Origin: a virus
Direction: 5' to 3' (one strand)
Length of the DNA: 64,000 nucleotides
IMG/VR virus record: IMGVR_UViG_3300019776_000324
Location: 280,245 to 344,244 of that record
A program made the position numbers and the translations under genes. Under the pieces are notes generated by a model. The model saw nothing but the letters and a program-made list of their open reading frames with translations. It did no database searches and was not told the origin of the DNA. This document shows, in pieces, positions 1 through 64,000 of this stretch. Within the stretch, counting starts at the first letter, position 1. Every line of letters starts with the position of its first letter.

Positions 1-1
1 A

Positions 2-1141
2 TATTATACTCGCGAAGCGCCTGGTAGTATCATTATTTACATTGTGGATCCTAACAAGCCAGCTGAGCAACGAGATAATAAAAATGATATTATTGTAGCC
101 ATGTTAAGTTTAGATAAATGTCAATGGATTCCTGGTGCCTATACAGTTAATTCAGTCACTACAGACGAGGCGTATCGAGGTCGTGGACTTGGACATAGTT
201 TGTATGGTATAGCATTATCAATCTTAGGTCTTACATTAGTTTCTGGAACCGAACAAACATCTAGTGGTAGAAGTATGTGGAAAACAATAAGCAATTTTCC
301 TGGAGTAGACATTAAAGGTTATACCAAAGCAACAGATAATCAAGCAAAACAACTATTAAAACAAAATGGTGCTCAACCACTTACCGGAGACTATTGGACT
401 TTTCCTATCAAACAAGGTAAACACGAACTTAAAAGCACCATACCGGATGTGCCAACATATCATACTCAATTTGCTAAAGATGTGCCGTACCACAAAATCT
501 ATAGAACTGGTCTAATTGCCAAGTGGAATCCAGGTCGAACTAATACTGTAAATGAAATAGCCCGCATACCACAAAGCGAACTAGGTGACTGGGGAGAAGA
601 AGGAACTATTGTTCCACCAGAACATCCAGTAGAAAAGAAGCCATTGCCTGGCGGCAGTAAGTTTACCTATGCTGTAGATAAAAACAGCCAGGGCAATCTA
701 GAAATACTAATATTCGATGGCGAAAAGTTAGCTGCCGAATTAGACTTGTTTGAAACAGGTGATGTGCTGAACACTTGGGGTGTAGAAACTATTGTAGTTG
801 AACGCCCATATCGTGGACAGGGGTTGGGCAAAGCCTTATATGGTATTGCCTTAAGCATACTAAAACTTACCATAGAAGCTGGCTCAACACAAACACGACA
901 TGGCCAACAGATGTGGTTAATGCTTAACAGTATTCCAGGAGTAGAAGTCAAAGGCTACACTATGGTTCCTACTGCCAAGTATCAACCTAACAAGAATGAT
1001 ACCATTGTCAAGCAAGACAAAGACTGGACTCGTTATACATTCCCGGTTCATCCAGGAAAACAAAGTATGCGTAGTGGTCGCCCAGGTGCTGGACTTTATA
1101 CTAGTCAAGCAACTATGATAGCTAAATGGACAGGTAAATGA
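2..1141 (+). CDS. Tandem GNAT-like acetyltransferase-domain protein (5' end outside window)
   Basis: The reading frame is open to the left edge of the window, so the gene starts upstream. Two homologous halves are visible. Each contains the GNAT acetyl-CoA-binding signature of the R/Q-x-x-G-x-G/A type: RGRGLG followed by SLYGIALSIL near 178-235, and RGQGLG followed by ALYGIALSIL near 812-868. Each half continues with similar Q-T-x-x-G-x-x-MW and PGV-(D/E)-(I/V)-KGYT segments, so this is an internal duplication. The family transfers acetyl groups to amines; the substrate here is unknown. The stop overlaps the next start (ATGA). Similar proteins occur among virion-proximal genes of T4-like phages, so a packaged enzyme is possible. 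Confidence 0.7.
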   Translation, partial: YYTREAPGSIIIYIVDPNKPAEQRDNKNDIIVAMLSLDKCQWIPGAYTVNSVTTDEAYRGRGLGHSLYGIALSILGLTLVSGTEQTSSGRSMWKTISNFPGVDIKGYTKATDNQAKQLLKQNGAQPLTGDYWTFPIKQGKHELKSTIPDVPTYHTQFAKDVPYHKIYRTGLIAKWNPGRTNTVNEIARIPQSELGDWGEEGTIVPPEHPVEKKPLPGGSKFTYAVDKNSQGNLEILIFDGEKLAAELDLFETGDVLNTWGVETIVVERPYRGQGLGKALYGIALSILKLTIEAGSTQTRHGQQMWLMLNSIPGVEVKGYTMVPTAKYQPNKNDTIVKQDKDWTRYTFPVHPGKQSMRSGRPGAGLYTSQATMIAKWTGK

Positions 1142-1869
1142 CAACAGTTACCGGTGGCGTAGTAACAACTGATGGTGCATATACTGTACGCACTTTTGAA
1201 ACCTCTGGCACATTAACTGTGTCTGGCGGAACATTAACTGATGTGCAATACTTGTTGATTGCTGGCGGCGGTCGTGCCGCAGTTCCAACTAGTTCCTATG
1301 TGGCCGGTGGAGGTGCTGGTGGTGCTCTAACAGGCAACATTACTCTTAATGCTGGTACATATCCTGTAGTCATAGGTGAAGCTACAATAAGTAGTGCTTT
1401 TAATGATCTTGTAACTATACCCGGCGGCACAGGAGGATTTTATGGTAATGGATTCTCAGGTGGTTCAGGTGGTGGTGGTGGAGTAATAGGTGTTACTCAT
1501 ATAAATTTTCAGAACTTTGTTGCTGGCAATGGCACACCCGGACAAGGACATGCAGGGGGCAATCCCTATGGTGGTGGATATCCACCATTTGGCCCAGGTG
1601 GCGGTGGTGGTGCATCAGGACCCGGTGGACAAGGCAGTGCTGACGGAGTTGGTGGTGCAGGTGGCCCAGGCTTAGCCAGCGATATAACTGGTAATACTGT
1701 TTATTATGCAGGTGGCGGTGCTGGCAAAGGACCCAAAGGTATTGGGAATAATAGCCCCGGATACGACAACTACGGAGCTGGCGGTGGTTACTCAAGCACG
1801 GTAAATAATAACTACGGAGAGTTACTATCTCCACAACCCGGAGTGTTGATTTTAAGGTACCTAACATGA
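1138..1869 (+). CDS. Glycine-rich adhesin-like / tail-fibre-tip protein
   Basis: 243 residues. The first 40 residues match the pattern seen at the head of phage glycine-rich domains (TTDGAYTVRTF, then a short beta segment and YLLIAGGG). The rest is dominated by GGGGG, GPGG and GAGG runs interrupted by short polar loops, a composition known from polyglycine-II sandwich adhesins such as T4-type gp38. It ends in a beta-like GVLILRYLT. The role inferred is host-surface binding at the tail-fibre tip, or a structural filler. No signal peptide. It overlaps both neighbours by 4 bases, so it is translationally coupled. Confidence 0.6.
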   Translation: MTTVTGGVVTTDGAYTVRTFETSGTLTVSGGTLTDVQYLLIAGGGRAAVPTSSYVAGGGAGGALTGNITLNAGTYPVVIGEATISSAFNDLVTIPGGTGGFYGNGFSGGSGGGGGVIGVTHINFQNFVAGNGTPGQGHAGGNPYGGGYPPFGPGGGGGASGPGGQGSADGVGGAGGPGLASDITGNTVYYAGGGAGKGPKGIGNNSPGYDNYGAGGGYSSTVNNNYGELLSPQPGVLILRYLT

Positions 1870-2078
1870 GATTTCAAGAAATAGTCGAAGCTAAAAACAC
1901 AAATCCTATTGTAAATTACAATTTGTGGACAGCACAGGTACAGATCAAACAACCTAACTATGTTGGCCGTATTGATGTTACTGTAACTGCTGCCAACGCA
2001 CAAGATGCTCGCTTGTTAATGAAATCACAGTATGGTGTTGAATTTTGGCAAATTGGCAGTGTTAAACAAGTAAAATGA
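1866..2078 (+). CDS. Small protein with capsid-targeting-like N-terminus
   Basis: 70 residues, not recognised. It begins MRFQEIVEAK, close to the T4 internal-protein capsid-targeting peptide (MKTYQEFIAEA) and containing I-V-E before A, which fits the (L/I)-x-E cleavage rule of the T4 gp21 prohead protease. The remainder looks like a small alpha/beta domain. Start chosen at the ATGA overlap with the preceding stop. Packaging into the capsid is inference only. Confidence 0.55.
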   Translation: MRFQEIVEAKNTNPIVNYNLWTAQVQIKQPNYVGRIDVTVTAANAQDARLLMKSQYGVEFWQIGSVKQVK

Positions 2079-2437
2079 GACTCAAAGAATTCGAACAAAA
2101 AGGCACTGATGCTGAACATGTGCTTGCTTATGTAAACAGCATACATCACGGCTTCAATATTCCTGATACTATTTTAAATCACCCACAATGGCGCAAGACT
2201 CGTGTGCCACTAAACAAGCTACATATTCCCGACGAAGAAGGCGAAGACCTAGAAGATCCGTACAATCGAGTACAGTGGATTGACTATGATCAAGTTAAAA
2301 GCGTTGATCGCCAATACATTGAAACACATCCTATTGTAGTAGACACCAATGGGCATATTATCGACGGTAATCACCGTGCTATAGCCGCTAAACTAGGCGG
2401 CATGTTTGACATTCCGGCATACATACCCACCAAATAA
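2075..2437 (+). CDS. ParB/sulfiredoxin-fold small protein
   Basis: 120 residues. The C-terminal half has the layout of a ParB N-terminal-like fold: HPIVVDTNGHIIDGNHRAIAA, where DGNHR takes the place of the usual nucleotide-binding G-x-R-R/H box. Domains of this type bind or hydrolyse nucleotides or act as small nucleases or phosphotransferases. The N-terminus MRLKEFEQKG again resembles a capsid-targeting leader. ATGA overlap with the upstream gene. Function in the phage is unknown. Confidence 0.55.
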   Translation: MRLKEFEQKGTDAEHVLAYVNSIHHGFNIPDTILNHPQWRKTRVPLNKLHIPDEEGEDLEDPYNRVQWIDYDQVKSVDRQYIETHPIVVDTNGHIIDGNHRAIAAKLGGMFDIPAYIPTK

Positions 2438-2455
2438 TATACAGCTAAATACAGC

Positions 2456-2749
2456 ATGGATAAGAAATTTGTGCGAGTATTAGCTGATGTACATTGCGAA
2501 TGGGAAGGCCTAGATCCTATCTATCGTTTGTATGTTAATGACGAACTATTTGCCGAGCGCACATGGACATGGGCCAGTGCTTATCTTGAAGAAAATCTAC
2601 AAATTGAAGCTGAACCCGGCGAATATACTATACGCTACGAATTAGTACAGCCGCATCTAGCTGAATTAAAAGTAGAAAATATCCGTGTTGATTTTGGACC
2701 CGGAGTTATAGAAAATAATGTACTAAGGATTACCAATGAGACTGTATGA
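2456..2749 (+). CDS. Conserved-phage-type beta-sandwich protein, unknown
   Basis: 97 residues, not assigned to a function. Alternating hydrophobic strands with W/Y-rich loops (ERTWTWASAYLEE) suggest a small beta-sandwich, possibly carbohydrate binding. There is no Shine-Dalgarno sequence; instead a GCTAAATA octamer lies at 2444-2451, four bases before the ATG, so a leaderless late transcript is possible. It overlaps the next gene by 14 bases. Confidence 0.6.
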   Translation: MDKKFVRVLADVHCEWEGLDPIYRLYVNDELFAERTWTWASAYLEENLQIEAEPGEYTIRYELVQPHLAELKVENIRVDFGPGVIENNVLRITNETV

Positions 2750-2936
2750 ATTTGTTAACTTGACTGAAGAAGCAAGTGCTTGTAGCACCACAGCAGGCAG
2801 TATTGCTCCGGTAAGTTCACCCATTGGTGGAATGGTCGCAAGAAATGCAGGATCTTTCTTTGCTGGTAAATACACTACTGACGATGCAACGCCTAATACG
2901 CCTGCAGAGTACAAAAAGTATAAACGGAAGAAATAA
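2736..2936 (+). CDS. Small protein with capsid-targeting-like N-terminus
   Basis: 66 residues beginning MRLYEFVNLTEEAS, similar in layout to T4 capsid-targeting peptides (M-x-x-Y-x-E-F) and with a possible L-T-E protease site. The middle is small-residue rich and the tail is very basic (KKYKRKK), compatible with DNA contact inside a capsid. No known domain. Its TAA overlaps the following ATG by one base. Confidence 0.55.
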   Translation: MRLYEFVNLTEEASACSTTAGSIAPVSSPIGGMVARNAGSFFAGKYTTDDATPNTPAEYKKYKRKK

Positions 2937-3376
2937 TGTTAGCTGATTTATTAAAAACTTACTTGGCCAGTACATTTTCGTACTATTTAAAAGCCCACAT
3001 GTTCCATTGGAATGTGGAAGGTCCAGACTTTGGCGAACTACATGGTTTCTTTTCACAAATTTATGAAGATGCGTTTGATGCAGTAGATCCTATTGCTGAA
3101 TTTATCCGTACTGCAGAAGAATATGCCCCAGGAAGCCTAACCCGCTTTCATGAATTAACACAAATACAGGACCAAACCAAGGTCCCTCGTGCCCGATTAA
3201 TGTTAGAAGAATTACTCGCAGATACACAGACCATGAAAGATCTAAGCAAACAAGTGTTTGATGTTTCAACCCAAGAAGGTCGTGATGATGTTGCAAACTT
3301 TGCCGCAGATAGACTAAGCCAACACGGCAAGTACATGTGGCAACTTAAGAGTTATTTGAAAGACGCTAGGGCATGA
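2936..3376 (+). CDS. dps: Dps-like ferritin-fold protein
   Basis: 146 residues, close to the usual Dps length. The ferroxidase-region signature is clear: H-M-F-H-W-N-V-E-G-P-D-F-x-x-L-H followed by a helix with E/D ligands (YEDAFDAVDPIAEFIR). Dps proteins form dodecamers that oxidise and store iron and can bind DNA, protecting it from peroxide. TAATG coupling to the small basic protein upstream and placement among virion-type genes suggest it could be made late or packaged. The call is strong; the role in infection is inference. Confidence 0.85.
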   Translation: MLADLLKTYLASTFSYYLKAHMFHWNVEGPDFGELHGFFSQIYEDAFDAVDPIAEFIRTAEEYAPGSLTRFHELTQIQDQTKVPRARLMLEELLADTQTMKDLSKQVFDVSTQEGRDDVANFAADRLSQHGKYMWQLKSYLKDARA

Positions 3377-3379
3377 TCA

Positions 3380-4000
3380 ATGCAAGACCATAACGATATA
3401 TACTCCATTGTAGAACGCCTCCGTATGTTGGAGGAAGGTCTTGACAAGAATCAAAAGAGTGTCAATCAACTCAGTGCCACATTTAAACCAAAAACAGTAG
3501 CAGTACTCACAGCCAAAACAGATCCTAAAAATCCTCTAGCCGGCAAGCTGGTTGGTGGCGCAGAAGAAAGCGTAGAGTCCGACGAAGAGCCATTGGAAGA
3601 AGCTATTACTAGCGAAGATGTGCTGGACAAAGTTAAAAAATCATTTGCTGATTATCTAAGTAATATAGCAGATGAAATCAAACAAGATTCCGATCTCAAA
3701 GACAAGAAAAAAGAAGATACTGATCTAAAGCAAAAAGAAAAGAAGGATCGTGATCTTGTTTCTAAACAAATCGATGAACATGGTACTAATCTTCCAGAAG
3801 CAGTCAAATGTGTCACTATGGAAGATGGTCGCGTTTGTGAAATACACGGCGATGACAACTCTGGGTTTGAGATCCACCACGGTAACCGTAGTTTACCAAC
3901 AAGATTTAAAGATTTAGCTGAAGCCGAAATGGCTTTAGAAATGTTTATGAGTCGTCGTCGTAAGACTGACGAAGCACAAGATTATATTGAAGAAGCTTAA
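3380..4000 (+). CDS. Charged coiled-coil protein, unknown
   Basis: 206 residues, not recognised. The N-terminus is helical; a long Lys/Asp/Glu-rich repetitive segment (DSDLKDKKKEDTDLKQKEKKDRDL) occupies roughly residues 100-126 and is probably a coiled coil. Sites of the L-E-E before A and I-E-E before A kind appear mid-protein and at the C-terminus, as expected for prohead protease substrates. The position between Dps and the 833-residue repeat protein supports an internal head or scaffold-like role, but that is inference. Confidence 0.6.
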   Translation: MQDHNDIYSIVERLRMLEEGLDKNQKSVNQLSATFKPKTVAVLTAKTDPKNPLAGKLVGGAEESVESDEEPLEEAITSEDVLDKVKKSFADYLSNIADEIKQDSDLKDKKKEDTDLKQKEKKDRDLVSKQIDEHGTNLPEAVKCVTMEDGRVCEIHGDDNSGFEIHHGNRSLPTRFKDLAEAEMALEMFMSRRRKTDEAQDYIEEA

Positions 4001-4012
4001 GGAAAAAAAGAA

Positions 4013-6514
4013 ATGAATTTGTTAAACCTATTTGAAGGACGCGAACCGCATCAACAAGCTATTGACAAGCTGGAACAGGCTCGTATTGATCACTTAAAAG
4101 AAAAAATGGATTACTATGCTAAACACGGCATGGTAGAACAATTCAAAAAAGCCAAAGCTGAACACGACAGTTATTTTAAAGTTCAAGATGAGTGCATGGG
4201 ATATGGTAGTGTTGTTGGCGAACAAGGCATTCCTGGTTCAGTACCAACAGAAAAGATTCCTGGCAAAGAAGACTTACTCCGAGGCAAGGGTCGTAGCTAC
4301 TACGAATCAGTCGAAGAAGTTAATCCAAGTAAAAAAGTATTCAAAGACAAAGCTGGTAAACCAGTAGGAGAGATTGGTATTGATCCTGAATCAAGTCCTG
4401 GCAATAGCGAATGGTATGTATATCATTACGGCACAGGTTATAGTGTTGTTGGATTCGATAGTGCCGCAGAAGCTAAACGCGAATTAATGTATGTTCACAA
4501 GCATCCAGAAGCGGTCGAAGGGCACGAATCAACATTTGACGAAGCTGGTATTCCTGGTAATGTTCCAGTTGAAAAGATTCCAGGTAAAGAAGATTTGCTA
4601 AAGGGCAAGGGTCGTAGCTACTACGAAGCCCAAGACCAAAAAAAAAATTCTGAAGAAGTAGATAAGCTACAAACAGCTGCAAGAGAGTTTATAGAATTAA
4701 TAAACGATCGCACTGGTCCTATCTATAAAGCATATTATCGTAGTTTTCCAAAAGGTTCTGCACTAGAAGCAGAACTGCGTAAACGCATTGCCGCCAAGTA
4801 TGGCGTTGCAGAAAAAGAACTTGCTAACGCCGAAGCTGGCGATCGTGCTCGTCGCATGTTTGGTAATAAACTCAATGAAGATCAAAAGTTACATGTAGGT
4901 GATCCTATCATTGTTACAGCTCCTAATGAGTTTGAAGGCAAGACTGGTGAGATTGCAGAGTTCAGCCCAAGTGGCGCATTTGTTGTTGTAAACTTATACA
5001 ACCACGGTGAACACAGCATGCACCTGAGTGATGTTGAGTTTAATCAATATGCCGCAGATCAAGAAGATGAAGATGACTGGTACGACGACGGTGCAGAAGA
5101 TACATTAGAAGAAGAACAAAAAGAATTCCTGTACACAGTTGAATGCGATGGCTACAACAAAGGTAACTTTGTTAATAAAAACGACGCAATCTTTAGTGCT
5201 CAGTACATGATCTACTATGGCGAAAAAGAATATAACAAGATTGAAGTTATTGAACTTAAAACAGGTGATGTAATCTGGGAATGGCATGGCAAGAAAGCAG
5301 ACAACGATGTTGCTCCTACAGAAGTAGAAGTAGGTGAAGGTTGGAGCAACAAGATGGTTGCTCAAAGAACCGGTCAAGCTCCAACACCATATTCAGTTTA
5401 TATCAAAGGTAAAGAATGGAAGAGCTTTGCTGACGATGATCATGCTGAAAATGTAGCTAACAAGTTAAGAGCTAAATTCAAAGCAGAAGGTAAAGATCCT
5501 AGTGTTATTACTATTGCACCTACTGACTACGATAAAGATCTTAAAGAATTCGCACCAGGTGGCGGATATCAAGAACCACCTCCACCAGTATTAAAGAAAA
5601 AAGATCCGTTTGATGACGATGATCGTAGTATCTATCCACGCAAGATTCAACAACTATTAACCAGTGGTGCTAAAGTAGATAGCCGTGTTCCTGGTGCTAT
5701 GGGACACATTATTGCAGCTAATGGCGAAATGATTAGAATGAAGCCATTGAACAAGCCATACAGCCAAAAGAAATATGCTTGGTATATTGATCAAGAGCGT
5801 GATGATAAACTTTTATTAAAGCAAGTTGAACCTAACCATTATGTATTGTATGATCGTGATTGGTTGCCACAAGGCACAACAGAGGCTGCTAATCCAGCAC
5901 AACAGGCCGCTATTGCCGTTGCTATGAAGAAGGCTGGCAAGAAACCTAAGAGTGTTGATGAAGGTATCATGGATGTTGTTAAACAAACATTCAACGACAA
6001 TGTAGTAGGTTGGCCAATGGGCACTTCTACTGAACAGTTTATACAAGGTTGGGCTAGAGATATTAAAAATCGCACAGGAAAAAATGTTCCAGTAGAAAAG
6101 TTAACACAGTTGTACAATAACTATGTTAAGCGTTCTGGTGAACTTATGCAATCACATGGCACCACTAACGAAGCTGAAACAGATTATTCTAAGCGTCGCC
6201 AGCGTGAGCGTGATGTAGATGCAGGTAAGCCCGTAGCAAAACAGCGCCAACCCAAGATGACTGATTATCAAAAGCGCCGTGCTCAGCAGAAGAAAGAAAT
6301 GGAACTAGGCGAGGATCAAGACACTAGTGGTGTTGAGAGCGCAATTATTCGTCGTATTATGGTAGCACACACAGACTTGTTACAACAGTTTGGCCCAGAA
6401 AAAGTCATGCAGGCCGCAGAAGAAGTTGCTTACAATGTAGGCGATGTTGACGAAATTGGTACCAGTGATGTCAGTGCTTGGGTACACGAAGTCAAACAAA
6501 TCCTTGGTGCCTAA
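4013..6514 (+). CDS. 833-residue repeat protein, possible internal virion protein
   Basis: No overall known family. A repeat of about 30 residues occurs twice, near residues 72-101 and 182-211: GIPG-(S/N)-VP-(T/V)-EKIPGKEDLL followed by (R/K)-GKGRSYYE. An SH3-like KOW segment (KTGEIAEFSPSGAFVVVN) lies around residue 307. Two basic KRR-rich stretches come near the C-terminus, and many E-A and E-G junctions follow hydrophobic-x. The N-terminus MNLLNLFEGRE has an L-F-E/G site. A GGAAAAAAAG leader serves as ribosome site. A packaged or injected polyprotein processed by the prohead protease is plausible; a structural role is not demonstrated. Confidence 0.65.
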   Translation: MNLLNLFEGREPHQQAIDKLEQARIDHLKEKMDYYAKHGMVEQFKKAKAEHDSYFKVQDECMGYGSVVGEQGIPGSVPTEKIPGKEDLLRGKGRSYYESVEEVNPSKKVFKDKAGKPVGEIGIDPESSPGNSEWYVYHYGTGYSVVGFDSAAEAKRELMYVHKHPEAVEGHESTFDEAGIPGNVPVEKIPGKEDLLKGKGRSYYEAQDQKKNSEEVDKLQTAAREFIELINDRTGPIYKAYYRSFPKGSALEAELRKRIAAKYGVAEKELANAEAGDRARRMFGNKLNEDQKLHVGDPIIVTAPNEFEGKTGEIAEFSPSGAFVVVNLYNHGEHSMHLSDVEFNQYAADQEDEDDWYDDGAEDTLEEEQKEFLYTVECDGYNKGNFVNKNDAIFSAQYMIYYGEKEYNKIEVIELKTGDVIWEWHGKKADNDVAPTEVEVGEGWSNKMVAQRTGQAPTPYSVYIKGKEWKSFADDDHAENVANKLRAKFKAEGKDPSVITIAPTDYDKDLKEFAPGGGYQEPPPPVLKKKDPFDDDDRSIYPRKIQQLLTSGAKVDSRVPGAMGHIIAANGEMIRMKPLNKPYSQKKYAWYIDQERDDKLLLKQVEPNHYVLYDRDWLPQGTTEAANPAQQAAIAVAMKKAGKKPKSVDEGIMDVVKQTFNDNVVGWPMGTSTEQFIQGWARDIKNRTGKNVPVEKLTQLYNNYVKRSGELMQSHGTTNEAETDYSKRRQRERDVDAGKPVAKQRQPKMTDYQKRRAQQKKEMELGEDQDTSGVESAIIRRIMVAHTDLLQQFGPEKVMQAAEEVAYNVGDVDEIGTSDVSAWVHEVKQILGA

Positions 6515-7134
6515 TGAGAGCAGAAGAGTTCACAGTTAGTCTAGACGAAAAATTAGATGAAATTCTAGTTCGTCTCTGTGAACTTGTAGTTCAAGGTCAA
6601 AAAGAAAATCAAGACCTAGGCATGGTGGCTGCCGCTGTATTAGATCCCGATGATAATTGTGTAACAGGTATTAACTATCCTGCACGAGATGGTAAGCGTG
6701 TTCATGCCGAGCGTGCCGCTATAAACAACTATATTGATCGTTTTGGCCCTGTTCCTCCTGGCAGTATTGTTATTACAACATTAAGTCCATGCAATCAAGA
6801 TATGGATAGTCGAGCAGGAGAAAGTTGTCAAGCGTTATTAGATCAACACGGCATTGATTCAGTTTACTGTGGTTATGTTGATCCTACACAAGATAAGCAT
6901 CAAGTCGGCTTAACTGCTAATAAAAAAATACAAGCATTGTGTAAAGCATTCGCTGACACTTTTCTTAAAGACAAACTAGACGAACTTGAATTTTTAGGTA
7001 GCCCTTGCACCAAAGACTGTTCAGGTCATCGTGCCGGATATGCATGGGCACAAAGCAAAGGCGGTCGTGTTGCTAACAGTCCATTTAGTCCTAGCTTTAA
7101 TAACGGCAGTCAGCTTTATGTTGATGGTAAGTAA
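6514..7134 (+). CDS. Zinc-dependent cytidine/deoxycytidylate deaminase-like protein with extra C-terminal domain
   Basis: 206 residues starting at the ATG that overlaps the upstream TAA; the longer in-frame start lies inside the previous gene. The deaminase zinc motif is visible: V-H-A-E-R-A (HAE) followed by S-P-C-N-x(8)-C, with the second cysteine spaced further away than usual. The C-terminal part has a distinct motif (SPCTKDCSGHRAGYAWA) that I know only from uncharacterised T4-like phage proteins. Possible roles are nucleotide salvage or base modification of nucleic acid. Confidence 0.65.
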   Translation: MRAEEFTVSLDEKLDEILVRLCELVVQGQKENQDLGMVAAAVLDPDDNCVTGINYPARDGKRVHAERAAINNYIDRFGPVPPGSIVITTLSPCNQDMDSRAGESCQALLDQHGIDSVYCGYVDPTQDKHQVGLTANKKIQALCKAFADTFLKDKLDELEFLGSPCTKDCSGHRAGYAWAQSKGGRVANSPFSPSFNNGSQLYVDGK

Positions 7135-7139
7135 TAAAA

Positions 7140-7319
7140 ATGATTACAACTTTAATAAAACAAAAATATTTAACAATCGTACAGACACTTGACAGGAAAG
7201 GTCCGTGGATTAAGGAAAATTTTGATCGTAAAGCATTTATTCGACAAATGGCTGACGATCATAATACTACCACAGACATGATTGAGAAGTTACTTGAAAA
7301 TTGCGAATGGTTTAAATAA
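7140..7319 (+). CDS. Small hypothetical protein
   Basis: 59 residues (MITTLIKQKY... to ...NCEWFK). Mostly helical and charged, no recognised motif. It starts 3 bases after the deaminase stop and is followed two bases later by another mini gene, which supports a real operon member. There is no clear ribosome-binding site beyond AAGTAATAAAA. Confidence 0.5.
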   Translation: MITTLIKQKYLTIVQTLDRKGPWIKENFDRKAFIRQMADDHNTTTDMIEKLLENCEWFK

Positions 7320-7320
7320 A

Positions 7321-7395
7321 ATGAACGACTATCCGATTATTCCAGAACAACAAGGTGACGAGGATTATAAACTTAATCCTTACGCACCAGTATAG
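7321..7395 (+). CDS. 24-residue acidic peptide
   Basis: Reading frame MNDYPIIPEQQG... to ...NPYAPV, proline-rich and acidic. It directly follows the previous stop. Whether it is translated is uncertain; its tight spacing and lack of overlap with another gene are the only support. Confidence 0.3.
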   Translation: MNDYPIIPEQQGDEDYKLNPYAPV

Positions 7396-7507
7396 AACAC
7401 CCCTTAGGATCGTTTAGTTACGGTTTGGTGTAGGCGGCTGCTGCCTGCAAAACATTTCGGAGTCGTGCCCGATCGCGTGTTTGGCCAAGTGAGCATTACC
7501 AAATTAC
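7396..7507 (+). other. Non-coding stretch with hairpins, possible small RNA
   Basis: No reading frame. It is more GC-rich than its surroundings and contains the perfect hairpin AGGC-GGCTGCT-GCCT and a larger CACC...GGTG pairing. It sits just upstream of the promoter of the DsbA-like gene. It may be a leader, a small RNA or the end of the preceding transcript. Confidence 0.25.
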
Positions 7508-7535
7508 TTGCATTGTCTAGATAAACCTGTATAAT
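7508..7535 (+). promoter_or_regulatory. Sigma70-type promoter for the DsbA-like gene
   Basis: TTGCAT at 7508-7513 and TATAAT at 7530-7535 with a 16-base spacer; AGGAG follows before the ATG at 7562. Confidence 0.6.
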
Positions 7536-7561
7536 TAATACATTACTAACAGGAGATTTAA

Positions 7562-7822
7562 ATGTCAGATCGCGTTTTTACATCAGAGCAAACCAACAAA
7601 CTTACACAAATTATCAATGAAGGCATTAGTGTAATGTCCGAAATTGAAACACTCACAGGCGGCCTCAACGACACAGTCAAAGCCATTGCTGAAGAATTAG
7701 AAATCAAACCAAGCATCTTGAAAAAAGCTATCAAGTTAGCACACAAAGCTGAGTTCGGTCGTGAACAACAGGATCACGAATTGCTTGAGCAAATTTTAGT
7801 ACAAGTAGGAAAAACACTGTAA
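7562..7822 (+). CDS. DsbA-like small DNA-binding / late transcription protein
   Basis: 86 residues, all helical. Layout and the helix-turn-helix-like stretch AIAEELEIKPSILKKAIKLA resemble the small double-stranded-DNA-binding protein DsbA of T4-like phages, which binds near late promoters. It has its own strong promoter and an AGGAG ribosome site. Assignment rests on length and pattern only; it could also be another small HTH regulator. Confidence 0.5.
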   Translation: MSDRVFTSEQTNKLTQIINEGISVMSEIETLTGGLNDTVKAIAEELEIKPSILKKAIKLAHKAEFGREQQDHELLEQILVQVGKTL

Positions 7823-8695
7823 TTGCAAGCAGATTTTAAATTTTTAAATACGAACGGCGAGATTGTAGATACAGTCAGTGTAGAGTTACTTGATACACCT
7901 GCATCACTAGCATGGCAGTACGCCGTTCATTTAAATAATAAAAATCGTAAGATCAGTTCTCGTAGTACCATAGGTGGTTATTCTAATATTATTAATCAAG
8001 CACATGTTGATTCTACCTTTGAAAAAATATGTGCTTGTATCGATCAACTAGCCGACACAGAGTTTCCATATACAGGGTCGTTGCCAGAAACTGCGTTAGA
8101 TATTGATCAGCAGTTTCTTAATCAATTACACAGATACTTTACTGATAGTTGTTTAGAAATTTGGAATTATAAATTTAGTGACTTTGCACTACAGATCACA
8201 CTAAATGAAATTTTTCAGCAACTAAACATTCTAATACACGCAATCGAAAATTACTTTCCAACTCCTCAAAAACAACAATGGCAAGGATGCGGAAAAGAAA
8301 TACACTTACACAGCAACGGTGACTCAACTAGCTACGATATAGCACCATTTCGTGGATGCCACAGTTACGAAAGAGCAGATCTAGTATTAGACTCTCATAT
8401 TTTAGGTAAAACTTTAATTGAAAGTTTCATGTGCAATGACAATCCTGCGCATTGGGATACTTCAGGGCATGTGCGTACCAGTGGTGGATGTGTGTTTTTA
8501 TTAACTGATCACCGCCAGCAAATTTACAACAGCAATGAATTCATTGAATGGTTATCTAGCCATCAAACTAGTAAACAAAAACAGTTTGCTGATTTGCCCT
8601 TGGGAAATTTAATTGCAGGGCACCGAGACCGCCTAGATACATTGTTAACTGACAACATGTTTAACAAGTATACATGTGAAATTGCCTTATTGTGA
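7823..8695 (+). CDS. Unknown protein coupled to a radical SAM enzyme
   Basis: 290 residues beginning with TTG immediately after the previous TAA. No known domain. There are several conserved-looking His/Cys/Asp stretches (GCGKEIHLHSNGDS, RGCHSYERAD, LIAGHRDRLDTLL), which could build a metal site. Its stop overlaps the GTG of the radical SAM gene, so the two are probably made together; it could be the partner or substrate of that enzyme. Confidence 0.55.
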   Translation: MQADFKFLNTNGEIVDTVSVELLDTPASLAWQYAVHLNNKNRKISSRSTIGGYSNIINQAHVDSTFEKICACIDQLADTEFPYTGSLPETALDIDQQFLNQLHRYFTDSCLEIWNYKFSDFALQITLNEIFQQLNILIHAIENYFPTPQKQQWQGCGKEIHLHSNGDSTSYDIAPFRGCHSYERADLVLDSHILGKTLIESFMCNDNPAHWDTSGHVRTSGGCVFLLTDHRQQIYNSNEFIEWLSSHQTSKQKQFADLPLGNLIAGHRDRLDTLLTDNMFNKYTCEIALL

Positions 8696-9741
8696 TTATA
8701 AAACCTCAATTCTTTGGTCACAAACAATATCAAGGCAAATATTGTCTAAGCCCTTTTTGTATGATACAAATAGAAACCAATGGACAAGTTCGTCTCTGCG
8801 GTTGTGCTGCATGGATGCCAGCTACTATCGGCAACATACTTGAAACGCCACTTTCTGAGTTGTTAGCTACACCGCTGGCGCAATCTATTCGTCAAAGTAT
8901 TATCAACGGCACTTATCAATTTTGTAATGAAAAAGTTTGCGGGGTCATTCAGAATAACGGTTTAAACACTATAGATACTGTTCCGGAAAATATCAAATAC
9001 CTACTAGAAGATTCAGCTAGATTTCAACTGCCATATGAAATCAGTATTCATGGCGACTTTACTTGTAATCTAAGTTGTCCTAGTTGTAGAACTAAAGTTA
9101 TTAAAGTTGACGACGACAAAGTTGAACAACAAAACAAGGTTGGCGAGATAATTTTTAATAATTTGTTAGGAGAGCCAACAGATCGCCGCATGCATTTGAT
9201 GTTAAGCGGCACCGGAGAAGTGTTTGCTAGCCCGATGTTATTAAATTTCATGAATAAAATAACACTTGATAAGTTTCCTAATGTAGCTTTTAGTATCGGC
9301 ACCAATGGGTTATTATGCGAAAAGCGATGGGAACGAATTGAGCACTTAGAATCAGCCATTGAAAAAATTACAGTAAGCATTGATGCTACTTGTGCAGATA
9401 CCTACGAAAAAATTCGACGAGGTGGCAACTGGGATCAACTATTAACAAATATGAATTTCTTAAAAAATAAGAAACAGTTAACTGGTATGAAGTTACACAC
9501 TCGCATGATTGTTCAAGATGGTAACTACTCTGAGATATTAAAATTTTATGAGTTTTCTAAACAGTTTGATGCAGATGTTGTTGAGTATTCTCGATTGATC
9601 AATTGGGGCACTTGGACTAACGATGAATTTAAATTGCATAATGTTTTTGATGTTGCTCACCCCAACAGAGATCAAGCACTAGAGTCAATAACAGAATTAA
9701 AAAGGTTAACCGATGTGTGGTTTGAAGGAAATTTTAGTTGA
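8692..9741 (+). CDS. Radical SAM protein with SPASM-like cysteines
   Basis: 349 residues, GTG start overlapping the preceding TGA. The radical SAM cluster motif C-x3-C-x2-C is at FTCNLSCPSC (about residues 122-131), followed by S-G-T-G-E in the position of the SAM-binding GGE motif. Before it is a Cys-rich SPASM-like segment (SPFCMIQIETNGQVRLCGC) with a CNEKVC partner near residue 85, placed N-terminally instead of C-terminally. Such enzymes often modify peptides. The substrate is unknown; the adjacent 290-residue protein is a candidate partner. Confidence 0.75.
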   Translation: MIIKPQFFGHKQYQGKYCLSPFCMIQIETNGQVRLCGCAAWMPATIGNILETPLSELLATPLAQSIRQSIINGTYQFCNEKVCGVIQNNGLNTIDTVPENIKYLLEDSARFQLPYEISIHGDFTCNLSCPSCRTKVIKVDDDKVEQQNKVGEIIFNNLLGEPTDRRMHLMLSGTGEVFASPMLLNFMNKITLDKFPNVAFSIGTNGLLCEKRWERIEHLESAIEKITVSIDATCADTYEKIRRGGNWDQLLTNMNFLKNKKQLTGMKLHTRMIVQDGNYSEILKFYEFSKQFDADVVEYSRLINWGTWTNDEFKLHNVFDVAHPNRDQALESITELKRLTDVWFEGNFS

Positions 9742-9766
9742 TTTTTAAACAAAATAAGTATATCAT
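9738..9766 (+). promoter_or_regulatory. Sigma70-type promoter for DNA polymerase
   Basis: TTGATT (9738-9743) and TATCAT (9761-9766), 17-base spacer, upstream of the polymerase gene. Confidence 0.45.
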
Positions 9767-9800
9767 AAACAATGAATCGCTCACATTACGAGCATGAATC

Positions 9801-9825
9801 ATGGCTTACCGGCCATAAACGGAGA
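9801..9825 (+). promoter_or_regulatory. Hairpin just upstream of the polymerase ribosome-binding site
   Basis: ATGGC (9801-9805) pairs with GCCAT (9812-9816) around a 6-base loop; GGAG follows at 9821. T4 gp43 represses its own translation by binding a hairpin in this position, so an analogous operator is inferred. Confidence 0.4.
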
Positions 9826-9830
9826 AAAAT

Positions 9831-12488
9831 TTGAGTTATATAGATGCACTATTTGATCGTGAACACGATCGTATTCATGTTGTAGAACGACGAGATGGAA
9901 AGAGATGTTATCAAGAATATCCAGCCAACTATGTGTTCTACTACGAAGACCCTCGCGGTAAATTCCAAAGTATTTTTAACACACCTGTAAGTAGATTCTC
10001 TACTCGCAACAACAAAGAATTTCGCAAAGAGATTCGCATACAGTCAGGCAAGCAATTATACGAGTCGGATATCAATCCAATCTTTCGTTGCCTAGAAGAA
10101 AACTACAAAGGACAAGACGGTCCTAAATTAAATGTAGCGTTCTTCGACATTGAGGTGGACTTTGATCCTGATCGCGGATTTAGTCCACCAAGTGATCCGT
10201 TCAATGCTATCACTGCTATTTCAGTTTACTTGCAGTGGTTAGATCAGCTAGTCACTCTAGTAGTTCCACCCAAACATATGAGCACAGAAACTGCTCAGGA
10301 AATTGCCAGCGAGTTTGAAAACACCATTATCTTCCAAGACGAAGGTGAAATGTTAAAAACATTCCTGGACTTGATTGAAGATGCTGATGCACTGTCAGGT
10401 TGGAACAGTGAAGGCTTCGATATTCCGTACACAGTTAATCGTGTTACTCGTGTGTTAAGCAAAGACGACACACGGCGCTTCTGCTTGTGGAATCAATATC
10501 CTAAAAAGCGTATGTTTGAACGCTTTGGTAACGAACAAGAAACATATGACTTGATTGGCCGTGTGCATATGGACTATATGCAACTGTATCGCAAATACAC
10601 ATATGAAGAGCGTCATAGTTATAGCTTGGATGCTATTCTTGAATACGAAGGTCTGGAAGGCAAGACCAAGTTTGAAGGCACACTGGATCAGCTTTACAAT
10701 CAAAACTTCAAGACATTTATTGAGTATAACCGACAAGACGTTAACGGGTTGGCACAGATGGATAAGAAGTTAAAGTTCTTGGATCTTGCCAATACACTGG
10801 CGCATGAAAACACAGTGTTGCTACAGACTACCATGGGTGCTGTGGCTGTAACAGAACAGGCTATTATTAATGAAGCACACGAGCGTGGCATGGTTGTTCC
10901 AAACCGTAAGGAACGCTATTCGGATGAAGACACTCAAGCGGCGGGTGCGTATGTTGCGTATCCACGCAAGGGCGTTCATGAATATGTCGGGTCGATAGAC
11001 ATTAACTCACTGTACCCTAGTGCGATTCGTGCGCTTAACATGGGACCTGAAACTATTGTTGGTCAACTTCGACCAGTAATGACTGATCGCTATATTGCTG
11101 ACAAGATGCGTAGCGGTAGTAGTTTTGCTGCGGCATGGGAAGGCTTGTTTGGTTCATTGGAATTCACAGCAGTAATGGAAATGCAAACAGGCACAGAAAT
11201 TACTATTGATTGGCAAGGCGGAGAAGAATCAGTTCACAGTGCCGCAGAAGTATGGAAGATTATCTTTGACAGTAATCAACCTTGGATGATCAGTGCCAAC
11301 GGAACAATCTTTACCTATGAGCGTGAAGGTGTTATTCCCGGACTATTAAAACGCTGGTATGCCGAGCGTAAAGAAATGCAGGCTAAACTTAAACAATGTA
11401 CAACGGCAGAAGATGAAGAATACTGGGATAAACGACAACTCGTTAAAAAGATTAACCTTAATAGTTTGTATGGCGCAATTCTTAACCCTGGTTGCCGCTT
11501 TTTTGATAAGCGCATTGGACAATCTACCACACTAACTGGTCGTGCTATTGCCAAGCATATGGATGCGTATGTAAACGAATGTATTACAGGCAAGTATGAC
11601 CATGTGGGCGAATCAATCATCTATGGTGATACTGACTCTTGTTACTTTACTGCTTGGCCTGCTGTCAAGGAAGCAGTAGAGAAGGGCGAGATGGAATGGT
11701 CTAAAGATATTGCTGTCCAACTTTACAACAGTATAGCTGATCAAGTCAATGCTAGTTTCCCAGGATTTATGGAACAGTCATTCCATGTGCCTAGAGAGAT
11801 GGGCAGTGTGATTAAAGGTGGCCGCGAGATTGTAGCAAGCAAAGGCTTGTTTATTACCAAGAAGCGTTATGCTGTCCTGTATTATGACAAAGAAAACAAG
11901 CGTGTGGACACACATGGCGAACCAGGCAAAGTAAAAGCCATGGGCTTGGACTTGAAGCGTAGTGATACTCCTAAGGTTATTCAAGAATTCTTAAGCGAGA
12001 TCTTAAACGATGTACTGACTGGTAAAACTCGTGAAGAAATCATTGAAAAGATTCGAAACTTTAAATATGAATTCAAAGAGCGACCAGGTTGGGAGAAGGG
12101 TAGTCCCAAGCGTGTAAACAACTTGACCAAGTATGGCAAGGAAGAAGAACGCCTAGGTAAAGCCAATATGCCAGGACATGTCCGTGCTGCACTTAACTGG
12201 AATAATTTGCGTAGAATGAACAGCGACAAGTATAGTTTACAAATTGTTGATGGAATGAAAACTATTGTATGTAAACTAAAGCAAAATCCCCTGGGTTGGA
12301 CCAGCATAGGCTATCCTACAGATGAATTGCATTTACCACAGTGGTTCAAAGAATTACCATTTGACGATAGTGAAATGGAAGCAACAGTGGTTGATCAAAA
12401 ATTAGACAACTTATTAGGTGTGCTAGAATGGGATTTAAAGTCGGCCACTAATACTGAAAACACCTTCCAAAGTTTATTCGAGTTCTAA
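9831..12488 (+). CDS. Family B DNA polymerase, T4 gp43-type
   Basis: 885 residues, typical of gp43 (898). It replicates phage DNA and proofreads. Exonuclease motif I FFDIEVD lies near residue 104, motif II WNSEGFDIPY near 190 and motif III YNRQDV near 300. Polymerase motif A DINSLYPS is near 390, motif B KKINLNSLYGA near 540 and motif C YGDTDS near 598. All catalytic aspartates are present. The start is a TTG with GGAG ten bases upstream; no better in-frame start exists. A possible translational operator precedes it. The clamp gene follows after one intervening gene. Confidence 0.95.
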   Translation: MSYIDALFDREHDRIHVVERRDGKRCYQEYPANYVFYYEDPRGKFQSIFNTPVSRFSTRNNKEFRKEIRIQSGKQLYESDINPIFRCLEENYKGQDGPKLNVAFFDIEVDFDPDRGFSPPSDPFNAITAISVYLQWLDQLVTLVVPPKHMSTETAQEIASEFENTIIFQDEGEMLKTFLDLIEDADALSGWNSEGFDIPYTVNRVTRVLSKDDTRRFCLWNQYPKKRMFERFGNEQETYDLIGRVHMDYMQLYRKYTYEERHSYSLDAILEYEGLEGKTKFEGTLDQLYNQNFKTFIEYNRQDVNGLAQMDKKLKFLDLANTLAHENTVLLQTTMGAVAVTEQAIINEAHERGMVVPNRKERYSDEDTQAAGAYVAYPRKGVHEYVGSIDINSLYPSAIRALNMGPETIVGQLRPVMTDRYIADKMRSGSSFAAAWEGLFGSLEFTAVMEMQTGTEITIDWQGGEESVHSAAEVWKIIFDSNQPWMISANGTIFTYEREGVIPGLLKRWYAERKEMQAKLKQCTTAEDEEYWDKRQLVKKINLNSLYGAILNPGCRFFDKRIGQSTTLTGRAIAKHMDAYVNECITGKYDHVGESIIYGDTDSCYFTAWPAVKEAVEKGEMEWSKDIAVQLYNSIADQVNASFPGFMEQSFHVPREMGSVIKGGREIVASKGLFITKKRYAVLYYDKENKRVDTHGEPGKVKAMGLDLKRSDTPKVIQEFLSEILNDVLTGKTREEIIEKIRNFKYEFKERPGWEKGSPKRVNNLTKYGKEEERLGKANMPGHVRAALNWNNLRRMNSDKYSLQIVDGMKTIVCKLKQNPLGWTSIGYPTDELHLPQWFKELPFDDSEMEATVVDQKLDNLLGVLEWDLKSATNTENTFQSLFEF

Positions 12489-12489
12489 C

Positions 12490-13425
12490 ATGAAATTAAG
12501 TCAACTTGTCTCTTTTAAAAACGAACTTGAAAAACTTTCAGCAATACCAGCACATCAAACAGCTGATCTGGAAGTTAAAAAAATTACACATTTGGTTGAA
12601 TCGTTTCCAACAACAGCTTCTCAATTTGATAAATTTGAACAGGCTAGACTTTCTATTACAGAAAAATTTGTTGAACTCGAATCTCAACTTGATGAATTAA
12701 AGCAATCGATTAAGAAACAAATTGAAGATGCTGAGCGTCCTTGGTTTGCTGAAAGTTATCGTTTGTACGAGAAGGAGATGGTCTTTGAATCAGTTGACTA
12801 CATTTTAAATCGTCAACCTGCTATATTAGATGAAACCAACGAGTTCTATAAAACTCGTATCACAAGATATACAAACTGGAAATATCCAGCTATGATTATT
12901 CGTCCTGGACTAGAAACACATAGCAACTATATGGTTGACTGCGATCCATTATATCTAGTTGATGAACAATACGATTTATTAACTCCGGTTATAAATCAAC
13001 ACAGCGAAGTTTACCAAAAAAGATTGCGCCCTTATGTTATCAACGAAAGACAGGATGGCGAAATACTTACTCGTTTGCCCAACAACCAATTTGGATTAAT
13101 ACTTGCTTATAACTTTTTTAATTTTAGACCGTTAGAAGTTATTCGAAAATATCTTACTGAACTTTATGAAAAATTAAGAACAGGCGGAGTATTGATCATG
13201 ACCATAAATGACTGTGATCGGGACAAAGGTGTAATGCTAGTAGAACAACATTTTGCTTGTTATACTCCTGGAAACATGATCATCGATCTGGCAAAGAGTA
13301 TCGGGTATGAAGTAGAGTTTGTTTGGGACGACCAAGGACCATCTACCTGGATCGAATTCCGCAAACCGGGCGAGTTGATTAGTCTTAGAGGCGGTCAAAC
13401 TTTGGCAACAATTGTACCAAAATAA
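12490..13425 (+). CDS. Coiled-coil plus SAM methyltransferase-like protein
   Basis: 311 residues. The first 90 residues are helical with heptad-like spacing (FVELESQLDELKQSIKKQIE). The remainder resembles a Rossmann methyltransferase end-half: FGLILAYNFFNFRPLEVIRKYLTELYEKLRTGGVLIMTINDCD has the motif IV to V arrangement, but the glycine-rich motif I is weak. It starts one base after the polymerase stop, hence part of the replication operon. Function unknown. Confidence 0.5.
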   Translation: MKLSQLVSFKNELEKLSAIPAHQTADLEVKKITHLVESFPTTASQFDKFEQARLSITEKFVELESQLDELKQSIKKQIEDAERPWFAESYRLYEKEMVFESVDYILNRQPAILDETNEFYKTRITRYTNWKYPAMIIRPGLETHSNYMVDCDPLYLVDEQYDLLTPVINQHSEVYQKRLRPYVINERQDGEILTRLPNNQFGLILAYNFFNFRPLEVIRKYLTELYEKLRTGGVLIMTINDCDRDKGVMLVEQHFACYTPGNMIIDLAKSIGYEVEFVWDDQGPSTWIEFRKPGELISLRGGQTLATIVPK

Positions 13426-13436
13426 ATCAAAAACAG

Positions 13437-13465
13437 TTGCAAAATCTAAATAAACCAGTTATAAT
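13437..13465 (+). promoter_or_regulatory. Sigma70-type promoter for the sliding clamp
   Basis: TTGCAA (13437-13442), 17-base spacer, TATAAT (13460-13465); AAGGAG before the ATG at 13485. Confidence 0.65.
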
Positions 13466-13484
13466 CAACAACAAGGAGAATTAC

Positions 13485-14207
13485 ATGAGAGATCACTTAT
13501 TAGACTTAGTAGAACACACGCACGACTTAGGTTGCATTGACCTAGTTAAAATTACAGGAACTGCCCAAGAGACAGATATCTTTGGTATTGCCGAAGATCG
13601 TAGCGTTATTGTAGAAGGCAAGTATGCTGGCCCAGTGGGAGAATTTGTTGGCTTATTTGGTATGCCAAACTTGGCAAAACTTAAGGTATTGTTAAACTTG
13701 CAAGAGTACAAAGAAGATGCCAAACTCAGTATCACTAACAAAGCTGATGGCACATTAGATGGCATCAACTTTGAAAACAAATCAGGCGACTTTAAAAACA
13801 ACTATCGTTTCATGACAGCGGCTGCAGTTAACGAAAAGGCTAAGACAGCTAAGATGCGCCCAGTTACATGGCAAGTTGAGTTTACTCCTACTGTAGGATC
13901 AATCCAGCGTTTAAAAATGCAAGCACAGGCCAATGCCGAGGAACCAACATTCCAAGTTAGCACTGATGGTAGTGATTTAAAATTTGCATTTGGTGATCAT
14001 TCAACTCACAGTGGTAACTTTGTATTCCAATCTGGTGTAGGCGGACAACTCAAACGAGCATGGTCATATCCAATTGCTCATGTCATTAGTATTTTAAATT
14101 TAACTGGTGACAAGACTATGCGTTTCAGTGATGACGGTGTTGCAGAGATTACTGTTGATTCTGGCTTGGCTGTTTATAGTTACAAGATTCCAGCGCAGTC
14201 TAAATAA
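13485..14207 (+). CDS. DNA sliding clamp, T4 gp45-like
   Basis: 240 residues, matching the T4 clamp (228). The sequence is acidic with repeating beta-rich segments of the PCNA-like fold, and its position next to the polymerase fits. In T4 the trimeric ring tethers polymerase and also activates late transcription with gp33/gp55, which agrees with the late-promoter-like octamers found in the window. The ATG at 13485 has AAGGAG eight bases upstream; a longer TTG start at 13437 would lie in the promoter. Confidence 0.8.
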   Translation: MRDHLLDLVEHTHDLGCIDLVKITGTAQETDIFGIAEDRSVIVEGKYAGPVGEFVGLFGMPNLAKLKVLLNLQEYKEDAKLSITNKADGTLDGINFENKSGDFKNNYRFMTAAAVNEKAKTAKMRPVTWQVEFTPTVGSIQRLKMQAQANAEEPTFQVSTDGSDLKFAFGDHSTHSGNFVFQSGVGGQLKRAWSYPIAHVISILNLTGDKTMRFSDDGVAEITVDSGLAVYSYKIPAQSK

Positions 14208-14210
14208 TCA

Positions 14211-14831
14211 ATGGGGGCTCCTTATACTATCCTGGATCACATTCAACTTGACTGTGATTCAGCTACTGACATTGTTGTTGAAATTGGTAGCGAAAATGGA
14301 GAGGGGAGCAGTCGATGGTTATATCAGTGGTCTAGTAACCGTGATGTAAAATTTTATAGTATAGATGTAGAGCACAGTGAAAGAGAAATAAGTTATCCAG
14401 AAATACCTTGGGTAGTATCGGAATCTGGATCATTGTGGTGTAAAAACATATTACCAACTCTAAATAAAGCTATTAAAGTATTATACTTAGATAATTTTGA
14501 TTACATGTACAACACTAACAACCCATCGGTATTGGAACAGTATGCTCGTCAAGTAACCTTGTATGCGCAACGAGGAGTAGTTATGAATAATCAAAATTGC
14601 ATGGAAGAACATCGATTACAAGTTGAATATTGTTTACCGTACATGGCAGAACAATCTGTAATTATAATGGATGATACTTATTATGACCCAGCATTAGAAT
14701 TTCAACCAGCAAACGAACTTCCACAATGGTATGGTAAATGTGCTACTGCTATGCCACTAATGATCGAAGCTGGATATTCTATAATTAGAGACCAAGAACA
14801 CAATATAAATTATGCCATTAAATCAAGATAA
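14211..14831 (+). CDS. Class I SAM-dependent methyltransferase-like protein
   Basis: 206 residues. Motif I is VVEIGSENGEGSSRW and motif II YSIDVEHSE; IIMDDTYYD later in the protein fits the Methyltransf_24 type found in glycan or small-molecule methyltransferases. It overlaps the start of dpdA by 20 bases, so it is co-translated with it. Substrate unknown. Confidence 0.6.
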   Translation: MGAPYTILDHIQLDCDSATDIVVEIGSENGEGSSRWLYQWSSNRDVKFYSIDVEHSEREISYPEIPWVVSESGSLWCKNILPTLNKAIKVLYLDNFDYMYNTNNPSVLEQYARQVTLYAQRGVVMNNQNCMEEHRLQVEYCLPYMAEQSVIIMDDTYYDPALEFQPANELPQWYGKCATAMPLMIEAGYSIIRDQEHNINYAIKSR

Positions 14832-16449
14832 CTTAACAGCCAAACAAAACGATTACGCTGTATTCTTACCAGCTATCAGTGGCTTCTATGCTACTTTTGT
14901 CGGTAAACAACGAGATCCAGTAAATGGACCTTATGTAGATCCAGCTCGCTTGCCAGCTGGCATTCCGGACATGGAAATGCTTAACTGGCTTAATCCACAG
15001 AAAGGTATGTTTCCGTACAAGTGGTCTTTGTACTCAGGCGGACATGCTAACTTAGATCTTAACAAACAAGACTGGTCCGAAGACATGGTTCGCAATCGCG
15101 ATCCGGGTTCAGTTATCCTTGGCGACTCGGGTGGATTCCAGATTGCTAAAGGCTTGTGGGAAGGTGACTGGAAGGCTAACAGTGGTTGTCCTAAAGCGCA
15201 GAAGAAGCGTGATGCTGTACTTAAATGGTTAGATGGTGTTGCTGACTATGGCATGATTCTTGATATTCCAACTTGGGTTATCCACGATAAGAAAGCCAGT
15301 GCCGCTTGTCAAATTACCACACTTCAAGAAGCTGTGGACGCTACCAAGTACAACAACGACTACTTTATGAAGCATCGCAAAGGTGTTAAGAATGGTGGTG
15401 CCAAGTTCTTAAATGTTTTACAAGGTGCTAATCATGCTGACGCAGATCGTTGGTATGAAACAATGAAACACTATTGTGATCCTAAAGTATATCCAGACAC
15501 ACATTTTAATGGCTGGTCCATGGGTGGTCAGAACATGTGTGATGTACACTTGGTACTTCGTCGGTTGGTAGCACTTAGACACGATGGCTTGCTACAAGAA
15601 GGTGTTCACGATTGGATGCACTTCTTGGGCACAAGCAAACTAGAGTGGGCAGTATTATTAACAGACATTCAACGAGCTGTTCGCAAATATGTTAATCCTG
15701 CATTTACTATTAGTTTTGACTGCGCTAGTCCATTCTTAGCCACAGCTAACGGACAAGTATATCATCATATTGACTTGCCACACAATGACAAGTGGTGTTA
15801 TCGAATGAGTCCTATTGTGGACGATAAGAAATATGCCACAGACACTCGTCCATATGGTCCTACAGTAGTTCAAGAAGGCTATGTTGATCACTTTGATGAA
15901 AGTCCAATCAGCCGAGAGCTTAAGATGAAAGACATTTGCATCTATAAAGCAGGTGTTCGTAAAACTGATGCTGAACTAAACGGAGAAACATTTGATCCCA
16001 ACAACATGAATCATTTCCATGTTGCTCCAGACTTAAACAAAATTGGTAAGAATGGCAAGACATCATGGGATAGTTTCAGTTATGCATTGTTAATGGGCCA
16101 TAATGTTTGGATGCACTTGGAAGCAGTACAACGAGCCAACCGTGAATACGATGCTGGATCTTGGCCCAAGATGATGTGGAACGAAAACGGTGACCATGCC
16201 CGCTTTAAAGACATTGTGGATGCTATCTTTGCCACATCTGATCGTGCAGAAGCTGAAGCTATCATTGAACACTATGATCGCTATTGGATGGACATTGTTG
16301 GTACTCGTGGATTCAAAGGCAAGAAAGCCAAGAACGCACACAGTCAGTTTAATGCCTTGTTTGAAGTTGATGACAATGACGGAGTCGACGGCGACGAAGT
16401 GGAATTTGATGAGTCAAAACTGGATCACTTGGGAGACCAAATTGTTTAA
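14812..16449 (+). CDS. dpdA: DpdA: tRNA-guanine-transglycosylase-like DNA 7-deazaguanine insertase
   Basis: 545 residues. The TGT-fold nucleophile and base-recognition motif is present as GDSGGFQIAK near residue 104-113. Further TGT-like features are the D-I-P segment YGMILDIPTW around residue 144-153, the glycine-rich GWSMGGQN, and FDCASPF downstream. Phage and bacterial DpdA proteins exchange guanine in DNA for preQ0 or a derivative, giving resistance to restriction. FolE, QueD and QueE in the same window supply the precursor path, supporting DNA rather than tRNA as target. The C-terminus is acidic. Confidence 0.8.
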   Translation: MPLNQDNLTAKQNDYAVFLPAISGFYATFVGKQRDPVNGPYVDPARLPAGIPDMEMLNWLNPQKGMFPYKWSLYSGGHANLDLNKQDWSEDMVRNRDPGSVILGDSGGFQIAKGLWEGDWKANSGCPKAQKKRDAVLKWLDGVADYGMILDIPTWVIHDKKASAACQITTLQEAVDATKYNNDYFMKHRKGVKNGGAKFLNVLQGANHADADRWYETMKHYCDPKVYPDTHFNGWSMGGQNMCDVHLVLRRLVALRHDGLLQEGVHDWMHFLGTSKLEWAVLLTDIQRAVRKYVNPAFTISFDCASPFLATANGQVYHHIDLPHNDKWCYRMSPIVDDKKYATDTRPYGPTVVQEGYVDHFDESPISRELKMKDICIYKAGVRKTDAELNGETFDPNNMNHFHVAPDLNKIGKNGKTSWDSFSYALLMGHNVWMHLEAVQRANREYDAGSWPKMMWNENGDHARFKDIVDAIFATSDRAEAEAIIEHYDRYWMDIVGTRGFKGKKAKNAHSQFNALFEVDDNDGVDGDEVEFDESKLDHLGDQIV

Positions 16450-16804
16450 TCCAATTTTTATTCCGTTGGTGTTGTTGTTTATTAAACATTGGTATGTTGA
16501 TTTTGTCAATCAAACACAGGACGAAATTGACAGCAAAGGTACCTACGGTGGACTGGATGGCATGTCACACAGTGCCAAACACGGATTAGGAACTATATTT
16601 GTATTTTTATTAGTAGGATTAGATCCAGCACTATCTGTAACACTAGGTGCAATTGATATGGTTGTACACTATCACATCGATTGGATCAAAATGCGGTTTG
16701 GTACTCGTGATGTTGCTACTAAGGAATTTTGGAACCAATTAGGGTTAGATCAGTTAGCACACGCTCTAACCTATATTGGACTTGTTTGGTTATTATGGAT
16801 ATAA
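16442..16804 (+). CDS. DUF3307-like small membrane protein
   Basis: 120 residues from a TTG at 16442 preceded by GGGAG; the long upstream extension in this frame is only the shadow of dpdA. Two to three hydrophobic segments (PIFIPLVLLFI, GTIFVFLLVGL, ALTYIGLVWLLWI) and His/Asp residues between them (HWYVDFV, HSAKHG, HYHIDW) match the DUF3307 membrane family. Function unknown. Confidence 0.6.
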   Translation: MFNPIFIPLVLLFIKHWYVDFVNQTQDEIDSKGTYGGLDGMSHSAKHGLGTIFVFLLVGLDPALSVTLGAIDMVVHYHIDWIKMRFGTRDVATKEFWNQLGLDQLAHALTYIGLVWLLWI

Positions 16805-16806
16805 AA

Positions 16807-17013
16807 ATGATTGATAAATTACAGCACAGACTCAACCACTTAGAAAACGATCATGCTGCACTTAACAAGCGTATTGACGGAATGGAATCAACTGGTGTCT
16901 TTGAAGATGCTACCTTAGAGGTTTTGAAGAAGCAAAGGTTGCATTTGAAGGACGAAATCTCTAAAATAAAACTTCAACTTGCATACGAAGCTGGACAACA
17001 GGAAAACGATTAA
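16807..17013 (+). CDS. YdcH/DUF465-like coiled-coil protein
   Basis: 68 residues. Two helices separated by a short turn (LQHRLNHLENDHAALNKRI and EVLKKQRLHLKDEISKIKLQL) match the DUF465 pattern of small coiled-coil proteins. The ATG is two bases after the previous stop and the TAA overlaps the next ATG. Role unknown. Confidence 0.65.
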   Translation: MIDKLQHRLNHLENDHAALNKRIDGMESTGVFEDATLEVLKKQRLHLKDEISKIKLQLAYEAGQQEND

Positions 17014-17546
17014 TGATTAGAGATGGGCACGATGATGTAAGTTTCTTTGTAGGAACTGAAGTAGAACACACTCCTGCATTTGGACAAATTACATTATTTG
17101 TAGTAGGCTTACAGTCTATAGCAGATATTAAGAACGCACTTAAGACACACCGTGCTCTAGGCGGATACCTTGTTACCCATATATATTTTGGTGCTAACCA
17201 AAGTTTTCCTAACCCAGAATATAGTGATGCTCCTACCTGGCGTGATTGGGAAGGAATGATTAATACATTCTTGCAAGACGGATACTTATGCACACTTGAT
17301 ATTGATGTAAAGTGTGTAGAAGGCCTGCTTGAATCTCCGTTGGTGGAATACCACAACTTTATTCCAATGATTTCTATTAAACTCCCTTATATTAACCAAC
17401 TTGGATACAATGCAACTATTAAACTTGATGACAAAGATTTTAAAGCAACCAACCCGGGCGTCTGGTGCCACTCGCTACACAGCTTACAAAAGCGCGAGGT
17501 GTTTACTGACTGGTCTAAATACACAAAGGACGAAGTAATTAAATGA
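17013..17546 (+). CDS. Conserved phage-type protein, unknown
   Basis: 177 residues with alternating strands and helices (SFFVGTEVEHT, TLFVVGLQS, THIYFGAN, CTLDIDVK). It has no motif I can assign. TAATG and ATGA overlaps link it to both neighbours in the dpdA operon, so a role linked to DNA modification is possible but unsupported. Confidence 0.55.
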   Translation: MIRDGHDDVSFFVGTEVEHTPAFGQITLFVVGLQSIADIKNALKTHRALGGYLVTHIYFGANQSFPNPEYSDAPTWRDWEGMINTFLQDGYLCTLDIDVKCVEGLLESPLVEYHNFIPMISIKLPYINQLGYNATIKLDDKDFKATNPGVWCHSLHSLQKREVFTDWSKYTKDEVIK

Positions 17547-18007
17547 TACAAGAACAACGAGAAACAATAGAGAGAATTAAATCCGCAGCCAATCGTAAGA
17601 TATGGGTTACTTTCCAGCGAGAAGGTATTCACTGCTATCCTGCGGCAGCAACAGATCCTGCGTTAAATACTAACGATGAATACAATGTTGCGTTCCTTGC
17701 TAGCCCTCACCGTCATATCTTTCACTTTAGGGTGTCAATCAATGTCTTCCACAATGACCGAGACATTGAGTTCATCCAGTTCAAACGCTGGCTCGAGAAC
17801 TTATACAGTGGGACCGGTCCCTATAATGAAAATCGAGTTTTAGAACTCAACTACAAGTCCTGCGAAATGATTGCAGACGACTTGTACTTACAAATTGCAG
17901 GCCGCTATCCTGGTCGTGCTGTAGAAATCGAAGTGTCCGAAGACGGCGAGAACGGATGCTTGATTAGTTATAACCTTACTCGTCCAACACAATCAATTGT
18001 AATTTAA
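17543..18007 (+). CDS. Putative T-fold (QueD-like) protein
   Basis: 154 residues. Not a clear family member, but the order of elements recalls 6-carboxytetrahydropterin synthase: H-R-H-I-F-H-F-R-V-S-I (like the L-H-G-H-x-F/Y-x-V strand), D-I-E-F-x-x-F-K (like D-F-x-x-L-K), S-C-E-M-I-A-D-D-L (like T-S-E-N-L-A) and V-E-I-E-V-S-E near the end. It sits in the dpdA operon. A second T-fold enzyme for deazaguanine or pterin chemistry is an inference that structure prediction could confirm. Confidence 0.4.
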   Translation: MIQEQRETIERIKSAANRKIWVTFQREGIHCYPAAATDPALNTNDEYNVAFLASPHRHIFHFRVSINVFHNDRDIEFIQFKRWLENLYSGTGPYNENRVLELNYKSCEMIADDLYLQIAGRYPGRAVEIEVSEDGENGCLISYNLTRPTQSIVI

Positions 18008-18019
18008 AAAGGAAATAAA

Positions 18020-18247
18020 ATGGGAAAGCCACAACATCGTGTAAACCCTAGAGCTTTGCAAGCATTGGAAGATTTGTCAAACTATTTGGAATTCTGTGTA
18101 GACTACGGTTACAGATATCGCGAAGAAGATTTGTATAACTTCAAAGCGTATGCTTGGCAACAGTACAACAAGTTTAGCCAGGGTAAAAATGCCAAGAACA
18201 TGTGGGATGAAGATTCACGCAGATTCTCAGGATATCGCCGTGCGTAA
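18020..18247 (+). CDS. Small hypothetical protein
   Basis: 75 residues, Tyr- and Arg-rich, helical, no known motif. It has a good AAGGA ribosome site and overlaps the GTG start of the glycosyltransferase. Confidence 0.55.
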   Translation: MGKPQHRVNPRALQALEDLSNYLEFCVDYGYRYREEDLYNFKAYAWQQYNKFSQGKNAKNMWDEDSRRFSGYRRA

Positions 18248-19445
18248 GTTATTCTACATGGGCTTAGAGAGTTATGAGGCTCGCTATACCTTACAACTAA
18301 CTGAATGGAATCGGCGTGTGTTTGATCGTCGCGGACTAGATGTGGTATATGTTCCAGGCCAAACCATTGACGACACTCAGGCTATCTGTGTAGGACAAGT
18401 ATTAGATGCACATGGTCGTAGTTACTTTGGTATGAGTCAGATGATGAATCTGGTTCAAATGATGCGTAACGGAGAAGTTACCAGTGAAGATGTTATCTAC
18501 TTCGAAGACATGTTCCAGCCTGGCATTGAAAGTTTGCCATACATCATGGATCAAGTTCCAGTAACACATCGTCCGCGTGTGTATGTACGCTGTCTAGCAC
18601 AAGCTATTGACCCAGATGACTTTGTTCATGTATGGGGCATGCAAAAGTGGATGGACTTGTACGAAAAGATGGTCAATGAGTTTGTTACAGGCGTACTAGC
18701 TACTAACGAAGAGATGGTAGCTCATATGCGTATTGCAGGCTGGTCGGCTCCAATTTACAATATTAGTGGACTAGCATTTGGCAAAGAAGAAGTTCTAGAG
18801 CGTATAGGTGGCTCGCAAAATATTAAACCGTTTGACCAACGCAAGATGCGTGTGGGCTTTGCCGCTAGGTTTGACCAAGAGAAGCAACCAGACTTCTTTA
18901 TGGACTTGATTGATATGTATCACGATCAGGGCAAACACAAGGATGTAGAGTTTGCTATATTCCAAGGTGGCCCGTTGCGTAGTAACAATCAAAAGTATAT
19001 CGATCGTGCTCGTCAGTTAGAGCGTGAAGGTAAACTTAAAATTTATGAGAACCTAAAGAAAAATGATTATTATAATCTCCTTAATGATACTCGTGTGCTT
19101 TTCAATTGCGCTTTACAAGACTGGGTATCAAACACAGTATCCGAAGCAGATACACTTGGATCGAATGTTCTATTTCCTGCTTATCGTTCTTTTCCTGAAA
19201 CTTTCGCAGATGATCCTAACAGGCTTTACATTCCTTGGTCAATAGATGATGCTTATCACAAGTTAGAAAACTTGCTAGGTGAACTACATCATAACACAGG
19301 ACTTATTAGTGACTGGACCGATGGTACTGTGGATCGTGTTGTAGACATTTTAGAAGGCAAAGGCGAACAATGGAATCGTGCAGGTAATCGCTATCGTGAT
19401 CATGTAAGCCAAGCCAAGTATCATGTAAGAAAGATCGAAGGATGA
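18240..19445 (+). CDS. GT-B family glycosyltransferase
   Basis: About 401 residues. The start is probably GTG 18240 (MRKLFYMGLESYEARY) or ATG 18258; the longer frame back to 18150 only shadows the preceding gene. The C-terminal half has the glycosyltransferase family 4-like pattern: MRVGFAARFDQEKQPDFFMDL, then a stretch ending in IYENLKKNDYYNLLNDTRVLFNCALQDW, a loop with SEADTLGSNVLFP in place of the acceptor/donor E-x7-E site. It probably adds a sugar made by the epimerase and aminotransferase encoded next. ATGA overlap downstream. Confidence 0.7.
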   Translation: MRKLFYMGLESYEARYTLQLTEWNRRVFDRRGLDVVYVPGQTIDDTQAICVGQVLDAHGRSYFGMSQMMNLVQMMRNGEVTSEDVIYFEDMFQPGIESLPYIMDQVPVTHRPRVYVRCLAQAIDPDDFVHVWGMQKWMDLYEKMVNEFVTGVLATNEEMVAHMRIAGWSAPIYNISGLAFGKEEVLERIGGSQNIKPFDQRKMRVGFAARFDQEKQPDFFMDLIDMYHDQGKHKDVEFAIFQGGPLRSNNQKYIDRARQLEREGKLKIYENLKKNDYYNLLNDTRVLFNCALQDWVSNTVSEADTLGSNVLFPAYRSFPETFADDPNRLYIPWSIDDAYHKLENLLGELHHNTGLISDWTDGTVDRVVDILEGKGEQWNRAGNRYRDHVSQAKYHVRKIEG

Positions 19446-20392
19446 GAGTAATAGTAACTGGTGGTGCCGGCTATATTGGCGGCACAACTGTTCTTAAATT
19501 GCTTGATGCTGGACACAGTGTTTTGGCAATTGATCGTCAAATGCCTCCAAAACATTTAGTTGACTGTGGTGCTAAATGGCATACTGGTGACTTTTCTAGT
19601 GAAATTGGATTAGACTGTATAAGATTGTTTGCACCAGATGCTATTATACATTGTGCTGGTACTAGTTTAGTTGGACCCAGTATGACAAATCCTGGCGAGT
19701 ACTACGACAATAATTTTGTTAAGACTTTAAGTATGGTTAACTATTTGGTTAACAACAAGATGACTAACATTAGAGTTATTTTCAGTAGTAGTGCTGCAAC
19801 TTATGGCAATCCAGTAATGACGCCTATACAAGAAGTTGATCCAACTGAACCAATCAGTCCATATGGTCAGAGCAAGCTCATGATTGACTGGATGTTGAGT
19901 AGCTATCGCAATGCTTACGGTCTGGACTTTGTAAGTTTTAGATACTTTAATGCTTGTGGTGCAGAGAGTCAAGCTAGAAATGGACAACTTCCTGGTGCCA
20001 CGCATATTATTGCTAGAGTATTAGAAGCCATGCGAGATAAAAAACCATTTACTCTTAATGGCACAGACTATCCTACCAAAGACGGTACCTGTGTTCGAGA
20101 CTACATTCATGTTGAAGATTTAGCATTGGCACATATTTTAGCAATTGATAAATCTATTCCTAGTGACATTTATAATCTTGGCACTTCTGAGGGAACAAGC
20201 AATGCCGAAATTATTGACACAGCTAGAATTGTCACAGGACAGAAAATAGAAGTTGTAGTTGGACCGCAACGCCCAGGTGATCCTGCTATCCTTACTGCTG
20301 ATGCTGGCAAGTTTATCAAGGTCAGCAATTGGCAACCACAATTCAAGTTAAATGATATTATTCAACATGCATGGGCTTGGTATAATAGATGA
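19442..20392 (+). CDS. NAD-dependent nucleotide-sugar epimerase, GalE-like
   Basis: 316 residues, extended SDR. The Rossmann motif TGGAGYIGG is at residues 6-14, the catalytic S-S-A at about 119-121 and Y-x3-K as YGQSK at about 141-145. R-Y-F-N follows, as in UDP-glucose/GlcNAc 4-epimerases. The likely reaction is C4 epimerisation of a UDP-sugar. Overlaps on both sides (ATGA) bind it to a glycosyltransferase and an aminotransferase. Confidence 0.85.
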   Translation: MRVIVTGGAGYIGGTTVLKLLDAGHSVLAIDRQMPPKHLVDCGAKWHTGDFSSEIGLDCIRLFAPDAIIHCAGTSLVGPSMTNPGEYYDNNFVKTLSMVNYLVNNKMTNIRVIFSSSAATYGNPVMTPIQEVDPTEPISPYGQSKLMIDWMLSSYRNAYGLDFVSFRYFNACGAESQARNGQLPGATHIIARVLEAMRDKKPFTLNGTDYPTKDGTCVRDYIHVEDLALAHILAIDKSIPSDIYNLGTSEGTSNAEIIDTARIVTGQKIEVVVGPQRPGDPAILTADAGKFIKVSNWQPQFKLNDIIQHAWAWYNR

Positions 20393-20979
20393 GCTTTCAA
20401 GCCTTATTTGATTTTGAATCTACTCTAGCTGAATATACCGGTGCACCATATGTTGTATTAACAGATGGTTGCACCCATGCTCTTGAACTTTGTTTTAGAC
20501 ACGACAATATCAAACAAACAGCGTTTACTCCATATACCTATCTGAGTGTTCCTATGCTTATGCATCACTTGGGAATCAAATACGATTATCACACTCAAGA
20601 ACATAGACAACAATGGGTCGGGGAATACAAGTTTGAAGGTACTCGTATTTGGGACAGTGCCCGCAGACTTGAGCGCAATATGTATCGCCCAGGACAGTTT
20701 CAATGTTTAAGTTTTGGTTGGTCTAAACCTTTGCAACTAGGCAAGGTTGGTGCTATACTGTTAGACGATGAGCTAGCATACAAAAAGTTCAGTCGACAAC
20801 GAGCAGACGGTCGCGATCTACATGTTGCTTGGGAAACTGAAACAGACCTAATACTAGGTTATCATTACTGCCCAACATTAGAATTGTGTGCTAAGGGATT
20901 AGAATTGTTACCAACTGTAGAACCAAAATCACAACCTGGAGTTTATCCTGATTGCAGAAATATTTCATTTGCCTCTTGA
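20389..20979 (+). CDS. Minimal DegT/DnrJ/EryC1-type aminotransferase
   Basis: 196 residues, about half the usual DegT length. The N-terminal PLP-binding part is recognisable (YTGAPYVVLTDGCTHALEL, then FTPYTYLSVPMLMHH) and the Schiff-base lysine motif appears as SFGWSKPLQLGKVGAILLDD. The large C-terminal domain is missing. Family members transfer an amino group to keto-sugars. It may be a compact functional form or a degenerate relative; no frameshift is obvious. Confidence 0.7.
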   Translation: MSFQALFDFESTLAEYTGAPYVVLTDGCTHALELCFRHDNIKQTAFTPYTYLSVPMLMHHLGIKYDYHTQEHRQQWVGEYKFEGTRIWDSARRLERNMYRPGQFQCLSFGWSKPLQLGKVGAILLDDELAYKKFSRQRADGRDLHVAWETETDLILGYHYCPTLELCAKGLELLPTVEPKSQPGVYPDCRNISFAS

Positions 20980-21004
20980 TAAAACTCTAAATAACTGTTA
21001 CAAT
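20976..21004 (+). promoter_or_regulatory. Sigma70-type promoter for folE
   Basis: TTGATA (20976-20981), 17 bases, TACAAT (20999-21004). CTAAATAA lies in the spacer. Confidence 0.5.
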
Positions 21005-21049
21005 AGAAGTAAGACTGGTCATCCACGACTATAACTCGGAGAAAAAGAA

Positions 21050-21847
21050 TTGACAACATTTACATCAGAAGATCGAAACAACGCTACTAAACTAGTAGAT
21101 GAAGCACCGTTCCATCCTGGATACGAAGATGCCGCAGTAAATCCTAACGAAAGCGGTCGTCCACTTAGCGTGGTAATTCGCGAACAAATGAAGCTTAGAG
21201 GCAAACGCTTTTGGGCAGGTGATAATGTATCTGAATACATTACACAAGAATCAGACAAAGAAATGCTTATCAACGAAGCTACACAGGCTTTTGAAAAGGT
21301 ATTAGACACCTTGTTGATTGATCGTGAAAATGATCCTAACAGTAAGGGCACAGCTCGTCGTTTGGCTAAGATGTATTATAATGAAATTATGGCAGGTAGA
21401 TATGAGAAGGCACCAGATGCTACTGCTTTTCCAAATGATAGTGAGGATAGATATGAAGGTATGTTGGTTGTACGCAGTGAATTGCGTTCTATGTGTAGTC
21501 ATCATCATCAGCCAGTTAGCGGGGTGGCCTATATTGGCATCATCGCAGCAAACAAACTCATTGGTCTTAGCAAGTATACTCGCATTGCTCAATGGTGTGC
21601 TCGCCGTGGCACTTTACAAGAAGAGTTATGTAACGACATCGCAAGAGAAATAATGAAGGCTACAGATTCACAGAATGTTGGCGTGTATATTCAAGCAACA
21701 CATGGTTGCTGTGAGAATCGCGGCATTATGGCACACAGTAGTTTAACACAAACTACAGTACTTAAAGGTGTGTTCAACACAGATCCAGCAACTAAGAAAG
21801 AGTTTATGGACAATATTAAATTACAACAGGAGTTTGCCCCAAGATGA
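21050..21847 (+). CDS. folE: GTP cyclohydrolase I
   Basis: 265 residues from TTG with GGAGAAAAAGAA upstream. FolE opens GTP to dihydroneopterin triphosphate, the first step towards preQ0. Zinc ligands are visible in C-S-H-H-H near residues 148-152 and in H-G-C-C-E-N-R-G near 217-224; GVAYIGIIAANKLIGLSKYTRI is the conserved core. About 70 extra residues precede the enzyme core. With queD, queE and dpdA it forms a dispersed 7-deazaguanine pathway. ATGA coupling to the next gene. Confidence 0.9.
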   Translation: MTTFTSEDRNNATKLVDEAPFHPGYEDAAVNPNESGRPLSVVIREQMKLRGKRFWAGDNVSEYITQESDKEMLINEATQAFEKVLDTLLIDRENDPNSKGTARRLAKMYYNEIMAGRYEKAPDATAFPNDSEDRYEGMLVVRSELRSMCSHHHQPVSGVAYIGIIAANKLIGLSKYTRIAQWCARRGTLQEELCNDIAREIMKATDSQNVGVYIQATHGCCENRGIMAHSSLTQTTVLKGVFNTDPATKKEFMDNIKLQQEFAPR

Positions 21848-22173
21848 GAACATGGTTAAGACAACGATTAATTAACTTATTAGTAAACGACGATAATAGC
21901 GGTAATAAAGTATCTCGTTCGACGCCCTCTGTAGGAAGCATAAGTGTTAGGTTAGCTCGAGAACAAGATATTTGCGTTAGTGACGGCAATATCGATCTTC
22001 CAGATCCTATCAACTTCCGTGTGCAGACAGTGTCGGGTGGCACAGTGGTCGAATCACGCTGGTATGATCACAAGAAGGATGAACATCGCACTAAGCTACA
22101 CATCATTACTCCAGATGAAAGTTTATCCGAGTCTATCGGTAAAATTGTAACTATGGAATTGTTACAACGATGA
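21844..22173 (+). CDS. Hypothetical protein
   Basis: 109 residues. A basic N-terminus is followed by a beta-rich C-terminal half (FRVQTVSGGTVVESRWYDHKK, TKLHIITPDES). No assignable domain. It overlaps folE and the next gene by four bases each. Confidence 0.5.
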   Translation: MRTWLRQRLINLLVNDDNSGNKVSRSTPSVGSISVRLAREQDICVSDGNIDLPDPINFRVQTVSGGTVVESRWYDHKKDEHRTKLHIITPDESLSESIGKIVTMELLQR

Positions 22174-22535
22174 TCAAGACCATCAGCACCGGACATTCAC
22201 AGTGGCTTAATATAAATTCGCCACCACCACCGTCAGTTTATGGCAATATGACAAATGGTGTAGATGGTCAAATAAGATTTAATGCTTCCACACAACAGTA
22301 TGAAGTATTTGCCAGTGGTGTGTGGAACCCTACAGGAGCATTTGCTACAGTGGATCCAAGTCAAAGAATGATTCAAATATTAGAGTGGGCAGAAAGTAAA
22401 ATGCACATGGAACGAGAGGTTATGGAATTGCTTGCAAAGAATCCCACTGTAGCTGACTCGTACAACAACTATAAACAAGCTGAAGCCCAGCTTAAAATGG
22501 TAATGACCCTGGTGAAAAAAGATTCTGTAGCATAA
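22170..22535 (+). CDS. Hypothetical protein, short beta domain plus helical tail
   Basis: 121 residues. The first 50 resemble the short repeat found in phage tail or neck-associated proteins (GQIRFNASTQQYEVFASGVWNP), followed by long helices (MIQILEWAESKMHMEREVMELLAKN). It may be a minor structural protein. Confidence 0.5.
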   Translation: MIKTISTGHSQWLNINSPPPPSVYGNMTNGVDGQIRFNASTQQYEVFASGVWNPTGAFATVDPSQRMIQILEWAESKMHMEREVMELLAKNPTVADSYNNYKQAEAQLKMVMTLVKKDSVA

Positions 22536-22554
22536 AAACAACACTTTTTACCGT

Positions 22555-22584
22555 TTGACCTAAAAATCCGTTTCGCTGTATAAT
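22555..22584 (+). promoter_or_regulatory. Sigma70-type promoter for the lipoprotein
   Basis: TTGACC (22555-22560), 18 bases, TATAAT (22579-22584). Confidence 0.55.
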
Positions 22585-22615
22585 ACTAGTATTGTTAATT
22601 AATCTAGGTTATACG

Positions 22616-25030
22616 ATGAAGCGGATTTTGCTTTTAGCAACAGTAGTTCTACAACTAGCGGCCTGTGCTGGTGGAGGTGGTGGAGGTGGCGCAAATAATC
22701 CTGGCGGTAGTGCTCCACCAACCCCAAGCAGTGGGCCAACTTATCTTCGATCAGAAGTACCCTTTTCAACTCCGACCAAGGTAGCTACAGTTGATCCATT
22801 GGTAGCTATTACAACTTCAGCCGCAGTGGTTGATACCTTTACTGCAAATATTTCTGGGTCAGGCGAAGATGTTATTATTGCCGGCCGTCAAACTCAACCA
22901 ACTAGTATTGCCAATTGGAGCAATAGTAAAATTAGTATGCTAAGTTGGTCAAATGGTACATTGGTTGATCGAACAGCGCAATGGTTCACAGGAGACTCTA
23001 ATGTAATACTAGGAGCAGATCCTAATATTAAATTTGCTGACTTCTTTAAGAGCGGGCGCACTGATATGTTTGTGGCACCTAGTACCGATGCACAAAATTA
23101 TGGTCCAGCATACCTTTATCAAAATACAGGAACTACATTCAATCGCATTACAATTCCGTTGTCCAATGTATGGGGACACGATACTGCTGTAGCTGATTTA
23201 AATGGCGATGGATATAAGGATTTTGTAATTACCGACTATGGTCCTAATATGACTGTCGGTATCAATAACCGAGTTAACGGTTTTAAAACTTATACCTCTG
23301 CGTTTGGGCCTGGGCCTAGTGCCGCATCAGTTGCAGTTGCAGATTTTATGGGCAACGGAACTACCACTATGGTATTAACTGATACCGACACTAATATTGC
23401 TAACAGCACAAAATTATACAAGTGGGCTATTGACGGCGCAGATCAATTAAAGTTTGACATGGTCAGTGTATTGCCTGCTCCTAGGCCTGGTATTAATCAT
23501 AATATTAGAAGTTTGGTGTATGACTTTGATTCAAGTGGCGCCAACAGCTTGTTAATCTTTGGAACCAACACCGCAACAAAATATTCTGACATACAATTTT
23601 TAAAAAATAACGGAAGCGGAGCATTTACAGATGTTACAGATACTACTCTAGTAGGGTATAATCACAACACATACAGTAGCTACAATCCAAAAATTGTTGA
23701 TGTCAATGGAGATGGATTAACTGACATTTTAGTTAGTGGACAGGACTTTTCTGGTAATAACAACAGCACTCAAGTCTTGTTGCGTAGTCGAGATAACAAA
23801 TATGTGGCGGCCTATCAAAATTTATTAACTGATTTTGCCACACAATCAAATCAAATACAAGGAACAGACAATTCCTCCAACACCGTAAATGTTGTAAAGG
23901 GGCCTAACGGAAAAATGTATCTGGTTACTGCTACTAGTTTTATGAATGGTGCAGACCGTCAACTAGCAGTATATCTTAGTAATATCAGTGACTCAACTAG
24001 TGTAGTGACTCCAAAGTTGGCCTTGGACTTGATTAAATCCAAATGGCCATACATGACTGATATTCAAGCCAACACTGCACTGGCCATGACTTCGTCTACA
24101 TACATGACTAATGCAGGCACTGGGCTAGTAATCAATCCAGATTCATTGCTACAACCAATTGGGTCGTTGTCCTTGATGACACAAAATGGATTAACACCGA
24201 TCAAAGGATATATTGCAGGTGCAGACATTGGTGACGGTAATACACTAGTGCTAGATAGCATAGGGCGTGGGTTTACTACTAGTCTTAAAGCAATGAATGT
24301 ATCTGGATTAAACAGTTTTGGTTATAACACCGAGCATGTTGACCAACACAACTTAACTAGTCATGCAGAATATCTAGTCAACGGTAGTCCAATGACCTAT
24401 GGTAACATGCGTATTGCTACTGAAAATCGTAATGCCTTGTTTGGTAACGATCAAGGTCCGGGTATGTTGCAGAAACCCACACAATATTCCATAGGTATTC
24501 CCGAAGCATACAGAAATGGTAAGTTTAGTTATGGTATGCAGTACACCAACTTGAACACCAATCCGTGGATAGCATTTGGTGGAGCATGGGGTAGCATTAC
24601 TAATTCTGGTATTATGGATAATGTGGCCACTTACAAAGATGGTGGATTTAGTGCCCAGGCCAGCATGATGCATGTTACCACTAATGTTACTCCTGGATTG
24701 ATTACTAAAGTTAATAATATAGTTGGTGGCTGGGCCGAAAGTGGTTATCGTTATACTGAAGATCAGTTTGGTGATATTGGAGTTTATGCTGGTGTTAAGC
24801 CCGTGGTACTGTCAGGCAATGTTGAAGCAAGAATGCCAACTAGTGTTGACAGCGCAGGCAATATAGTGTACACTAACAAGAAATTAGCGATACAAAATCA
24901 AGTCACCCCTTATGTTAGAGCACTATATACTAACATGATCGATAAGAAGACCATGTATCGTTTTAGTGTAATGGGTACACAGCAAGGTCAATATCGACTC
25001 ATGCACGAACTTAGATTTTGGATAGATTAA
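22616..25030 (+). CDS. Large outer-membrane lipoprotein with FG-GAP/VCBS-like repeats
   Basis: 804 residues from the ATG at 22616. A lipoprotein signal peptide ends in the lipobox L-A-A-C (residues 16-19), followed by a Gly/Pro/Ser linker. Calcium-binding FG-GAP-like motifs DLNGDGYKDFVITD and DVNGDGLTDILVSG mark a beta-propeller in the first half. The final 250 residues have alternating polar/aromatic strands (NPWIAFGGAWG, SGYRYTED, YRFSVMGTQQGQYRLMHELRFW) that look like an outer-membrane barrel, as in autotransporters. It is likely displayed on the host surface; superinfection exclusion, adhesion or nutrient capture are possible. Its own promoter lies upstream. Confidence 0.7.
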   Translation: MKRILLLATVVLQLAACAGGGGGGGANNPGGSAPPTPSSGPTYLRSEVPFSTPTKVATVDPLVAITTSAAVVDTFTANISGSGEDVIIAGRQTQPTSIANWSNSKISMLSWSNGTLVDRTAQWFTGDSNVILGADPNIKFADFFKSGRTDMFVAPSTDAQNYGPAYLYQNTGTTFNRITIPLSNVWGHDTAVADLNGDGYKDFVITDYGPNMTVGINNRVNGFKTYTSAFGPGPSAASVAVADFMGNGTTTMVLTDTDTNIANSTKLYKWAIDGADQLKFDMVSVLPAPRPGINHNIRSLVYDFDSSGANSLLIFGTNTATKYSDIQFLKNNGSGAFTDVTDTTLVGYNHNTYSSYNPKIVDVNGDGLTDILVSGQDFSGNNNSTQVLLRSRDNKYVAAYQNLLTDFATQSNQIQGTDNSSNTVNVVKGPNGKMYLVTATSFMNGADRQLAVYLSNISDSTSVVTPKLALDLIKSKWPYMTDIQANTALAMTSSTYMTNAGTGLVINPDSLLQPIGSLSLMTQNGLTPIKGYIAGADIGDGNTLVLDSIGRGFTTSLKAMNVSGLNSFGYNTEHVDQHNLTSHAEYLVNGSPMTYGNMRIATENRNALFGNDQGPGMLQKPTQYSIGIPEAYRNGKFSYGMQYTNLNTNPWIAFGGAWGSITNSGIMDNVATYKDGGFSAQASMMHVTTNVTPGLITKVNNIVGGWAESGYRYTEDQFGDIGVYAGVKPVVLSGNVEARMPTSVDSAGNIVYTNKKLAIQNQVTPYVRALYTNMIDKKTMYRFSVMGTQQGQYRLMHELRFWID

Positions 25031-25031
25031 A

Positions 25032-25214
25032 ATGTTAGCACTTACCGCACTGATGTGTGCCTTGTTAGGATACCAGGTAACTATGCCTGCTGTAGACAAT
25101 GCCAAGTACACCTTTACTGTTCACAAAGAACAAATTGTTCGCATGAATACTCAAAATGGTTCATTTGAAGTGTGCGATGAGCATCTGAAGTGTACACCAG
25201 TTGAGAATAAATAG
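25032..25214 (+). CDS. Small exported or membrane-anchored protein
   Basis: 60 residues with a hydrophobic N-terminus (MLALTALMCALLGYQVTM), then a soluble tail with two cysteines (CDEHLKC). It starts one base after the lipoprotein stop and may be its partner. Confidence 0.5.
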   Translation: MLALTALMCALLGYQVTMPAVDNAKYTFTVHKEQIVRMNTQNGSFEVCDEHLKCTPVENK

Positions 25215-25292
25215 TAGTCCAGCGGCCTTTCGGCGTCATCCCGCTTTACAAATTCTGCCGCCTATGCTATAATCTAACATAGGAGAATAATC

Positions 25293-25430
25293 ATGGCAAA
25301 ACAAATTTATGTATTTCATATCTTACACGAAGGTAAGAATCGTATCGAATTCCTTAGAGCCGAAACCGAAGACCAAGCTCGTGCTCAATTACCAGACGGT
25401 TGTACAGTAAACAAGGTTGAGGTGAAATAA
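25293..25430 (+). CDS. Small hypothetical protein upstream of queD
   Basis: 45 residues (MAKQIYVFHILHEG... to ...VNKVEVK), beta-alpha-beta-like. AGGAG ribosome site, TATAAT at 25268-25273 as probable -10 element, and direct abutment with the queD ATG support it. Confidence 0.6.
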   Translation: MAKQIYVFHILHEGKNRIEFLRAETEDQARAQLPDGCTVNKVEVK

Positions 25431-25937
25431 ATGAACTACACCGGATCAAGACCTTACAAATATACAAGTACTAAAGAATATCACGATGCATTTCCTTGCG
25501 CTTATCGTCAATGGAGAGCAGATAGTCACTGCAACTTGATTCATGGCTACTCATTTAGCATGAAGTTTTACTTTGGCACAGACGACTTAGATGTGCGTAA
25601 CTGGGCTGCTGACTACGGCGGACTCAAAGAACTCAAAGGTATCCTTGAAAGTCAATTTGATCATACCTTACTAGTAGCAGAAGATGATCCTGAACTAGAA
25701 ACATACAAGTTATTACAAGAAAAGAATCTTGCTAAACTAACTATACTACCTAAGCTAGGTTGCGAAGGTCTAGCAGATCAATTGTACAAGTTTGTAAATG
25801 GTGTTTATATTCCAGACATGTGGGGTCAATCAGAAGCAGATCGCTTGTGGTGCTATCGTGTGGAAGTTCGCGAAACAATGTCTAACATGGCATATCGCGA
25901 AGGACATCGTGAATGGAATGAAGATCTCTTCGAATAA
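25431..25937 (+). CDS. queD: 6-carboxy-5,6,7,8-tetrahydropterin synthase, phage-type QueD
   Basis: 168 residues of the T-fold family. The enzyme converts dihydroneopterin triphosphate to carboxytetrahydropterin. Visible elements are D-S-H-C-N-L-I-H-G-Y (catalytic Cys34), DYGGLKELK, Q-F-D-H-T-L-L and the terminal V-E-V-R-E-T. Two of the three usual zinc histidines are replaced by tyrosine (AYRQW instead of AAHR, HGY instead of HGH), while an extra His sits before the catalytic Cys. I recall similar variants in other T4-like phages, so it is a phage subfamily rather than decay. Confidence 0.75.
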   Translation: MNYTGSRPYKYTSTKEYHDAFPCAYRQWRADSHCNLIHGYSFSMKFYFGTDDLDVRNWAADYGGLKELKGILESQFDHTLLVAEDDPELETYKLLQEKNLAKLTILPKLGCEGLADQLYKFVNGVYIPDMWGQSEADRLWCYRVEVRETMSNMAYREGHREWNEDLFE

Positions 25938-26199
25938 AGTTAACGAAATCCTTGACATACTTCAGGAGGAGTGTGGAGAGGTTATTGTTGCTATCAGCAA
26001 GTGTCGTCGCTTTGGTATGGATAACTCCTACAAAGACGGCGGCACACAACGCGAACATTTAATCCAAGAACTTGGCGATGTTACCTTGTTGATCGAATTA
26101 CTTCACGCACATCAAGTTTTTACTGAACAAGAATTACATCAAGCACAAGTAAGAAAAAGTCAAAAGTTAGTCAAGTGGTCAAAAATCTATGAAGAATAG
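25918..26199 (+). CDS. MazG-like NTP pyrophosphohydrolase
   Basis: 93 residues from ATG 25918, overlapping the end of queD by 20 bases. The helical metal-binding pattern E-E-C-G-E...E-L-G-D is clear (LQEECGEVIVAISK, LIQELGDVTLLIELL). These enzymes hydrolyse NTPs and sometimes alarmones. A longer frame upstream is only the queD shadow. Confidence 0.7.
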   Translation: MKISSNKVNEILDILQEECGEVIVAISKCRRFGMDNSYKDGGTQREHLIQELGDVTLLIELLHAHQVFTEQELHQAQVRKSQKLVKWSKIYEE

Positions 26200-26227
26200 A
26201 AATTTATTTTGACTAATAATATACGCA

Positions 26228-26235
26228 TATAAATA
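26228..26235 (+). promoter_or_regulatory. T4-late-promoter-like octamer TATAAATA
   Basis: Exact T4 late consensus eight bases before the ATG at 26244, which has no ribosome-binding site. Confidence 0.5.
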
Positions 26236-26243
26236 TTCGCACT

Positions 26244-27062
26244 ATGTCAAATGAATACAAAATATCTATTTTATTGCCCACACGAGGGCGCACAAAAGCA
26301 CTGGATCGAAGCCTAATAGGTTTATTAGAAAAAGCCTCGGACCTCAGCAGTATCCAGTTACTGTTAGGATTGGATTCCGACGACTCTATAGGAGTTGAAC
26401 ATTTTCAAAATGAACTACAACCTAAATTAGATGACATGGGCATTGATTACACTGCCATGTTGTTTAGTCCAATGGGTTATGGTCGCCTGAATGAATACAT
26501 TAACAAACTAGCTGAAAATTCTTCTGCTGATTGGTTATTCTTTTGGAATGACGATGCAATCATGGAAACCACGGATTGGGATCTAGAGATTACCAAGCAC
26601 ACTGGCGAATTTAAATTATTAGCTGTACATACTCACAATGATCATCCATACAGCATTTTCCCAATCGTACCTAAAGAGTGGTTGGATGTCATTGGTCATT
26701 TAAGTTTACACTCAATGACTGATGCTTGGTTGAGCCAAATTGCATACTGTGTGGATATTTGGGAACGAATTGATATTGATGTATTACACGACCGTGCAGA
26801 CTTAACTGGCAACAATCAAGATGCTACCTACAAACAAAGAGAACTGCTCGAAGGCAATCCTAATAATCCTAGAGACTTCCATCACCCTGCACAGACCATG
26901 TTGCGTATGAAAGAATGCGATATACTAGACAACTATCTTAAAAGCATCGGAAAAGGTAGCGATTGGTGGGATCGTGTTAAATCAGGAGATCAAGATCCTT
27001 GGGACCGATTGAAAGAAAACGACATTAATAAACAAATGGTTCAGTTCCAATTAAAAAAATAA
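26244..27062 (+). CDS. GT-A type glycosyltransferase
   Basis: 272 residues. The start ISILLPTRGRTKALDRSL is the usual family 2-like opening, and W-N-D-D-A around residue 98 fits the DxD metal-binding site. The C-terminus is charged. It precedes a dTDP-glucose dehydratase-like gene and probably uses the sugar made there. Confidence 0.7.
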   Translation: MSNEYKISILLPTRGRTKALDRSLIGLLEKASDLSSIQLLLGLDSDDSIGVEHFQNELQPKLDDMGIDYTAMLFSPMGYGRLNEYINKLAENSSADWLFFWNDDAIMETTDWDLEITKHTGEFKLLAVHTHNDHPYSIFPIVPKEWLDVIGHLSLHSMTDAWLSQIAYCVDIWERIDIDVLHDRADLTGNNQDATYKQRELLEGNPNNPRDFHHPAQTMLRMKECDILDNYLKSIGKGSDWWDRVKSGDQDPWDRLKENDINKQMVQFQLKK

Positions 27063-27065
27063 CTT

Positions 27066-28115
27066 ATGACTAACAAACAAAAAACTATACTTGTAACAGG
27101 CGGTGCTGGATTTATCGGACACCATATGATTCGTCGTTTACTCAAGCACGAAGAATATCGAATTATCTCAATGGATCGACTAGACTTTTCTGGCAATCTT
27201 AATCGCTTGCACGAACTAAGTCAAGAGTTTGGCACCGATGCAATGAGTCGTTTGCGTGTGATTTTTCACGATCTTCGTGCAGAAATTAATCCACAACTAG
27301 CACATCAGATTGGTCCTGTGGATTACATTATTCATATGGCCGCTGGTAGTCATGTCACACGATCAATTGAGAATCCCATGTTGTTTGTACAGGACAATGT
27401 GGTTGGTACTTGTAACCTATTAGAATATGCTCGTAAGTATTTGCCCAACTTGGAAAAGTTTATTAACTTTGGCACCGACGAAGTGTTTGGATCGGCTCCA
27501 GAAGGTGTAGAATACAAAGAATACGATCGTTACAACAGTCGTAGTCCTTACAGTGCTACTAAAGCTGGCGCAGAAGAATTATGTGTATGCTACGAAAATA
27601 CCTATAACATGCCTATCTACTGTACACACACAATGAATGTGTTTGGTGAGCGTCAATTACCGGAGAAGTTTATTGGTATTGCTATGCGCAAGATACTTGC
27701 TGGGGAAGAAGTTACTATCCACTGTGATGAAGAAACAGGAACCAAGAGTGGATTGCGTCACTGGGTTCATGCTGCCGATGTTGCTGATGCTACTATGTTT
27801 ATCATGGACTTGCCTCATAAAGGCTTTCCACTTGCTGATGACTTTGGCGGTGCTACATGTCCTAAGTTCAACATTGTAGGGCAACAAGAAGTTTCTAACT
27901 TTGATGTAGCACAAAAGATTGCCGACATCCTGGGCAAGGAATTAAAGCACACAATGATTGGCTACGATACACAACGCCCAGGGCATGATTTCCGTTATGC
28001 ACTCAGCGGAGAGTATATGAAGAAGTTAGGTTGGGAACCCAAGTACGACTTTGAAACACGCATTGAACAAATGGTTCTTTGGACATTGAAGAATGATCGC
28101 TGGTTAAAAATATGA
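27066..28115 (+). CDS. dTDP-glucose 4,6-dehydratase-like SDR enzyme
   Basis: 349 residues. NAD site TGGAGFIGHH (residues 11-20), catalytic T-D-E (GTDEVFG) typical of dehydratases rather than epimerases, and YSATK near residue 165. It would make a 4-keto-6-deoxy sugar, the substrate for the C-methyltransferase-like gene that overlaps it downstream (ATGA). Confidence 0.85.
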   Translation: MTNKQKTILVTGGAGFIGHHMIRRLLKHEEYRIISMDRLDFSGNLNRLHELSQEFGTDAMSRLRVIFHDLRAEINPQLAHQIGPVDYIIHMAAGSHVTRSIENPMLFVQDNVVGTCNLLEYARKYLPNLEKFINFGTDEVFGSAPEGVEYKEYDRYNSRSPYSATKAGAEELCVCYENTYNMPIYCTHTMNVFGERQLPEKFIGIAMRKILAGEEVTIHCDEETGTKSGLRHWVHAADVADATMFIMDLPHKGFPLADDFGGATCPKFNIVGQQEVSNFDVAQKIADILGKELKHTMIGYDTQRPGHDFRYALSGEYMKKLGWEPKYDFETRIEQMVLWTLKNDRWLKI

Positions 28116-29323
28116 AACATGTAACAGAAAATACACATTGCCTAGCGTGTGGGTCAGGCGACATACACACAGCACTAGATTTAGGCAAGCAACCTTTAGC
28201 AAACAGTTATAAAGATTCAGCAGACGAGCCAGAAGCACGATACCCACTGGGTGTTAGGCTATGTCGTAAGTGCTATCACTTGCAACTGAGTCACACTGTG
28301 GATCCCGAAATCATTTATAAAAACTACCTGTATGCTACTGGTACTAATCAAACTATCAAAGATTACTCAGCGTGGTTTGCTAACTTTTGTTTAGAGTCAT
28401 GTAATCGTGCCGGTACAGTGTTAGACATTGGTTGTAATGATGGTACTCAACTTGATTACTTCAAAGCACTTGGTGTCAAGACATATGGAATTGATCCTGC
28501 GGAAAATTTGCACTCTAGAAGTGGTGCCAATCACAATGTAGTATGCGATTTCTTTGGCCCGCAGGCTGTGGAAAAATTAAACACGGTCTACTATGATCTT
28601 ATCATAGCACAAAATGTATGTGCTCATAATCCAGATCCACGGGCATTTTTAGAATCATGCTATCAATTAATGGCCGATCATACTGTGTTGTTTGTACAGA
28701 CTAGCCAGGCTGACATGGTTCTACACAATGAATTTGATACTATCTATCACGAACATGTAAACTTTTTCAATGCTAATAGCATGAACGAACTGGCCAAACG
28801 AGTTGGTTTGCATCTGATTGATGTTATTAAAGCTCCTATTCATGGCAACAGTTATATTTTTATTTTAAGTAAACAGCCGTTTAACAAAAATCGTATTAGC
28901 AACATTATCGGACTTGAAGCGGCCTATGGACTGCTTGATGTAGAAACATATATCAAGTGGGAAAAGTATGTGCAGTCACTTGTTCGTAAATTAAAAGCAC
29001 AGATTAATGCTTATCGCAAAGATGGTTACGCTATTGCAGGTTATGGTGCTGCGGCCAAGGGTAATACCTTGCTGAATTTTACTGATATCAAACTTGATTT
29101 TATCATTGACGACAATCCGCTCAAGCAAGGAAAGTTTACGCCAGGTACTAGTTGTCCTATTGTTAGTATTGATCATCTTACAAAGTTTAAAAAGAAAGAC
29201 AAGATTTTGTTTATGCCCTTGGCTTGGAACTTCTTTCCAGAGATCAAGTCAAAAATTCAATCTGCTAGAAGCAATCCTAACGATCTCTTTATTCGTTATT
29301 TTCCACAGGTTGATGTACAATAA
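28112..29323 (+). CDS. NDP-sugar C-methyltransferase-like protein
   Basis: 403 residues with the three-part layout of sugar C-methyltransferases such as TylCIII. It has an N-terminal zinc site (C-L-A-C-G near residue 10 and C-R-K-C-Y near residue 52), a SAM-binding domain with VLDIGCNDGTQLDYF, and a C-terminal domain with GYGAAAKGNTLLN. It likely methylates a keto-sugar from the adjacent dehydratase. Overlaps both neighbours. Confidence 0.8.
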   Translation: MKHVTENTHCLACGSGDIHTALDLGKQPLANSYKDSADEPEARYPLGVRLCRKCYHLQLSHTVDPEIIYKNYLYATGTNQTIKDYSAWFANFCLESCNRAGTVLDIGCNDGTQLDYFKALGVKTYGIDPAENLHSRSGANHNVVCDFFGPQAVEKLNTVYYDLIIAQNVCAHNPDPRAFLESCYQLMADHTVLFVQTSQADMVLHNEFDTIYHEHVNFFNANSMNELAKRVGLHLIDVIKAPIHGNSYIFILSKQPFNKNRISNIIGLEAAYGLLDVETYIKWEKYVQSLVRKLKAQINAYRKDGYAIAGYGAAAKGNTLLNFTDIKLDFIIDDNPLKQGKFTPGTSCPIVSIDHLTKFKKKDKILFMPLAWNFFPEIKSKIQSARSNPNDLFIRYFPQVDVQ

Positions 29324-30090
29324 TGAAAAATTATCTAATCAAAGGCCTGCATCGTATTGGTAGTACTCAGTGGTGGCCTGGGCGTGATCGTGCCGACGAA
29401 GGTGACTTATTTTATTACTATACAAAGATGGCCGAACTAAGCGAAGCCAGCTTCTTTCACAACTTACAAGGCGATTGGGAATACATCAAGCTAGAGTCTG
29501 AAGCTACCGATGTAAACCATGTGTTCCGTCAGCAATTTGCTGCCATTTGGGATATTTGGAAATCAGAACCTTGTAACATTTATTACTGCGGCAGTGATGT
29601 ACAAGTGTTAAAACCTGTGGAAGTGTTTGGTCGATACAAGCATTTCTTGATGTTTAATTATACCGATCCAAAGAGTTTGGATGAGCATGCTCATTTCTTG
29701 AACGCTGACATACGCTATTATCCTGCCGAAATGGATCGAGACATGTTTGAACAAGCAACTCGAGATGTTGCTCAAGCTACAGAATGGAACAATGATCAAA
29801 AGCTGTATAATCGCATGGTGTGGTCGCAAGGGCTCGCTCCAGACGAAGTAATCGATCCAACAATGGCCTATCAGGGTCCTTGGTTGCCAGGGCCGCAAGA
29901 AGCCAGAGACTTTACAGATAAGTGGAACGGATGCCGATTAGAAGATGCCAACATTGTACACTGGCATGGTAGCCGAAATGCCAATGGTAAATTACAACTT
30001 ATGCAATCGGTAAATGATCAATTGGGCATACCAGCTGTTCCGGTTAATCCTAGACCAACAAAGACCTTAGATATCTCACATTATCCTTGA
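29323..30090 (+). CDS. Probable glycosyltransferase
   Basis: 255 residues. The pattern YYCGSDVQVLKPVEVFGRYKHFLMFN resembles the D-x-D region of capsule-type glycosyltransferases, with a terminal VHWHGSRN. No closer family visible. It continues the sugar operon by a TAATG overlap. Confidence 0.55.
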   Translation: MKNYLIKGLHRIGSTQWWPGRDRADEGDLFYYYTKMAELSEASFFHNLQGDWEYIKLESEATDVNHVFRQQFAAIWDIWKSEPCNIYYCGSDVQVLKPVEVFGRYKHFLMFNYTDPKSLDEHAHFLNADIRYYPAEMDRDMFEQATRDVAQATEWNNDQKLYNRMVWSQGLAPDEVIDPTMAYQGPWLPGPQEARDFTDKWNGCRLEDANIVHWHGSRNANGKLQLMQSVNDQLGIPAVPVNPRPTKTLDISHYP

Positions 30091-30115
30091 CAAGACTGCT
30101 AATAAGTGTTAAAAT
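30087..30115 (+). promoter_or_regulatory. Sigma70-type promoter
   Basis: TTGACA (30087-30092), 17 bases, TAAAAT (30110-30115), just before the phosphoribosyltransferase ATG at 30122. The short leader suggests starts near the ATG. Confidence 0.55.
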
Positions 30116-30121
30116 AGTAAT

Positions 30122-30658
30122 ATGAAAAAAGTATATTACACTTGGCAGGATGTTGAAAATCAAACACAAGAAATTCTGCGTCAACTACAGCGTGATGCAT
30201 GGATGCCCGATTATGTTGTAGGGCTTACTAGAGGCGGACTTGTTCCAGCTAATCTTATTAGCCAATACTTAGAAGTGCCAATGGAAACACTCAAAGTAAG
30301 CCTGCGTGACGATGCTAGCCAACCCGAATCAAACTTATGGATGGCCGAAGATGCATACGGTCATGTAGATTATGATCCAATGTCAGGTGGTGATGGGCGT
30401 CAAAAGATTCTTATTGTAGACGACATCAATGATTCGGGTGCTACACTTAATTGGATTAAACAAGACTGGATGAGTAGTTGTATGCCTGGCGATCTAGAAC
30501 GCTGGAATCATGTATGGAACGATAATGTTCGTGTTGCTGTACTAGTTGATAACGAAGCCAGCGCCAGTGAATTAAATGTTAGATATTCAGCCATTGACCT
30601 AAATAAAGCTGAAGAAGATTGTTGGATTGTGTTTCCTTGGGAAGATTGGTGGAAGTGA
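30122..30658 (+). CDS. Purine-type phosphoribosyltransferase
   Basis: 178 residues. The PRPP-binding motif is ILIVDDINDSGATL near residue 97-110, and GLTRGGLVPANLIS forms the pyrophosphate loop. This resembles xanthine/guanine phosphoribosyltransferase, joining a base to PRPP. It could salvage bases. The GTGA overlap couples it to the next gene. Confidence 0.8.
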   Translation: MKKVYYTWQDVENQTQEILRQLQRDAWMPDYVVGLTRGGLVPANLISQYLEVPMETLKVSLRDDASQPESNLWMAEDAYGHVDYDPMSGGDGRQKILIVDDINDSGATLNWIKQDWMSSCMPGDLERWNHVWNDNVRVAVLVDNEASASELNVRYSAIDLNKAEEDCWIVFPWEDWWK

Positions 30659-31335
30659 AAAGTATAGTATCTTTTGGCGATAGCTTTGTATTTGGCAGTG
30701 AACTAGCTGACAACAACGATGGCTCCAAGGCCTGGCCTGCGCTGGTGGCCAAAGAACTAGGATATTCTTATAATACATCTGCGGTTCCAGGGTGCGGCAA
30801 TGATCATATTGCTAGACAAATTTATACATGGTTTTCTAATAACTCACCTGAAAATACTCTAGCAGTGATCAACTGGACTTGGATGAGTCGTTGGGACTTT
30901 TATATTGTTGAGCACGAAACATGGATTACCTTAGGACCAACTTGTGTTCCAGAAAAACTCAAAGATTTAGTTGATCGTACACAAGCCGAAGACATGATTG
31001 ATTTTTATAAGACTCGAGCCAATAGTAGCTTGCTATGGAACAAGTTTAGAAACTTACAAACCATTTGGGCTGTGCAACAATACATGAATCACAAGGGTAT
31101 CAAGTCTGTACAAACTTACATGGACTATGAGTTGTTTGATCAAACCTTTCACGCACCGGATTATATTAAAGAACTACAACAATTAGTGTTACCAAAATTA
31201 CAATTATTTGATGATAAAAACTTTGTTGATTGGTCGCATGAACATGAATATCCTGTTACAATACAAGGGTGGCATCCGCTGGAACAAGCACATCAAGCGG
31301 CAGCAGAATATTGGAAAGATATTTACAAAATCTAA
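30655..31335 (+). CDS. SGNH/GDSL-fold protein, paralogue 1
   Basis: 226 residues from GTG 30655. Block I is SFGDSFVFGSEL, block II PGCGND and block III NWTWMSRWD; the C-terminal G-W-H-P-L-E-Q-A-H supplies the His. SGNH enzymes hydrolyse or transfer acyl esters, including on glycans. One of five related genes in the window. Confidence 0.65.
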   Translation: MKSIVSFGDSFVFGSELADNNDGSKAWPALVAKELGYSYNTSAVPGCGNDHIARQIYTWFSNNSPENTLAVINWTWMSRWDFYIVEHETWITLGPTCVPEKLKDLVDRTQAEDMIDFYKTRANSSLLWNKFRNLQTIWAVQQYMNHKGIKSVQTYMDYELFDQTFHAPDYIKELQQLVLPKLQLFDDKNFVDWSHEHEYPVTIQGWHPLEQAHQAAAEYWKDIYKI

Positions 31336-31338
31336 ATA
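31331..31338 (+). promoter_or_regulatory. Late-promoter-like octamer TCTAAATA
   Basis: Five bases before the ATG at 31344, which lacks a ribosome-binding site. Confidence 0.35.
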
Positions 31339-31343
31339 CTATT

Positions 31344-31550
31344 ATGAACATATACTATAGAGAATCAACATTGTTAGAACAAATAAATGATGCTATTAGC
31401 GACTGCGCTACTAGTAAAAAGCACATTGACTATTTTGAATTAACCAGCGAAGAACTTGCTTCTAATTGGACCAGTTTTGATAGAACCACAAATAATGGTA
31501 TCGATGTTAGATATTCCTATAAAGGTATTCCTATAAAGGTTAAAGAATGA
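31344..31550 (+). CDS. Small hypothetical protein upstream of queE
   Basis: 68 residues, start at ATG 31344. Mixed alpha/beta, acidic helix then a basic strand (YKGIPIKVKE). No family. ATGA overlap with queE. Confidence 0.5.
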   Translation: MNIYYRESTLLEQINDAISDCATSKKHIDYFELTSEELASNWTSFDRTTNNGIDVRYSYKGIPIKVKE

Positions 31551-32404
31551 AAATTAAAGTATCAGAATTATTTTATAGTTTACAAGGCGAAGGTCGCTTT
31601 GTTGGTGTGCCAAGTGTGTTCTTGCGTACATATGGATGTAACTTTAAGTGTGCAGGCTTTGGTTGCAAGCCAGGCGAAAAGTCAACAGGCGCAGATGAAG
31701 TTGCTAAAGAAGTCAGCAAGTATGATACATTCTTAAGTTTGCCATTGGTTGAAACTGGCTGCGATAGCTATGCTAGTTGGCATCCTGCATTTAAACATTT
31801 GAGTCCTACTGTTACTACAGAAGATCTAGTGGACCAGATGTTAGCATTAACTCCAAACAATTGTTGGGTACAGAACAACGGCAACGATGTACACTTGGTT
31901 ATCACAGGAGGCGAACCATTGCTAGGCTGGCAACGAGCTTACAAAGAGTTATTAGAGCATCCACGCATGGCAGACTTAAAGAACATTACATTCGAAACCA
32001 ATGGCACTCAAGAATTGCACGAAGATTTTAGACTGTATTTAGACTATTGGGCAAGCGATGGCGGACGAGAAGTTACATTTAGTGTTAGTGCTAAACTAAG
32101 TGCAAGTGGTGAAAAAGAAGAAGAAGCTATTCGCCCAGAGATTGTGCGTGTATATCAAGACTATGGACACACATATCTTAAGTTTGTTGTTGAAACCGAA
32201 GATCATGTCAACGAAGCTGTTCGTGCTGTAGATAAATTTCGTGCAGGCGGATTCGAAGGTGTTGTATATTTGATGCCACAAGGTGGAGTTGTTACTCCAT
32301 ATGATGCAAACAAATTAAACATTGCCAATATCTGTTGCGAGCGTGGATTCAACTATAGTCCTAGATTGCATGTGGATCTTTGGGGCAATGGCTGGGGCAA
32401 GTAA
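31547..32404 (+). CDS. queE: 7-carboxy-7-deazaguanine synthase, phage-type QueE
   Basis: 285 residues, radical SAM. It contracts carboxytetrahydropterin to 7-carboxy-7-deazaguanine. The signature start ELFYSLQGEGRFVGVPSVFLRTYGCNFKC is intact and ITGGEPLL near residue 125 is the SAM-binding motif. The cluster cysteines are unusual: C31 and C35, then an insertion before GCDSYASW with C72 where the third ligand of C-D-T normally lies; C40 is an alternative. The C-terminus LHVDLWGNGWGK is typical. TAATG overlap with the next gene. Confidence 0.85.
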   Translation: MKIKVSELFYSLQGEGRFVGVPSVFLRTYGCNFKCAGFGCKPGEKSTGADEVAKEVSKYDTFLSLPLVETGCDSYASWHPAFKHLSPTVTTEDLVDQMLALTPNNCWVQNNGNDVHLVITGGEPLLGWQRAYKELLEHPRMADLKNITFETNGTQELHEDFRLYLDYWASDGGREVTFSVSAKLSASGEKEEEAIRPEIVRVYQDYGHTYLKFVVETEDHVNEAVRAVDKFRAGGFEGVVYLMPQGGVVTPYDANKLNIANICCERGFNYSPRLHVDLWGNGWGK

Positions 32405-32661
32405 TGTTCCCACAAGGTTTATACGGAATGAACATAACAGGAATGTGGATGGACGAACAATACGACCCGTTTAATACTCGTGCAGAGTTTAAATCAGTTT
32501 ACTTAGTATGGCCAAGGCGTTGCCACATAACAGGTCGGCGATTATGGTTAACTCGCGCTTACAAAGGTACCGCAGTATGGACTGGTCCTGGCACACCTGT
32601 AGAAGAACATCGTTACTACGACGAAGTAGAATACTTAATAGAAAAGTTAAAAGGAAACTAA
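32404..32661 (+). CDS. Small basic hypothetical protein
   Basis: 85 residues from ATG 32404, rich in W, R and Y (VYLVWPRRCHITGRRLWLTRAYKG). I know such proteins only as unassigned in T4-like phages. It lies between queE and nadE. Confidence 0.55.
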   Translation: MFPQGLYGMNITGMWMDEQYDPFNTRAEFKSVYLVWPRRCHITGRRLWLTRAYKGTAVWTGPGTPVEEHRYYDEVEYLIEKLKGN

Positions 32662-33414
32662 ATGTCATTGCAAGATCAAATTACAGCATGGATTAAAGAA
32701 TACGCCCACAAGGCTAATATGAAAACACTAGTAGTAGGCATTAGTGGTGGCATTGATAGTGCTGTAGTTAGTGCATTATGCGCACGAACTGGTCTGGATG
32801 TTGTTGCAGTGACCATGCCTATTCGTCAGCGTCCAGACTTGCACGATCTTAGTTTGCGTCAAGGATACTGGTTAAAGGCAAACTTTACCAATGTAAAACA
32901 CGAAGTGATTGATCTCACTGATGTGTTTGATACATTTGAAAATCGCATGGGCGAGTATAATGACCTGTTGGGATTTGCCAACAGTCGCAGTCGTTTGCGT
33001 ATGGTTACCTTGTATCAGATTGCACAAAGTACCGCAGGACTAGTAGTAGGTACAGGCAACAAGGTAGAAGATTTTGGTGTAGGATTTTATACCAAGTACG
33101 GCGATGGTGGTGTAGATATCAGTCCTATCGCTGACTGCTATAAAACTGAAGTATGGCAAATGGGCCGTGAGATGGGTGTGTTAGACGACATTATCAATGC
33201 CGCTCCTACAGATGGATTATGGGACGACGGACGCACAGATGAGGATCAAATTGGCATGAGCTATGCTGACTTAGAAATGGCCATGCGTATGTGTAACGGT
33301 GAAATGACTCCGTTAGGTGAGCCAACCGTAGTGGCAAAAATCAACAAGTTCCTTGAATTAAATGCCCGTAATGCACATAAAATGAATCCTATTCCTGTGT
33401 TTAAAAAATCTTGA
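32662..33414 (+). CDS. nadE: NAD synthetase
   Basis: 250 residues, slightly shorter than the usual 275. The PP-loop is GISGGIDSAVVSALCARTG (SGGIDS at 28-33). VGTGNKVEDFGVGFYTKYGDGGVDISPIADCYKTEV is the conserved NadE core. It amidates deamido-NAD with ATP to give NAD. It might restore NAD in infected cells, including after NAD-depleting defences; that is inference. Confidence 0.9.
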   Translation: MSLQDQITAWIKEYAHKANMKTLVVGISGGIDSAVVSALCARTGLDVVAVTMPIRQRPDLHDLSLRQGYWLKANFTNVKHEVIDLTDVFDTFENRMGEYNDLLGFANSRSRLRMVTLYQIAQSTAGLVVGTGNKVEDFGVGFYTKYGDGGVDISPIADCYKTEVWQMGREMGVLDDIINAAPTDGLWDDGRTDEDQIGMSYADLEMAMRMCNGEMTPLGEPTVVAKINKFLELNARNAHKMNPIPVFKKS

Positions 33415-33475
33415 GGCCAGGCTAAAAACCAGATAAATTAGTCTGTAGCACTCAAATATTATTCCAAGGATTAAA

Positions 33476-34732
33476 ATGAAAAAAATAGGATTTATCGGTA
33501 TTGGCAAACTCGGTCTTGATTGTGCCGAAGTGTTTGCAGAAAAACATGAAGTACGCGGTTACGACATTTACCCACGCACCAGCGACACAGTAAAAGTATG
33601 CAGTATCGAAGAATTAGTCAATGAAAGTGAGTGGATCTTTATTGCTGTTCCTACTCCACACTCAGAAGGCTATGATGGATCAGTTCCAAGCAGTCACATG
33701 ACTCCTAAGGACTTTGGCCACGATGCTGTTATTGATGCTATTAAAAATGTAAACAAATATGCAACCACACCTAAAAAGATAGTACTTATTAGTACAGTGT
33801 TGCCAGGAACTACTCGTAAGAAGTTTATTCCTTTGTTAGATACTAAACACGAATTCGTTTACAATCCTTATTTGATTGCTATGGGCTCAGTTAAGTGGGA
33901 CATGGTTAATCCAGAAATGATTATGTTGGGCACTGAAGACGGCAGCTTGACTGGTGTTGCTGGAGAACTCAAATCATTGTATGAAACAATCATGCAGAAC
34001 AATCCACGCTATGAAGTTGGCACATGGGACGAGTGCGAAGCAATTAAGATCTTCTATAACACATTTATCAGTGCCAAAGTTGGCATGGTAAACATGATTC
34101 AAGACTTTGCTCTTAAGATTGGCAATATCAATGTTGATGTGGTCACAAACGCATTGGCTCGTAGTACCATGCGTATCATGGGACCTAAGTACATGACAGC
34201 AGGTATGGGCGATGCCGGTGCTTGCCATCCACGCGATAATATTGCGTTGCGTTGGTTAGCTAGTGAATATGATATTGGTTACGACTTGTTTGATACTATC
34301 ATGCATGCTCGTGAAATCCAAGCAAAGAACTTAGCCGAGTTCCTGGTAAAGCAAGCAGAAAGTCAAATTACAGGCCGTAGTGTTCCTATTGCTATTCATG
34401 GTAAAGCATACAAACCAGATGTGCCTTACTGCATTGGGTCATACTCGACCTTGGTAGGACATTATGTTAAAGAGATGGGTCACAATGTAGTCTATCTTGA
34501 TCCGCTTGCTGATGATCAAACTGATGTAGTTGAAAAACTCAACGACGAATGCTATGTTGTATTGTGGGCACACAATCGTAAGATCACTTACGAATACACG
34601 GGTGACCAACAAGATACACAACCATACTGTGAAATTCCACAGGGTAGTGTAATCGTTGATCCTTGGCGTCAACTTGGCCTAACAGGCAAGCATACAATTA
34701 TTCACTACGGTAATACTAGAAACAATAGATAA
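33476..34732 (+). CDS. Nucleotide-sugar 6-dehydrogenase (UDP-glucose / UDP-ManNAc type)
   Basis: 418 residues. N-terminal Rossmann motif GFIGIGKLGLD, then FIAVPTPH; the central dimer helix contains NTFISAKVGMVNM and the catalytic cysteine lies in GDAGACHPRDN. The C-terminal domain has HGKAYKPD. The reaction is two-step oxidation of a UDP-sugar to the uronate. AAGGATT ribosome site. Part of the dispersed sugar pathway. Confidence 0.85.
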   Translation: MKKIGFIGIGKLGLDCAEVFAEKHEVRGYDIYPRTSDTVKVCSIEELVNESEWIFIAVPTPHSEGYDGSVPSSHMTPKDFGHDAVIDAIKNVNKYATTPKKIVLISTVLPGTTRKKFIPLLDTKHEFVYNPYLIAMGSVKWDMVNPEMIMLGTEDGSLTGVAGELKSLYETIMQNNPRYEVGTWDECEAIKIFYNTFISAKVGMVNMIQDFALKIGNINVDVVTNALARSTMRIMGPKYMTAGMGDAGACHPRDNIALRWLASEYDIGYDLFDTIMHAREIQAKNLAEFLVKQAESQITGRSVPIAIHGKAYKPDVPYCIGSYSTLVGHYVKEMGHNVVYLDPLADDQTDVVEKLNDECYVVLWAHNRKITYEYTGDQQDTQPYCEIPQGSVIVDPWRQLGLTGKHTIIHYGNTRNNR

Positions 34733-34742
34733 GGAAATAGAT

Positions 34743-35123
34743 ATGGGAATGTTTGATTTTTTAAAGAAGAAAAAGGAACCGGTCAAGAAAGAAGCACCGA
34801 AGCCTAAGAAATCTGAAAAGGAAATTGCTACAGAAAAGGGCGAGCCTTATATCAATGTTCTCAGTATGGAGTTAGATCCTACAGACCTAAGTCAAGGTGC
34901 ATTTGAATTAGATTGGAATGATAAGTTTATATCCAATCTAATTCGTGCCGGCTACAAGATGAAAGATACCGACACAGATGCTGACTTGGTTGATCGTTGG
35001 TTTCAAAATGTTTGTCGTAATGTAGTGCTTGAAACTTGGGAACAAGAACAAGCCATGCATCCAGAGCGTGACCGTGTTATTAAGAGCCGCAATATTGGTG
35101 ACGGTCGTTCTGAGGTTAGCTGA
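34743..35123 (+). CDS. Hypothetical protein with basic N-terminal arm
   Basis: 126 residues: MGMFDFLKKKK then a Lys/Pro-rich arm to residue 30, followed by a compact helical domain. AAGGAAAT ribosome site. No function visible. Confidence 0.55.
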   Translation: MGMFDFLKKKKEPVKKEAPKPKKSEKEIATEKGEPYINVLSMELDPTDLSQGAFELDWNDKFISNLIRAGYKMKDTDTDADLVDRWFQNVCRNVVLETWEQEQAMHPERDRVIKSRNIGDGRSEVS

Positions 35124-35362
35124 TGGCTAAACCGTTATTAGTCGAACCATTTATCAAAGTCTACATGTTGTTAAAGCAAGATGGACTTTATTTGTATCCA
35201 GCTGGGTTCGATGCTAATAACAACATGGGCAGTGGTTTCTTTCCTACTCAAAATGTTGCAGAACTGATGCGTACAAAAGAGCTACTAGCACAAAAGCCAG
35301 ATAGTACAACACAGTATCACATATTTGAATTAGAGATCCCGAATCCAGCATATACACAATGA
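35123..35362 (+). CDS. Small hypothetical protein
   Basis: 79 residues, alpha/beta, TGATG overlap with the previous gene and ATGA with the next. Not recognised. Confidence 0.5.
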   Translation: MAKPLLVEPFIKVYMLLKQDGLYLYPAGFDANNNMGSGFFPTQNVAELMRTKELLAQKPDSTTQYHIFELEIPNPAYTQ

Positions 35363-35997
35363 TATTGTATGTAAACGGTGATAGCAACAGTTGTGGTGTA
35401 GAGCTAACTGATAAAAACTTGTCGTGGCCTGTTGTTCTTTCAAATCAACTTGATTTAAAATTAATCAATCAAGCTAAAACTGGTGCTAGTAATCCTAGAA
35501 TACTTAGAGTAACACAAGAATTTATTGAACAAAACTATAACAACTTGCAAGATTACTTTATAGTAATAGGGTGGACTGGTTGGGAACGAGAAGAGTGGCT
35601 ACACAATGGTGTATATTATGATGTTAATTCCAGCGGTCGTAGTGCGGTACCCAAAGAACTAGTAGATCAATACAAGGAATGGGTTGTAAATCAAAATCAA
35701 GAGTTGCGAGAATATAAATCTCTCGTGCTACAAGAAAACATTTTTAAATTACACCAAGAGCTTTGTAGTTTAAAAGTAAAACATTTATTTTTTAATGCAT
35801 TGATGCCGTTTTTACACAATACTAAAGTTTCGTGGGAGAAAAATTATCTAGGTCCATACACTAACGAATTAAGTTATTATTGGTATCTAAAAAATCACGG
35901 ATGGCATCCAACAAAAAACAATCACTATTTAGAAGATGCACAAATTATTTGGGCCAGCGTGTTAAAAAATTATATAGGAGATAACAAGTTACTATGA
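35359..35997 (+). CDS. SGNH/GDSL-fold protein, paralogue 2
   Basis: 212 residues. Block I YVNGDSNSCGVEL, block II AKTGASNPRI, block III GWTGWEREEWLHNG, and a C-terminal H-G-W-H-P. Close sequence matches with the next gene (WEREEWLHNG-x-YY) show a recent tandem duplication. Confidence 0.65.
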   Translation: MILYVNGDSNSCGVELTDKNLSWPVVLSNQLDLKLINQAKTGASNPRILRVTQEFIEQNYNNLQDYFIVIGWTGWEREEWLHNGVYYDVNSSGRSAVPKELVDQYKEWVVNQNQELREYKSLVLQENIFKLHQELCSLKVKHLFFNALMPFLHNTKVSWEKNYLGPYTNELSYYWYLKNHGWHPTKNNHYLEDAQIIWASVLKNYIGDNKLL

Positions 35998-36695
35998 TAT
36001 TATATGTAAACGGCGACAGCCATTCTGCTGCTGCAGAAGCAGTAAATCCACATGCGTTTGCCGAAGACGATGGGCAATTGTTTTACATGGGCCGTGCACC
36101 ACACCCAGAAAATTTAGCAGTAAGCTGGGGTAAGTTGCTGGGACTGGCACTAAACTGTGGATTCCATTGTGCTGCCGAAAGTGCAAGCAGTAACACTAGA
36201 ATACTTAGAACCACACGAGAATATATCAACACATCAACTGGCTACGACGATTCATTGATTATTATTCAATGGTCAACTTGGGAGCGTGAAGAGTGGTTGC
36301 ACAACGGCACATACTATCAAGTTGGCAGTAGTGGCATTGATGATGTTCCACAAGAGTTACAAGAAAAGTATCGACACTTTGTAATCGGCACTGACTGGGA
36401 ACTAAAAACCCAACAAGCTCACACGGAAATTTGGGAGTTCCATAAAGAGCTAGAAGCAAAAGGTATCAAACACATTTTCTTCAATGGTAATAACCATTTT
36501 AGTTCTATACAAGATCAAAAGGACTGGGGTCGTAGTTATATCGGCCCATATGATCCTGCCCTAACCTATGATTCGGTAATTCGGGCCAAAGGTATCAACA
36601 CAGTAGCACCCAATTCATGGCATTTTGGTAAAGATGGCCATAGCTATTTCCACCGTTTTATGTTACAATACATTATTGACAACAAATTTATCTAA
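35994..36695 (+). CDS. SGNH/GDSL-fold protein, paralogue 3
   Basis: 233 residues. YVNGDSHSAAAEAV, ASSNTRILRTTREYI, WSTWEREEWLHNGTYY, and NSWHFGKDGHSYFHRFM at the C-terminus. Compared with paralogue 2 it carries an extra loop after block I. ATGA overlap. Confidence 0.65.
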   Translation: MILYVNGDSHSAAAEAVNPHAFAEDDGQLFYMGRAPHPENLAVSWGKLLGLALNCGFHCAAESASSNTRILRTTREYINTSTGYDDSLIIIQWSTWEREEWLHNGTYYQVGSSGIDDVPQELQEKYRHFVIGTDWELKTQQAHTEIWEFHKELEAKGIKHIFFNGNNHFSSIQDQKDWGRSYIGPYDPALTYDSVIRAKGINTVAPNSWHFGKDGHSYFHRFMLQYIIDNKFI

Positions 36696-36704
36696 GGCGG
36701 TTAT

Positions 36705-37706
36705 ATGAAGTATGTACTGATTGATACGGCAAATATGTTTTTCCGTGCAAGGCATGGTGCTTTCCGTGCTAGCGACACTTGGGAAAAGATTGGCTTTGCA
36801 CTACATATTACATTGATGGCTGCCAATAAAGTAGCCCGCAGATTTGAAGCAGATCATGTGGTATTTGCCCTAGAAGGTCGTAGCTGGCGCAAGGACTACT
36901 ACAAGCCATATAAAAATAACCGTGCTGTAGCCCGTGCGGCATTGACTGAAGCAGAACAAGATGAAGATAAAATGTTCTGGGAAACCTATGATAATCTGAC
37001 TAAATACTTGGCTGAAAGAACTAACTGTAGTGTTGTTAGATGTCCTACAGCAGAAGGCGACGATATCATAGCTCGCTGGATTGCACTTCACCCACAAGAC
37101 GAACATATTATTATCAGCAGTGACACTGACTTTGTACAATTGCTTGCAGAAAATGTTAAACAATACAATGGTATCACTGACGAATTACACACTATAGAAG
37201 GAATATTCGATGCGAAAGGTAAACCGGTTCTCGACAAGAAAACAAAGGAACCTAAAACAATTCCGGACCCACAGTGGTTACTTTTTGAGAAGTGCATGCG
37301 AGGCGACTCGTCTGACAATGTTTTTTCAGCGTTTCCGGGTGTTAGGACAAAAGGGACAAAGAATAAAGTTGGCTTACAAGAGGCGTATGCTGACAAGGAC
37401 AAAAAAGGATATAACTGGAACAATATGATGTTGCAACGCTGGACTGATCCAGATGGTGTTGAACATCGTGTGTTGGATGATTATGAACGCAACCGCGAGT
37501 TAATTGACTTAACAGCACAGCCAGAAGATATTAAAGCAGTAGTCGATGCTTGCATCCGCGAACAAATTAGTCACAAAGATATTGGACAAGTAGGTGTGCG
37601 CTTTATGCAGTTCTGTGGCAAGTATGAATTAAACAAGTGTAGCGAATCAGCTGACAGCTTTGGTCGTTGGTTGAATGAAACTTATAAAGGTGTACTCAAT
37701 GGCTAA
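36705..37706 (+). CDS. FEN-type 5' nuclease, T4 RNase H-like
   Basis: 333 residues. Metal-binding carboxylates appear in IDTANMFF (residue 7), AEGDDIIARW, SSDTDFVQL and GDSSDNVFSAFPGV, the last being the helix-hairpin region. RNase H of T4 removes RNA primers with 5' to 3' exonuclease activity. AAGGCGG ribosome site. It probably serves lagging-strand maturation. Confidence 0.85.
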   Translation: MKYVLIDTANMFFRARHGAFRASDTWEKIGFALHITLMAANKVARRFEADHVVFALEGRSWRKDYYKPYKNNRAVARAALTEAEQDEDKMFWETYDNLTKYLAERTNCSVVRCPTAEGDDIIARWIALHPQDEHIIISSDTDFVQLLAENVKQYNGITDELHTIEGIFDAKGKPVLDKKTKEPKTIPDPQWLLFEKCMRGDSSDNVFSAFPGVRTKGTKNKVGLQEAYADKDKKGYNWNNMMLQRWTDPDGVEHRVLDDYERNRELIDLTAQPEDIKAVVDACIREQISHKDIGQVGVRFMQFCGKYELNKCSESADSFGRWLNETYKGVLNG

Positions 37707-37878
37707 AGATATGTTTTGGACCACTGTAACATTTGTTATTATTTTTAGTGTTTTGATTTTGGCCTTTTGGCCTACGACACCTCATGTAACAGTAGTATAT
37801 GATTGTCGTATAGCAGAGATTAGTCCAGACTATCCTGTAGCAGTAAAAGAAGCATGTAGAAAAAGGAGTGTTAAATGA
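37699..37878 (+). CDS. Single-span membrane protein
   Basis: 59 residues from ATG 37699 inside the 3' end of the nuclease gene. One transmembrane helix (WTTVTFVIIFSVLILAFW), then a short basic tail. Function unknown. Confidence 0.55.
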   Translation: MAKDMFWTTVTFVIIFSVLILAFWPTTPHVTVVYDCRIAEISPDYPVAVKEACRKRSVK

Positions 37879-38327
37879 CACTAGTAGCTAAACCCGTAGT
37901 AGATAAACAATATTGGATTTTACAAAAAGACAATCAAAAAGTTGGCAATGTAGAAGCATGTGCAGGTGGTTATCAAGTTAAAATTAATAATCAAGTTGCA
38001 CAGTTTAAAACTATTAAAATGGTTGAACAAAGAGTCAACATTCAGTTCCAACATTTTCCCAAGCCTATCAAAACAAAGCCCGCAGTAAATTTAGTACACG
38101 GATATCCAACTAGTGGTCGTGTGTACAATCCCATGTGGGACCTGCAACAAAAGCTACCTATCTATACAAAGACAAACAAATCAAAATCATGGTTTGCCGC
38201 TGGCTGGTATCGTGTCAAGAAAGGTCGCAATTGGGCCACAGTTCAAGATCCAAAATTAATTGTAGTTCAACGATATCCATACCAAGGCCCATACTATACC
38301 CGAGAGGAAGCAGAAAACAATGACTAA
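37875..38327 (+). CDS. Conserved phage-type hypothetical protein
   Basis: 150 residues, basic, Tyr/Trp-rich. QYWILQKDNQKVGNVEACAGGYQVKINNQ suggests a small beta domain at the N-terminus. Not assigned. Confidence 0.55.
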   Translation: MTLVAKPVVDKQYWILQKDNQKVGNVEACAGGYQVKINNQVAQFKTIKMVEQRVNIQFQHFPKPIKTKPAVNLVHGYPTSGRVYNPMWDLQQKLPIYTKTNKSKSWFAAGWYRVKKGRNWATVQDPKLIVVQRYPYQGPYYTREEAENND

Positions 38328-38682
38328 CCCATTTCGCGATCAAGAGAAGTTTATGAAGGCCTGTGATCAATCAGTAGGCAACATAAATCTAGAACAGTAT
38401 CAACTTTATTGTAATTTGATCAAAGAAGAATTTGACGAACTATGTGCCAGCGACAACATTGTTGATGACCTGGATGCACTAATTGATATCTTAGTTGTTA
38501 CTATTGGTGCTATTCATAGCTTGGGTGCAGATGGCGAAGGCGCATGGAAAGAAGTAATGCGTACCAACTTTGCCAAGATCGACAGCGAAACTGGCAAGGT
38601 GCGCAAGCGTGAAGATGGCAAGGTCTTAAAGCCTGTAGGCTGGACACCACCTAACCTGGAACCGTTTACCAAGATCAAATGA
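38320..38682 (+). CDS. MazG-like / phosphoribosyl-ATP pyrophosphohydrolase-like protein
   Basis: 120 residues. The helical metal site K-E-E-F-D-E-L followed by D-D-L-D-A-L-I-D-I-L-V-V-T-I-G fits the all-alpha NTP pyrophosphatases. M-R-T-N-F-A-K-I-D and K-P-V-G-W-x-P-P at the end are typical of the phage version. Confidence 0.75.
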   Translation: MTNPFRDQEKFMKACDQSVGNINLEQYQLYCNLIKEEFDELCASDNIVDDLDALIDILVVTIGAIHSLGADGEGAWKEVMRTNFAKIDSETGKVRKREDGKVLKPVGWTPPNLEPFTKIK

Positions 38683-38891
38683 GTTTACACTTACAAAAAT
38701 TTGTAGATCGTGTTCGCGGACATGAAGCTCGTGGGTCTAAAGACTTTATTATGAGCATGGCTGATGCCAAGGACTTGCATGCAGATATCACAAGATTGCT
38801 CATAGACCTACAAAATCTTCGCGAACAAGCTGCTAATACCGCCACAGAACAGGCGATTACTGTACGAATGGACGGCGGATCCTTTAAATAA
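38679..38891 (+). CDS. Small helical hypothetical protein
   Basis: 70 residues, helical (ADAKDLHADITRLLIDLQNLREQ). ATGA overlap with the MazG-like gene. Unknown. Confidence 0.5.
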   Translation: MSLHLQKFVDRVRGHEARGSKDFIMSMADAKDLHADITRLLIDLQNLREQAANTATEQAITVRMDGGSFK

Positions 38892-38907
38892 TATAGGTAT
38901 ATTTTGG

Positions 38908-38915
38908 CATAAATA
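38908..38915 (+). promoter_or_regulatory. Late-promoter-like octamer CATAAATA
   Basis: Seven bases before ATG 38923, which has no ribosome-binding site. Confidence 0.4.
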
Positions 38916-38922
38916 ATATACC

Positions 38923-39210
38923 ATGAGTAGACCTAAACCAACGGTACTTGCCGAGCTCACTAACAAATCCACATACAAAACTGAACAAGTATTAGCGTCA
39001 GAAGGTATTTGGGCAGTGTTCTATGACAGCAAACCAATCAACCTTAAAACCTCTAATTTATTAGTTCAGTATCCTGGACCAAAATATAAAAAGGTTAGTT
39101 TCTCTAATCCAGGGCATGCTAAGAATTTAGCTAAAAAACTTAATACACAATTCAAGACTGACAAGTTTACAGTTGTGTTATTGAATGCCGGCGATCGAGT
39201 CTATCCTTGA
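38923..39210 (+). CDS. Small hypothetical protein, probably from a leaderless transcript
   Basis: 95 residues. Beta-rich and basic (WAVFYDSKPINLKTS, KKVSFSNPGHAKNLAKKLN). Not recognised. Confidence 0.5.
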   Translation: MSRPKPTVLAELTNKSTYKTEQVLASEGIWAVFYDSKPINLKTSNLLVQYPGPKYKKVSFSNPGHAKNLAKKLNTQFKTDKFTVVLLNAGDRVYP

Positions 39211-39574
39211 TGTGCGAAACAAAAAGAAACTCACTGAGGTACTAGTTCAACAGTTAGATCCTGAGCTGGGCATCACTGTGGAAACAGCACTTAATCTATG
39301 GTGGCATAATTTACGATCCGGTGGTGGCATGCGACTTACTCGTGCAGGATACGAAACATTTACACAGCTACTAAAGCTCGAACACTACGATTACAATTTA
39401 AAACCATTTGATTTGGATTCAAAATTAATTATTCAGATGGATCGTAGATTGCAACACCCTTATTATATTGTAACTAAAAAAATGATGCCGGTACAAGTTA
39501 TATTTTTTAATAGTAAGGAAGCAATGATGGTTAATTTATACGGGAATTTAAAAAAATTTATTGAGAGTTATTAG
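39185..39574 (+). CDS. Hypothetical protein
   Basis: 129 residues overlapping the preceding gene by 26 bases. WWHNLRSGGGMRLTRAGYETFTQLLKLEHYDY is a pattern that recurs in uncharacterised T4-like phage proteins. Function unknown. Confidence 0.55.
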   Translation: MPAIESILDVRNKKKLTEVLVQQLDPELGITVETALNLWWHNLRSGGGMRLTRAGYETFTQLLKLEHYDYNLKPFDLDSKLIIQMDRRLQHPYYIVTKKMMPVQVIFFNSKEAMMVNLYGNLKKFIESY

Positions 39575-39580
39575 AATTTC

Positions 39581-39588
39581 AATAAATA
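39581..39588 (+). promoter_or_regulatory. Late-promoter-like octamer AATAAATA
   Basis: Eight bases before ATG 39597; no ribosome-binding site. Confidence 0.35.
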
Positions 39589-39596
39589 TTGTTAAC

Positions 39597-39752
39597 ATGG
39601 AAAAGTCCACAAATCCAGTAAAAATTTTCTACTATTCAGAAAAAGAATGGGATCGCTTAGGGTGCGGTGCACTGCCTCCAGAGCGAGATTTATCCCGTAT
39701 GATTACTGAAAATCAGAGTAATACCCCTAACACACCCAACGCTGATAAATAA
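39597..39752 (+). CDS. Small hypothetical protein
   Basis: 51 residues (MEKSTNPVKIFYYSEKEWD...), hydrophilic C-terminus rich in Asn/Thr/Pro. Supported mainly by the upstream octamer and lack of overlap. Confidence 0.4.
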   Translation: MEKSTNPVKIFYYSEKEWDRLGCGALPPERDLSRMITENQSNTPNTPNADK

Positions 39753-39818
39753 TAACATCAGTCGTGCTTCCTGCACTAATATTTGATAAATATACTTTAA
39801 GAAATCCGGAGATTCTAA

Positions 39819-40817
39819 ATGTCTAAACGCACAGTAAAATGGCTTATCGCGCATCAACCAGAAGAGTTGTTTGTTCGTACAGCTACAGCCTTCTCACAAG
39901 AATTAAACAAACTTATTGGAGATGAGCTTGAGATTGAAATTTTAACTTATCCTAGTTACGCCGCAAAATACGGCGAAATCAAAGATCTAGAAAAATTGGC
40001 TTATTTTGATGAGCCAGAATACACTAATCACACAGCCGAAGGTAGTCTATGGGCCAAAGGCATTGATGCTTTTTGGAACGCTATGACAACCGGCGAGATC
40101 GAAATGAGCCAAATGCAAGTTGGACAGATCAGCAAATTTAACTATGACTTTGCTGCTTTAGATTTGCCATTCTTATTTGACGACCACGAGCATGTTAGCC
40201 GTGTTGTTGATGGAGAAATTGGTGCTGAACTTTGCCGTCAATTAGGCGAAAAGAGTTCTATCAAAGGCCTAGCATTTACATACTCAGGTGGATATCGTGT
40301 TATTGGTAGTAACGAATCTATCTGCTCATTAGAAGAGTTAGAAGGTCGTAAAGTTATTATTGAACAACCATTGAGTCTTGGTTATGCAATTGAAAAAATT
40401 GGAGCTGAAACTGTAGAGTTGGCACCAAACTTATGGCGTAAACTAGATCCAGTTGGCAATGGCCAAGCTGACGCAGTTGAAACTACCTATTTGCGTTTTA
40501 ATGGTAGCCATGTTCTCAAGACAAACCACAGCGTGTTTATGACTACTATTGTTGTAAGTAACCAGTTCTGGAATACATTGACAGAAGTACAACAAGCTGC
40601 ATTCCAAGCTGCTGCTCGTGTTGCTAGTCAAACTGAAAGACAGTGGGCATTGGATGATGCAGATCGTTATGAAGCTGAAGCTCAAGCTAAAGGTATTACT
40701 ATTACTGACATCAGTGAACAAGATGCTGCTCGTTTAAAGAAAGCTAGTCAACAAACTTATCTTCGCGTAAACGATATGTTTAGCAAGGGCTTGTTGGGTC
40801 GTATTCGTAAAGCCTAA
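39819..40817 (+). CDS. TRAP-type (DctP-like) solute-binding protein without signal peptide
   Basis: 332 residues. DctP-family pattern: ATAFSQELNKLIGDELEIEI, DFAALDLPFLFDDHEHVSRV, the ligand-arginine region YSGGYRVIGS, and GNGQADAVETT. TRAP receptors bind organic acids in the periplasm, but the N-terminus (MSKRTVKWLIAHQPEELFV) is polar and has no export signal. GATAAATA and CCGGAG precede the start. It may act in the cytoplasm or virion. Ends convergently, overlapping the minus-strand gene by four bases. Confidence 0.8.
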   Translation: MSKRTVKWLIAHQPEELFVRTATAFSQELNKLIGDELEIEILTYPSYAAKYGEIKDLEKLAYFDEPEYTNHTAEGSLWAKGIDAFWNAMTTGEIEMSQMQVGQISKFNYDFAALDLPFLFDDHEHVSRVVDGEIGAELCRQLGEKSSIKGLAFTYSGGYRVIGSNESICSLEELEGRKVIIEQPLSLGYAIEKIGAETVELAPNLWRKLDPVGNGQADAVETTYLRFNGSHVLKTNHSVFMTTIVVSNQFWNTLTEVQQAAFQAAARVASQTERQWALDDADRYEAEAQAKGITITDISEQDAARLKKASQQTYLRVNDMFSKGLLGRIRKA

Positions 40818-41974
40818 GGTTCTAAACAGTAAGCATTAACGGCCCCGAGTACCCCTCGGGACCAATCATTATTATTATTCAACCAGCCAAGTTTAGCGTA
40901 TCGTGAATATACTTCAGTTACACCATTCTTGGCATTCTTCAAATTAACATCATCACCTGGTGTCTTTTTCCAAAACCAATCATCTCGTTCACTTAGCATT
41001 AAATTAATTGGTTTGGCTGCTACCAAGGTTGATGGGTTCCATCCAGGATAAATGGTTGTGTGATAGATATCATTGTTAAGATATCTTCCATGTGTTTTAC
41101 TTTTCACAGCATGACTATATTGTTTCTGATCTGTGAACCAGGGTTGATCAGCAGTACCTTTTAGTTTGTTCATCAATAGATGACATTGTTTGATTATTAT
41201 TTGTGCAGAGTCCGGGCCCCAGAAGAACCATTCATCGTAGTAACCTTGATTGGCCAGCTCTTGAATACGAATATTTGTTTCACTGAATGCGTCAATTAGA
41301 TATGTGTGATATTTGCCGTCTTTGTCAAATATGCGTGGCTTGTCTGTACCCCAGATAAAACATAATTTTTTACCAGCATTGATAAGGTCTTGGTAATCTT
41401 GAATGTAGTCGCGCATGTATGCTCGAGCAAAACTGTTGGCACTTGCAATACCTTTAATGTTGTAAATAAAATCAAATTTAACATCGGGTCGTAAATATAC
41501 CTTAGGAATGATGTCGCTAAGATCTACTGTACGATGTTTTATATGTGGATGTTGTTCTAGAATTTTTTTAGTTTCAGGAACAGCAGTGAAGAATATTTCT
41601 TCATTCATGTTGTTGTGTTTGTCGCCATCGGCACCGTAAGAGTGGAATTGAGCAATTTCATCAACTTTAATGTTGTTATCGATAAAACTATCAAGTACGC
41701 ACCACGAGTCTGGACCGCCTGAATACCAAACAACAATGTAATCATAGTTGTCTCGTATTTGTTGTGCTCGTTGGCGATATAGTTCTTTTAAATTGGCACT
41801 GGGTTCTTGAGTCCAATTGTGTGATTGGTATTGTGGTTGATTAAAGTGCCACTCTAATTGTATGCCAGTACGATGCATTTCTTCTACAGCAAGCAATTTA
41901 CTGTAGGTTTTGAAAGTAGGACCAACGGTGTAATAGCCAAATTGGTCCCCAGAGTAGGGAGTAGTAGTAATCAT
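40814..41974 (-). CDS. PP-loop ATP pyrophosphatase (asparagine synthase/adenine nucleotide hydrolase-like)
   Basis: 386 residues; start at ATG 41974 because the longer frame runs into the promoter and start of the opposite gene. The PP-loop is WYSGGPDSWCVL (SGGPDS at residues 85-90). The remainder is not like QueC (no four-Cys zinc site) nor like full asparagine synthetase. The family activates a carboxyl or carbonyl with ATP. Divergent from the TctC-like gene. Confidence 0.7.
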   Translation of the reverse strand: MITTTPYSGDQFGYYTVGPTFKTYSKLLAVEEMHRTGIQLEWHFNQPQYQSHNWTQEPSANLKELYRQRAQQIRDNYDYIVVWYSGGPDSWCVLDSFIDNNIKVDEIAQFHSYGADGDKHNNMNEEIFFTAVPETKKILEQHPHIKHRTVDLSDIIPKVYLRPDVKFDFIYNIKGIASANSFARAYMRDYIQDYQDLINAGKKLCFIWGTDKPRIFDKDGKYHTYLIDAFSETNIRIQELANQGYYDEWFFWGPDSAQIIIKQCHLLMNKLKGTADQPWFTDQKQYSHAVKSKTHGRYLNNDIYHTTIYPGWNPSTLVAAKPINLMLSERDDWFWKKTPGDDVNLKNAKNGVTEVYSRYAKLGWLNNNNDWSRGVLGAVNAYCLEP

Positions 41975-42080
41975 GTATGTGTAGTGAAATGGAAAATATT
42001 GTTTATAAAAGTATTGTAACACAGATAGTTTTATAGTACAATAGTGAAAGTAATATTTATTAACCAAGGAAAAACAACTT

Positions 42081-42971
42081 ATGAAACGAGTATTAATAGC
42101 GTTAGGCATTGTCCTAGCTTCTAACACAGTATCAGCCGATACTATTAAAATTACATGGCCATTTGGTCCTGATGTGGCTAGTCAACCCATGCGACTCATG
42201 GCTGATCAAGCCAACAAGCTACAAAAAAATGATACCTATGTTTTAGAATTTAAAACTGGGGCCGCAGGAGTCGTAGCCGTAAATGCAGTATCAAGCGATA
42301 AAAACGATGCAATCTTGGCACATTCTGGATCATTCTTTATTGTACCAGAAGCAATCGATCCTCCTGGATACAATGTTAACGACTGGCAGATGATTGATGC
42401 ATTATGCGATCTTCCGTTTGTTATTGCTAGTAAAAAGTACAAGTCTTTCAAAGACATTCCTCGTAACGAGATCGTAAGTATTGGCCACGCTGGTAATGGC
42501 ACAACTACGCATCTAATTGCTGAAGCAATAAGAAAAAAATATCCTAACTTGTTACTTGTTCCTTACAAGTCAGTTAGTGCTGCAGGGCTTGATTTAATGG
42601 GCGGACATGTTGACCTTATCGTAAGTTTACCAGGCGACACATTCACACACGAAAAAGATGGCAAGATGACTGTACTAGCAGTTACAGGAACAAACAAAGT
42701 CAATGGCGTTCCTAGCTTGGGCAGTCTAGGCGTACCGGCAGGCGATCAACTGATCACTGGATATTTCTATTTTGCTTCAAAGTCAGCTAACGAACAAAAA
42801 GTTAAGAACTGGATGAATGTACTTGGCCAAACCAAGACCAAAGAAGTAACCGACTTAATGAATCAAAATTATTGCAAGCCTTCAACACTAAAGCCAAGTC
42901 AATATGATGCAAGATTCAATGAATTGCGTGACTTCTGGAAGAAGGAAGTTTCTGCCATCAAGCCAAAATAA
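42081..42971 (+). CDS. Tripartite tricarboxylate transporter (TctC/Bug-like) periplasmic binding protein
   Basis: 296 residues. Signal peptide MKRVLIALGIVLASNTVSA with cleavage before DT. Mature part: ITWPFGPDVASQPMRLMADQ, GAAGVVAVNAVSSD, a G-x-G-T-x-T-H segment (GHAGNGTTTHLIAEAI) and VPYKSVSAAGLDLMGGHVDL, all typical of Bug proteins, which abound in Burkholderiales and capture carboxylates. AAGGAAAAA ribosome site. Host-derived cargo, probably exported to the host periplasm. Confidence 0.85.
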   Translation: MKRVLIALGIVLASNTVSADTIKITWPFGPDVASQPMRLMADQANKLQKNDTYVLEFKTGAAGVVAVNAVSSDKNDAILAHSGSFFIVPEAIDPPGYNVNDWQMIDALCDLPFVIASKKYKSFKDIPRNEIVSIGHAGNGTTTHLIAEAIRKKYPNLLLVPYKSVSAAGLDLMGGHVDLIVSLPGDTFTHEKDGKMTVLAVTGTNKVNGVPSLGSLGVPAGDQLITGYFYFASKSANEQKVKNWMNVLGQTKTKEVTDLMNQNYCKPSTLKPSQYDARFNELRDFWKKEVSAIKPK

Positions 42972-43021
42972 CTTATAAGTAATTATAGTTTCGCATTTTA
43001 GTAAAAATGCGTGGTGGGTCG

Positions 43022-43096
43022 GGCTTTAAAGAATTGTTGTAATTCCTTCGTAGGGAAGGCGCTGTGGACCCGGGTTCGATACCCGGCATCTCCACC
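43022..43096 (+). ncRNA. ssrA: Two-piece tmRNA, acceptor piece (permuted gene)
   Basis: The T arm is perfect: CCGGG (43070-43074), loop TTCGATA, CCCGG (43082-43086). It leads directly into the 3' acceptor strand CATCTCC (43087-43093), discriminator A and CC; the next base is G, so the final A must be added. This strand pairs over seven positions with GGGGATG at 43125-43131, which lies downstream, so the gene is circularly permuted. The third pair is G-U, the alanine identity element. The 5' boundary is approximate. Confidence 0.8.
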
Positions 43097-43124
43097 GAAA
43101 GGTATTAGGTTAGTATTTTTCGGT

Positions 43125-43338
43125 GGGGATGAAATGGATTCGACATGGTGAGATACTGAAAGAGGCAACACGGTAGGCGATGACCGTAAATCAAGCAAAT
43201 CTCGTAAATGCAAAAGCATCTACAGGCGAAGTAACTGTTTCAGGCAAGAGCGTTAAGTTCTCTGCTCGTACAGCGAAAGCTTCTTTAGCAGTTTAATCAC
43301 TGCTTAGGGTAGGAAATACCTCGTAACAGAAACAACCT
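43125..43338 (+). ncRNA. ssrA: Two-piece tmRNA, coding piece with peptide-tag frame
   Basis: It starts GGGGATGAAATGGATTCGAC, the conserved tmRNA 5' end and D-loop region. ACGGT-AGGCGATG-ACCGT resembles PK1. The likely resume codon is GCA at 43210, placed about as far from PK1 as in E. coli; the frame runs 28 codons (AKASTGEVTV... to ...KASLAV) to TAA at 43294-43296. An upstream in-frame GCA at 43195 would give 33. The tag is much longer than the usual 8-15 and ends SLAV instead of ALAA. The role is to free stalled ribosomes. Confidence 0.8.
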
Positions 43339-43366
43339 AAAACGGCACTTAATTGTGCCGTTTTTC
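43339..43366 (+). terminator. Rho-independent terminator of tmRNA
   Basis: AAAACGGCAC, loop TTAATT, GTGCCGTTTTT: a ten-pair stem with T tract. Confidence 0.85.
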
Positions 43367-43394
43367 TTGACAAAAACATTTTATAGTATATACT
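43367..43394 (+). promoter_or_regulatory. Promoter of the porin gene
   Basis: TTGACA (43367-43372), 16-base spacer, TATACT (43389-43394). TATAAATA, the T4 late octamer, follows at 43402-43409. About 200 bases of untranslated leader then contain three copies of a (C/T)AGTTTACT-like repeat near 43480, 43540 and 43556. Confidence 0.6.
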
Positions 43395-43602
43395 TAGACA
43401 GTATAAATAATATCTAGCAACGCCAGCGGAGTTCTAGCTGACGTCGGTTTCTTAGGACGCTTTGGGTTCCCCCATTTATCAGTTTACTGTAACGCCCTTC
43501 CGTGTGTGAATCCTTCACTAGCATATTTTTTACGCATACAGTTTACTTCACTAAGTAGTTTACTGTATTATGTCACAATTTTTATATAAGGAAAAATCAA
43601 GC

Positions 43603-44772
43603 ATGAAAAAGCTATTATTAGCATTAACCGCAGTACTGGGAGTGAGTGTTGCTCATGCCCAATCTAGCGTTACCATTTACGGTCTATTAGATGTAGGCTA
43701 TATTGGTACTAGCTACAAAGGTGTTGGAACTTCAGCAACCAATAAACAAACTACTAACACATTTGGCCAGAGTGCTGAAAGTCCAAGTCGTTTAGGTTTT
43801 AAAGGTAGTGAAGATTTAGGTGGCGGCAAGTCTGCTTTCTTTACAATTGAAACAGGTTTAACTCCGTCCAACTCAACAGCATCAACTTGGAACAACCGTC
43901 AAAGTTTTGTCGGTCTTAAACAAAATGGCCTCGGCGAAGCTGCTATCGGTACTCAGTATACTCCAATTTTTAGTGCTGTAGCTAGAACAGGTGCTAACCA
44001 AGCAAACGACCTAGTAGGCGATGTAATCATGGGTGGTAATCCTCAGTTGTTCGGCAACAATGGATCTGGAACTTATGGTACTACTGCTTCTGCTAACGGT
44101 ACAGATTCTGGTTTCACTGTTCGTACATCAAACACTTTAACTGTTAAATCCGAAGACTTCAAAGGATTTGTAGGTAAAGGTTTTGTAGCAATGAACAACC
44201 AAAATACTACACAAACTAACTCAACCACAGGTGGCACAAATAATGCGTCCGGTTGGGGCTTAGGTGTTGATTACACTTGGAACAAGTTGTTAGTAACAGC
44301 AAACTACCAAGCATTGAAGAGCTTGCAAACAGCTGCTACTCCTACTAACCCTGCTCCAGCTTACTGGAACACTGCTAGTGGTGGTACAAACACACAAGAC
44401 AATCAAACATACATCGGTGGTGTATATGACTTTGGTATCTTGAAGGGCTATGCTCAGTATATCAACCGTAAAGCAACTGATACATTGAACACTGGCTACT
44501 TTGCTCAGCGCCGTGCTGAACAGATTGGTGTTCGTGGATTCTTTACTCCAACTATCGAAGGTTGGGCAAGTGCTGGTGTTGGTAAAGTAACAGCATTCGG
44601 TGCTGGTCAACCAACAGCTAACTTCACTGGCTATCAGTTAGGTTCAAACTACTGGTTAAGCAAGCGTACAAACTTGTATGCTATGTACGGTCAGACACAA
44701 ACTGCAAGCACTTCTGCTGCTCCAGCGTTAGCTGCTAGCAACTATGCAGTAGGTCTTCGTCACACATTCTAA
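43603..44772 (+). CDS. Gram-negative porin, Burkholderiales type
   Basis: 389 residues from ATG 43603 (AAGGAAAAATCAAGC before it); an upstream ATG at 43570 would spoil the signal peptide. Signal MKKLLLALTAVLGVSVAHA, then QSSVTIYGLLDVGY, SRLGFKGSEDLGGGKSAFF and ETGL, the classic porin_4 pattern. It ends GLRHTF with the terminal Phe needed for barrel assembly. A trimeric outer-membrane channel would alter uptake or replace host receptors. It has its own promoter and terminator. Host-like gene, presumably acquired. Confidence 0.95.
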   Translation: MKKLLLALTAVLGVSVAHAQSSVTIYGLLDVGYIGTSYKGVGTSATNKQTTNTFGQSAESPSRLGFKGSEDLGGGKSAFFTIETGLTPSNSTASTWNNRQSFVGLKQNGLGEAAIGTQYTPIFSAVARTGANQANDLVGDVIMGGNPQLFGNNGSGTYGTTASANGTDSGFTVRTSNTLTVKSEDFKGFVGKGFVAMNNQNTTQTNSTTGGTNNASGWGLGVDYTWNKLLVTANYQALKSLQTAATPTNPAPAYWNTASGGTNTQDNQTYIGGVYDFGILKGYAQYINRKATDTLNTGYFAQRRAEQIGVRGFFTPTIEGWASAGVGKVTAFGAGQPTANFTGYQLGSNYWLSKRTNLYAMYGQTQTASTSAAPALAASNYAVGLRHTF

Positions 44773-44790
44773 TTTTAAATTAGAGTTCAA

Positions 44791-44816
44791 CAAAAGGGCT
44801 TAGGCCCTTTTGTGTT
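44791..44816 (+). terminator. Rho-independent terminator after porin
   Basis: CAAAAGGGC, loop TTAG, GCCCTTTTG: a nine-pair stem followed by TGTTTT. Confidence 0.75.
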
Positions 44817-44830
44817 TTAAGGATATTAAA

Positions 44831-45394
44831 TTGAAAAAATTATTAATTATTTTATTAGCAACTATGTCATCTGCGGTGTTTGCTAGCGATAACTGGCAAA
44901 GCGGCGATGGCCAGTTGCAATGGCGTAACGGAGATGGTACACTATGTTGGCGTGATGCTAATTGGACACCAGCTACTGCCGCTAAAGGTTGTGATGGCGC
45001 ATTAGTTGCTTCTCCAGCAAAACCTTCAGTATCACAAAGCAAAATCACTTTGCAAGCTGACACACTTTATGACTTCAACAAGTCTGACTTGAAACCAGAA
45101 GGTAAAGCTACATTGGACAAGATTGCCAAAGAGTTGAGTAAAATCAAATTGGAAGTAATCGTTGCCGTTGGTAATACTGACAGCATTGGTACTGATGCTT
45201 ACAATATGGCTTTGGGTCAGCGTCGTGCGCAGTCTGTTAAGACCTACTTGGTAAGCAAGGGTGTTGACGGTAGCCGCATCTACACAGAATCAAAAGGCAA
45301 ATCTAATCCTGTAGCGTCTAACGCTACAGCAGATGGTCGTGCCCAGAATCGTCGTACCGACATTGAAGTTGTTGGCATGGTTGATTCTAAGTAA
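44831..45394 (+). CDS. OmpA-family outer-membrane protein
   Basis: 187 residues. TTG start at 44831 with AAGGA upstream gives a proper signal peptide (MKKLLIILLATMSSAVFA). A short LCWRDANWTPATAAKGCDGAL segment, typical of betaproteobacterial OmpA-like proteins, precedes the peptidoglycan-binding domain: TLYDFNKSDLKPEGK, GNTDSIGTDAYN, LGQRRAQSVKTYL and NRRTDIEV. The long OmpA beta-barrel is absent. It would anchor the outer membrane to the wall. Pairs with the porin. Confidence 0.9.
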   Translation: MKKLLIILLATMSSAVFASDNWQSGDGQLQWRNGDGTLCWRDANWTPATAAKGCDGALVASPAKPSVSQSKITLQADTLYDFNKSDLKPEGKATLDKIAKELSKIKLEVIVAVGNTDSIGTDAYNMALGQRRAQSVKTYLVSKGVDGSRIYTESKGKSNPVASNATADGRAQNRRTDIEVVGMVDSK

Positions 45395-45408
45395 TTGAAC
45401 AACACGCA

Positions 45409-45436
45409 TAAAAAGCTCCTGCGGGGGCTTTTTTTG
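45409..45436 (+). terminator. Rho-independent terminator after the OmpA-like gene
   Basis: AAAAAGCTCC, loop TGCG, GGGGCTTTTTTT; the stem includes G-U/T pairs and ends in a T run. Confidence 0.75.
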
Positions 45437-45449
45437 TGGTAAGTAAATC

Positions 45450-46262
45450 ATGACAGATATTATCACTGTAGCATTTCGAGAAGAACTTCCGGTATTAAAA
45501 TTACAAGCAAAAAGTATAGAACTTTATTGTCAAGACTTGGATATTGGCAACATCATTGTTGTTGTCAATGATGACAACTTGGATCCGTCCGAACTTGATC
45601 GTAGTTGGTGGGGTCAACTCAGTGACCGAGTTGTATTTGTTCATCGCAGAGCATGGAATATTGACTACGCAGAAAATGGATGGTTAACTCAACAACTATT
45701 AAAAATTTTAGCCACCGGTATGGGCAAAGGTGAATGGTCAATTGTACTTGATGCTAAAACAATATTTGTTCGTCCAGTAAAAAACCTTGCTCAACGGCCT
45801 GTTGTTGGTGATTTACAAATAGATTCTGTGTTTGGCCCTAGCCGACAAATAGTTAATAATCTGTTTAACATTGACTTACAAAGACAGTTAGGCCCGGGTG
45901 GTGTACCATTCATATTTAACAATCAACTAGTTCAAGAGATGATCAGTGAAGTTGAAAAACTAACTAACTGTTCTTCGTTTAGTAAGTGGTTTCAAGATCA
46001 AGGAATGATTACAGAATTTATTTTATACTCTGGATATGTAGTGTATAAATTTGGATCATATAATACCATGTACAATACTGATACTTCAATTGAGATTAGT
46101 CCGTGTAACTTATGTCATAGTGAAGTTGCTATCTTTGATCGTAAATTTGCAGAGATGGCTGATACACATACAGTCAGTGTACATAGACGAGCATGGAGTC
46201 AACTAAGCAACGAACAACAGTCCAAATATACAAATTTTTTAAAAAGCAGAGGTATTGAGTGA
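45450..46262 (+). CDS. DUF6492-like glycosyltransferase
   Basis: 270 residues. The opening DIITVAFREELPVLKLQAKSI and the D-A-K at position of a DxD (WSIVLDAKTIFVRP) fit DUF6492-type GT-A enzymes. QRQLGPGGVPFIFNNQ and FSKWFQDQGMITEFILY follow. Overlaps the deacetylase-like gene (GTGA), suggesting a glycan modification unit. Confidence 0.6.
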   Translation: MTDIITVAFREELPVLKLQAKSIELYCQDLDIGNIIVVVNDDNLDPSELDRSWWGQLSDRVVFVHRRAWNIDYAENGWLTQQLLKILATGMGKGEWSIVLDAKTIFVRPVKNLAQRPVVGDLQIDSVFGPSRQIVNNLFNIDLQRQLGPGGVPFIFNNQLVQEMISEVEKLTNCSSFSKWFQDQGMITEFILYSGYVVYKFGSYNTMYNTDTSIEISPCNLCHSEVAIFDRKFAEMADTHTVSVHRRAWSQLSNEQQSKYTNFLKSRGIE

Positions 46263-46792
46263 AGGCTATGGCTCTAGTTGCTCACCCTGACGATTGTGTT
46301 ATCTTTGCATATAGTTTCATGCATCATTATAAACACTTGGACTGGACAGTATGCTATCTTACACACACTGCTGAAGATGCTAGAGGGAACGAATTTGCTA
46401 ATTTTTGGAGCAAGAGAAACATCTCTACTAAATTTTTAGGATTCAACGATGATTGGAATTATGTCAAGGAAGGTCAACTAGGGTTTGATCCTGTTGATGC
46501 TGAACAGGCAATTAAAGATGCAATACTTGGACAAGATTTAATTTTAACACACGATCATAACGGCGATTATGGTCATATACATCATAAATTTATACACCAA
46601 GTAGTCTGCAATAATCATACACACACGGTATGTTTTGCAGGGCGTGGTCAAGGAAATGTTAAGTATAGTATAGACGCAAGTGTATATGATCTTAATGAAT
46701 TCCCATTGCATCAAGATGTTGTTTCTAGTTTTCATCAACAACAACATTCAAATGAATATACTGTATCTGTGAGAGTAGAAAATATATTATGA
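46259..46792 (+). CDS. PIG-L/LmbE-type deacetylase
   Basis: 177 residues from GTG. The zinc motif A-H-P-D-D is at residues 8-12 and the second His pair lies in HDHNGDYGHIHHKFIHQV near residue 98. These enzymes remove N-acetyl groups from GlcNAc derivatives. It is flanked by a glycosyltransferase and an SGNH protein in one operon. Confidence 0.8.
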   Translation: MKAMALVAHPDDCVIFAYSFMHHYKHLDWTVCYLTHTAEDARGNEFANFWSKRNISTKFLGFNDDWNYVKEGQLGFDPVDAEQAIKDAILGQDLILTHDHNGDYGHIHHKFIHQVVCNNHTHTVCFAGRGQGNVKYSIDASVYDLNEFPLHQDVVSSFHQQQHSNEYTVSVRVENIL

Positions 46793-47610
46793 CAAAACAT
46801 TTAATGATAGCTGGTTGCAGCTTTTCAGCACCAAGTAAAACATTGCCTGGTACTAGTTGGAGCGAGGTTATGGCCGATCAGTTGGGTTGGCGATTAACTA
46901 ATCTTGCTAGACAAGGTTGCAGTAACGGCGGTGTAAGAATTCAAATTGATGAAATACTTCGTCAACGACCAGACTTTGCAATAGTCAGTGGCACTTTCTG
47001 GGATCGTATGGAAATACCTGCTAGAGCAGCTCCGTATGTTGCTCCTAAAAATGAAAACAAAGGTTGGAACAGTGATTTACAACAGCATTTACAAGATCGT
47101 ACTATCAAGAATGGTTATGATCGTGCTGACGGAATCAACAATGTCAATTACGGCGACAACAACTACAATATGATATGTGAAACTATTTTTAGTTTAGCAG
47201 AAAACTATGATCATCCATATCGTTCAACTAAAATTGACAAACACACTCAACAAGGCATTAAATCATTTATTGATACCATATATGATAGCGAGTGGAAAAA
47301 GCAACAAGACGAGTGGATCATCAGAGAAGGTGTATTACAATTATACTTGAATGGTATTAAGTTTTTATTTTTGCCTAACTTACTATGGCCATTCGATCCA
47401 AACCATCCTACTCAATGGAGAGATGCGTTTCCTAGTTTAATACCTGACCATTACTTACAACTAGATCCAGTAAAGACTCCTCAGGTTGCCTGTGGTGAAC
47501 ATCCGTGCGATCCTAAAAACGATCCTGGGTATCATGGAGACAACGAAAGTCAAAAACTAATTGCCAAGTGGCACTTAGAATATATGAAAAATGGATTTGA
47601 TTTAGAGTAA
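46789..47610 (+). CDS. SGNH/GDSL-fold protein, paralogue 4
   Basis: 273 residues. Block I IAGCSFSAPSKTLPGTSW, block II ARQGCSNGGVRIQI, block III VSGTFWDRMEIP; C-terminal GYHGDNESQKLIAKWH holds the His. Cys replaces Asp in the first block. Could be an O-acetyl-transferase or esterase acting on the same glycan as the PIG-L enzyme. Confidence 0.6.
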   Translation: MTKHLMIAGCSFSAPSKTLPGTSWSEVMADQLGWRLTNLARQGCSNGGVRIQIDEILRQRPDFAIVSGTFWDRMEIPARAAPYVAPKNENKGWNSDLQQHLQDRTIKNGYDRADGINNVNYGDNNYNMICETIFSLAENYDHPYRSTKIDKHTQQGIKSFIDTIYDSEWKKQQDEWIIREGVLQLYLNGIKFLFLPNLLWPFDPNHPTQWRDAFPSLIPDHYLQLDPVKTPQVACGEHPCDPKNDPGYHGDNESQKLIAKWHLEYMKNGFDLE

Positions 47611-48210
47611 CTGCGTTCTATGCCACAACGCAAGTTTTCTATTATTGCCTTGTTCAGACTCTAATAGTACATCAGTGGGCTCAGGAAAATTCCAAGGCGA
47701 AACTCTCCAATTTACTTGAGACTCTGGAAACTCTGAAAAATTGTATTTGAAATCAATGTTTTCTATTCTGTCATCTTGAGTTGTGAGAATCCACGGTATG
47801 CCGCTGGATAACCAATTTGAAATCAATCGTTGTTTGTCCTCTTCAATCAAGTGTATAGCAACATCTCTCACAAACAACAAGTCCACTGCAGGCAAAGGAT
47901 CTGTAGTAACATCGTGCCAAATAATATCAAGTGTAGGATTGTGTTTTTGTAAATGTTCAACTATATTGCGACTAATGTCGCCGCCTTGATATTTAAAATT
48001 TTCTACTAAGGTAGACATCCAATGACAGTCACAACAGCCTGCATCAAAAATACTAGTAATATTGTGTTTTTTAAAAAACGCAGGCAAGTTTTTTCTTAGA
48101 TAGTCTGTACCCTGCATAGTACTGCCAGGGCCAGCAATAGTACCAAGCTCAGGTAACAAATATTCAATCTGGTATGCTTCTGAAAATATATCAGCTAGGT
48201 TATTATTCAT
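47602..48210 (-). CDS. Class I SAM-dependent methyltransferase
   Basis: 202 residues from ATG 48210; a longer start lies inside the next minus gene. Motif I is SIFDAGCCDCHWMSTL, then GGDISRNIVEHL and DLLFVRDVAIHL. The C-terminus ends LALWHRTQLL. It converges on the SGNH gene, overlapping it by nine bases. Substrate unknown; the radical SAM gene just upstream may share the pathway. Confidence 0.7.
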   Translation of the reverse strand: MNNNLADIFSEAYQIEYLLPELGTIAGPGSTMQGTDYLRKNLPAFFKKHNITSIFDAGCCDCHWMSTLVENFKYQGGDISRNIVEHLQKHNPTLDIIWHDVTTDPLPAVDLLFVRDVAIHLIEEDKQRLISNWLSSGIPWILTTQDDRIENIDFKYNFSEFPESQVNWRVSPWNFPEPTDVLLESEQGNNRKLALWHRTQLL

Positions 48211-48211
48211 G

Positions 48212-49243
48212 TTACAATGTTTGTGGAGTTTTAGACATTTCCCAGTTGCCACAAGTATCTACACAAGTGTAAATTCGACCATCAGCAATTGAATCTTTGC
48301 TCCAAGACTCTTCAACTTGATTAAACCATGCAATACAATGTTCTAAGCTGTAGTCAAGTGCATTGTTTTCTTTAACAATATCTACTAGTTGTTCATTGCC
48401 AGGATGATGCATTGTAGTAGGATAAAATCCAAGATAACAACAAGGGTAAACTGTACCATCTGCGGCCAGATATAGTTCTTTCTGTCGCTTATGATTACAT
48501 CCGATGGTAAGTGTTGGTGTGTCTTTTGCATGTTTAATAGTGTTTTTATCAAACCAAGTTATATGGCTTTCTAACATGGCACTAACTGGAGGTGGTGACA
48601 AATGTTCTTCCGGAGTTCTATTACCAATCCAGTGACTAAATGTTCCATCTCGATTGTACACTGGTCCACGATCTCGCCCTTCATTGATATTATCAAATGC
48701 CCAGAAGCCTAATTCTTTGGCCAGTCTGCGGCACTCTTGTTCTTGATGTCGATTGTGATCAAATGGAATCCAACGCCATATTGCCTGGCCACCTGCACGA
48801 ATAAATGCCTGTGCGTTTTCAATGATGGTATGCCAGTTGGTGTCTTGTCTGTACAAATGATGAGTGTCGGCTAGTCCATCCAAAGCAAACCCTACTTTAA
48901 CTCCAGGTAATGCTAGCTGAGCCCACCAATCTGGTGTACGCATACTACCATTGGTGCAAATGTTTATTGTTGGAACTTGGTTTTCGACCAGATACTTGAC
49001 AATCTCAACCCCATCTTTGGCCAGACCAAAATCTCCTAGGTTACCATTGAACAATATTCTTTTAATTTGTTTTAAAAATTCTGGAGTTAATATTTTTTTA
49101 ATGTTGTCTAAGCTAAGTTCAGTTACAGGATAGCCACTGTTATAGTCTATTCCTCGGTAGTTCCGCATACACATCGGGCAACGGGCATTACATCTTGTAG
49201 TTAATTCTATTTGTAGTTGTTCTATTTCTGGCAATGTAAGCAT
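48212..49243 (-). CDS. Radical SAM/SPASM protein
   Basis: 343 residues from ATG 49243. Cluster motif TTRCNARCPMCMRN (C-x3-C-x2-C) at about residues 16-23; ILFNGNLGDFGL is the SAM-binding region; SPASM cysteines appear in IGCNHKR, GTVYPCCYLGFYP and CVDTCGNWE. SPASM enzymes modify peptides or proteins. A TATAAATA octamer sits four bases before this ATG, which decides the start over the in-frame ATG at 49261. Confidence 0.8.
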   Translation of the reverse strand: MLTLPEIEQLQIELTTRCNARCPMCMRNYRGIDYNSGYPVTELSLDNIKKILTPEFLKQIKRILFNGNLGDFGLAKDGVEIVKYLVENQVPTINICTNGSMRTPDWWAQLALPGVKVGFALDGLADTHHLYRQDTNWHTIIENAQAFIRAGGQAIWRWIPFDHNRHQEQECRRLAKELGFWAFDNINEGRDRGPVYNRDGTFSHWIGNRTPEEHLSPPPVSAMLESHITWFDKNTIKHAKDTPTLTIGCNHKRQKELYLAADGTVYPCCYLGFYPTTMHHPGNEQLVDIVKENNALDYSLEHCIAWFNQVEESWSKDSIADGRIYTCVDTCGNWEMSKTPQTL

Positions 49244-49247
49244 GGAA

Positions 49248-49255
49248 TATTTATA
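49248..49255 (-). promoter_or_regulatory. T4-late-promoter-like octamer TATAAATA (minus strand)
   Basis: Four bases before the radical SAM ATG; no ribosome-binding site present. Confidence 0.45.
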
Positions 49256-49354
49256 GGTCATAAACAGGTTGACTAAGTATTGTGCCTTTGTTATACTTAG
49301 ATCATAAGTTAAAAAATATTTTAAGAAAAAGGCAAAAATTAGTAAAACTAGGGG

Positions 49355-49383
49355 TTGACAAGGTATAAATAAACCTATACAAT
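49355..49383 (+). promoter_or_regulatory. Sigma70-type promoter of a short transcription unit
   Basis: TTGACA (49355-49360), 17 bases with AGGT...ACCT inverted repeat and TATAAATA inside, TACAAT (49378-49383). Confidence 0.6.
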
Positions 49384-49394
49384 AATACTTTATT

Positions 49395-49529
49395 ATGATA
49401 CATTTAAACACATATTCTTATTGCGTAGCAAATTCAGGGAAACAGCCCGTGCCAGCCAATTGGCTCCACACAGCGGCATCCTTTAGCATTCGCGGCAATA
49501 TGGATTTATCAGAGGGTTGGGATGATTAG
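49395..49529 (+). CDS. Possible 44-residue peptide or small RNA body
   Basis: Frame MIHLNTYSYCVANSG... to ...SEGWDD inside a compact promoter-terminator unit of about 200 bases. No ribosome-binding site, and transcription should begin almost at the ATG. The unit may instead encode a small RNA; AGCCAATTGGCT is a palindrome within it. Confidence 0.35.
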   Translation: MIHLNTYSYCVANSGKQPVPANWLHTAASFSIRGNMDLSEGWDD

Positions 49530-49558
49530 ACAGTAATATTATTATAGTTTAATCATAC

Positions 49559-49590
49559 AACCCTGGAACTAAACACTCCGGGGTTTTTTA
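49559..49590 (+). terminator. Rho-independent terminator
   Basis: ACCCTGGA, nine-base loop, TCCGGGGTTTTTT. One G-U pair in the stem. Confidence 0.75.
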
Positions 49591-49607
49591 TTTAGAGAAA
49601 AGGATTT

Positions 49608-49784
49608 ATGCAGACAGATTATACAAAATTGAACGATCGTATTGTAAAACAGGCTTACGAAGTTAGTAACTTAATATTAACAGAAGCCATGAAAACAAGA
49701 CTGTTTCAGAATAAGATTGATCGAGCTCGTGAAATGATTGAAGCAAGGAAACTTAGCCCAGCATTTTTTAACGATAGCTTCTAA
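49608..49784 (+). CDS. Small helical protein upstream of the tRNA array
   Basis: 58 residues (MQTDYTKLNDRIVKQAYEVS...), amphipathic helices, AAAAGGA ribosome site. No known family. Confidence 0.5.
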   Translation: MQTDYTKLNDRIVKQAYEVSNLILTEAMKTRLFQNKIDRAREMIEARKLSPAFFNDSF

Positions 49785-49890
49785 GATCAAGTAGCAAGTG
49801 TTATAGGAAACGAGATCCTGTACTACACTATAACTAGTACAAATGGGCGGCCTATCGGATGAAACTCCTTGTGTGGAGCGAAAAATGGTA

Positions 49891-49962
49891 GCGTAATAAA
49901 GCACACTGACTATAGGCGTGCCTAACTGTTTTGATCAAACAGATAGTGTGCTTTATTACACG
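49891..49962 (+). ncRNA. Long-stem structured RNA element A
   Basis: A 14-pair stem TAATAAAGCACACT / AGTGTGCTTTATTA, extended by GCG/CGC with a two-base bulge, closes a 36-base interior. That interior has two hairpins, TAGGC-GT-GCCTA and CTGTTT-TGATC-AAACAG, giving a three-way junction. Outer stem similar to elements B and C. No reading frame. The flanking 49785-49890 holds only the small hairpin CTCC-TTGTGT-GGAG. Confidence 0.5.
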
Positions 49963-50017
49963 CATTCAGGAACCAAATGGGAGTGAAACATCCGTGGCAG
50001 AGTGCGTAACAAATAAT

Positions 50018-50101
50018 GGAGTGGAAGCATCAATGGTGATGCACTGGACTGTAAATCCGGCGCCTACGGCACGACTGGTTCGATCCCAGTACACTCCACC
50101 A
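50018..50101 (+). tRNA. tRNA-Tyr(GUA)
   Basis: Class II cloverleaf, loop CTGTAAA, long variable arm, encoded CCA. Seventh acceptor pair is mismatched. Confidence 0.9.
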
Positions 50102-50109
50102 ACAGATAA

Positions 50110-50188
50110 CTCGGTGTAGGAAAGTCTGGTTTAATCCGCCTGCTTTGGGAGCAGGAGAGCGAAGGTTCGAATCCTTCTACCGAGACCA
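50110..50188 (+). tRNA. tRNA-Pro(UGG)
   Basis: Acceptor CTCGGTG/TACCGAG, anticodon loop TTTGGGA, T loop TTCGAAT, CCA encoded. The single Pro tRNA of the array. Confidence 0.9.
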
Positions 50189-50194
50189 AAATTT

Positions 50195-50270
50195 GGGGTT
50201 GTAGCTCAGCTGGGAGAGCAACTGCTTTGCAAGCAGAAGGTCAGGGGTTCGATCCCCCTCTTCTCCACCA
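50195..50270 (+). tRNA. tRNA-Ala(UGC)
   Basis: Anticodon TGC in CTGCTTTGCAAGCAG; acceptor GGGGTTG/CTTCTCC keeps the G3-U70 alanine identity pair but has two U-U mismatches at pairs 5 and 6. CCA encoded. Confidence 0.85.
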
Positions 50271-50393
50271 AATTGTAGTTGTGACGATGGTACTAAGTTG
50301 CTAGAAGCTTAGTCTGACGGCTGGTTAGGGATACACGGTGTCCGCGGTATAAGTGAACCAGAACTTCGAGTGCTGATAGGTAAGCTATCTACT
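50271..50393 (+). other. Non-coding spacer with hairpins
   Basis: No gene. CTAAG...CTTAG and CTGGTT...AACCAG inverted repeats suggest structured RNA; nothing recognised. Confidence 0.3.
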
Positions 50394-50496
50394 ATATTGA
50401 AATACATTATTAAAGAGTGCTCTTGTCGGAGACACACTCTTATCTGGACCGACAACTTCCGGGCGTAGCGCCGTTACGTTTAGTGTGTTTCAATAT
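50394..50496 (+). ncRNA. Long-stem structured RNA element B
   Basis: A 16-pair stem ATATTGAAATACATTA / TAGTGTGTTTCAATAT, intact only if two G-U pairs are allowed, encloses about 70 bases. Inner pairings include AAGAGTG...CACTCTT, TTGTCGG...CCGACAA (alternative) and GGCG-TAG-CGCC. Confidence 0.5.
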
Positions 50497-50504
50497 GGTA
50501 ATAT

Positions 50505-50581
50505 GTATCGCATCGTCTAAGGAAGGATACGGGACAGCACGAGCCCTAGATGTAGGTTCAAGTCCTACTGTAGATACACCA
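50505..50581 (+). pseudogene. Degenerate tRNA-like element
   Basis: Good T arm (GTAGG-TTCAAGT-CCTAC), terminal GATACACCA and CATCGTCTAAGG D-arm-like region resembling the tRNA-Glu copy. But the acceptor stem pairs over five bases only, and the anticodon loop AGCACGA lacks U33. Probably a decayed tRNA. Confidence 0.4.
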
Positions 50582-50611
50582 TACACATAAACATTCCAAC
50601 AACAAACGGTA

Positions 50612-50661
50612 AGAGCAAATTAAAATTCCGTTGAGTTGTGCGAGGTCAATGTATTTGCTCT
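50612..50661 (+). ncRNA. Inverted-repeat RNA element E1
   Basis: AGAGCAAAT at 50612-50620 pairs perfectly with ATTTGCTCT at 50653-50661 around 32 bases. No coding potential. Confidence 0.35.
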
Positions 50662-50682
50662 CCGATACCTCTGAGTGTTTAG

Positions 50683-50746
50683 TTGTATGGTATGACTCTG
50701 CTGGGTATGAATCAGATTCTCCGGTGGGTAAGTTACTGCCATACAA
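50683..50746 (+). ncRNA. Inverted-repeat RNA element E2
   Basis: TTGTATGG pairs with CCATACAA around 48 bases, directly before tRNA-Cys. Confidence 0.35.
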
Positions 50747-50752
50747 TATTAT

Positions 50753-50830
50753 GCAACGGTGGCAGAGAGGCCCAATGCAAGGGACTGCAAATCCCTAAAA
50801 CCGTAGGTTCAAATCCTACCCGTTGCTCCA
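50753..50830 (+). tRNA. tRNA-Cys(GCA)
   Basis: GCAACGG/CCGTTGC acceptor, anticodon loop CTGCAAA, T loop TTCAAAT, ends TCCA. Confidence 0.9.
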
Positions 50831-50832
50831 GG

Positions 50833-50861
50833 TTGACATAGACACTAAAAGTCTATATAAT
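50833..50861 (+). promoter_or_regulatory. Consensus sigma70 promoter inside the tRNA array
   Basis: TTGACA, 17 bases, TATAAT; spacer contains TAGAC...GTCTA. Drives tRNA-Asp onward. Confidence 0.75.
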
Positions 50862-50870
50862 AGTTTTATT

Positions 50871-50947
50871 GGTTTGTTAGATCAGTTGGTTAGATTGCCG
50901 CACTGTCACTGCGGAGGCCACGGGTTCGAGTCCCGTACAGACCGCCA
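50871..50947 (+). tRNA. tRNA-Asp(GUC)
   Basis: GGTTTGT/ACAGACC acceptor, loop CTGTCAC, T loop TTCGAGT, GCCA end. Confidence 0.92.
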
Positions 50948-50954
50948 AGTTTTT

Positions 50955-51030
50955 GCTCTCATCGTCTAGAGGCCTAGGACACCGCCCTTTCACGGCGGGT
51001 ACACGAGTTCGAATCTCGTTGAGAGCGCCA
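50955..51030 (+). tRNA. tRNA-Glu(UUC)
   Basis: GCTCTCA/TGAGAGC acceptor, loop CTTTCAC, canonical T loop, GCCA end. Confidence 0.92.
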
Positions 51031-51038
51031 GTACTATC

Positions 51039-51111
51039 GCGGGTTGGAGAAGGAGTATCTCGAGGGTCTCATAAGCCCTAGTCTCTGGTGCGATTCCAGA
51101 ACCCGCAACCA
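51039..51111 (+). tRNA. tRNA with CAU anticodon (copy 1)
   Basis: GCGGGTT/AACCCGC acceptor; anticodon loop CTCATAA. The T loop is TGCGATT rather than TTCGANN, and one extra A precedes CCA. Met or Ile(CAU) cannot be told apart by eye. Confidence 0.75.
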
Positions 51112-51119
51112 GTATCAAT

Positions 51120-51194
51120 TCCCCGTTAGCTCAGCGGTAGAGCAGCAGACTGTTAATCTGTTGGTCCCTGGTTCGATCCCAGGATGGGGAGCCA
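51120..51194 (+). tRNA. tRNA-Asn(GUU)
   Basis: TCCCCGT/ATGGGGA acceptor, loop CTGTTAA, GCCA end. Confidence 0.92.
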
Positions 51195-51201
51195 GTATTA
51201 C

Positions 51202-51291
51202 GGAAATGTGGCAGAGCCCGGTTGATTGCAACAGTCTTGAAAACTGTCGACTGTAAAAGGTCCGTGAGTTCGAATCTCACCGTTTCCGCCA
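51202..51291 (+). tRNA. tRNA-Ser(UGA)
   Basis: Class II, 90 bases; anticodon loop CTTGAAA, long variable arm, GCCA end. Reads UCN. Confidence 0.9.
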
Positions 51292-51311
51292 AGTTTCGCC
51301 CATAACGGATT

Positions 51312-51372
51312 TGACTAACTCGCCTCTCTAGCCTTGTGCAATATGATTGGAAGTGATCGAAGGAGTAAGTCA
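51312..51372 (+). ncRNA. Inverted-repeat RNA element D
   Basis: TGACTAACTC pairs with GAGTAAGTCA with one mismatch around 41 bases, between two serine tRNAs. Confidence 0.3.
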
Positions 51373-51380
51373 CAGAATTT

Positions 51381-51468
51381 GGAAAATTGGCCGAGCGGTT
51401 AAGGCATCAGTTTGCTAAACTGACACTGAGTAATCGGTGGATAGGTTCGACTCCTATATTTTCCGCCA
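51381..51468 (+). tRNA. tRNA-Ser(GCU)
   Basis: Class II; anticodon loop TTGCTAA, GGAAAAT/ATTTTCC acceptor, GCCA end. Reads AGY. Confidence 0.92.
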
Positions 51469-51474
51469 AACAAT

Positions 51475-51549
51475 GCAGGATTAATTCAGTGGTAGAATGT
51501 TTCGTTGCCAACGAAAATGTCATCGGTTCGAACCCGATATCCTGCTCCA
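51475..51549 (+). tRNA. tRNA-Gly(GCC)
   Basis: GCAGGAT/ATCCTGC acceptor, loop TTGCCAA, TCCA end. Confidence 0.92.
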
Positions 51550-51553
51550 ATTT

Positions 51554-51629
51554 GGGTCTTTAGTGAAATGGATATCATATCGGTCTTCGAAACCGTAAGT
51601 TAGGGGTTCGAATCCTCTAGGACCCACCA
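51554..51629 (+). tRNA. tRNA-Arg(UCG)
   Basis: GGGTCTT/AGGACCC acceptor, loop CTTCGAA, canonical T loop, ACCA end. Confidence 0.9.
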
Positions 51630-51645
51630 TAACATAAGTAAAGGT

Positions 51646-52266
51646 ATGAAACAAGCACTAATATTAGGTTGTAGCCACGCTGCCGGAACCGAGATATTCC
51701 CAGATCCTGTTGATACTAAAAATCATAGTTATCCTGCAATAATAGCACAACACCTAGGATACACTGTCAACAATCAAGGAATAGCAGGTGGTAGTAACGA
51801 TGCTATGTTTCGTATCTTCGAAGAACAAAGATTAACACTCAACGAAAATGATATTGTTATAGCCTGCTGGTCTGGTTATACCCGAACAGAAATTTGGAAT
51901 GACGCAACTAATCGTTGGCAAGCTATTGCTCCTGGTAAGTCTGATGTTTATCCCGAGGAATACTTGAAGTATCAAGAACAATGGATAGTATATCATACCG
52001 ATTACCGTATTGGAAGATTGAATAAAATTAAAAATATTCTAGCGTTAAACTGCTTGGCCAATCAACAAAATATCAAAGTTATTAACATTGATAGTTTTTG
52101 GCCAGTTACAGATATGGTTTGGCCAGACGACATTTATTGGCCAGTTACAGATAACTTTTATAATTGGTGCAGTGAACAAAATTACCCTCACACAGACTGG
52201 GGACATTATTTTGAATCAGCACATGAAGAATTTGCAAAATTTGTAGTTAAGCATTTGCCCCGATAG
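51646..52266 (+). CDS. SGNH/GDSL-fold protein, paralogue 5
   Basis: 206 residues. ILGCSHAAGTEIF (block I), IAGGSNDAMFRIF (block II), WSGYTRTEIW (block III), C-terminal HTDWGHYFESAHEEF. It sits alone inside the tRNA array. Its last codons and TAG stop (52264-52266) are formed by the 5' part of a truncated tRNA, so the gene entered the array by recombination into that tRNA. Confidence 0.65.
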   Translation: MKQALILGCSHAAGTEIFPDPVDTKNHSYPAIIAQHLGYTVNNQGIAGGSNDAMFRIFEEQRLTLNENDIVIACWSGYTRTEIWNDATNRWQAIAPGKSDVYPEEYLKYQEQWIVYHTDYRIGRLNKIKNILALNCLANQQNIKVINIDSFWPVTDMVWPDDIYWPVTDNFYNWCSEQNYPHTDWGHYFESAHEEFAKFVVKHLPR

Positions 52267-52282
52267 CTCAGTTGGTTAGAGC
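52257..52282 (+). pseudogene. 5' fragment of a tRNA gene interrupted before the HNH gene
   Basis: GCCCCGATAGCTCAGTTGG then TTAGAGC is a complete acceptor 5' strand and D arm. No anticodon or T arm follows; the sequence runs into the HNH endonuclease leader, and no matching 3' half appears after that gene. Confidence 0.7.
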
Positions 52283-52310
52283 ATAAATACATGCATACGG
52301 AGGTCTTACC

Positions 52311-52694
52311 ATGCCAATATCAACTTGTAAAAATTGTAGTGAAGAATTTAAGCACGGCTACACAAGCACAGGAGTCTATTGTTCTATAAAATGCACTAAA
52401 GAAGGACAACGCAAAGACAGACGACAAAATTTTCTCGAAGGGAAAATGGTTAATCGTGGACTAATGAAAGCGCATCTAGTAGACATATACGGATGGCAAT
52501 GTGCATGCTGTAAGGGGAAGACCTGGCAAGGTCAACTAATTCCACTAGAGCTAGATCATATTGACGGAAATGCTGGTGATAACAGGCCTGAAAATTTGAG
52601 ATTGTTATGTCCAAATTGCCATTCGCAGACGCCAACACATAAAGCAAAAAATAAAGGAAACGGAAGAGGCAGTAGAGGACTTCCGTGGTATTAA
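52311..52694 (+). CDS. HNH homing endonuclease
   Basis: 127 residues. N-terminal zinc finger CKNCSEEF...YCSIKC, then the HNH core: C-A-C-C, PLELDHIDGNAGDNRPENLRLLCPNCHSQT, with H-I-D-G-N and N-x8-C-x2-C-H. GGAGG ribosome site. It probably spreads by cutting DNA in tRNA arrays; it lies between a truncated tRNA and tRNA-Ile. Confidence 0.9.
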   Translation: MPISTCKNCSEEFKHGYTSTGVYCSIKCTKEGQRKDRRQNFLEGKMVNRGLMKAHLVDIYGWQCACCKGKTWQGQLIPLELDHIDGNAGDNRPENLRLLCPNCHSQTPTHKAKNKGNGRGSRGLPWY

Positions 52695-52695
52695 C

Positions 52696-52769
52696 AGCCG
52701 GTTAGTTAAATGGTATAACGGACGCTTGATAAGCGTTTATTACAAGTTCAATTCTTGTACTGGCTACCA
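52696..52769 (+). tRNA. tRNA-Ile(GAU)
   Basis: AGCCGGT/ACTGGCT acceptor, loop TTGATAA, ACCA end. Starts one base after the HNH stop. Confidence 0.9.
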
Positions 52770-52786
52770 GTAGTAAACAGCAATAT

Positions 52787-52860
52787 GAGTCTCTGGTATA
52801 ATGGCATTACATCGGTCTCCAAAACCGCAGATCGGGGTTCGATTCCCTGGAGATTCGCCA
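52787..52860 (+). tRNA. tRNA-Trp(CCA)
   Basis: GAGTCTC/GAGATTC acceptor, loop CTCCAAA, GCCA end. Confidence 0.9.
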
Positions 52861-52878
52861 ACTTAAAGAAAGAAGAAA

Positions 52879-53352
52879 ATGAAGTTCAATATTCCACACA
52901 TTAAACAATTTATAGAAGCGCAAGGTCCAAACACTCGTATCTATATTGGTGTGGATAGTGAACGAGTTCGAGGCGCTGACAAGCAATGGTATGCTGTATA
53001 TACTGCCGCTATTGTTGTACACATCAATGGTAACAATGGTTGTAAGTTATTTGGCGAAGTATCTCGTGAGCGTGACTATGATCGTGTAGATCGTCCTAAC
53101 ACTCGCTTGATGACCGAAGTGTATAAAGTAAGCGAACTATACTTGAAACTAGCAGAAGTATTGGAAGGCCGTGCTGTGGAAGTTCACTTGGATATTAACC
53201 CAGATGATCATCACGCTAGTAGCAATGTAGTGGCGCAGGCTATCGGTTATATTCGTGGCACTTGTAATGTAGAACCTTTGGTTAAGCCTCGTGCATTTGC
53301 CGCAAGTTATGCCGCAGACAGAATGAGAAGTTTGAAGGTTGCTAACGGCTAG
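52879..53352 (+). CDS. RNase H-like protein, YkuK/DUF458 type
   Basis: 157 residues. IYIGVDSERV carries the first acidic residue, VEVHLDINPDDHHASSNVVAQAIGYIRG the others. The family adopts an RNase H fold; cellular substrates are not known. Lying within the tRNA array it could act on RNA. Ribosome site AAAGAAAG is weak. Confidence 0.7.
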   Translation: MKFNIPHIKQFIEAQGPNTRIYIGVDSERVRGADKQWYAVYTAAIVVHINGNNGCKLFGEVSRERDYDRVDRPNTRLMTEVYKVSELYLKLAEVLEGRAVEVHLDINPDDHHASSNVVAQAIGYIRGTCNVEPLVKPRAFAASYAADRMRSLKVANG

Positions 53353-53375
53353 CAACAGTGTTATAATAGTAGCAC

Positions 53376-53452
53376 GGGCCGGTAGCTCATTCGGTTAGAG
53401 CAGAGGACTCATAATCCTTTGGTGGAGTGTTCGAATCACTCTCGGCCCACCA
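53376..53452 (+). tRNA. tRNA with CAU anticodon (copy 2)
   Basis: GGGCCGG/TCGGCCC acceptor, loop CTCATAA, T loop TTCGAAT, ACCA end. TATAAT lies at 53362-53367 just upstream. Confidence 0.9.
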
Positions 53453-53459
53453 GTATTAT

Positions 53460-53542
53460 GCCCCGTTGGTGGAATTGGTAGACACGCTGGTCTTAGAAGC
53501 CAGTGCTTAGGCGTGCGAGTTCGAGTCTCGCATGGGGCACCA
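53460..53542 (+). tRNA. tRNA-Leu(UAG)
   Basis: Class II; GCCCCGT/ATGGGGC acceptor, loop CTTAGAA, ACCA end. Confidence 0.9.
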
Positions 53543-53549
53543 GTAGCAT

Positions 53550-53635
53550 GCGAGTGTGGTGAAATAGGTAGACACGACAGACTTAAAATCTGTTCCTATA
53601 ACGGGGTGCCAGTTCGATTCTGGCCATTCGCACCA
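53550..53635 (+). tRNA. tRNA-Leu(UAA)
   Basis: Class II; anticodon loop CTTAAAA, GCGAGTG acceptor, ACCA end. Confidence 0.9.
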
Positions 53636-53652
53636 ATAATTTAGGAGTTGTT

Positions 53653-53703
53653 ATGTACAAAAATGAAAAGGCCTTCCATCGATCGTAAATGATCGGAGGA
53701 AGT
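53653..53703 (+). promoter_or_regulatory. Leader peptide and ribosome-site-masking hairpin
   Basis: AGGAG then a 12-codon frame (MYKNEKAFHRS, stop 53686-53688). Its end forms a hairpin CTTCC-AT-CGATC, loop GTAAAT, GATCG-GA-GGAAG that buries the GGAGGA (53695-53700) of the next gene. Translation of the leader would open it. Confidence 0.45.
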
Positions 53704-54030
53704 ATGAGCAGAACAAAAAGATTTAAACATGATAAATGGTTAATTAAAGAAAATCGTTTATTACAGGATTTTGAAAGAGTGAGCGGCACTTACACTTGGG
53801 TTTATGTTGACATAGATCCTACTAGTAAGGAAGCTCGTAAGCGTATAGCAAAACTACACAGTGATGCTAAAAAGGGAGTGATGCGTTGGCGTGGGCCAGG
53901 TTGGTTTGTCCACGAATATCATCAAGTTCCTTATCGCCAACAAGCTCGGCGTGAACTACATAAGTTCATGAAAAATCCTGATTATGAAGTACAAATACCG
54001 CGTAAGCCACATTTGACTTACTGGTATTAA
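53689..54030 (+). CDS. Small basic hypothetical protein
   Basis: 113 residues from ATG 53689, or 108 from ATG 53704, which has the better GGAGG spacing. Basic (MSRTKRFKHDKWLIKENRLL), Trp/Tyr-rich, no family. RNA binding is conceivable. Confidence 0.55.
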   Translation: MIGGSMSRTKRFKHDKWLIKENRLLQDFERVSGTYTWVYVDIDPTSKEARKRIAKLHSDAKKGVMRWRGPGWFVHEYHQVPYRQQARRELHKFMKNPDYEVQIPRKPHLTYWY

Positions 54031-54040
54031 CAGTTTCAAA

Positions 54041-54114
54041 GCGGGATTCGTAAAATGGTATTACCTTAGATTTCCAATCTAAAGTCAGGAGTTCGATTCT
54101 CCTATCCCGCTCCA
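54041..54114 (+). tRNA. tRNA-Gly(UCC)
   Basis: GCGGGAT/ATCCCGC acceptor, loop TTTCCAA, TCCA end. Confidence 0.9.
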
Positions 54115-54152
54115 CTACTCCGTCTTAAGGTTGGACGAAAACTAACCCCTAT

Positions 54153-54226
54153 TGAGCTATGGTGTAATGGCAACACTACGGATTTTGATTCCGTCATTCT
54201 AGGTTCGAGTCCTAGTAGCTCTGCCA
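54153..54226 (+). tRNA. tRNA-Gln(UUG)
   Basis: Loop TTTTGAT, T arm CTAGG-TTCGAGT-CCTAG, weak first acceptor pair as usual for Gln, GCCA end. Confidence 0.88.
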
Positions 54227-54236
54227 AACAACACGG

Positions 54237-54279
54237 CTCCCTTCTGTTGCTTAATTGAACAGCTAGGGAGTTCTTTTAT
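54237..54279 (+). terminator. Terminator-like hairpin
   Basis: CTCCCT...AGGGAG with inner CTGTT...AACAG, followed by TTCTTTT. Confidence 0.5.
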
Positions 54280-54354
54280 GCCTCGTTAGCTCAGGAGTAG
54301 AGCAGGACTCTTACAAAGTCAAGGTCGGTGGTGCGAAACCATCACGAGGCACCA
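54280..54354 (+). tRNA. tRNA-Val(UAC)
   Basis: GCCTCGT/ACGAGGC acceptor, loop CTTACAA, ACCA end. T loop TGCGAAA is non-canonical. Confidence 0.85.
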
Positions 54355-54370
54355 CTTATAAAGGAACTAT

Positions 54371-54601
54371 ATGTTTAAAGTATATTGGACGGATCACAGT
54401 AACACACCGCAGGGTATTTACACAAATACCTTAACAGGTGCGTTGCGACTTACTGAAGAAAAGCGTCAAGCTGGTTATACTTTTGTAACAATGGTTTCAG
54501 AAGATCCTAACAGTGTAGGTAAATCTGGAGTTGATAGTGTAGTAGATGGTAAGTTGCCCGATGGCGAAGATTATACTTGGATGATGAGGAGAACACAATG
54601 A
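54371..54601 (+). CDS. Small hypothetical protein
   Basis: 76 residues, AAAGGAA ribosome site, beta-alpha-beta-like (MFKVYWTDHSNTPQGIYTNT). Overlaps the release-factor-like gene by four bases (ATGA). Confidence 0.55.
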   Translation: MFKVYWTDHSNTPQGIYTNTLTGALRLTEEKRQAGYTFVTMVSEDPNSVGKSGVDSVVDGKLPDGEDYTWMMRRTQ

Positions 54602-54978
54602 AGATAACTGAAGATCAATTTAGATACGAATGGTTTTCTGGCACCGGTAAAGGAGGACAGCATCGTAACAAGCATCAAAATTGTTGTCGTTGCGTTCATG
54701 TGCCTACTGGAATTACTGCCAACGGCACTAATAGTCGCAGTCGCGAAGACAATAAGGCAAATGCCCGAGCAGTATGTCTAGCTCGTGTTGGGCGCTACTT
54801 CCACAAAGATACAGAACGATTCCGTGCTACAAACGAAAGAGTGAGAACTTATCATGCTGTTGACAACATAGTATATGATCATGCCAGTGGCGAGAAAGAT
54901 ACCTATCAAAATGTTGTTACCAAAGGCAACATTGATCACTTAATCGAGGCAAGAGCAAAGACCGTAGGAGGCAAATAA
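54598..54978 (+). CDS. GGQ-domain release-factor-like protein
   Basis: 126 residues from ATG 54598 with AGGAGA upstream. The peptidyl-hydrolysis loop is SGTGKGGQHRNK with GGQ at residues 19-21, followed by CVHVPTGITANGTNSRSRE as in class I release factors. Stop-codon recognition domains are absent, so it resembles ArfB-type rescue factors, though the C-terminus is only mildly basic. Likely to free peptides from stalled ribosomes. TAATG overlap with the next gene. Confidence 0.8.
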   Translation: MKITEDQFRYEWFSGTGKGGQHRNKHQNCCRCVHVPTGITANGTNSRSREDNKANARAVCLARVGRYFHKDTERFRATNERVRTYHAVDNIVYDHASGEKDTYQNVVTKGNIDHLIEARAKTVGGK

Positions 54979-55370
54979 TGAGATTTTATGCGGTAGGTAA
55001 CATGTACCTAAGTTCAATACAACAAGGAATACAGGCTGCACACTGCGTGGGCGAAATGGCCTTGAAGATTCTTGGCAACAAGTTAGTCAGTGAATGGTTA
55101 CATACACACAAGACATTAATTTGTCTTAACGGTGGCAATAACAAATCACTAAATGACTTTTATGATTTAGTAAGATATCAAAGTCAATTCCCTGTGGCTA
55201 AGTTTCATGAAGATGAAGAAAGTCTTGGCGGTGTATTGACTTGTGTTGGTATTATTGTACCCAAAGAGATTTATGAAGCAGATTTAGATGATCCTTATCT
55301 TGTAGATAGACTAGGATCAGATGGATTTGAAATTGCTAGAGCACTGAAATCAATGCCCTTAGCAAGATAA
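54978..55370 (+). CDS. Possible peptidyl-tRNA hydrolase 2-like protein
   Basis: 130 residues. IQQGIQAAHCVGEMALK recalls the PTH2 K-G-K-x-A-A-Q-x-x-H-A signature, and a D-E-E-S-L-G-G-V-L-T-C-V-G-I-I-V-P segment recalls its C-terminal strand. Coupling to the GGQ protein supports a peptidyl-tRNA role. The resemblance is limited and needs a structure comparison. Confidence 0.45.
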   Translation: MRFYAVGNMYLSSIQQGIQAAHCVGEMALKILGNKLVSEWLHTHKTLICLNGGNNKSLNDFYDLVRYQSQFPVAKFHEDEESLGGVLTCVGIIVPKEIYEADLDDPYLVDRLGSDGFEIARALKSMPLAR

Positions 55371-55446
55371 GCACCCTAAGCTAACCTGGTGGAAGCGTAT
55401 GCCTGAAGAGCATGAGGGCTTGGTTCGAAACCAAGAGGGTGCACCA
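55371..55446 (+). tRNA. tRNA-Phe(GAA)
   Basis: GCACCCT/AGGGTGC acceptor, loop CTGAAGA, T loop TTCGAAA, ACCA end. Confidence 0.9.
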
Positions 55447-55448
55447 AA

Positions 55449-55538
55449 GCCCGGGTGGCGAAATCGGTAGACGCACTTCTCTCAAAAGGAAGAAGGAAAA
55501 ACACCTAGTTGTGAGTTCGAATCTCATCCCGGGCACCA
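55449..55538 (+). tRNA. tRNA-Leu(CAA)
   Basis: Class II; loop CTCAAAA, GCCCGGG acceptor, ACCA end. Third Leu isoacceptor. Confidence 0.9.
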
Positions 55539-55539
55539 C

Positions 55540-55613
55540 GCTCTCATAGTATAATGGCATTACACTACATTGGTAATGTAGAAACTCTGGATCGTAACCA
55601 GGTGAGAGCACCA
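55540..55613 (+). tRNA. tRNA-Thr(GGU)
   Basis: GCTCTCA/TGAGAGC acceptor, loop TTGGTAA, ACCA end. T loop ATCGTAA is non-canonical. Confidence 0.85.
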
Positions 55614-55619
55614 AACAAT

Positions 55620-55695
55620 GGTGCAGTTAGTGTAGAGGTTAGCACCCCGGATTGTGATTCCGTTAGCATGGGTTCGAATCCCATACAGCACCCCA
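55620..55695 (+). tRNA. tRNA-His(GUG)
   Basis: Loop TTGTGAT; G at -1 faces C73 as required for HisRS; CCA encoded. Fifth acceptor pair is A-A. Confidence 0.9.
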
Positions 55696-55697
55696 GA

Positions 55698-55726
55698 TTG
55701 ACAAATAAACCCATTTCGGGTATAAT
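55698..55726 (+). promoter_or_regulatory. Consensus sigma70 promoter with inverted repeat
   Basis: TTGACA, 17 bases, TATAAT; ACCC-ATTTC-GGGT in the spacer. Nearly identical to the rtcB promoter. Confidence 0.75.
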
Positions 55727-55754
55727 GTAGTATAAACTAAGAAAGGAGCAAGCA

Positions 55755-56054
55755 ATGAAAGTAGTCAAATTAGACAAGCGTCATCGCTTGTTTCGTCGAG
55801 GTATGACCCATGCTTTTCGATTTGAAAACGATTGGATTAACCAACGCCTAGTAGAAAATACTCTAACTGATATGTATGGCTGGGGATATGGTAATCGTAA
55901 CTGGGATACCTTCCGCGGTAAAGTTAAAATCAATCGCGATAGTCGTGGATTGTACGACAGCCGTGTTCATACCTATTGGATAGGTGTTCGTAATGAAGCA
56001 GATCTAACCATGATCATGCTTCGAGTTAATTTACAAGACAAGGAGATATCGTGA
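55755..56054 (+). CDS. Hypothetical protein
   Basis: 99 residues, basic N-terminus (MKVVKLDKRHRLFRRG), AAAGGAGC ribosome site. Arg/Trp-rich. First gene of a three-gene unit under a strong promoter. Confidence 0.55.
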   Translation: MKVVKLDKRHRLFRRGMTHAFRFENDWINQRLVENTLTDMYGWGYGNRNWDTFRGKVKINRDSRGLYDSRVHTYWIGVRNEADLTMIMLRVNLQDKEIS

Positions 56055-56497
56055 GTGAGTTGAATAAACTTATTGGAAAACGCATTAACGGCATTTTCCT
56101 AAACGAAGACAATACTGTGGTAGTGTTTCGCACTATTGAAGACGAACGCATTGCCTTCTATACTCACGGTGATTGTTGCAACACTGTGTACATCAATCAC
56201 TTTCAAGGGCGTGATGTAGTCGGTGAAGGCAATGCTTTTGATTTGTTGCGTGGTGCTCTTGTTACTGCGGTAGAAGAAAAAGAGTGGGTAGCAATTGATG
56301 ACGACGAAACTGAGTATGACGATGATTCATATGGTGGTGGTTGTGTAGAGGATGGTTTCTTTACCATACGCACTAACCGCGGCTACATTGATTTTGAAGT
56401 GCGTAACGAGCACAATGGCTACTACAGTGGTCACTTGAGTGATTGGGATGATGAGATAGATTTGGCTACTCTGCGTCCATTAACAGAAGATTTTTAA
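56051..56497 (+). CDS. Hypothetical acidic protein
   Basis: 148 residues from GTG overlapping the preceding TGA. Two beta-rich halves joined by an acidic loop (IDDDETEYDDDSYGGG). No assigned role. Confidence 0.55.
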   Translation: MSELNKLIGKRINGIFLNEDNTVVVFRTIEDERIAFYTHGDCCNTVYINHFQGRDVVGEGNAFDLLRGALVTAVEEKEWVAIDDDETEYDDDSYGGGCVEDGFFTIRTNRGYIDFEVRNEHNGYYSGHLSDWDDEIDLATLRPLTEDF

Positions 56498-56507
56498 GGA
56501 GATAACG

Positions 56508-56858
56508 ATGTCATTATATAATATGTTGTTTGGTATGAATCCAGACGCAGACAAGCTATTGTCTCTTTTGGATGCTACACAGGAGGACTTTGGTCGCTTT
56601 CGTAATGTTTACATGGAAGATGGTTATATCGTTGTTCACACTCGTTGTGGTGGTGGCAATCGAGAAGATTACTTTCCAGACTGGGTCGAGGACCATCCGT
56701 GGTATAGTCATGACGCAGATCAAGATTTTGACTGCACTTATGCAGACATCTACTTCAAGTTGCCCGAGGACAAGTATAAGACTTTTGCGTCTTTGCTTGA
56801 CCCAGGTGCTAATCCAGAAGAGCAATGGAGTAGTTTGCTAAAAGAGTTGAAGACTTAA
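56508..56858 (+). CDS. Hypothetical protein
   Basis: 116 residues with AAGGAGA ribosome site. VVHTRCGGGNREDYFPDWVEDHPWYSHDADQ is a striking Asp/His-rich segment that could bind metal. Not recognised. Confidence 0.55.
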   Translation: MSLYNMLFGMNPDADKLLSLLDATQEDFGRFRNVYMEDGYIVVHTRCGGGNREDYFPDWVEDHPWYSHDADQDFDCTYADIYFKLPEDKYKTFASLLDPGANPEEQWSSLLKELKT

Positions 56859-56875
56859 AACAGACCCCGCTTTGT

Positions 56876-56895
56876 CTAGTGTGCGATAACACTAG
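56876..56895 (+). promoter_or_regulatory. Hairpin in leader of the small basic gene
   Basis: CTAGTGT, loop GCGATA, ACACTAG; no T tract follows. The core is the reverse order of the stem motif in elements A-C. Confidence 0.4.
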
Positions 56896-56920
56896 CACCA
56901 ACTAACTAAGGAGAAGTAAA

Positions 56921-57103
56921 ATGAAGCAAAGAAACATATATGCCGTATTGGCAAGTAAGAGGAAGGCGGGCTCGCACCGCAAGAGCAATAAAGCTCTAAG
57001 AAAATTAGCTAAACAGACGGGGTATGGTGAAAAGGTATCACATGGCACTTTTAATGCTTCGTTCAAGGTTCAAGTCCTTGTGCCCCGACCAAGTTTATAT
57101 TAA
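56921..57103 (+). CDS. Small basic protein whose 3' end overlaps tRNA-Lys
   Basis: 60 residues, AAGGAGAA ribosome site. The first 34 residues are very basic (KRKAGSHRKSNKALRKLAKQ). The rest is read through the whole tRNA-Lys gene in frame, ending just after it. A shorter ancestral gene truncated by tRNA insertion is possible. Confidence 0.5.
   Translation: MKQRNIYAVLASKRKAGSHRKSNKALRKLAKQTGYGEKVSHGTFNASFKVQVLVPRPSLY
57018..57091 (+). tRNA. tRNA-Lys(UUU)
   Basis: CGGGGTA/TGCCCCG acceptor, loop CTTTTAA, T loop TTCAAGT, ACCA end. Anticodon stem is weak at its first pairs. Confidence 0.85.
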
Positions 57104-57203
57104 AACACACTAAAATACATGGTCCGTCTTATTGGGCATCGCGGATCGAAGACATGGCATGTAAATGCAAAAATGGTTGCCTTAGTGTGTTTTAATATAA
57201 ACT
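57092..57203 (+). ncRNA. Long-stem structured RNA element C
   Basis: A perfect 22-pair inverted repeat (57092-57113 with 57182-57203; core TTAAAACACACTAA / TTAGTGTGTTTTAA) encloses 68 bases with TCCG...CGGA and GGCA...TGCC pairings. It lies exactly between tRNA-Lys and tRNA-Arg and shares its outer stem with elements A and B. Confidence 0.55.
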
Positions 57204-57276
57204 GCCCTTAGTACAACGGATAGTACAATCGGCTTCTACCCGATAAATGTGAGTTCGATTCTTGCAGGGCAGGCCA
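57202..57276 (+). tRNA. tRNA-Arg(UCU)
   Basis: CTGCCCT/AGGGCAG acceptor, loop CTTCTAC, GCCA end. Confidence 0.88.
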
Positions 57277-57281
57277 AATAC

Positions 57282-57358
57282 GGAAATGTAGCATAGTGGC
57301 TTAATGCAGTTGCTTCATACGCAACCTACCGTAGGTTCGAATCCTACCATTTCCACCA
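57282..57358 (+). tRNA. tRNA with CAU anticodon (copy 3)
   Basis: GGAAATG/CATTTCC acceptor, loop TTCATAC, canonical T loop, ACCA end. One of the three CAU copies may be the lysidine-dependent Ile tRNA. Confidence 0.88.
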
Positions 57359-57360
57359 GA

Positions 57361-57389
57361 TTGACAAATAAACCCATTTAGGGTATAAT
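57361..57389 (+). promoter_or_regulatory. Consensus sigma70 promoter of rtcB
   Basis: TTGACA, 17 bases with ACCC-ATTTA-GGGT, TATAAT; duplicate of the 55698 promoter. Confidence 0.75.
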
Positions 57390-57419
57390 GTTTTATTAAC
57401 TTAGAGAAAGGAGCACGAT

Positions 57420-58607
57420 ATGGAAAATGTAAAAATGTGGGTAGGCGACATGGAAGTTGAGCGTGCTGCCTTGGATCAAATTCGCAATATTAGTCAATTA
57501 CCGATACTAGCCGGGCATATGGCTGTCATGCCAGATGTGCATATGGGCAAAGGTGCCACTGTGGGCTCGGTTATTCCTACTCGTGGTGCAATTATTCCTG
57601 CAGCAGTTGGTGTTGACATTGGGTGTGGTATGTGTGCTGTTATGACCAATTTGGTCGCCAGTGACCTGCCAGATTCTCTACACTCATTACGAAACTCTAT
57701 CGAGCGTGGTGTACCTGTTGGGTTTAACGAACACTCTCGTAGTTCTGTCAAGGTTAAAGGTGCAACTGCTGATAAATTGCGTCAAGCCGAAACCAAAATG
57801 TTTCAACGCTGGGAAAAACTGGCACTACGAGACAAATTGGGTCGTGCTGACCCATACAAAATTGCCAATCAAATTGGTACATTGGGCGGCGGCAATCATT
57901 TCATTGAAATCTGTTTAGATTTGGAAGATCGTGTTTGGGTTATGTTGCATTCGGGTTCGCGTGGTATCGGTAATCAAATCGGTACTGTGGCCATTAATAT
58001 GGCTAAAGAAATTGCTGTTCGCGAACAACGCAAGTTGGTTGACATGGACCTGGCATGGTTAGATGAAGGTACTGCTGAATTTAATGCTTATATCGAAGCC
58101 ATGCACTGGGCTCAGGATTATGCTATGCTTAATCGTGACACCATGATGCAGATTGTTTTACAAAACTTACGCCATATGTTTCCTAAGATGAAAACACTTG
58201 GTGAAATCGTAAATGCTCACCATAACTTTACTAACTTTGAGCAACACTTTGGTGAAGGTATGTGGATTACTCGTAAAGGTGCAGTATCTGCTCGTGAAGG
58301 ACAGATGGGTATTATTCCTGGTTCAATGGGTGCTAAATCATTCATTGTGCAAGGCAAGGGCAATGCTGACTCTTACTGTTCTTGTAGTCACGGTGCTGGT
58401 CGCAAGTACAGCCGCACAGGTGCTAAAAAGTTTTTCAACTTGGACGACTTAGCAACACAGACCGCCGGTGTTGAGTGTCGTAAAGATGAAGGCGTACTGG
58501 ACGAAATTCCGGGCGCTTACAAAGACATTGACCAAGTCATGGCAGCCCAGGCTGATCTAGTTAACATCGTACATACCTTGAAACAAGTTATGTGCATCAA
58601 AGGATAA
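57420..58607 (+). CDS. rtcB: RtcB RNA-splicing ligase
   Basis: 395 residues. RtcB joins 2',3'-cyclic phosphate and 5'-OH RNA ends using GTP and manganese. Visible active-site parts are VMPDVHMGKGATVGSVIP, GVDIGCGMCA (metal Cys), GTLGGGNHFIEI, HSGSRGIGNQIG, and the guanylylation region with SCSHGAGRKYSRTGAKK. Placed in the tRNA array under a strong promoter, it could repair tRNAs cut by host anticodon nucleases. The metallophosphoesterase follows 15 bases later. Confidence 0.95.
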   Translation: MENVKMWVGDMEVERAALDQIRNISQLPILAGHMAVMPDVHMGKGATVGSVIPTRGAIIPAAVGVDIGCGMCAVMTNLVASDLPDSLHSLRNSIERGVPVGFNEHSRSSVKVKGATADKLRQAETKMFQRWEKLALRDKLGRADPYKIANQIGTLGGGNHFIEICLDLEDRVWVMLHSGSRGIGNQIGTVAINMAKEIAVREQRKLVDMDLAWLDEGTAEFNAYIEAMHWAQDYAMLNRDTMMQIVLQNLRHMFPKMKTLGEIVNAHHNFTNFEQHFGEGMWITRKGAVSAREGQMGIIPGSMGAKSFIVQGKGNADSYCSCSHGAGRKYSRTGAKKFFNLDDLATQTAGVECRKDEGVLDEIPGAYKDIDQVMAAQADLVNIVHTLKQVMCIKG

Positions 58608-58622
58608 TAGAAAGGAGGCACT

Positions 58623-59210
58623 ATGCCTAGTGTTTGGCTTACAAGCGATACGCACTTTGGTCACGAAGGTGTGTGCCGGTTTTTACAAGCAGATGGTGTG
58701 ACAAAACTTCGCCCGTGGACAGATCCAGCGGAGATGGATGAAGCCATGGTTGCGGCATGGAATGAACGGGTAGGACCAAAGGATAAAGTATATCACCTTG
58801 GTGATGTGGTTATTAATCGTCGGGCACTACCTATCCTAAACAGGCTTAACGGTGACAAAGTTCTTATCCGTGGTAATCACGATATTTTTAAGGACGAGGA
58901 TTACACTCCTTACTTTAGAAGTCTCAGAGCCTACCATGTCATGAATGGAATGATCCTCAGTCATATTCCTATTCATTCAGCTAGTCTCGGTCGTTTCGGA
59001 GTTAACATCCACGGACACTTACACGAAAAGCGTGTCATGCGTGATCTAGCTGTATGTGGGCGTTTGGATGTAGTTGATACCAGATACCATTGCGTATGCG
59101 TGGAGCAAACTCCAGACTTTGCACCTATCCTTTTTGAAGATGTTATCCAAAGAATCAAGGACGAAGGTGGTGTAGTTGGTTTTCAAAACGGTAATGGCCC
59201 TGCGATGTAG
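58623..59210 (+). CDS. Calcineurin-like metallophosphoesterase
   Basis: 195 residues. All metal motifs are present: SDTHFGH (8-14), LGDVV near residue 59, RGNHD near 82 and HGHLHE near 137. AAAGGAGG ribosome site. Downstream of rtcB it may trim phosphates from cleaved RNA ends, but the family hydrolyses many esters. Confidence 0.85.
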   Translation: MPSVWLTSDTHFGHEGVCRFLQADGVTKLRPWTDPAEMDEAMVAAWNERVGPKDKVYHLGDVVINRRALPILNRLNGDKVLIRGNHDIFKDEDYTPYFRSLRAYHVMNGMILSHIPIHSASLGRFGVNIHGHLHEKRVMRDLAVCGRLDVVDTRYHCVCVEQTPDFAPILFEDVIQRIKDEGGVVGFQNGNGPAM

Positions 59211-59240
59211 TTGACAAACATGGCAGGGTCATGCTATAAT
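59211..59240 (+). promoter_or_regulatory. Sigma70 promoter of the omega-like gene
   Basis: TTGACA, 18 bases containing CATG...CATG, TATAAT; starts at the previous stop. Confidence 0.7.
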
Positions 59241-59260
59241 ATACTTTTACAGGAGAAATC

Positions 59261-59485
59261 ATGAAACCAAGAATTGCAAGTCGTGGCCCAGGTATTGATA
59301 CTGAGGAATGTGTTCGACAAGCTGGTGGTGGCCGTTACGATCTAGTGTTAATTGGAGCCCAACGACTGCGCGAACTTAAACGCCAGCATCGCGAAAGTGG
59401 TCGCTATGTTACTCCTGTTGATGCGTTAATTGAGATTCAAGCAGGGCAAGTTAACCTAGCTGATTATCTAGCTAAAGTAAAATAA
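59261..59485 (+). CDS. rpoZ: RNA polymerase omega subunit-like protein
   Basis: 74 residues. The pattern ECVRQAGGGRYDLVLIGAQRLRELKRQHRESGRY followed by TPVDALIEIQAG matches bacterial omega (N-R-F-D-L-V-L-x-A-x-x-R-A-R-Q-L, then A-L-x-E-I). Omega binds beta-prime and forms part of a ppGpp site. A phage copy could replace the host subunit and alter polymerase. It has its own promoter and AGGAG site. Confidence 0.75.
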   Translation: MKPRIASRGPGIDTEECVRQAGGGRYDLVLIGAQRLRELKRQHRESGRYVTPVDALIEIQAGQVNLADYLAKVK

Positions 59486-59489
59486 GTTC

Positions 59490-60164
59490 ATGTACGATAT
59501 CTATGCTCTAGCTAGAGAGCGTAACGATTACTTAAAATTTACCACTACTGGCGATCATAAGATTGAAGTGTTTTATAAGATCGAACTAGACGGCGGTGGT
59601 ACTACTTTTGGGCAAGATTATTTGCCTGTAATTAAGGATCGTTACCCTGGCAGAGTTTTTGATAGAGCGTACGAGTGGTGTTCTGGTCCTGGATTCATTG
59701 GCTTTTCGTTACTGTCGCACGGAATATGTCGAACTGTTTGTTTGAGTGATTTGTATGATCCGTCAATCACAGCCGCAGAAGTTACTATTAACTTTGAACC
59801 AAACCAGTGCCAGGATCTAGCTACAGCGTATCTGTGTAAGGACCTGGGTCTTATACCCGAATATGAACAATTTGATTTAGTGGTCGCTAATCCGCCGCAC
59901 TTTAATGATGTTACTATGAATGACTACACTGGTATTAGAATTTCTAAAGATATCAACTGGACAGCGCATAGAAACTTTTTTAATAATATCAAGCGACATC
60001 TCGCCAAGGATGGTGTAATTTTATTACAAGAACATATCCATGGCGCTACAGTAGATGATTTGGCAGATATGATTAGTAACAATGGTTTAAAAATCACTGG
60101 CAATTTTCGTAGACCCAATGTTGACGAAACTGCTATGTATTATATTGAAATACAACATGCATAA
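59490..60164 (+). CDS. N-methyltransferase with NPPH motif (PrmC/TrmN-like)
   Basis: 224 residues. SAM motif I is YEWCSGPGFIGFSLL and catalytic motif IV is VVANPPHF, like enzymes that methylate exocyclic amines or glutamine amides. Targets could be tRNA, DNA or the release-factor GGQ loop; the context with tRNAs and a GGQ protein makes the translation machinery plausible. Confidence 0.7.
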   Translation: MYDIYALARERNDYLKFTTTGDHKIEVFYKIELDGGGTTFGQDYLPVIKDRYPGRVFDRAYEWCSGPGFIGFSLLSHGICRTVCLSDLYDPSITAAEVTINFEPNQCQDLATAYLCKDLGLIPEYEQFDLVVANPPHFNDVTMNDYTGIRISKDINWTAHRNFFNNIKRHLAKDGVILLQEHIHGATVDDLADMISNNGLKITGNFRRPNVDETAMYYIEIQHA

Positions 60165-60175
60165 GGAAAATTAAA

Positions 60176-60340
60176 ATGGCACAACCAAAACAAACAGCAA
60201 CAGAATTAAGTCGTACATTGGCAGGACAATGGTCTAAGAGTGAAAAGCGAGCAAAGGCAAGCCGTAGTATTATGGACTCTAATAAACGCACTCATGCCAT
60301 CAACAAGGCATTCAAACAGAATCAACTGTTAAATAAATAA
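60176..60340 (+). CDS. Small basic protein
   Basis: 54 residues (MAQPKQTATELSRTLAGQWS...), AAGGAAAAT ribosome site, Lys/Arg-rich helices. Probably nucleic-acid binding. Confidence 0.55.
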   Translation: MAQPKQTATELSRTLAGQWSKSEKRAKASRSIMDSNKRTHAINKAFKQNQLLNK

Positions 60341-60347
60341 TGTAATA

Positions 60348-60440
60348 GGAGGGCTGGCCGAGCGGTCGAAGGCACCCGCCTACTAAGCGGGCATGGGTCT
60401 TAACAACTCATCTGGGGTTCGAATCCCTAGCCCTCCGCCA
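60348..60440 (+). tRNA. tRNA-Ser with ACU anticodon
   Basis: Class II, 93 bases, GGAGGGC/GCCCTCC acceptor, GCCA end. The stem CCCGC/GCGGG encloses CTACTAA, giving anticodon ACU, which is unusual in bacteria. The rest resembles Ser(GCU). Confidence 0.85.
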
Positions 60441-60494
60441 AAATATTTCTTGTTGTAGCAGGCAAAATAAGTAGTAGACAACACAAGGAATATT

Positions 60495-60692
60495 ATGGCA
60501 ACCAAAAAAACATTACAAAGAAAAAAACCAGGCTTTACCAAAGCTGGTGTGGCTAAGATTGTTAGTATGAGCGTTAAACAACTAGTTACCGAATTAGATC
60601 GTACACAAAAGAACAAAGTCAAAGCCAAGATTCAACGCAGATTAAATCATTTTGGTTATGTAGCACCAGTAGTAGAAGCGGTAGCAGAATAA
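60495..60692 (+). CDS. Small basic protein
   Basis: 65 residues, MATKKTLQRKKPGF then a helix-turn-helix-like part (TKAGVAKIVSMSVKQLVTEL). AAGGA ribosome site. Function unknown. Confidence 0.55.
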   Translation: MATKKTLQRKKPGFTKAGVAKIVSMSVKQLVTELDRTQKNKVKAKIQRRLNHFGYVAPVVEAVAE

Positions 60693-60699
60693 GTTTCAA

Positions 60700-60775
60700 G
60701 CCCTTATAGCTCAGTTGGTAGAGCAACTGCTTTGTAAGCAGAAGGTCCGCGGTTCGAGTCCGTGTGAGGGCACCA
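60700..60775 (+). tRNA. tRNA-Thr(UGU)
   Basis: GCCCTTA/TGAGGGC acceptor, loop TTTGTAA, ACCA end. Last tRNA of the array. Confidence 0.92.
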
Positions 60776-60782
60776 CAAATAT

Positions 60783-61100
60783 ATGGCAACAAAGAAAAAC
60801 ATAGACCCAGGCAGGCCCATTAGTCGCCCAATGGCACCCATTAAAGCCGATACCACCTGGGGCAAGACTCTTAGTAAAGCAGAACTACTGGGTCTAATAG
60901 ATCGTATATACAAAAAACAAGAGGAAGAAAAAATGTCAAAACTTTCTGACACCCTAGCCAAAGCACTGGCAAAGAAACAAGGTAAAACTCATGTGGATGG
61001 CAACGATGCTGGTGCCACAGTAGAGAAGAAAGCTAAAGTTAAACCTTCAGCTGGGCCAGCTAAAAAGCCGCCAACTCGTAGTGCCGGCCGTGGCAGATGA
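60783..61100 (+). CDS. Basic hypothetical protein
   Basis: 105 residues starting 7 bases after tRNA-Thr, so tRNA 3' processing would leave almost no leader. An internal ATG (60933) with AGGAAG site gives a 55-residue alternative. C-terminus Lys/Pro/Arg-rich (KPSAGPAKKPPTRSAGRGR), probably disordered. Confidence 0.5.
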   Translation: MATKKNIDPGRPISRPMAPIKADTTWGKTLSKAELLGLIDRIYKKQEEEKMSKLSDTLAKALAKKQGKTHVDGNDAGATVEKKAKVKPSAGPAKKPPTRSAGRGR

Positions 61101-61195
61101 CCTTAATAGAATTTACCATAATGATAGTGCTGTACTGCATTTTGGTATGGGCCACTGCCTATGTGCATAAAAAATATTCTGATCCAGAAGAATGA
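61097..61195 (+). CDS. 32-residue membrane peptide
   Basis: MTLIEFTIMIVLYCILVWATAY... is a single membrane helix. ATGA overlaps at both ends support translation. Confidence 0.45.
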   Translation: MTLIEFTIMIVLYCILVWATAYVHKKYSDPEE

Positions 61196-61782
61196 GCTAT
61201 CAGCAAAAATACTTTCATTTATACAACGGTCCATATGGATTGGTTGACATAGCTCATCGCGGTATTTGGATCAACCTAGGCGAAGAGCAGTTGGTTCATC
61301 GCATCAAACAAGTTTTTAATTCAAAAATAACATCAGTAGTTGTTGATCTCTCAACATTCGTTAACTACTCTGAAAATTTAATAGATAGTGAAGTCTGTTT
61401 AAACTGGACAGTGCCGTACACTAAAAAACTATTATTATCAAGCCACTCACTAAACTATCACGATTTTAAAAAAACACAATTGGATTACAATTTAGTCGAC
61501 CCGTTGCTTAACACTCCTCCTAACATACTATTATCAAAAGATCAACAACTAGAATTGCAAGATCAAATTTTCTTTTATATAAAACTCAGTCGTTTTGACA
61601 CACAGTTTTCAGAAGATTCGTTGGCTACTAAATTTATAAAAATGCGAGATCATATTTTCTTAACGGAAATTGCAATTAGCGATATTGAAGAAAAAATGTA
61701 TAACTTATGTGATCAATATTTTTCAGTAGCGCCAATGGTTGCTAGTCAATACATATCAGTCATAGGTAAACTGTATGAATAA
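61192..61782 (+). CDS. Unknown protein of the PP-loop operon
   Basis: 196 residues; opening YQQKYFHLYNGPYGLVDIAHRGIWINLGEEQLVHRI then mostly helical. No known family. Overlaps the PP-loop gene by 8 bases. Confidence 0.55.
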   Translation: MSYQQKYFHLYNGPYGLVDIAHRGIWINLGEEQLVHRIKQVFNSKITSVVVDLSTFVNYSENLIDSEVCLNWTVPYTKKLLLSSHSLNYHDFKKTQLDYNLVDPLLNTPPNILLSKDQQLELQDQIFFYIKLSRFDTQFSEDSLATKFIKMRDHIFLTEIAISDIEEKMYNLCDQYFSVAPMVASQYISVIGKLYE

Positions 61783-62887
61783 CTTAATTTTCTTTAATAG
61801 AATTTCTCTAGCAGCCTGGGATACATTTTTAAAACGCCCCGAGTACGAACTACACAAGTGGTTTAATCTTGAAGCTGACTTATGGCCGGCGCACACTACA
61901 TCTCGTGTACATCAACTTGAAACGCCGTGGAATTTAGCACCCACTGTTTGTCCTATACCAGAAATAACAAACAACAATTTAGATTTTGAACAAGTTATGG
62001 ATAGTATAGCACATCGACAGTGTAAGGAAATTGAAGAGTCTGGACTAACTCCATACTTGGCATGGTCTGGCGGTATTGACAGTACTTGTATATTGGCTAG
62101 TATTTTACGAAATGCCAGTAAGGAATTTTTAGAAAAACTAGTTATTCTACACGATGACAAGTCCATAAAAGAGAATGCATATTTTTTCTCTCGTTTCATT
62201 GATAAAAAATTAACTTGCCAAGACAACAATACCTTTGTACTTGACGCATCTAATTATGACAAGATTGTGTTGTTGGATGGTGAAGCCGGGAATCAAACCA
62301 TGGGCTTCAGAGCCATTAACATACTTCGCTACTATGATAGACTTGATTTGTTTGCCAAGCCTTGGAGAGCACAGCGCGATCTTAAAGAAACTATTCCAGG
62401 CAGTACTGATTTTACTATAGATCTCATCAAGGAATCTATACCACATGCGCCAATTGACATTACAACTTGTTACGATTTTATTTGGTGGGCTAATTTTAAC
62501 TACAAGATAGACGAAGTTCTTATAAGAAAAATTGTTGGGTTAACTAGAAATTTAACTCCAGCACAGTGTCGCACTTTTTGGAATCAAGGCCTAAGAAGAT
62601 TCTTTGTAGATCCAGAAATGCAGATATGGAGTATGAATAGTTCAGATCTGCGCAGAGAAAAAACTAAATTGTTTAGTAAATATTTTCCTAAAACATACAT
62701 TTTTAACTTTGATAAAAATGCGTTGTACTACAGTAACAAACGAGAAGAAGCTAGCAATAGCAACTCTACTCTTAAACATGGCGACAGTCTTTCGCCTGTG
62801 TTTGCAATCGACCAAGACTGGAACAAGTATAGCATGGCCAATCGAGCCGATCGAATCCAGCTAGGTAAAATTTTAAAAAGAGTTTAA
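61775..62887 (+). CDS. PP-loop ATPase, asparagine synthetase-like
   Basis: 370 residues. WSGGIDSTCIL (SGGIDS at 98-103) and LLDGEAGNQTMG as the second nucleotide-facing part recall the synthetase domain of asparagine or beta-lactam synthetases. The glutaminase domain is missing. It would form an amide or activate a carboxyl by adenylation. Related only distantly to the minus-strand PP-loop gene. Confidence 0.7.
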   Translation: MNNLIFFNRISLAAWDTFLKRPEYELHKWFNLEADLWPAHTTSRVHQLETPWNLAPTVCPIPEITNNNLDFEQVMDSIAHRQCKEIEESGLTPYLAWSGGIDSTCILASILRNASKEFLEKLVILHDDKSIKENAYFFSRFIDKKLTCQDNNTFVLDASNYDKIVLLDGEAGNQTMGFRAINILRYYDRLDLFAKPWRAQRDLKETIPGSTDFTIDLIKESIPHAPIDITTCYDFIWWANFNYKIDEVLIRKIVGLTRNLTPAQCRTFWNQGLRRFFVDPEMQIWSMNSSDLRREKTKLFSKYFPKTYIFNFDKNALYYSNKREEASNSNSTLKHGDSLSPVFAIDQDWNKYSMANRADRIQLGKILKRV

Positions 62888-62890
62888 CAT

Positions 62891-63577
62891 ATGAAAAAAT
62901 GGCTTGAGTATCAATTCAAAAATCAAATTAAAGAATGGGATTGGGATTATGCCCAACATCCTGTTGCCAATCTAGCAGACAAGTTGGCTCCGCACTTTGA
63001 TTATGTTATCAAAGGTTTCCATGACGAAACTTTGCCAGCATTTTTTGAAAATGTGTTTATACGGCCCGACTACATTGCTCGCACAGCCGCTACAACAGAT
63101 GGCGAAGTAAGTGAAACGCAGTTTAAGGCATGGTTAGCTGAATACTTTGATTTGGTCAGTGGACACGGGCACAAGTACATTCGCAGTTTTGGTGAAAGCA
63201 ATGATGCTATCCATGACATCATCAGTACAGAATTGGACTTGGATCCTGCAACTACAAGAATTCGTGTGCAGGTAGAAGAGCCTGGTCATTACTTTATGAT
63301 GCACTTGGATAGACACAAGTATCAAGAGTGGGAAGTAGATGATCCTAAAAAGTATGTCTACGATAAAAATACAGACTTTCACAAACACAGCATTTACATT
63401 ATTTTCTTCAAGGACTGGGCTCATGGGCAAGCATTCCAAATGGGCGATAACTTCTTAAAGTGGAAATCTGGAGATGTGTTTAATTGGAACTTCCGTAATG
63501 TACCACACGGAACAAGCAACTTTGGTTACGAAACTAATTTTGTCATGGTTATAACTGGAAACAAAAAGGGACAATAA
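62891..63577 (+). CDS. 2-oxoglutarate/Fe(II) oxygenase-like protein
   Basis: 228 residues. H-L-D (MMHLDRHKY) supplies the first two iron ligands and VPHGTSNFGYETNFVMVITG the distal His and the 2OG-binding part. Such enzymes hydroxylate peptides, bases or lipids. Coupled by TAATG to the symporter and four bases from the PP-loop gene. Confidence 0.65.
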   Translation: MKKWLEYQFKNQIKEWDWDYAQHPVANLADKLAPHFDYVIKGFHDETLPAFFENVFIRPDYIARTAATTDGEVSETQFKAWLAEYFDLVSGHGHKYIRSFGESNDAIHDIISTELDLDPATTRIRVQVEEPGHYFMMHLDRHKYQEWEVDDPKKYVYDKNTDFHKHSIYIIFFKDWAHGQAFQMGDNFLKWKSGDVFNWNFRNVPHGTSNFGYETNFVMVITGNKKGQ

Positions 63578-64000
63578 TGTTAGAATTATCAACTGTAATA
63601 TTTTTAATGATCGCATACTTTGTGATCTGCGGCGGACTTACATACAAGTTTAGTGCAGGCGCAGACAAAAGCAAAGAAAATTATCTACTTGCCAATCGCA
63701 AATTTGAAACCTTTCGAGGTATGTTTAGTATCAGTGCTGCTTGGACCTGGGCCACAGCACTGTTCCTAGCGCCACAGCTGAGCTATCAATTCGGCTTTAC
63801 TGGGTTCTTCTGGATCCTGGGAATGAATACATTGACTCTGGCTATCTTTGGTTTTGCTGCTTATAAGATTCGACAGTTATACCCTGCTGGATTTACATTT
63901 GCCGAACATATCAAGAATCATTACGGACGCTGGGCACACAATACCTACATCCTGGCCTTTACACTTGTTACTATTACAGCACTAAGTTTAAATATCTACG
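63577..64000 (+). CDS. Sodium:solute symporter (SSS family), 3' end outside window
   Basis: First 141 residues only. Transmembrane segments (TVIFLMIAYFVICGGLTY, FWILGMNTLTLAIFGF, YILAFTLVTITALSLNIY) and the SSS signature DKSKENYLLANRKF then AAWTWATALFLAP are recognisable. The family couples sodium entry to uptake of proline, urea, sugars or acetate. A phage copy would act in the host inner membrane. Confidence 0.8.
   Translation, partial: MLELSTVIFLMIAYFVICGGLTYKFSAGADKSKENYLLANRKFETFRGMFSISAAWTWATALFLAPQLSYQFGFTGFFWILGMNTLTLAIFGFAAYKIRQLYPAGFTFAEHIKNHYGRWAHNTYILAFTLVTITALSLNIY

Follow-up and report, generated by a model that had tools for sequence, protein, structure and literature searches.

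The window analysed here, 64 kb in length and numbered from its first letter, is the final part of a virus contig of 344,244 bases. It holds a tRNA array interleaved with protein genes and, ahead of it, a tmRNA gene. Protein annotation covered the array region of the 344-kb record. The features are as follows.

42983..43387, + strand: permuted (two-piece) beta-type tmRNA, tag frame AKASTGEVTVSGKSVKFSARTAKASLAV followed by a stop (ARAGORN, Rfam RF04321 and RF01850)
50018..60775, + strand: tRNA array of 29 tRNA genes, every one on the + strand (ARAGORN, Rfam)
52879..53352, + strand: RNase H-like protein (PF04308 7e-17, phrog_11311), flanked by tRNA-Trp and tRNA-Met
54371..54601, + strand: small ORF u76, overlapping the start of the GGQ gene
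54598..54978, + strand: GGQ mini release factor, 126 aa
54978..55370, + strand: PTH2-fold protein, 130 aa (phrog_3668 6e-30), its stop codon abutting the 5' end of tRNA-Phe
55698..55726, + strand: sigma-70-like promoter after tRNA-His, near-identical to the copy before rtcB
57361..57389, + strand: sigma-70-like promoter TTGACA-N17-TATAAT, upstream of rtcB and the phosphoesterase gene
57420..58607, + strand: RtcB RNA ligase, 395 aa (Pfam 7e-126), with conserved Cys and His motifs
58623..59210, + strand: calcineurin-like metallophosphoesterase (MPE; phrog_547 1.5e-47, Pfam Metallophos 6e-6), 15 nt past rtcB

Residents of the tRNA array

ARAGORN called 28 of the array tRNA genes, one of them tRNA-Lys(ttt). 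A further gene, tRNA-Tyr at 50018-50098, was detected by Rfam only; with this gene added, the array covers 20 of 20 amino acids. The original prediction had placed five protein genes among tRNAs between 54598 and 59210. Profile, Rfam/ARAGORN and fold matches bore out the presence of the GGQ, PTH2-like, RtcB and MPE genes and of the tRNAs, but the RNase H-like gene lies outside this interval, although within the array. Other occupants are many unrelated small ORFs, an HNH nuclease and DUF genes. A nucleotide search of known phages returned nothing useful.

The RtcB motifs DIGCG, GNHF, HSGSRG, AHHN and SHGAGR align with solved RtcB, in agreement with membership of this family. rtcB and the MPE gene are likely on one transcript. 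Both are contiguous here and in three related phages (L002, L003 and L004), in all cases within tRNA arrays. The MPE gene occurs mostly without RtcB and is common in arrays that lack it. According to the available text of PMC7824862 and established knowledge, breaks of the PrrC type (2',3'-cyclic phosphate/5'-OH) fit RtcB, whereas the wobble nucleotide removed by RloC is not restorable by RtcB alone.

For the PTH2-fold protein, the Pfam PTH2 match was merely 0.074, below the cut-off, and a PDB search with the single sequence returned nothing useful. Its predicted fold is PTH2-like (pLDDT 69.6), the seven best PDB matches all being PTH2 structures. Residues Q19, H22, E78 and T88 are invariant in the phage family; the canonical lysines, judged by comparison with human PTH2, were not evident there. 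Homologues in known phages adjoin tRNA nucleotidyltransferase genes. The two closest PTH2 loci contain neither a GGQ gene nor tRNAs, and in L178 and L179 u76 lies directly 5' of the PTH2 gene. The contact between the GGQ and PTH2 genes looks like a recent insertion.

The GGQ protein and its position among tRNAs

The GGQ protein matched Pfam RF-1 at 1.7e-13. A profile of its family matched RF1/RF2 from domain 3 onward (2e-21), C12orf65 (1.7e-11), PrfH (1.7e-10) and, at 0.003, ArfB. The family corresponds to about the C-terminal third of RF1/RF2, the match starting at RF residue 192-250 or thereabouts, and the best PDB matches of the AlphaFold model (pLDDT 85.5) were RF1/RF2. The GGQ motif and the adjacent HRNKHQN are invariant across 45 relatives. 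Thus, domain 3 of class I release factors, with the C-terminal part, is present, while domain 1 and the codon-recognition domain 2, with its stop-codon recognition loop, are absent from the 126 residues. Homologues in known phages are only about 25-31% identical, and those that are annotated are RF1/RF2. A basic C-terminal tail of the ArfB type is also absent, the last 25 residues having a mean net charge of +0.27 and a maximum of +3 in the 45 relatives. Lacking both this tail and the codon-recognition domain, the protein has no explained mode of ribosome binding, which counts against a role in rescue.

Based on profile scores, missing domains and tail charge, membership in PrfH, ArfB or full RF1/RF2 was rejected. 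The mitochondrial rescue factor C12orf65/mtRF-R likewise has a GGQ domain without codon recognition, but the phage protein retains the RF C-terminal segment. ArfB/YaeJ is also a small codon-independent GGQ hydrolase, an activity that is predicted for the phage protein; it differs in its basic tail, and the profile match to it is marginal.

Coupling of GGQ factors to RtcB is known from bacteria (PMC6514570, PMC9223846). RtcB2-PrfH, the one tested system of this type, guards cells from cleavage of 16S rRNA but gives no protection from tRNA toxins (PMC9223846). The bacterial operon (PMC1586002, PMC9223846) and the phage locus both have a GGQ factor and an RtcB ligase in one neighbourhood. Kinship to this system, in which the GGQ protein would clear ribosomes with cut 16S rRNA and RtcB would reseal the rRNA, would account for the identical domain pair and for PrfH among the profile matches. 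However, the scores fell below both NCBIfam cut-offs (prfH 49.7 bits against 166.65, at profile positions 102-181 only; release_rtcB 144.5 bits against 271.8), and the N-terminal domain of PrfH, some 100 residues, is missing. In addition, the GGQ gene and rtcB are 2.4 kb apart with tRNAs and other genes between them, so that they form no operon, and the pair is not conserved together in relatives. We therefore regard this kinship as very improbable.

Among 38 nonredundant GGQ loci of a clade at ≥65% identity, 19 had the GGQ gene flanked at either end by a tRNA no more than 100 nt away, compared to 0.15 expected by random placement. In these loci the array tRNAs share the strand of the GGQ gene. 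Among relatives more distant than this clade, such tight flanking was found in 0 of 17. Of the genes studied, the GGQ gene is the sole regular resident of such tRNA arrays.

The permuted tmRNA

The tmRNA matched RF04321 with 127.5 bits (cut-off 47), ARAGORN also classed it as permuted, and its 3' tRNA domain precedes the 5' domain. It had been placed 7 kb away; this holds for the start of the array, which it precedes by about 7 kb, whereas the GGQ gene is about 11.2 kb distant. The tag is 28 aa long and ends in SLAV without the usual ...ALAA, an ending that is not strictly defining for tmRNA. Tags of like kind, conserved, basic and 26-29 aa long, occur in at least 16 other phage contigs, and an ARAGORN error as the origin of the odd tag was rejected. 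Derivation of the AKASTGEVTV tag from bacteria was rejected as well: among 84,980 species genomes there was a single match, for which no tmRNA was called and which resembles normal coding sequence. Values of pN/pS for the long tag were 0.30 and 0.35 in two groups with like tag ends, 1.68 in a third and 0.70 when pooled, a weak measure, as some tag positions were preset by the search pattern. No SmpB was detectable as encoded in the 344-kb record.

Of 15 GGQ-clade records of at least 100 kb, 12 carried both the mini factor and a permuted tmRNA, and in six nonredundant loci the two were spaced by about 1-6 kb. A tmRNA was also present in 4 of 14 other large phage records, and the association may stem from common ancestry. 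The marine methylophage Melnitz likewise has a two-piece phage tmRNA (PMC9004378); in contrast, the tmRNA described here is of the beta type, and it and related phage tmRNAs encode the long basic tags. Huge phages share tRNA arrays, tRNA ligation genes, release factors, tmRNA and SmpB (Al-Shayeb et al. 2020, PMC7162821), but the factors named there are RF1/RF2, whereas the protein here is roughly a third as long as an RF, and SmpB was not found.

Linkage in relatives and possible roles

Of 43 records with a GGQ gene, only one had RtcB and two had PTH2. Conversely, the GGQ profile was found in 5 of 50 RtcB records, mostly as divergent and far-off matches, and RtcB in 0 of 43 MPE/tmRNA records. 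A conserved five-gene module was rejected on these counts. A PrmC-like methyltransferase as partner of the GGQ factor was also unsupported, showing no linkage to GGQ in relatives. The genes were acquired independently of one another and do not make up a single inherited system: the scattered, unlinked occurrence that had been named as contrary to the prediction is largely what relatives display.

The original prediction read all genes as one counter to tRNA-cleaving defences, in which RtcB with the MPE would reseal tRNAs, the GGQ protein and tmRNA would free ribosomes and PTH2 would recycle peptidyl-tRNA. Each gene could plausibly act in repair of tRNA or in rescue of ribosomes, and their setting in the array is genuine: every part lies in one array, which includes tRNA-Lys(ttt), the target of PrrC, and the rtcB-MPE operon is kept in three related arrays. 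However, the genes rarely co-occur in relatives, the GGQ-PTH2 contact resembles a recent insertion, and in one phage (G050) GGQ and tmRNA are about 1.4 kb apart with RtcB about 180 kb away. We consider such a single system unlikely. The combination had been thought undescribed in phages, but the available text of Iyer et al. 2021 (PMC7824862) already reports tRNAs, RtcB, PTH2 and calcineurin-like phosphatases in jumbo phages and proposes, by the same logic, that they reverse tRNA-cleaving defence. That text describes neither an array-embedded GGQ mini factor nor a tmRNA partner. The idea of countering cleavage by these genes is therefore known, and it is the array-borne 126-aa GGQ family that stands out.

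Alternatively, the array might be only a hotspot of gene exchange whose residents are independent, some being unrelated to RNA (MPE, RNase H-like, HNH and DUF genes). The many unrelated small ORFs and the HNH nuclease, the varying gene content of close relatives, the frequency of the MPE gene in RtcB-less arrays and the repeated near-identical promoters are in line with this. In contrast, several of the residents that can be identified are predicted to act in translation or on RNA, and the GGQ gene is repeatedly found tightly between tRNAs. On balance, this explanation appears rather improbable.

We give about an even chance to a combined explanation, in which a large freshwater phage gathered translation-maintenance genes singly in its tRNA array and the mini factor would act on stalled ribosomes by stop-codon-independent peptide release. 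The analysis shows what the genes are, their folds, their embedding in the array and the absence of conserved linkage; we infer the activities of all proteins, the mini factor's route to ribosomes and a role, if there is one, against anticodon nucleases. In the combined explanation, the mini factor would enter the ribosomal A site or bind the split 50S subunit and hydrolyse peptidyl-tRNA independently of any stop codon, which would free ribosomes that have stalled in infection. The permuted tmRNA might act alongside and would have to rely on host SmpB. The rtcB-phosphoesterase operon and the PTH2-fold gene would have been added beside GGQ, here alone among the phages seen; the former may rejoin RNA with 2',3'-cyclic phosphate/5'-OH ends, and the PTH2-fold protein may recycle dropped-off peptidyl-tRNA. 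The case separates two easily merged ideas, a theme common to the genes of one array and a system that is inherited.

More speculatively, and with doubt prevailing, large freshwater phages may run a rescue regime of their own, in which the array-borne mini factor and permuted tmRNAs, with a conserved basic tag of 26-29 aa replacing the proteolysis tag, would free ribosomes without the usual protease tagging, RtcB, PTH2 and phosphoesterase being optional. Should the mini factor release peptide with no stop codon involved, it would represent a naturally occurring release factor of minimal size and would demonstrate phage upkeep of ribosome turnover under host attack on translation. Embedding in a tRNA array provides a simple handle to find such factors.

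Gene content and layout of the tRNA array

The window forms the final 64 kb of the 344,244-base virus record and contains the following features:

42983-43387, tmRNA, permuted, beta type
52879-53352, RNase H-like gene
54598-54978, GGQ protein
54978-55370, PTH2-like protein
57420-58607, RtcB
58623-59210, metallophosphoesterase (MPE)

The GGQ protein, PTH2-like protein, RtcB and MPE were each confirmed at their coordinates within 54598-59210; the RNase H-like gene, placed in the same interval by the original prediction, exists but lies outside it. ARAGORN identified 28 tRNAs in the array and Rfam an additional one at 50018-50098, whose anticodon loop (CTGTAAA) corresponds to Tyr(GUA), so that all 20 amino acids are covered. 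The GGQ gene overlaps both of its neighbours, the small open reading frame u76 at its start and the beginning of PTH2 at its stop; the stop codon of PTH2 directly abuts tRNA-Phe, and MPE lies 15 nt downstream of rtcB. This layout of overlapping and abutting genes suggests mixed tRNA-mRNA transcripts. A strong sigma-70-like promoter occurs at 55698 and a near-identical one at 57361, ahead of rtcB.

A methyltransferase 280 nt past MPE (59490-60164) carries an NPPH motif; its top NCBIfam match is PrmC, the release factor glutamine methyltransferase (6e-7, far under the cut-off). A 370-aa protein at 61775-62887 shows the motif SGGIDST, as is typical for PP-loop ATPases, and has no NCBIfam match.

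Linkage of the array genes across relatives

The array genes had been read as one counter-defence system. The neighbourhoods in relatives do not bear this out as an inherited unit: the partners are mostly unlinked, with RtcB present in 1 of 43 GGQ records and PTH2 in 2 of 43 (the same by BLAST and profile), while GGQ profile matches occurred in 5 of 50 RtcB records; the records are mostly fragments, so that absence of a gene is no proof for any single phage. In a 369-kb GGQ-bearing record (G050), the GGQ gene lies about 1.4 kb from the tmRNA and RtcB about 180 kb off. RtcB of 86-91% identity is placed in tRNA arrays in the viral loci L002-L007, with MPE directly 3' of it in L002, L003 and L004. 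MPE without RtcB is common in tRNA arrays, the RtcB search of MPE and tmRNA records having no positive control there and the identical query matching among GGQ records. RtcB, PTH2 and MPE are not fixed partners of GGQ. Inheritance does not support the reading as a single system; within this particular phage, the array genes may still act together.

Reversal of tRNA cleavage and ribosome jamming has been proposed for jumbo phages which, like the window, carry tRNAs, RtcB, PTH2 and phosphatases of the calcineurin-like type (PMC7824862). tRNA ligation genes, RF1/RF2, tmRNA and SmpB are known from huge phages (PMC7162821), and phage tRNAs that replace host ones and are insensitive to host tRNases have been published (PMC10264068, PMC11555353).

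The GGQ and PTH2-fold proteins

An alignment of 45 phage relatives revealed an invariant core, W-S-G-GGQHRNKHQN-C-R, and an R-Y-V-D signature downstream. In a PDB search, the family profile matched RF1 and RF2 at 2e-21, over a stretch that begins with domain 3 and reaches almost to the C-terminus, and to a lesser degree C12orf65 (1.7e-11), PrfH (1.7e-10) and, barely, ArfB (0.003). RF1/RF2 were likewise the best folds for the predicted structure (mean pLDDT 85.5). Given these profile matches and the predicted fold, the GGQ protein is equivalent to the C-terminal third of class I release factors: the hydrolase domain is retained, and domain 1 and the stop-codon domain are missing. No basic tail of the ArfB type was found in it. 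The known GGQ-RtcB coupling, RtcB2-PrfH, protects against colicin E3 but gives no protection from colicins E5 and D, which cut tRNAs (PMC9223846). The window GGQ protein falls below the NCBIfam PrfH cut-off.

tRNAs lie within 100 nt on both flanks of the GGQ gene in 19 of 38 nonredundant loci (relatives of at least 65% identity), compared to 0.15 expected by random placement, and in 0 of 17 among more distant relatives. Thus, the GGQ gene is a regular tRNA-array resident in one clade. The loose gene order u76, divergent GGQ (34-37%), u99 and MPE, as in the window, was seen in other phages, at L186, L188, L189, L191, L225, L231 and L232.

Sequence evidence for the PTH2-like protein is weak (Pfam 0.074); the seven best PDB matches of its AlphaFold model (three sequences, pLDDT 69.6) are PTH2 enzymes. 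tRNA nucleotidyltransferase genes adjoin PTH2 homologues in known phages, which supports a putative tRNA-related role. The canonical PTH2 lysines are not obviously conserved in this predicted hydrolase. In the loci of its two closest viral relatives (71-73%), which are without tRNAs, u76 leads straight into PTH2. The window u76 ends in ...MMRRTQ as in these loci, and overlapping-frame DDEENT at this end matches EDAENT of one of them (L179); GGQ and then PTH2 follow. As the u76 end is shared and GGQ intervenes in the window, it looks as though GGQ entered there at the start of PTH2, or was lost elsewhere.

tmRNA tags and hairpins

Of 15 GGQ-clade records of at least 100 kb, 12 contain a permuted tmRNA, compared to 4 among 14 large records from other phages; since the records are related and not independent, this co-occurrence may reflect clade membership rather than coupling. 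SmpB was found neither in this record nor in 18 others, so that the phage tmRNA would need host SmpB.

The window tmRNA encodes the tag AKASTGEVTVSGKSVKFSARTAKASLAV (43210-43296). An annotation error was rejected, as the same kind of tag recurs in other contigs by two search routes. A degenerate tag search returned 17 contigs; in 16 of these the called tmRNA bears a 29-aa tag like AKASTGEVTVSGKSVKFSARTAKASLAV, and a tag-independent search by T-arm sequence yielded more versions, e.g. ANASKGEVTVSGKGIRFSARTAQRQTLAV; two GGQ-bearing phages carry the distant forms AKASTNGSFKFSGKGVKLASARREAVLA and ANANTKGEVAINARGVKIARRAAVLA. These conserved basic tags of permuted phage tmRNAs (AKASTGEVTVSGKNVKFSARTAKAESFAV and variants) comprise 26-29 aa, end in FAV, LAV or VLA, not ALAA, and have a net charge of +3 to +5; in ANDEQFALAA-type tags it is -1 to -2. 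Besides the window, they occur in L187, L208, L260-L264, L266-L276, L311 and L348. A search of 84,980 species genomes found no tmRNA with the AKASTGEVTV form. Follow-up is deserved by the array-borne GGQ mini factor and by the long tmRNA tags; a limited search of the open-access literature returned no description of the mini GGQ family or of the long tags. Further odd phage tmRNA tags are of the AEENAFDFAALSFTGNTVGGRVAVAA type (L337, L343, L349, L359) and the GEQVEMAMAA type (L310, L312, L320, L321, L326, L333, L336, L350).

Gaps between tRNA genes are filled by hairpins with perfect stems of at least 15 bp, at a density of 0.184 per kb compared to 0.010 elsewhere (90 loci). Their loops vary between elements, and no Rfam match was found. 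The window hairpin at 57092-57204 has a 22-bp stem and a folding z-score of -6.1; others lie at L004 3333, L006 7959, L207 1253, L118 17615, L223 4466, L210 1351 and L215 6870, among further loci. In four arrays (window, at 56921-57103, L004, L006 and L207), a gene for a small basic peptide with a RKAGSHRKSNKALR motif is located directly 5' of tRNA-Lys(ttt) and is followed by the hairpin element.
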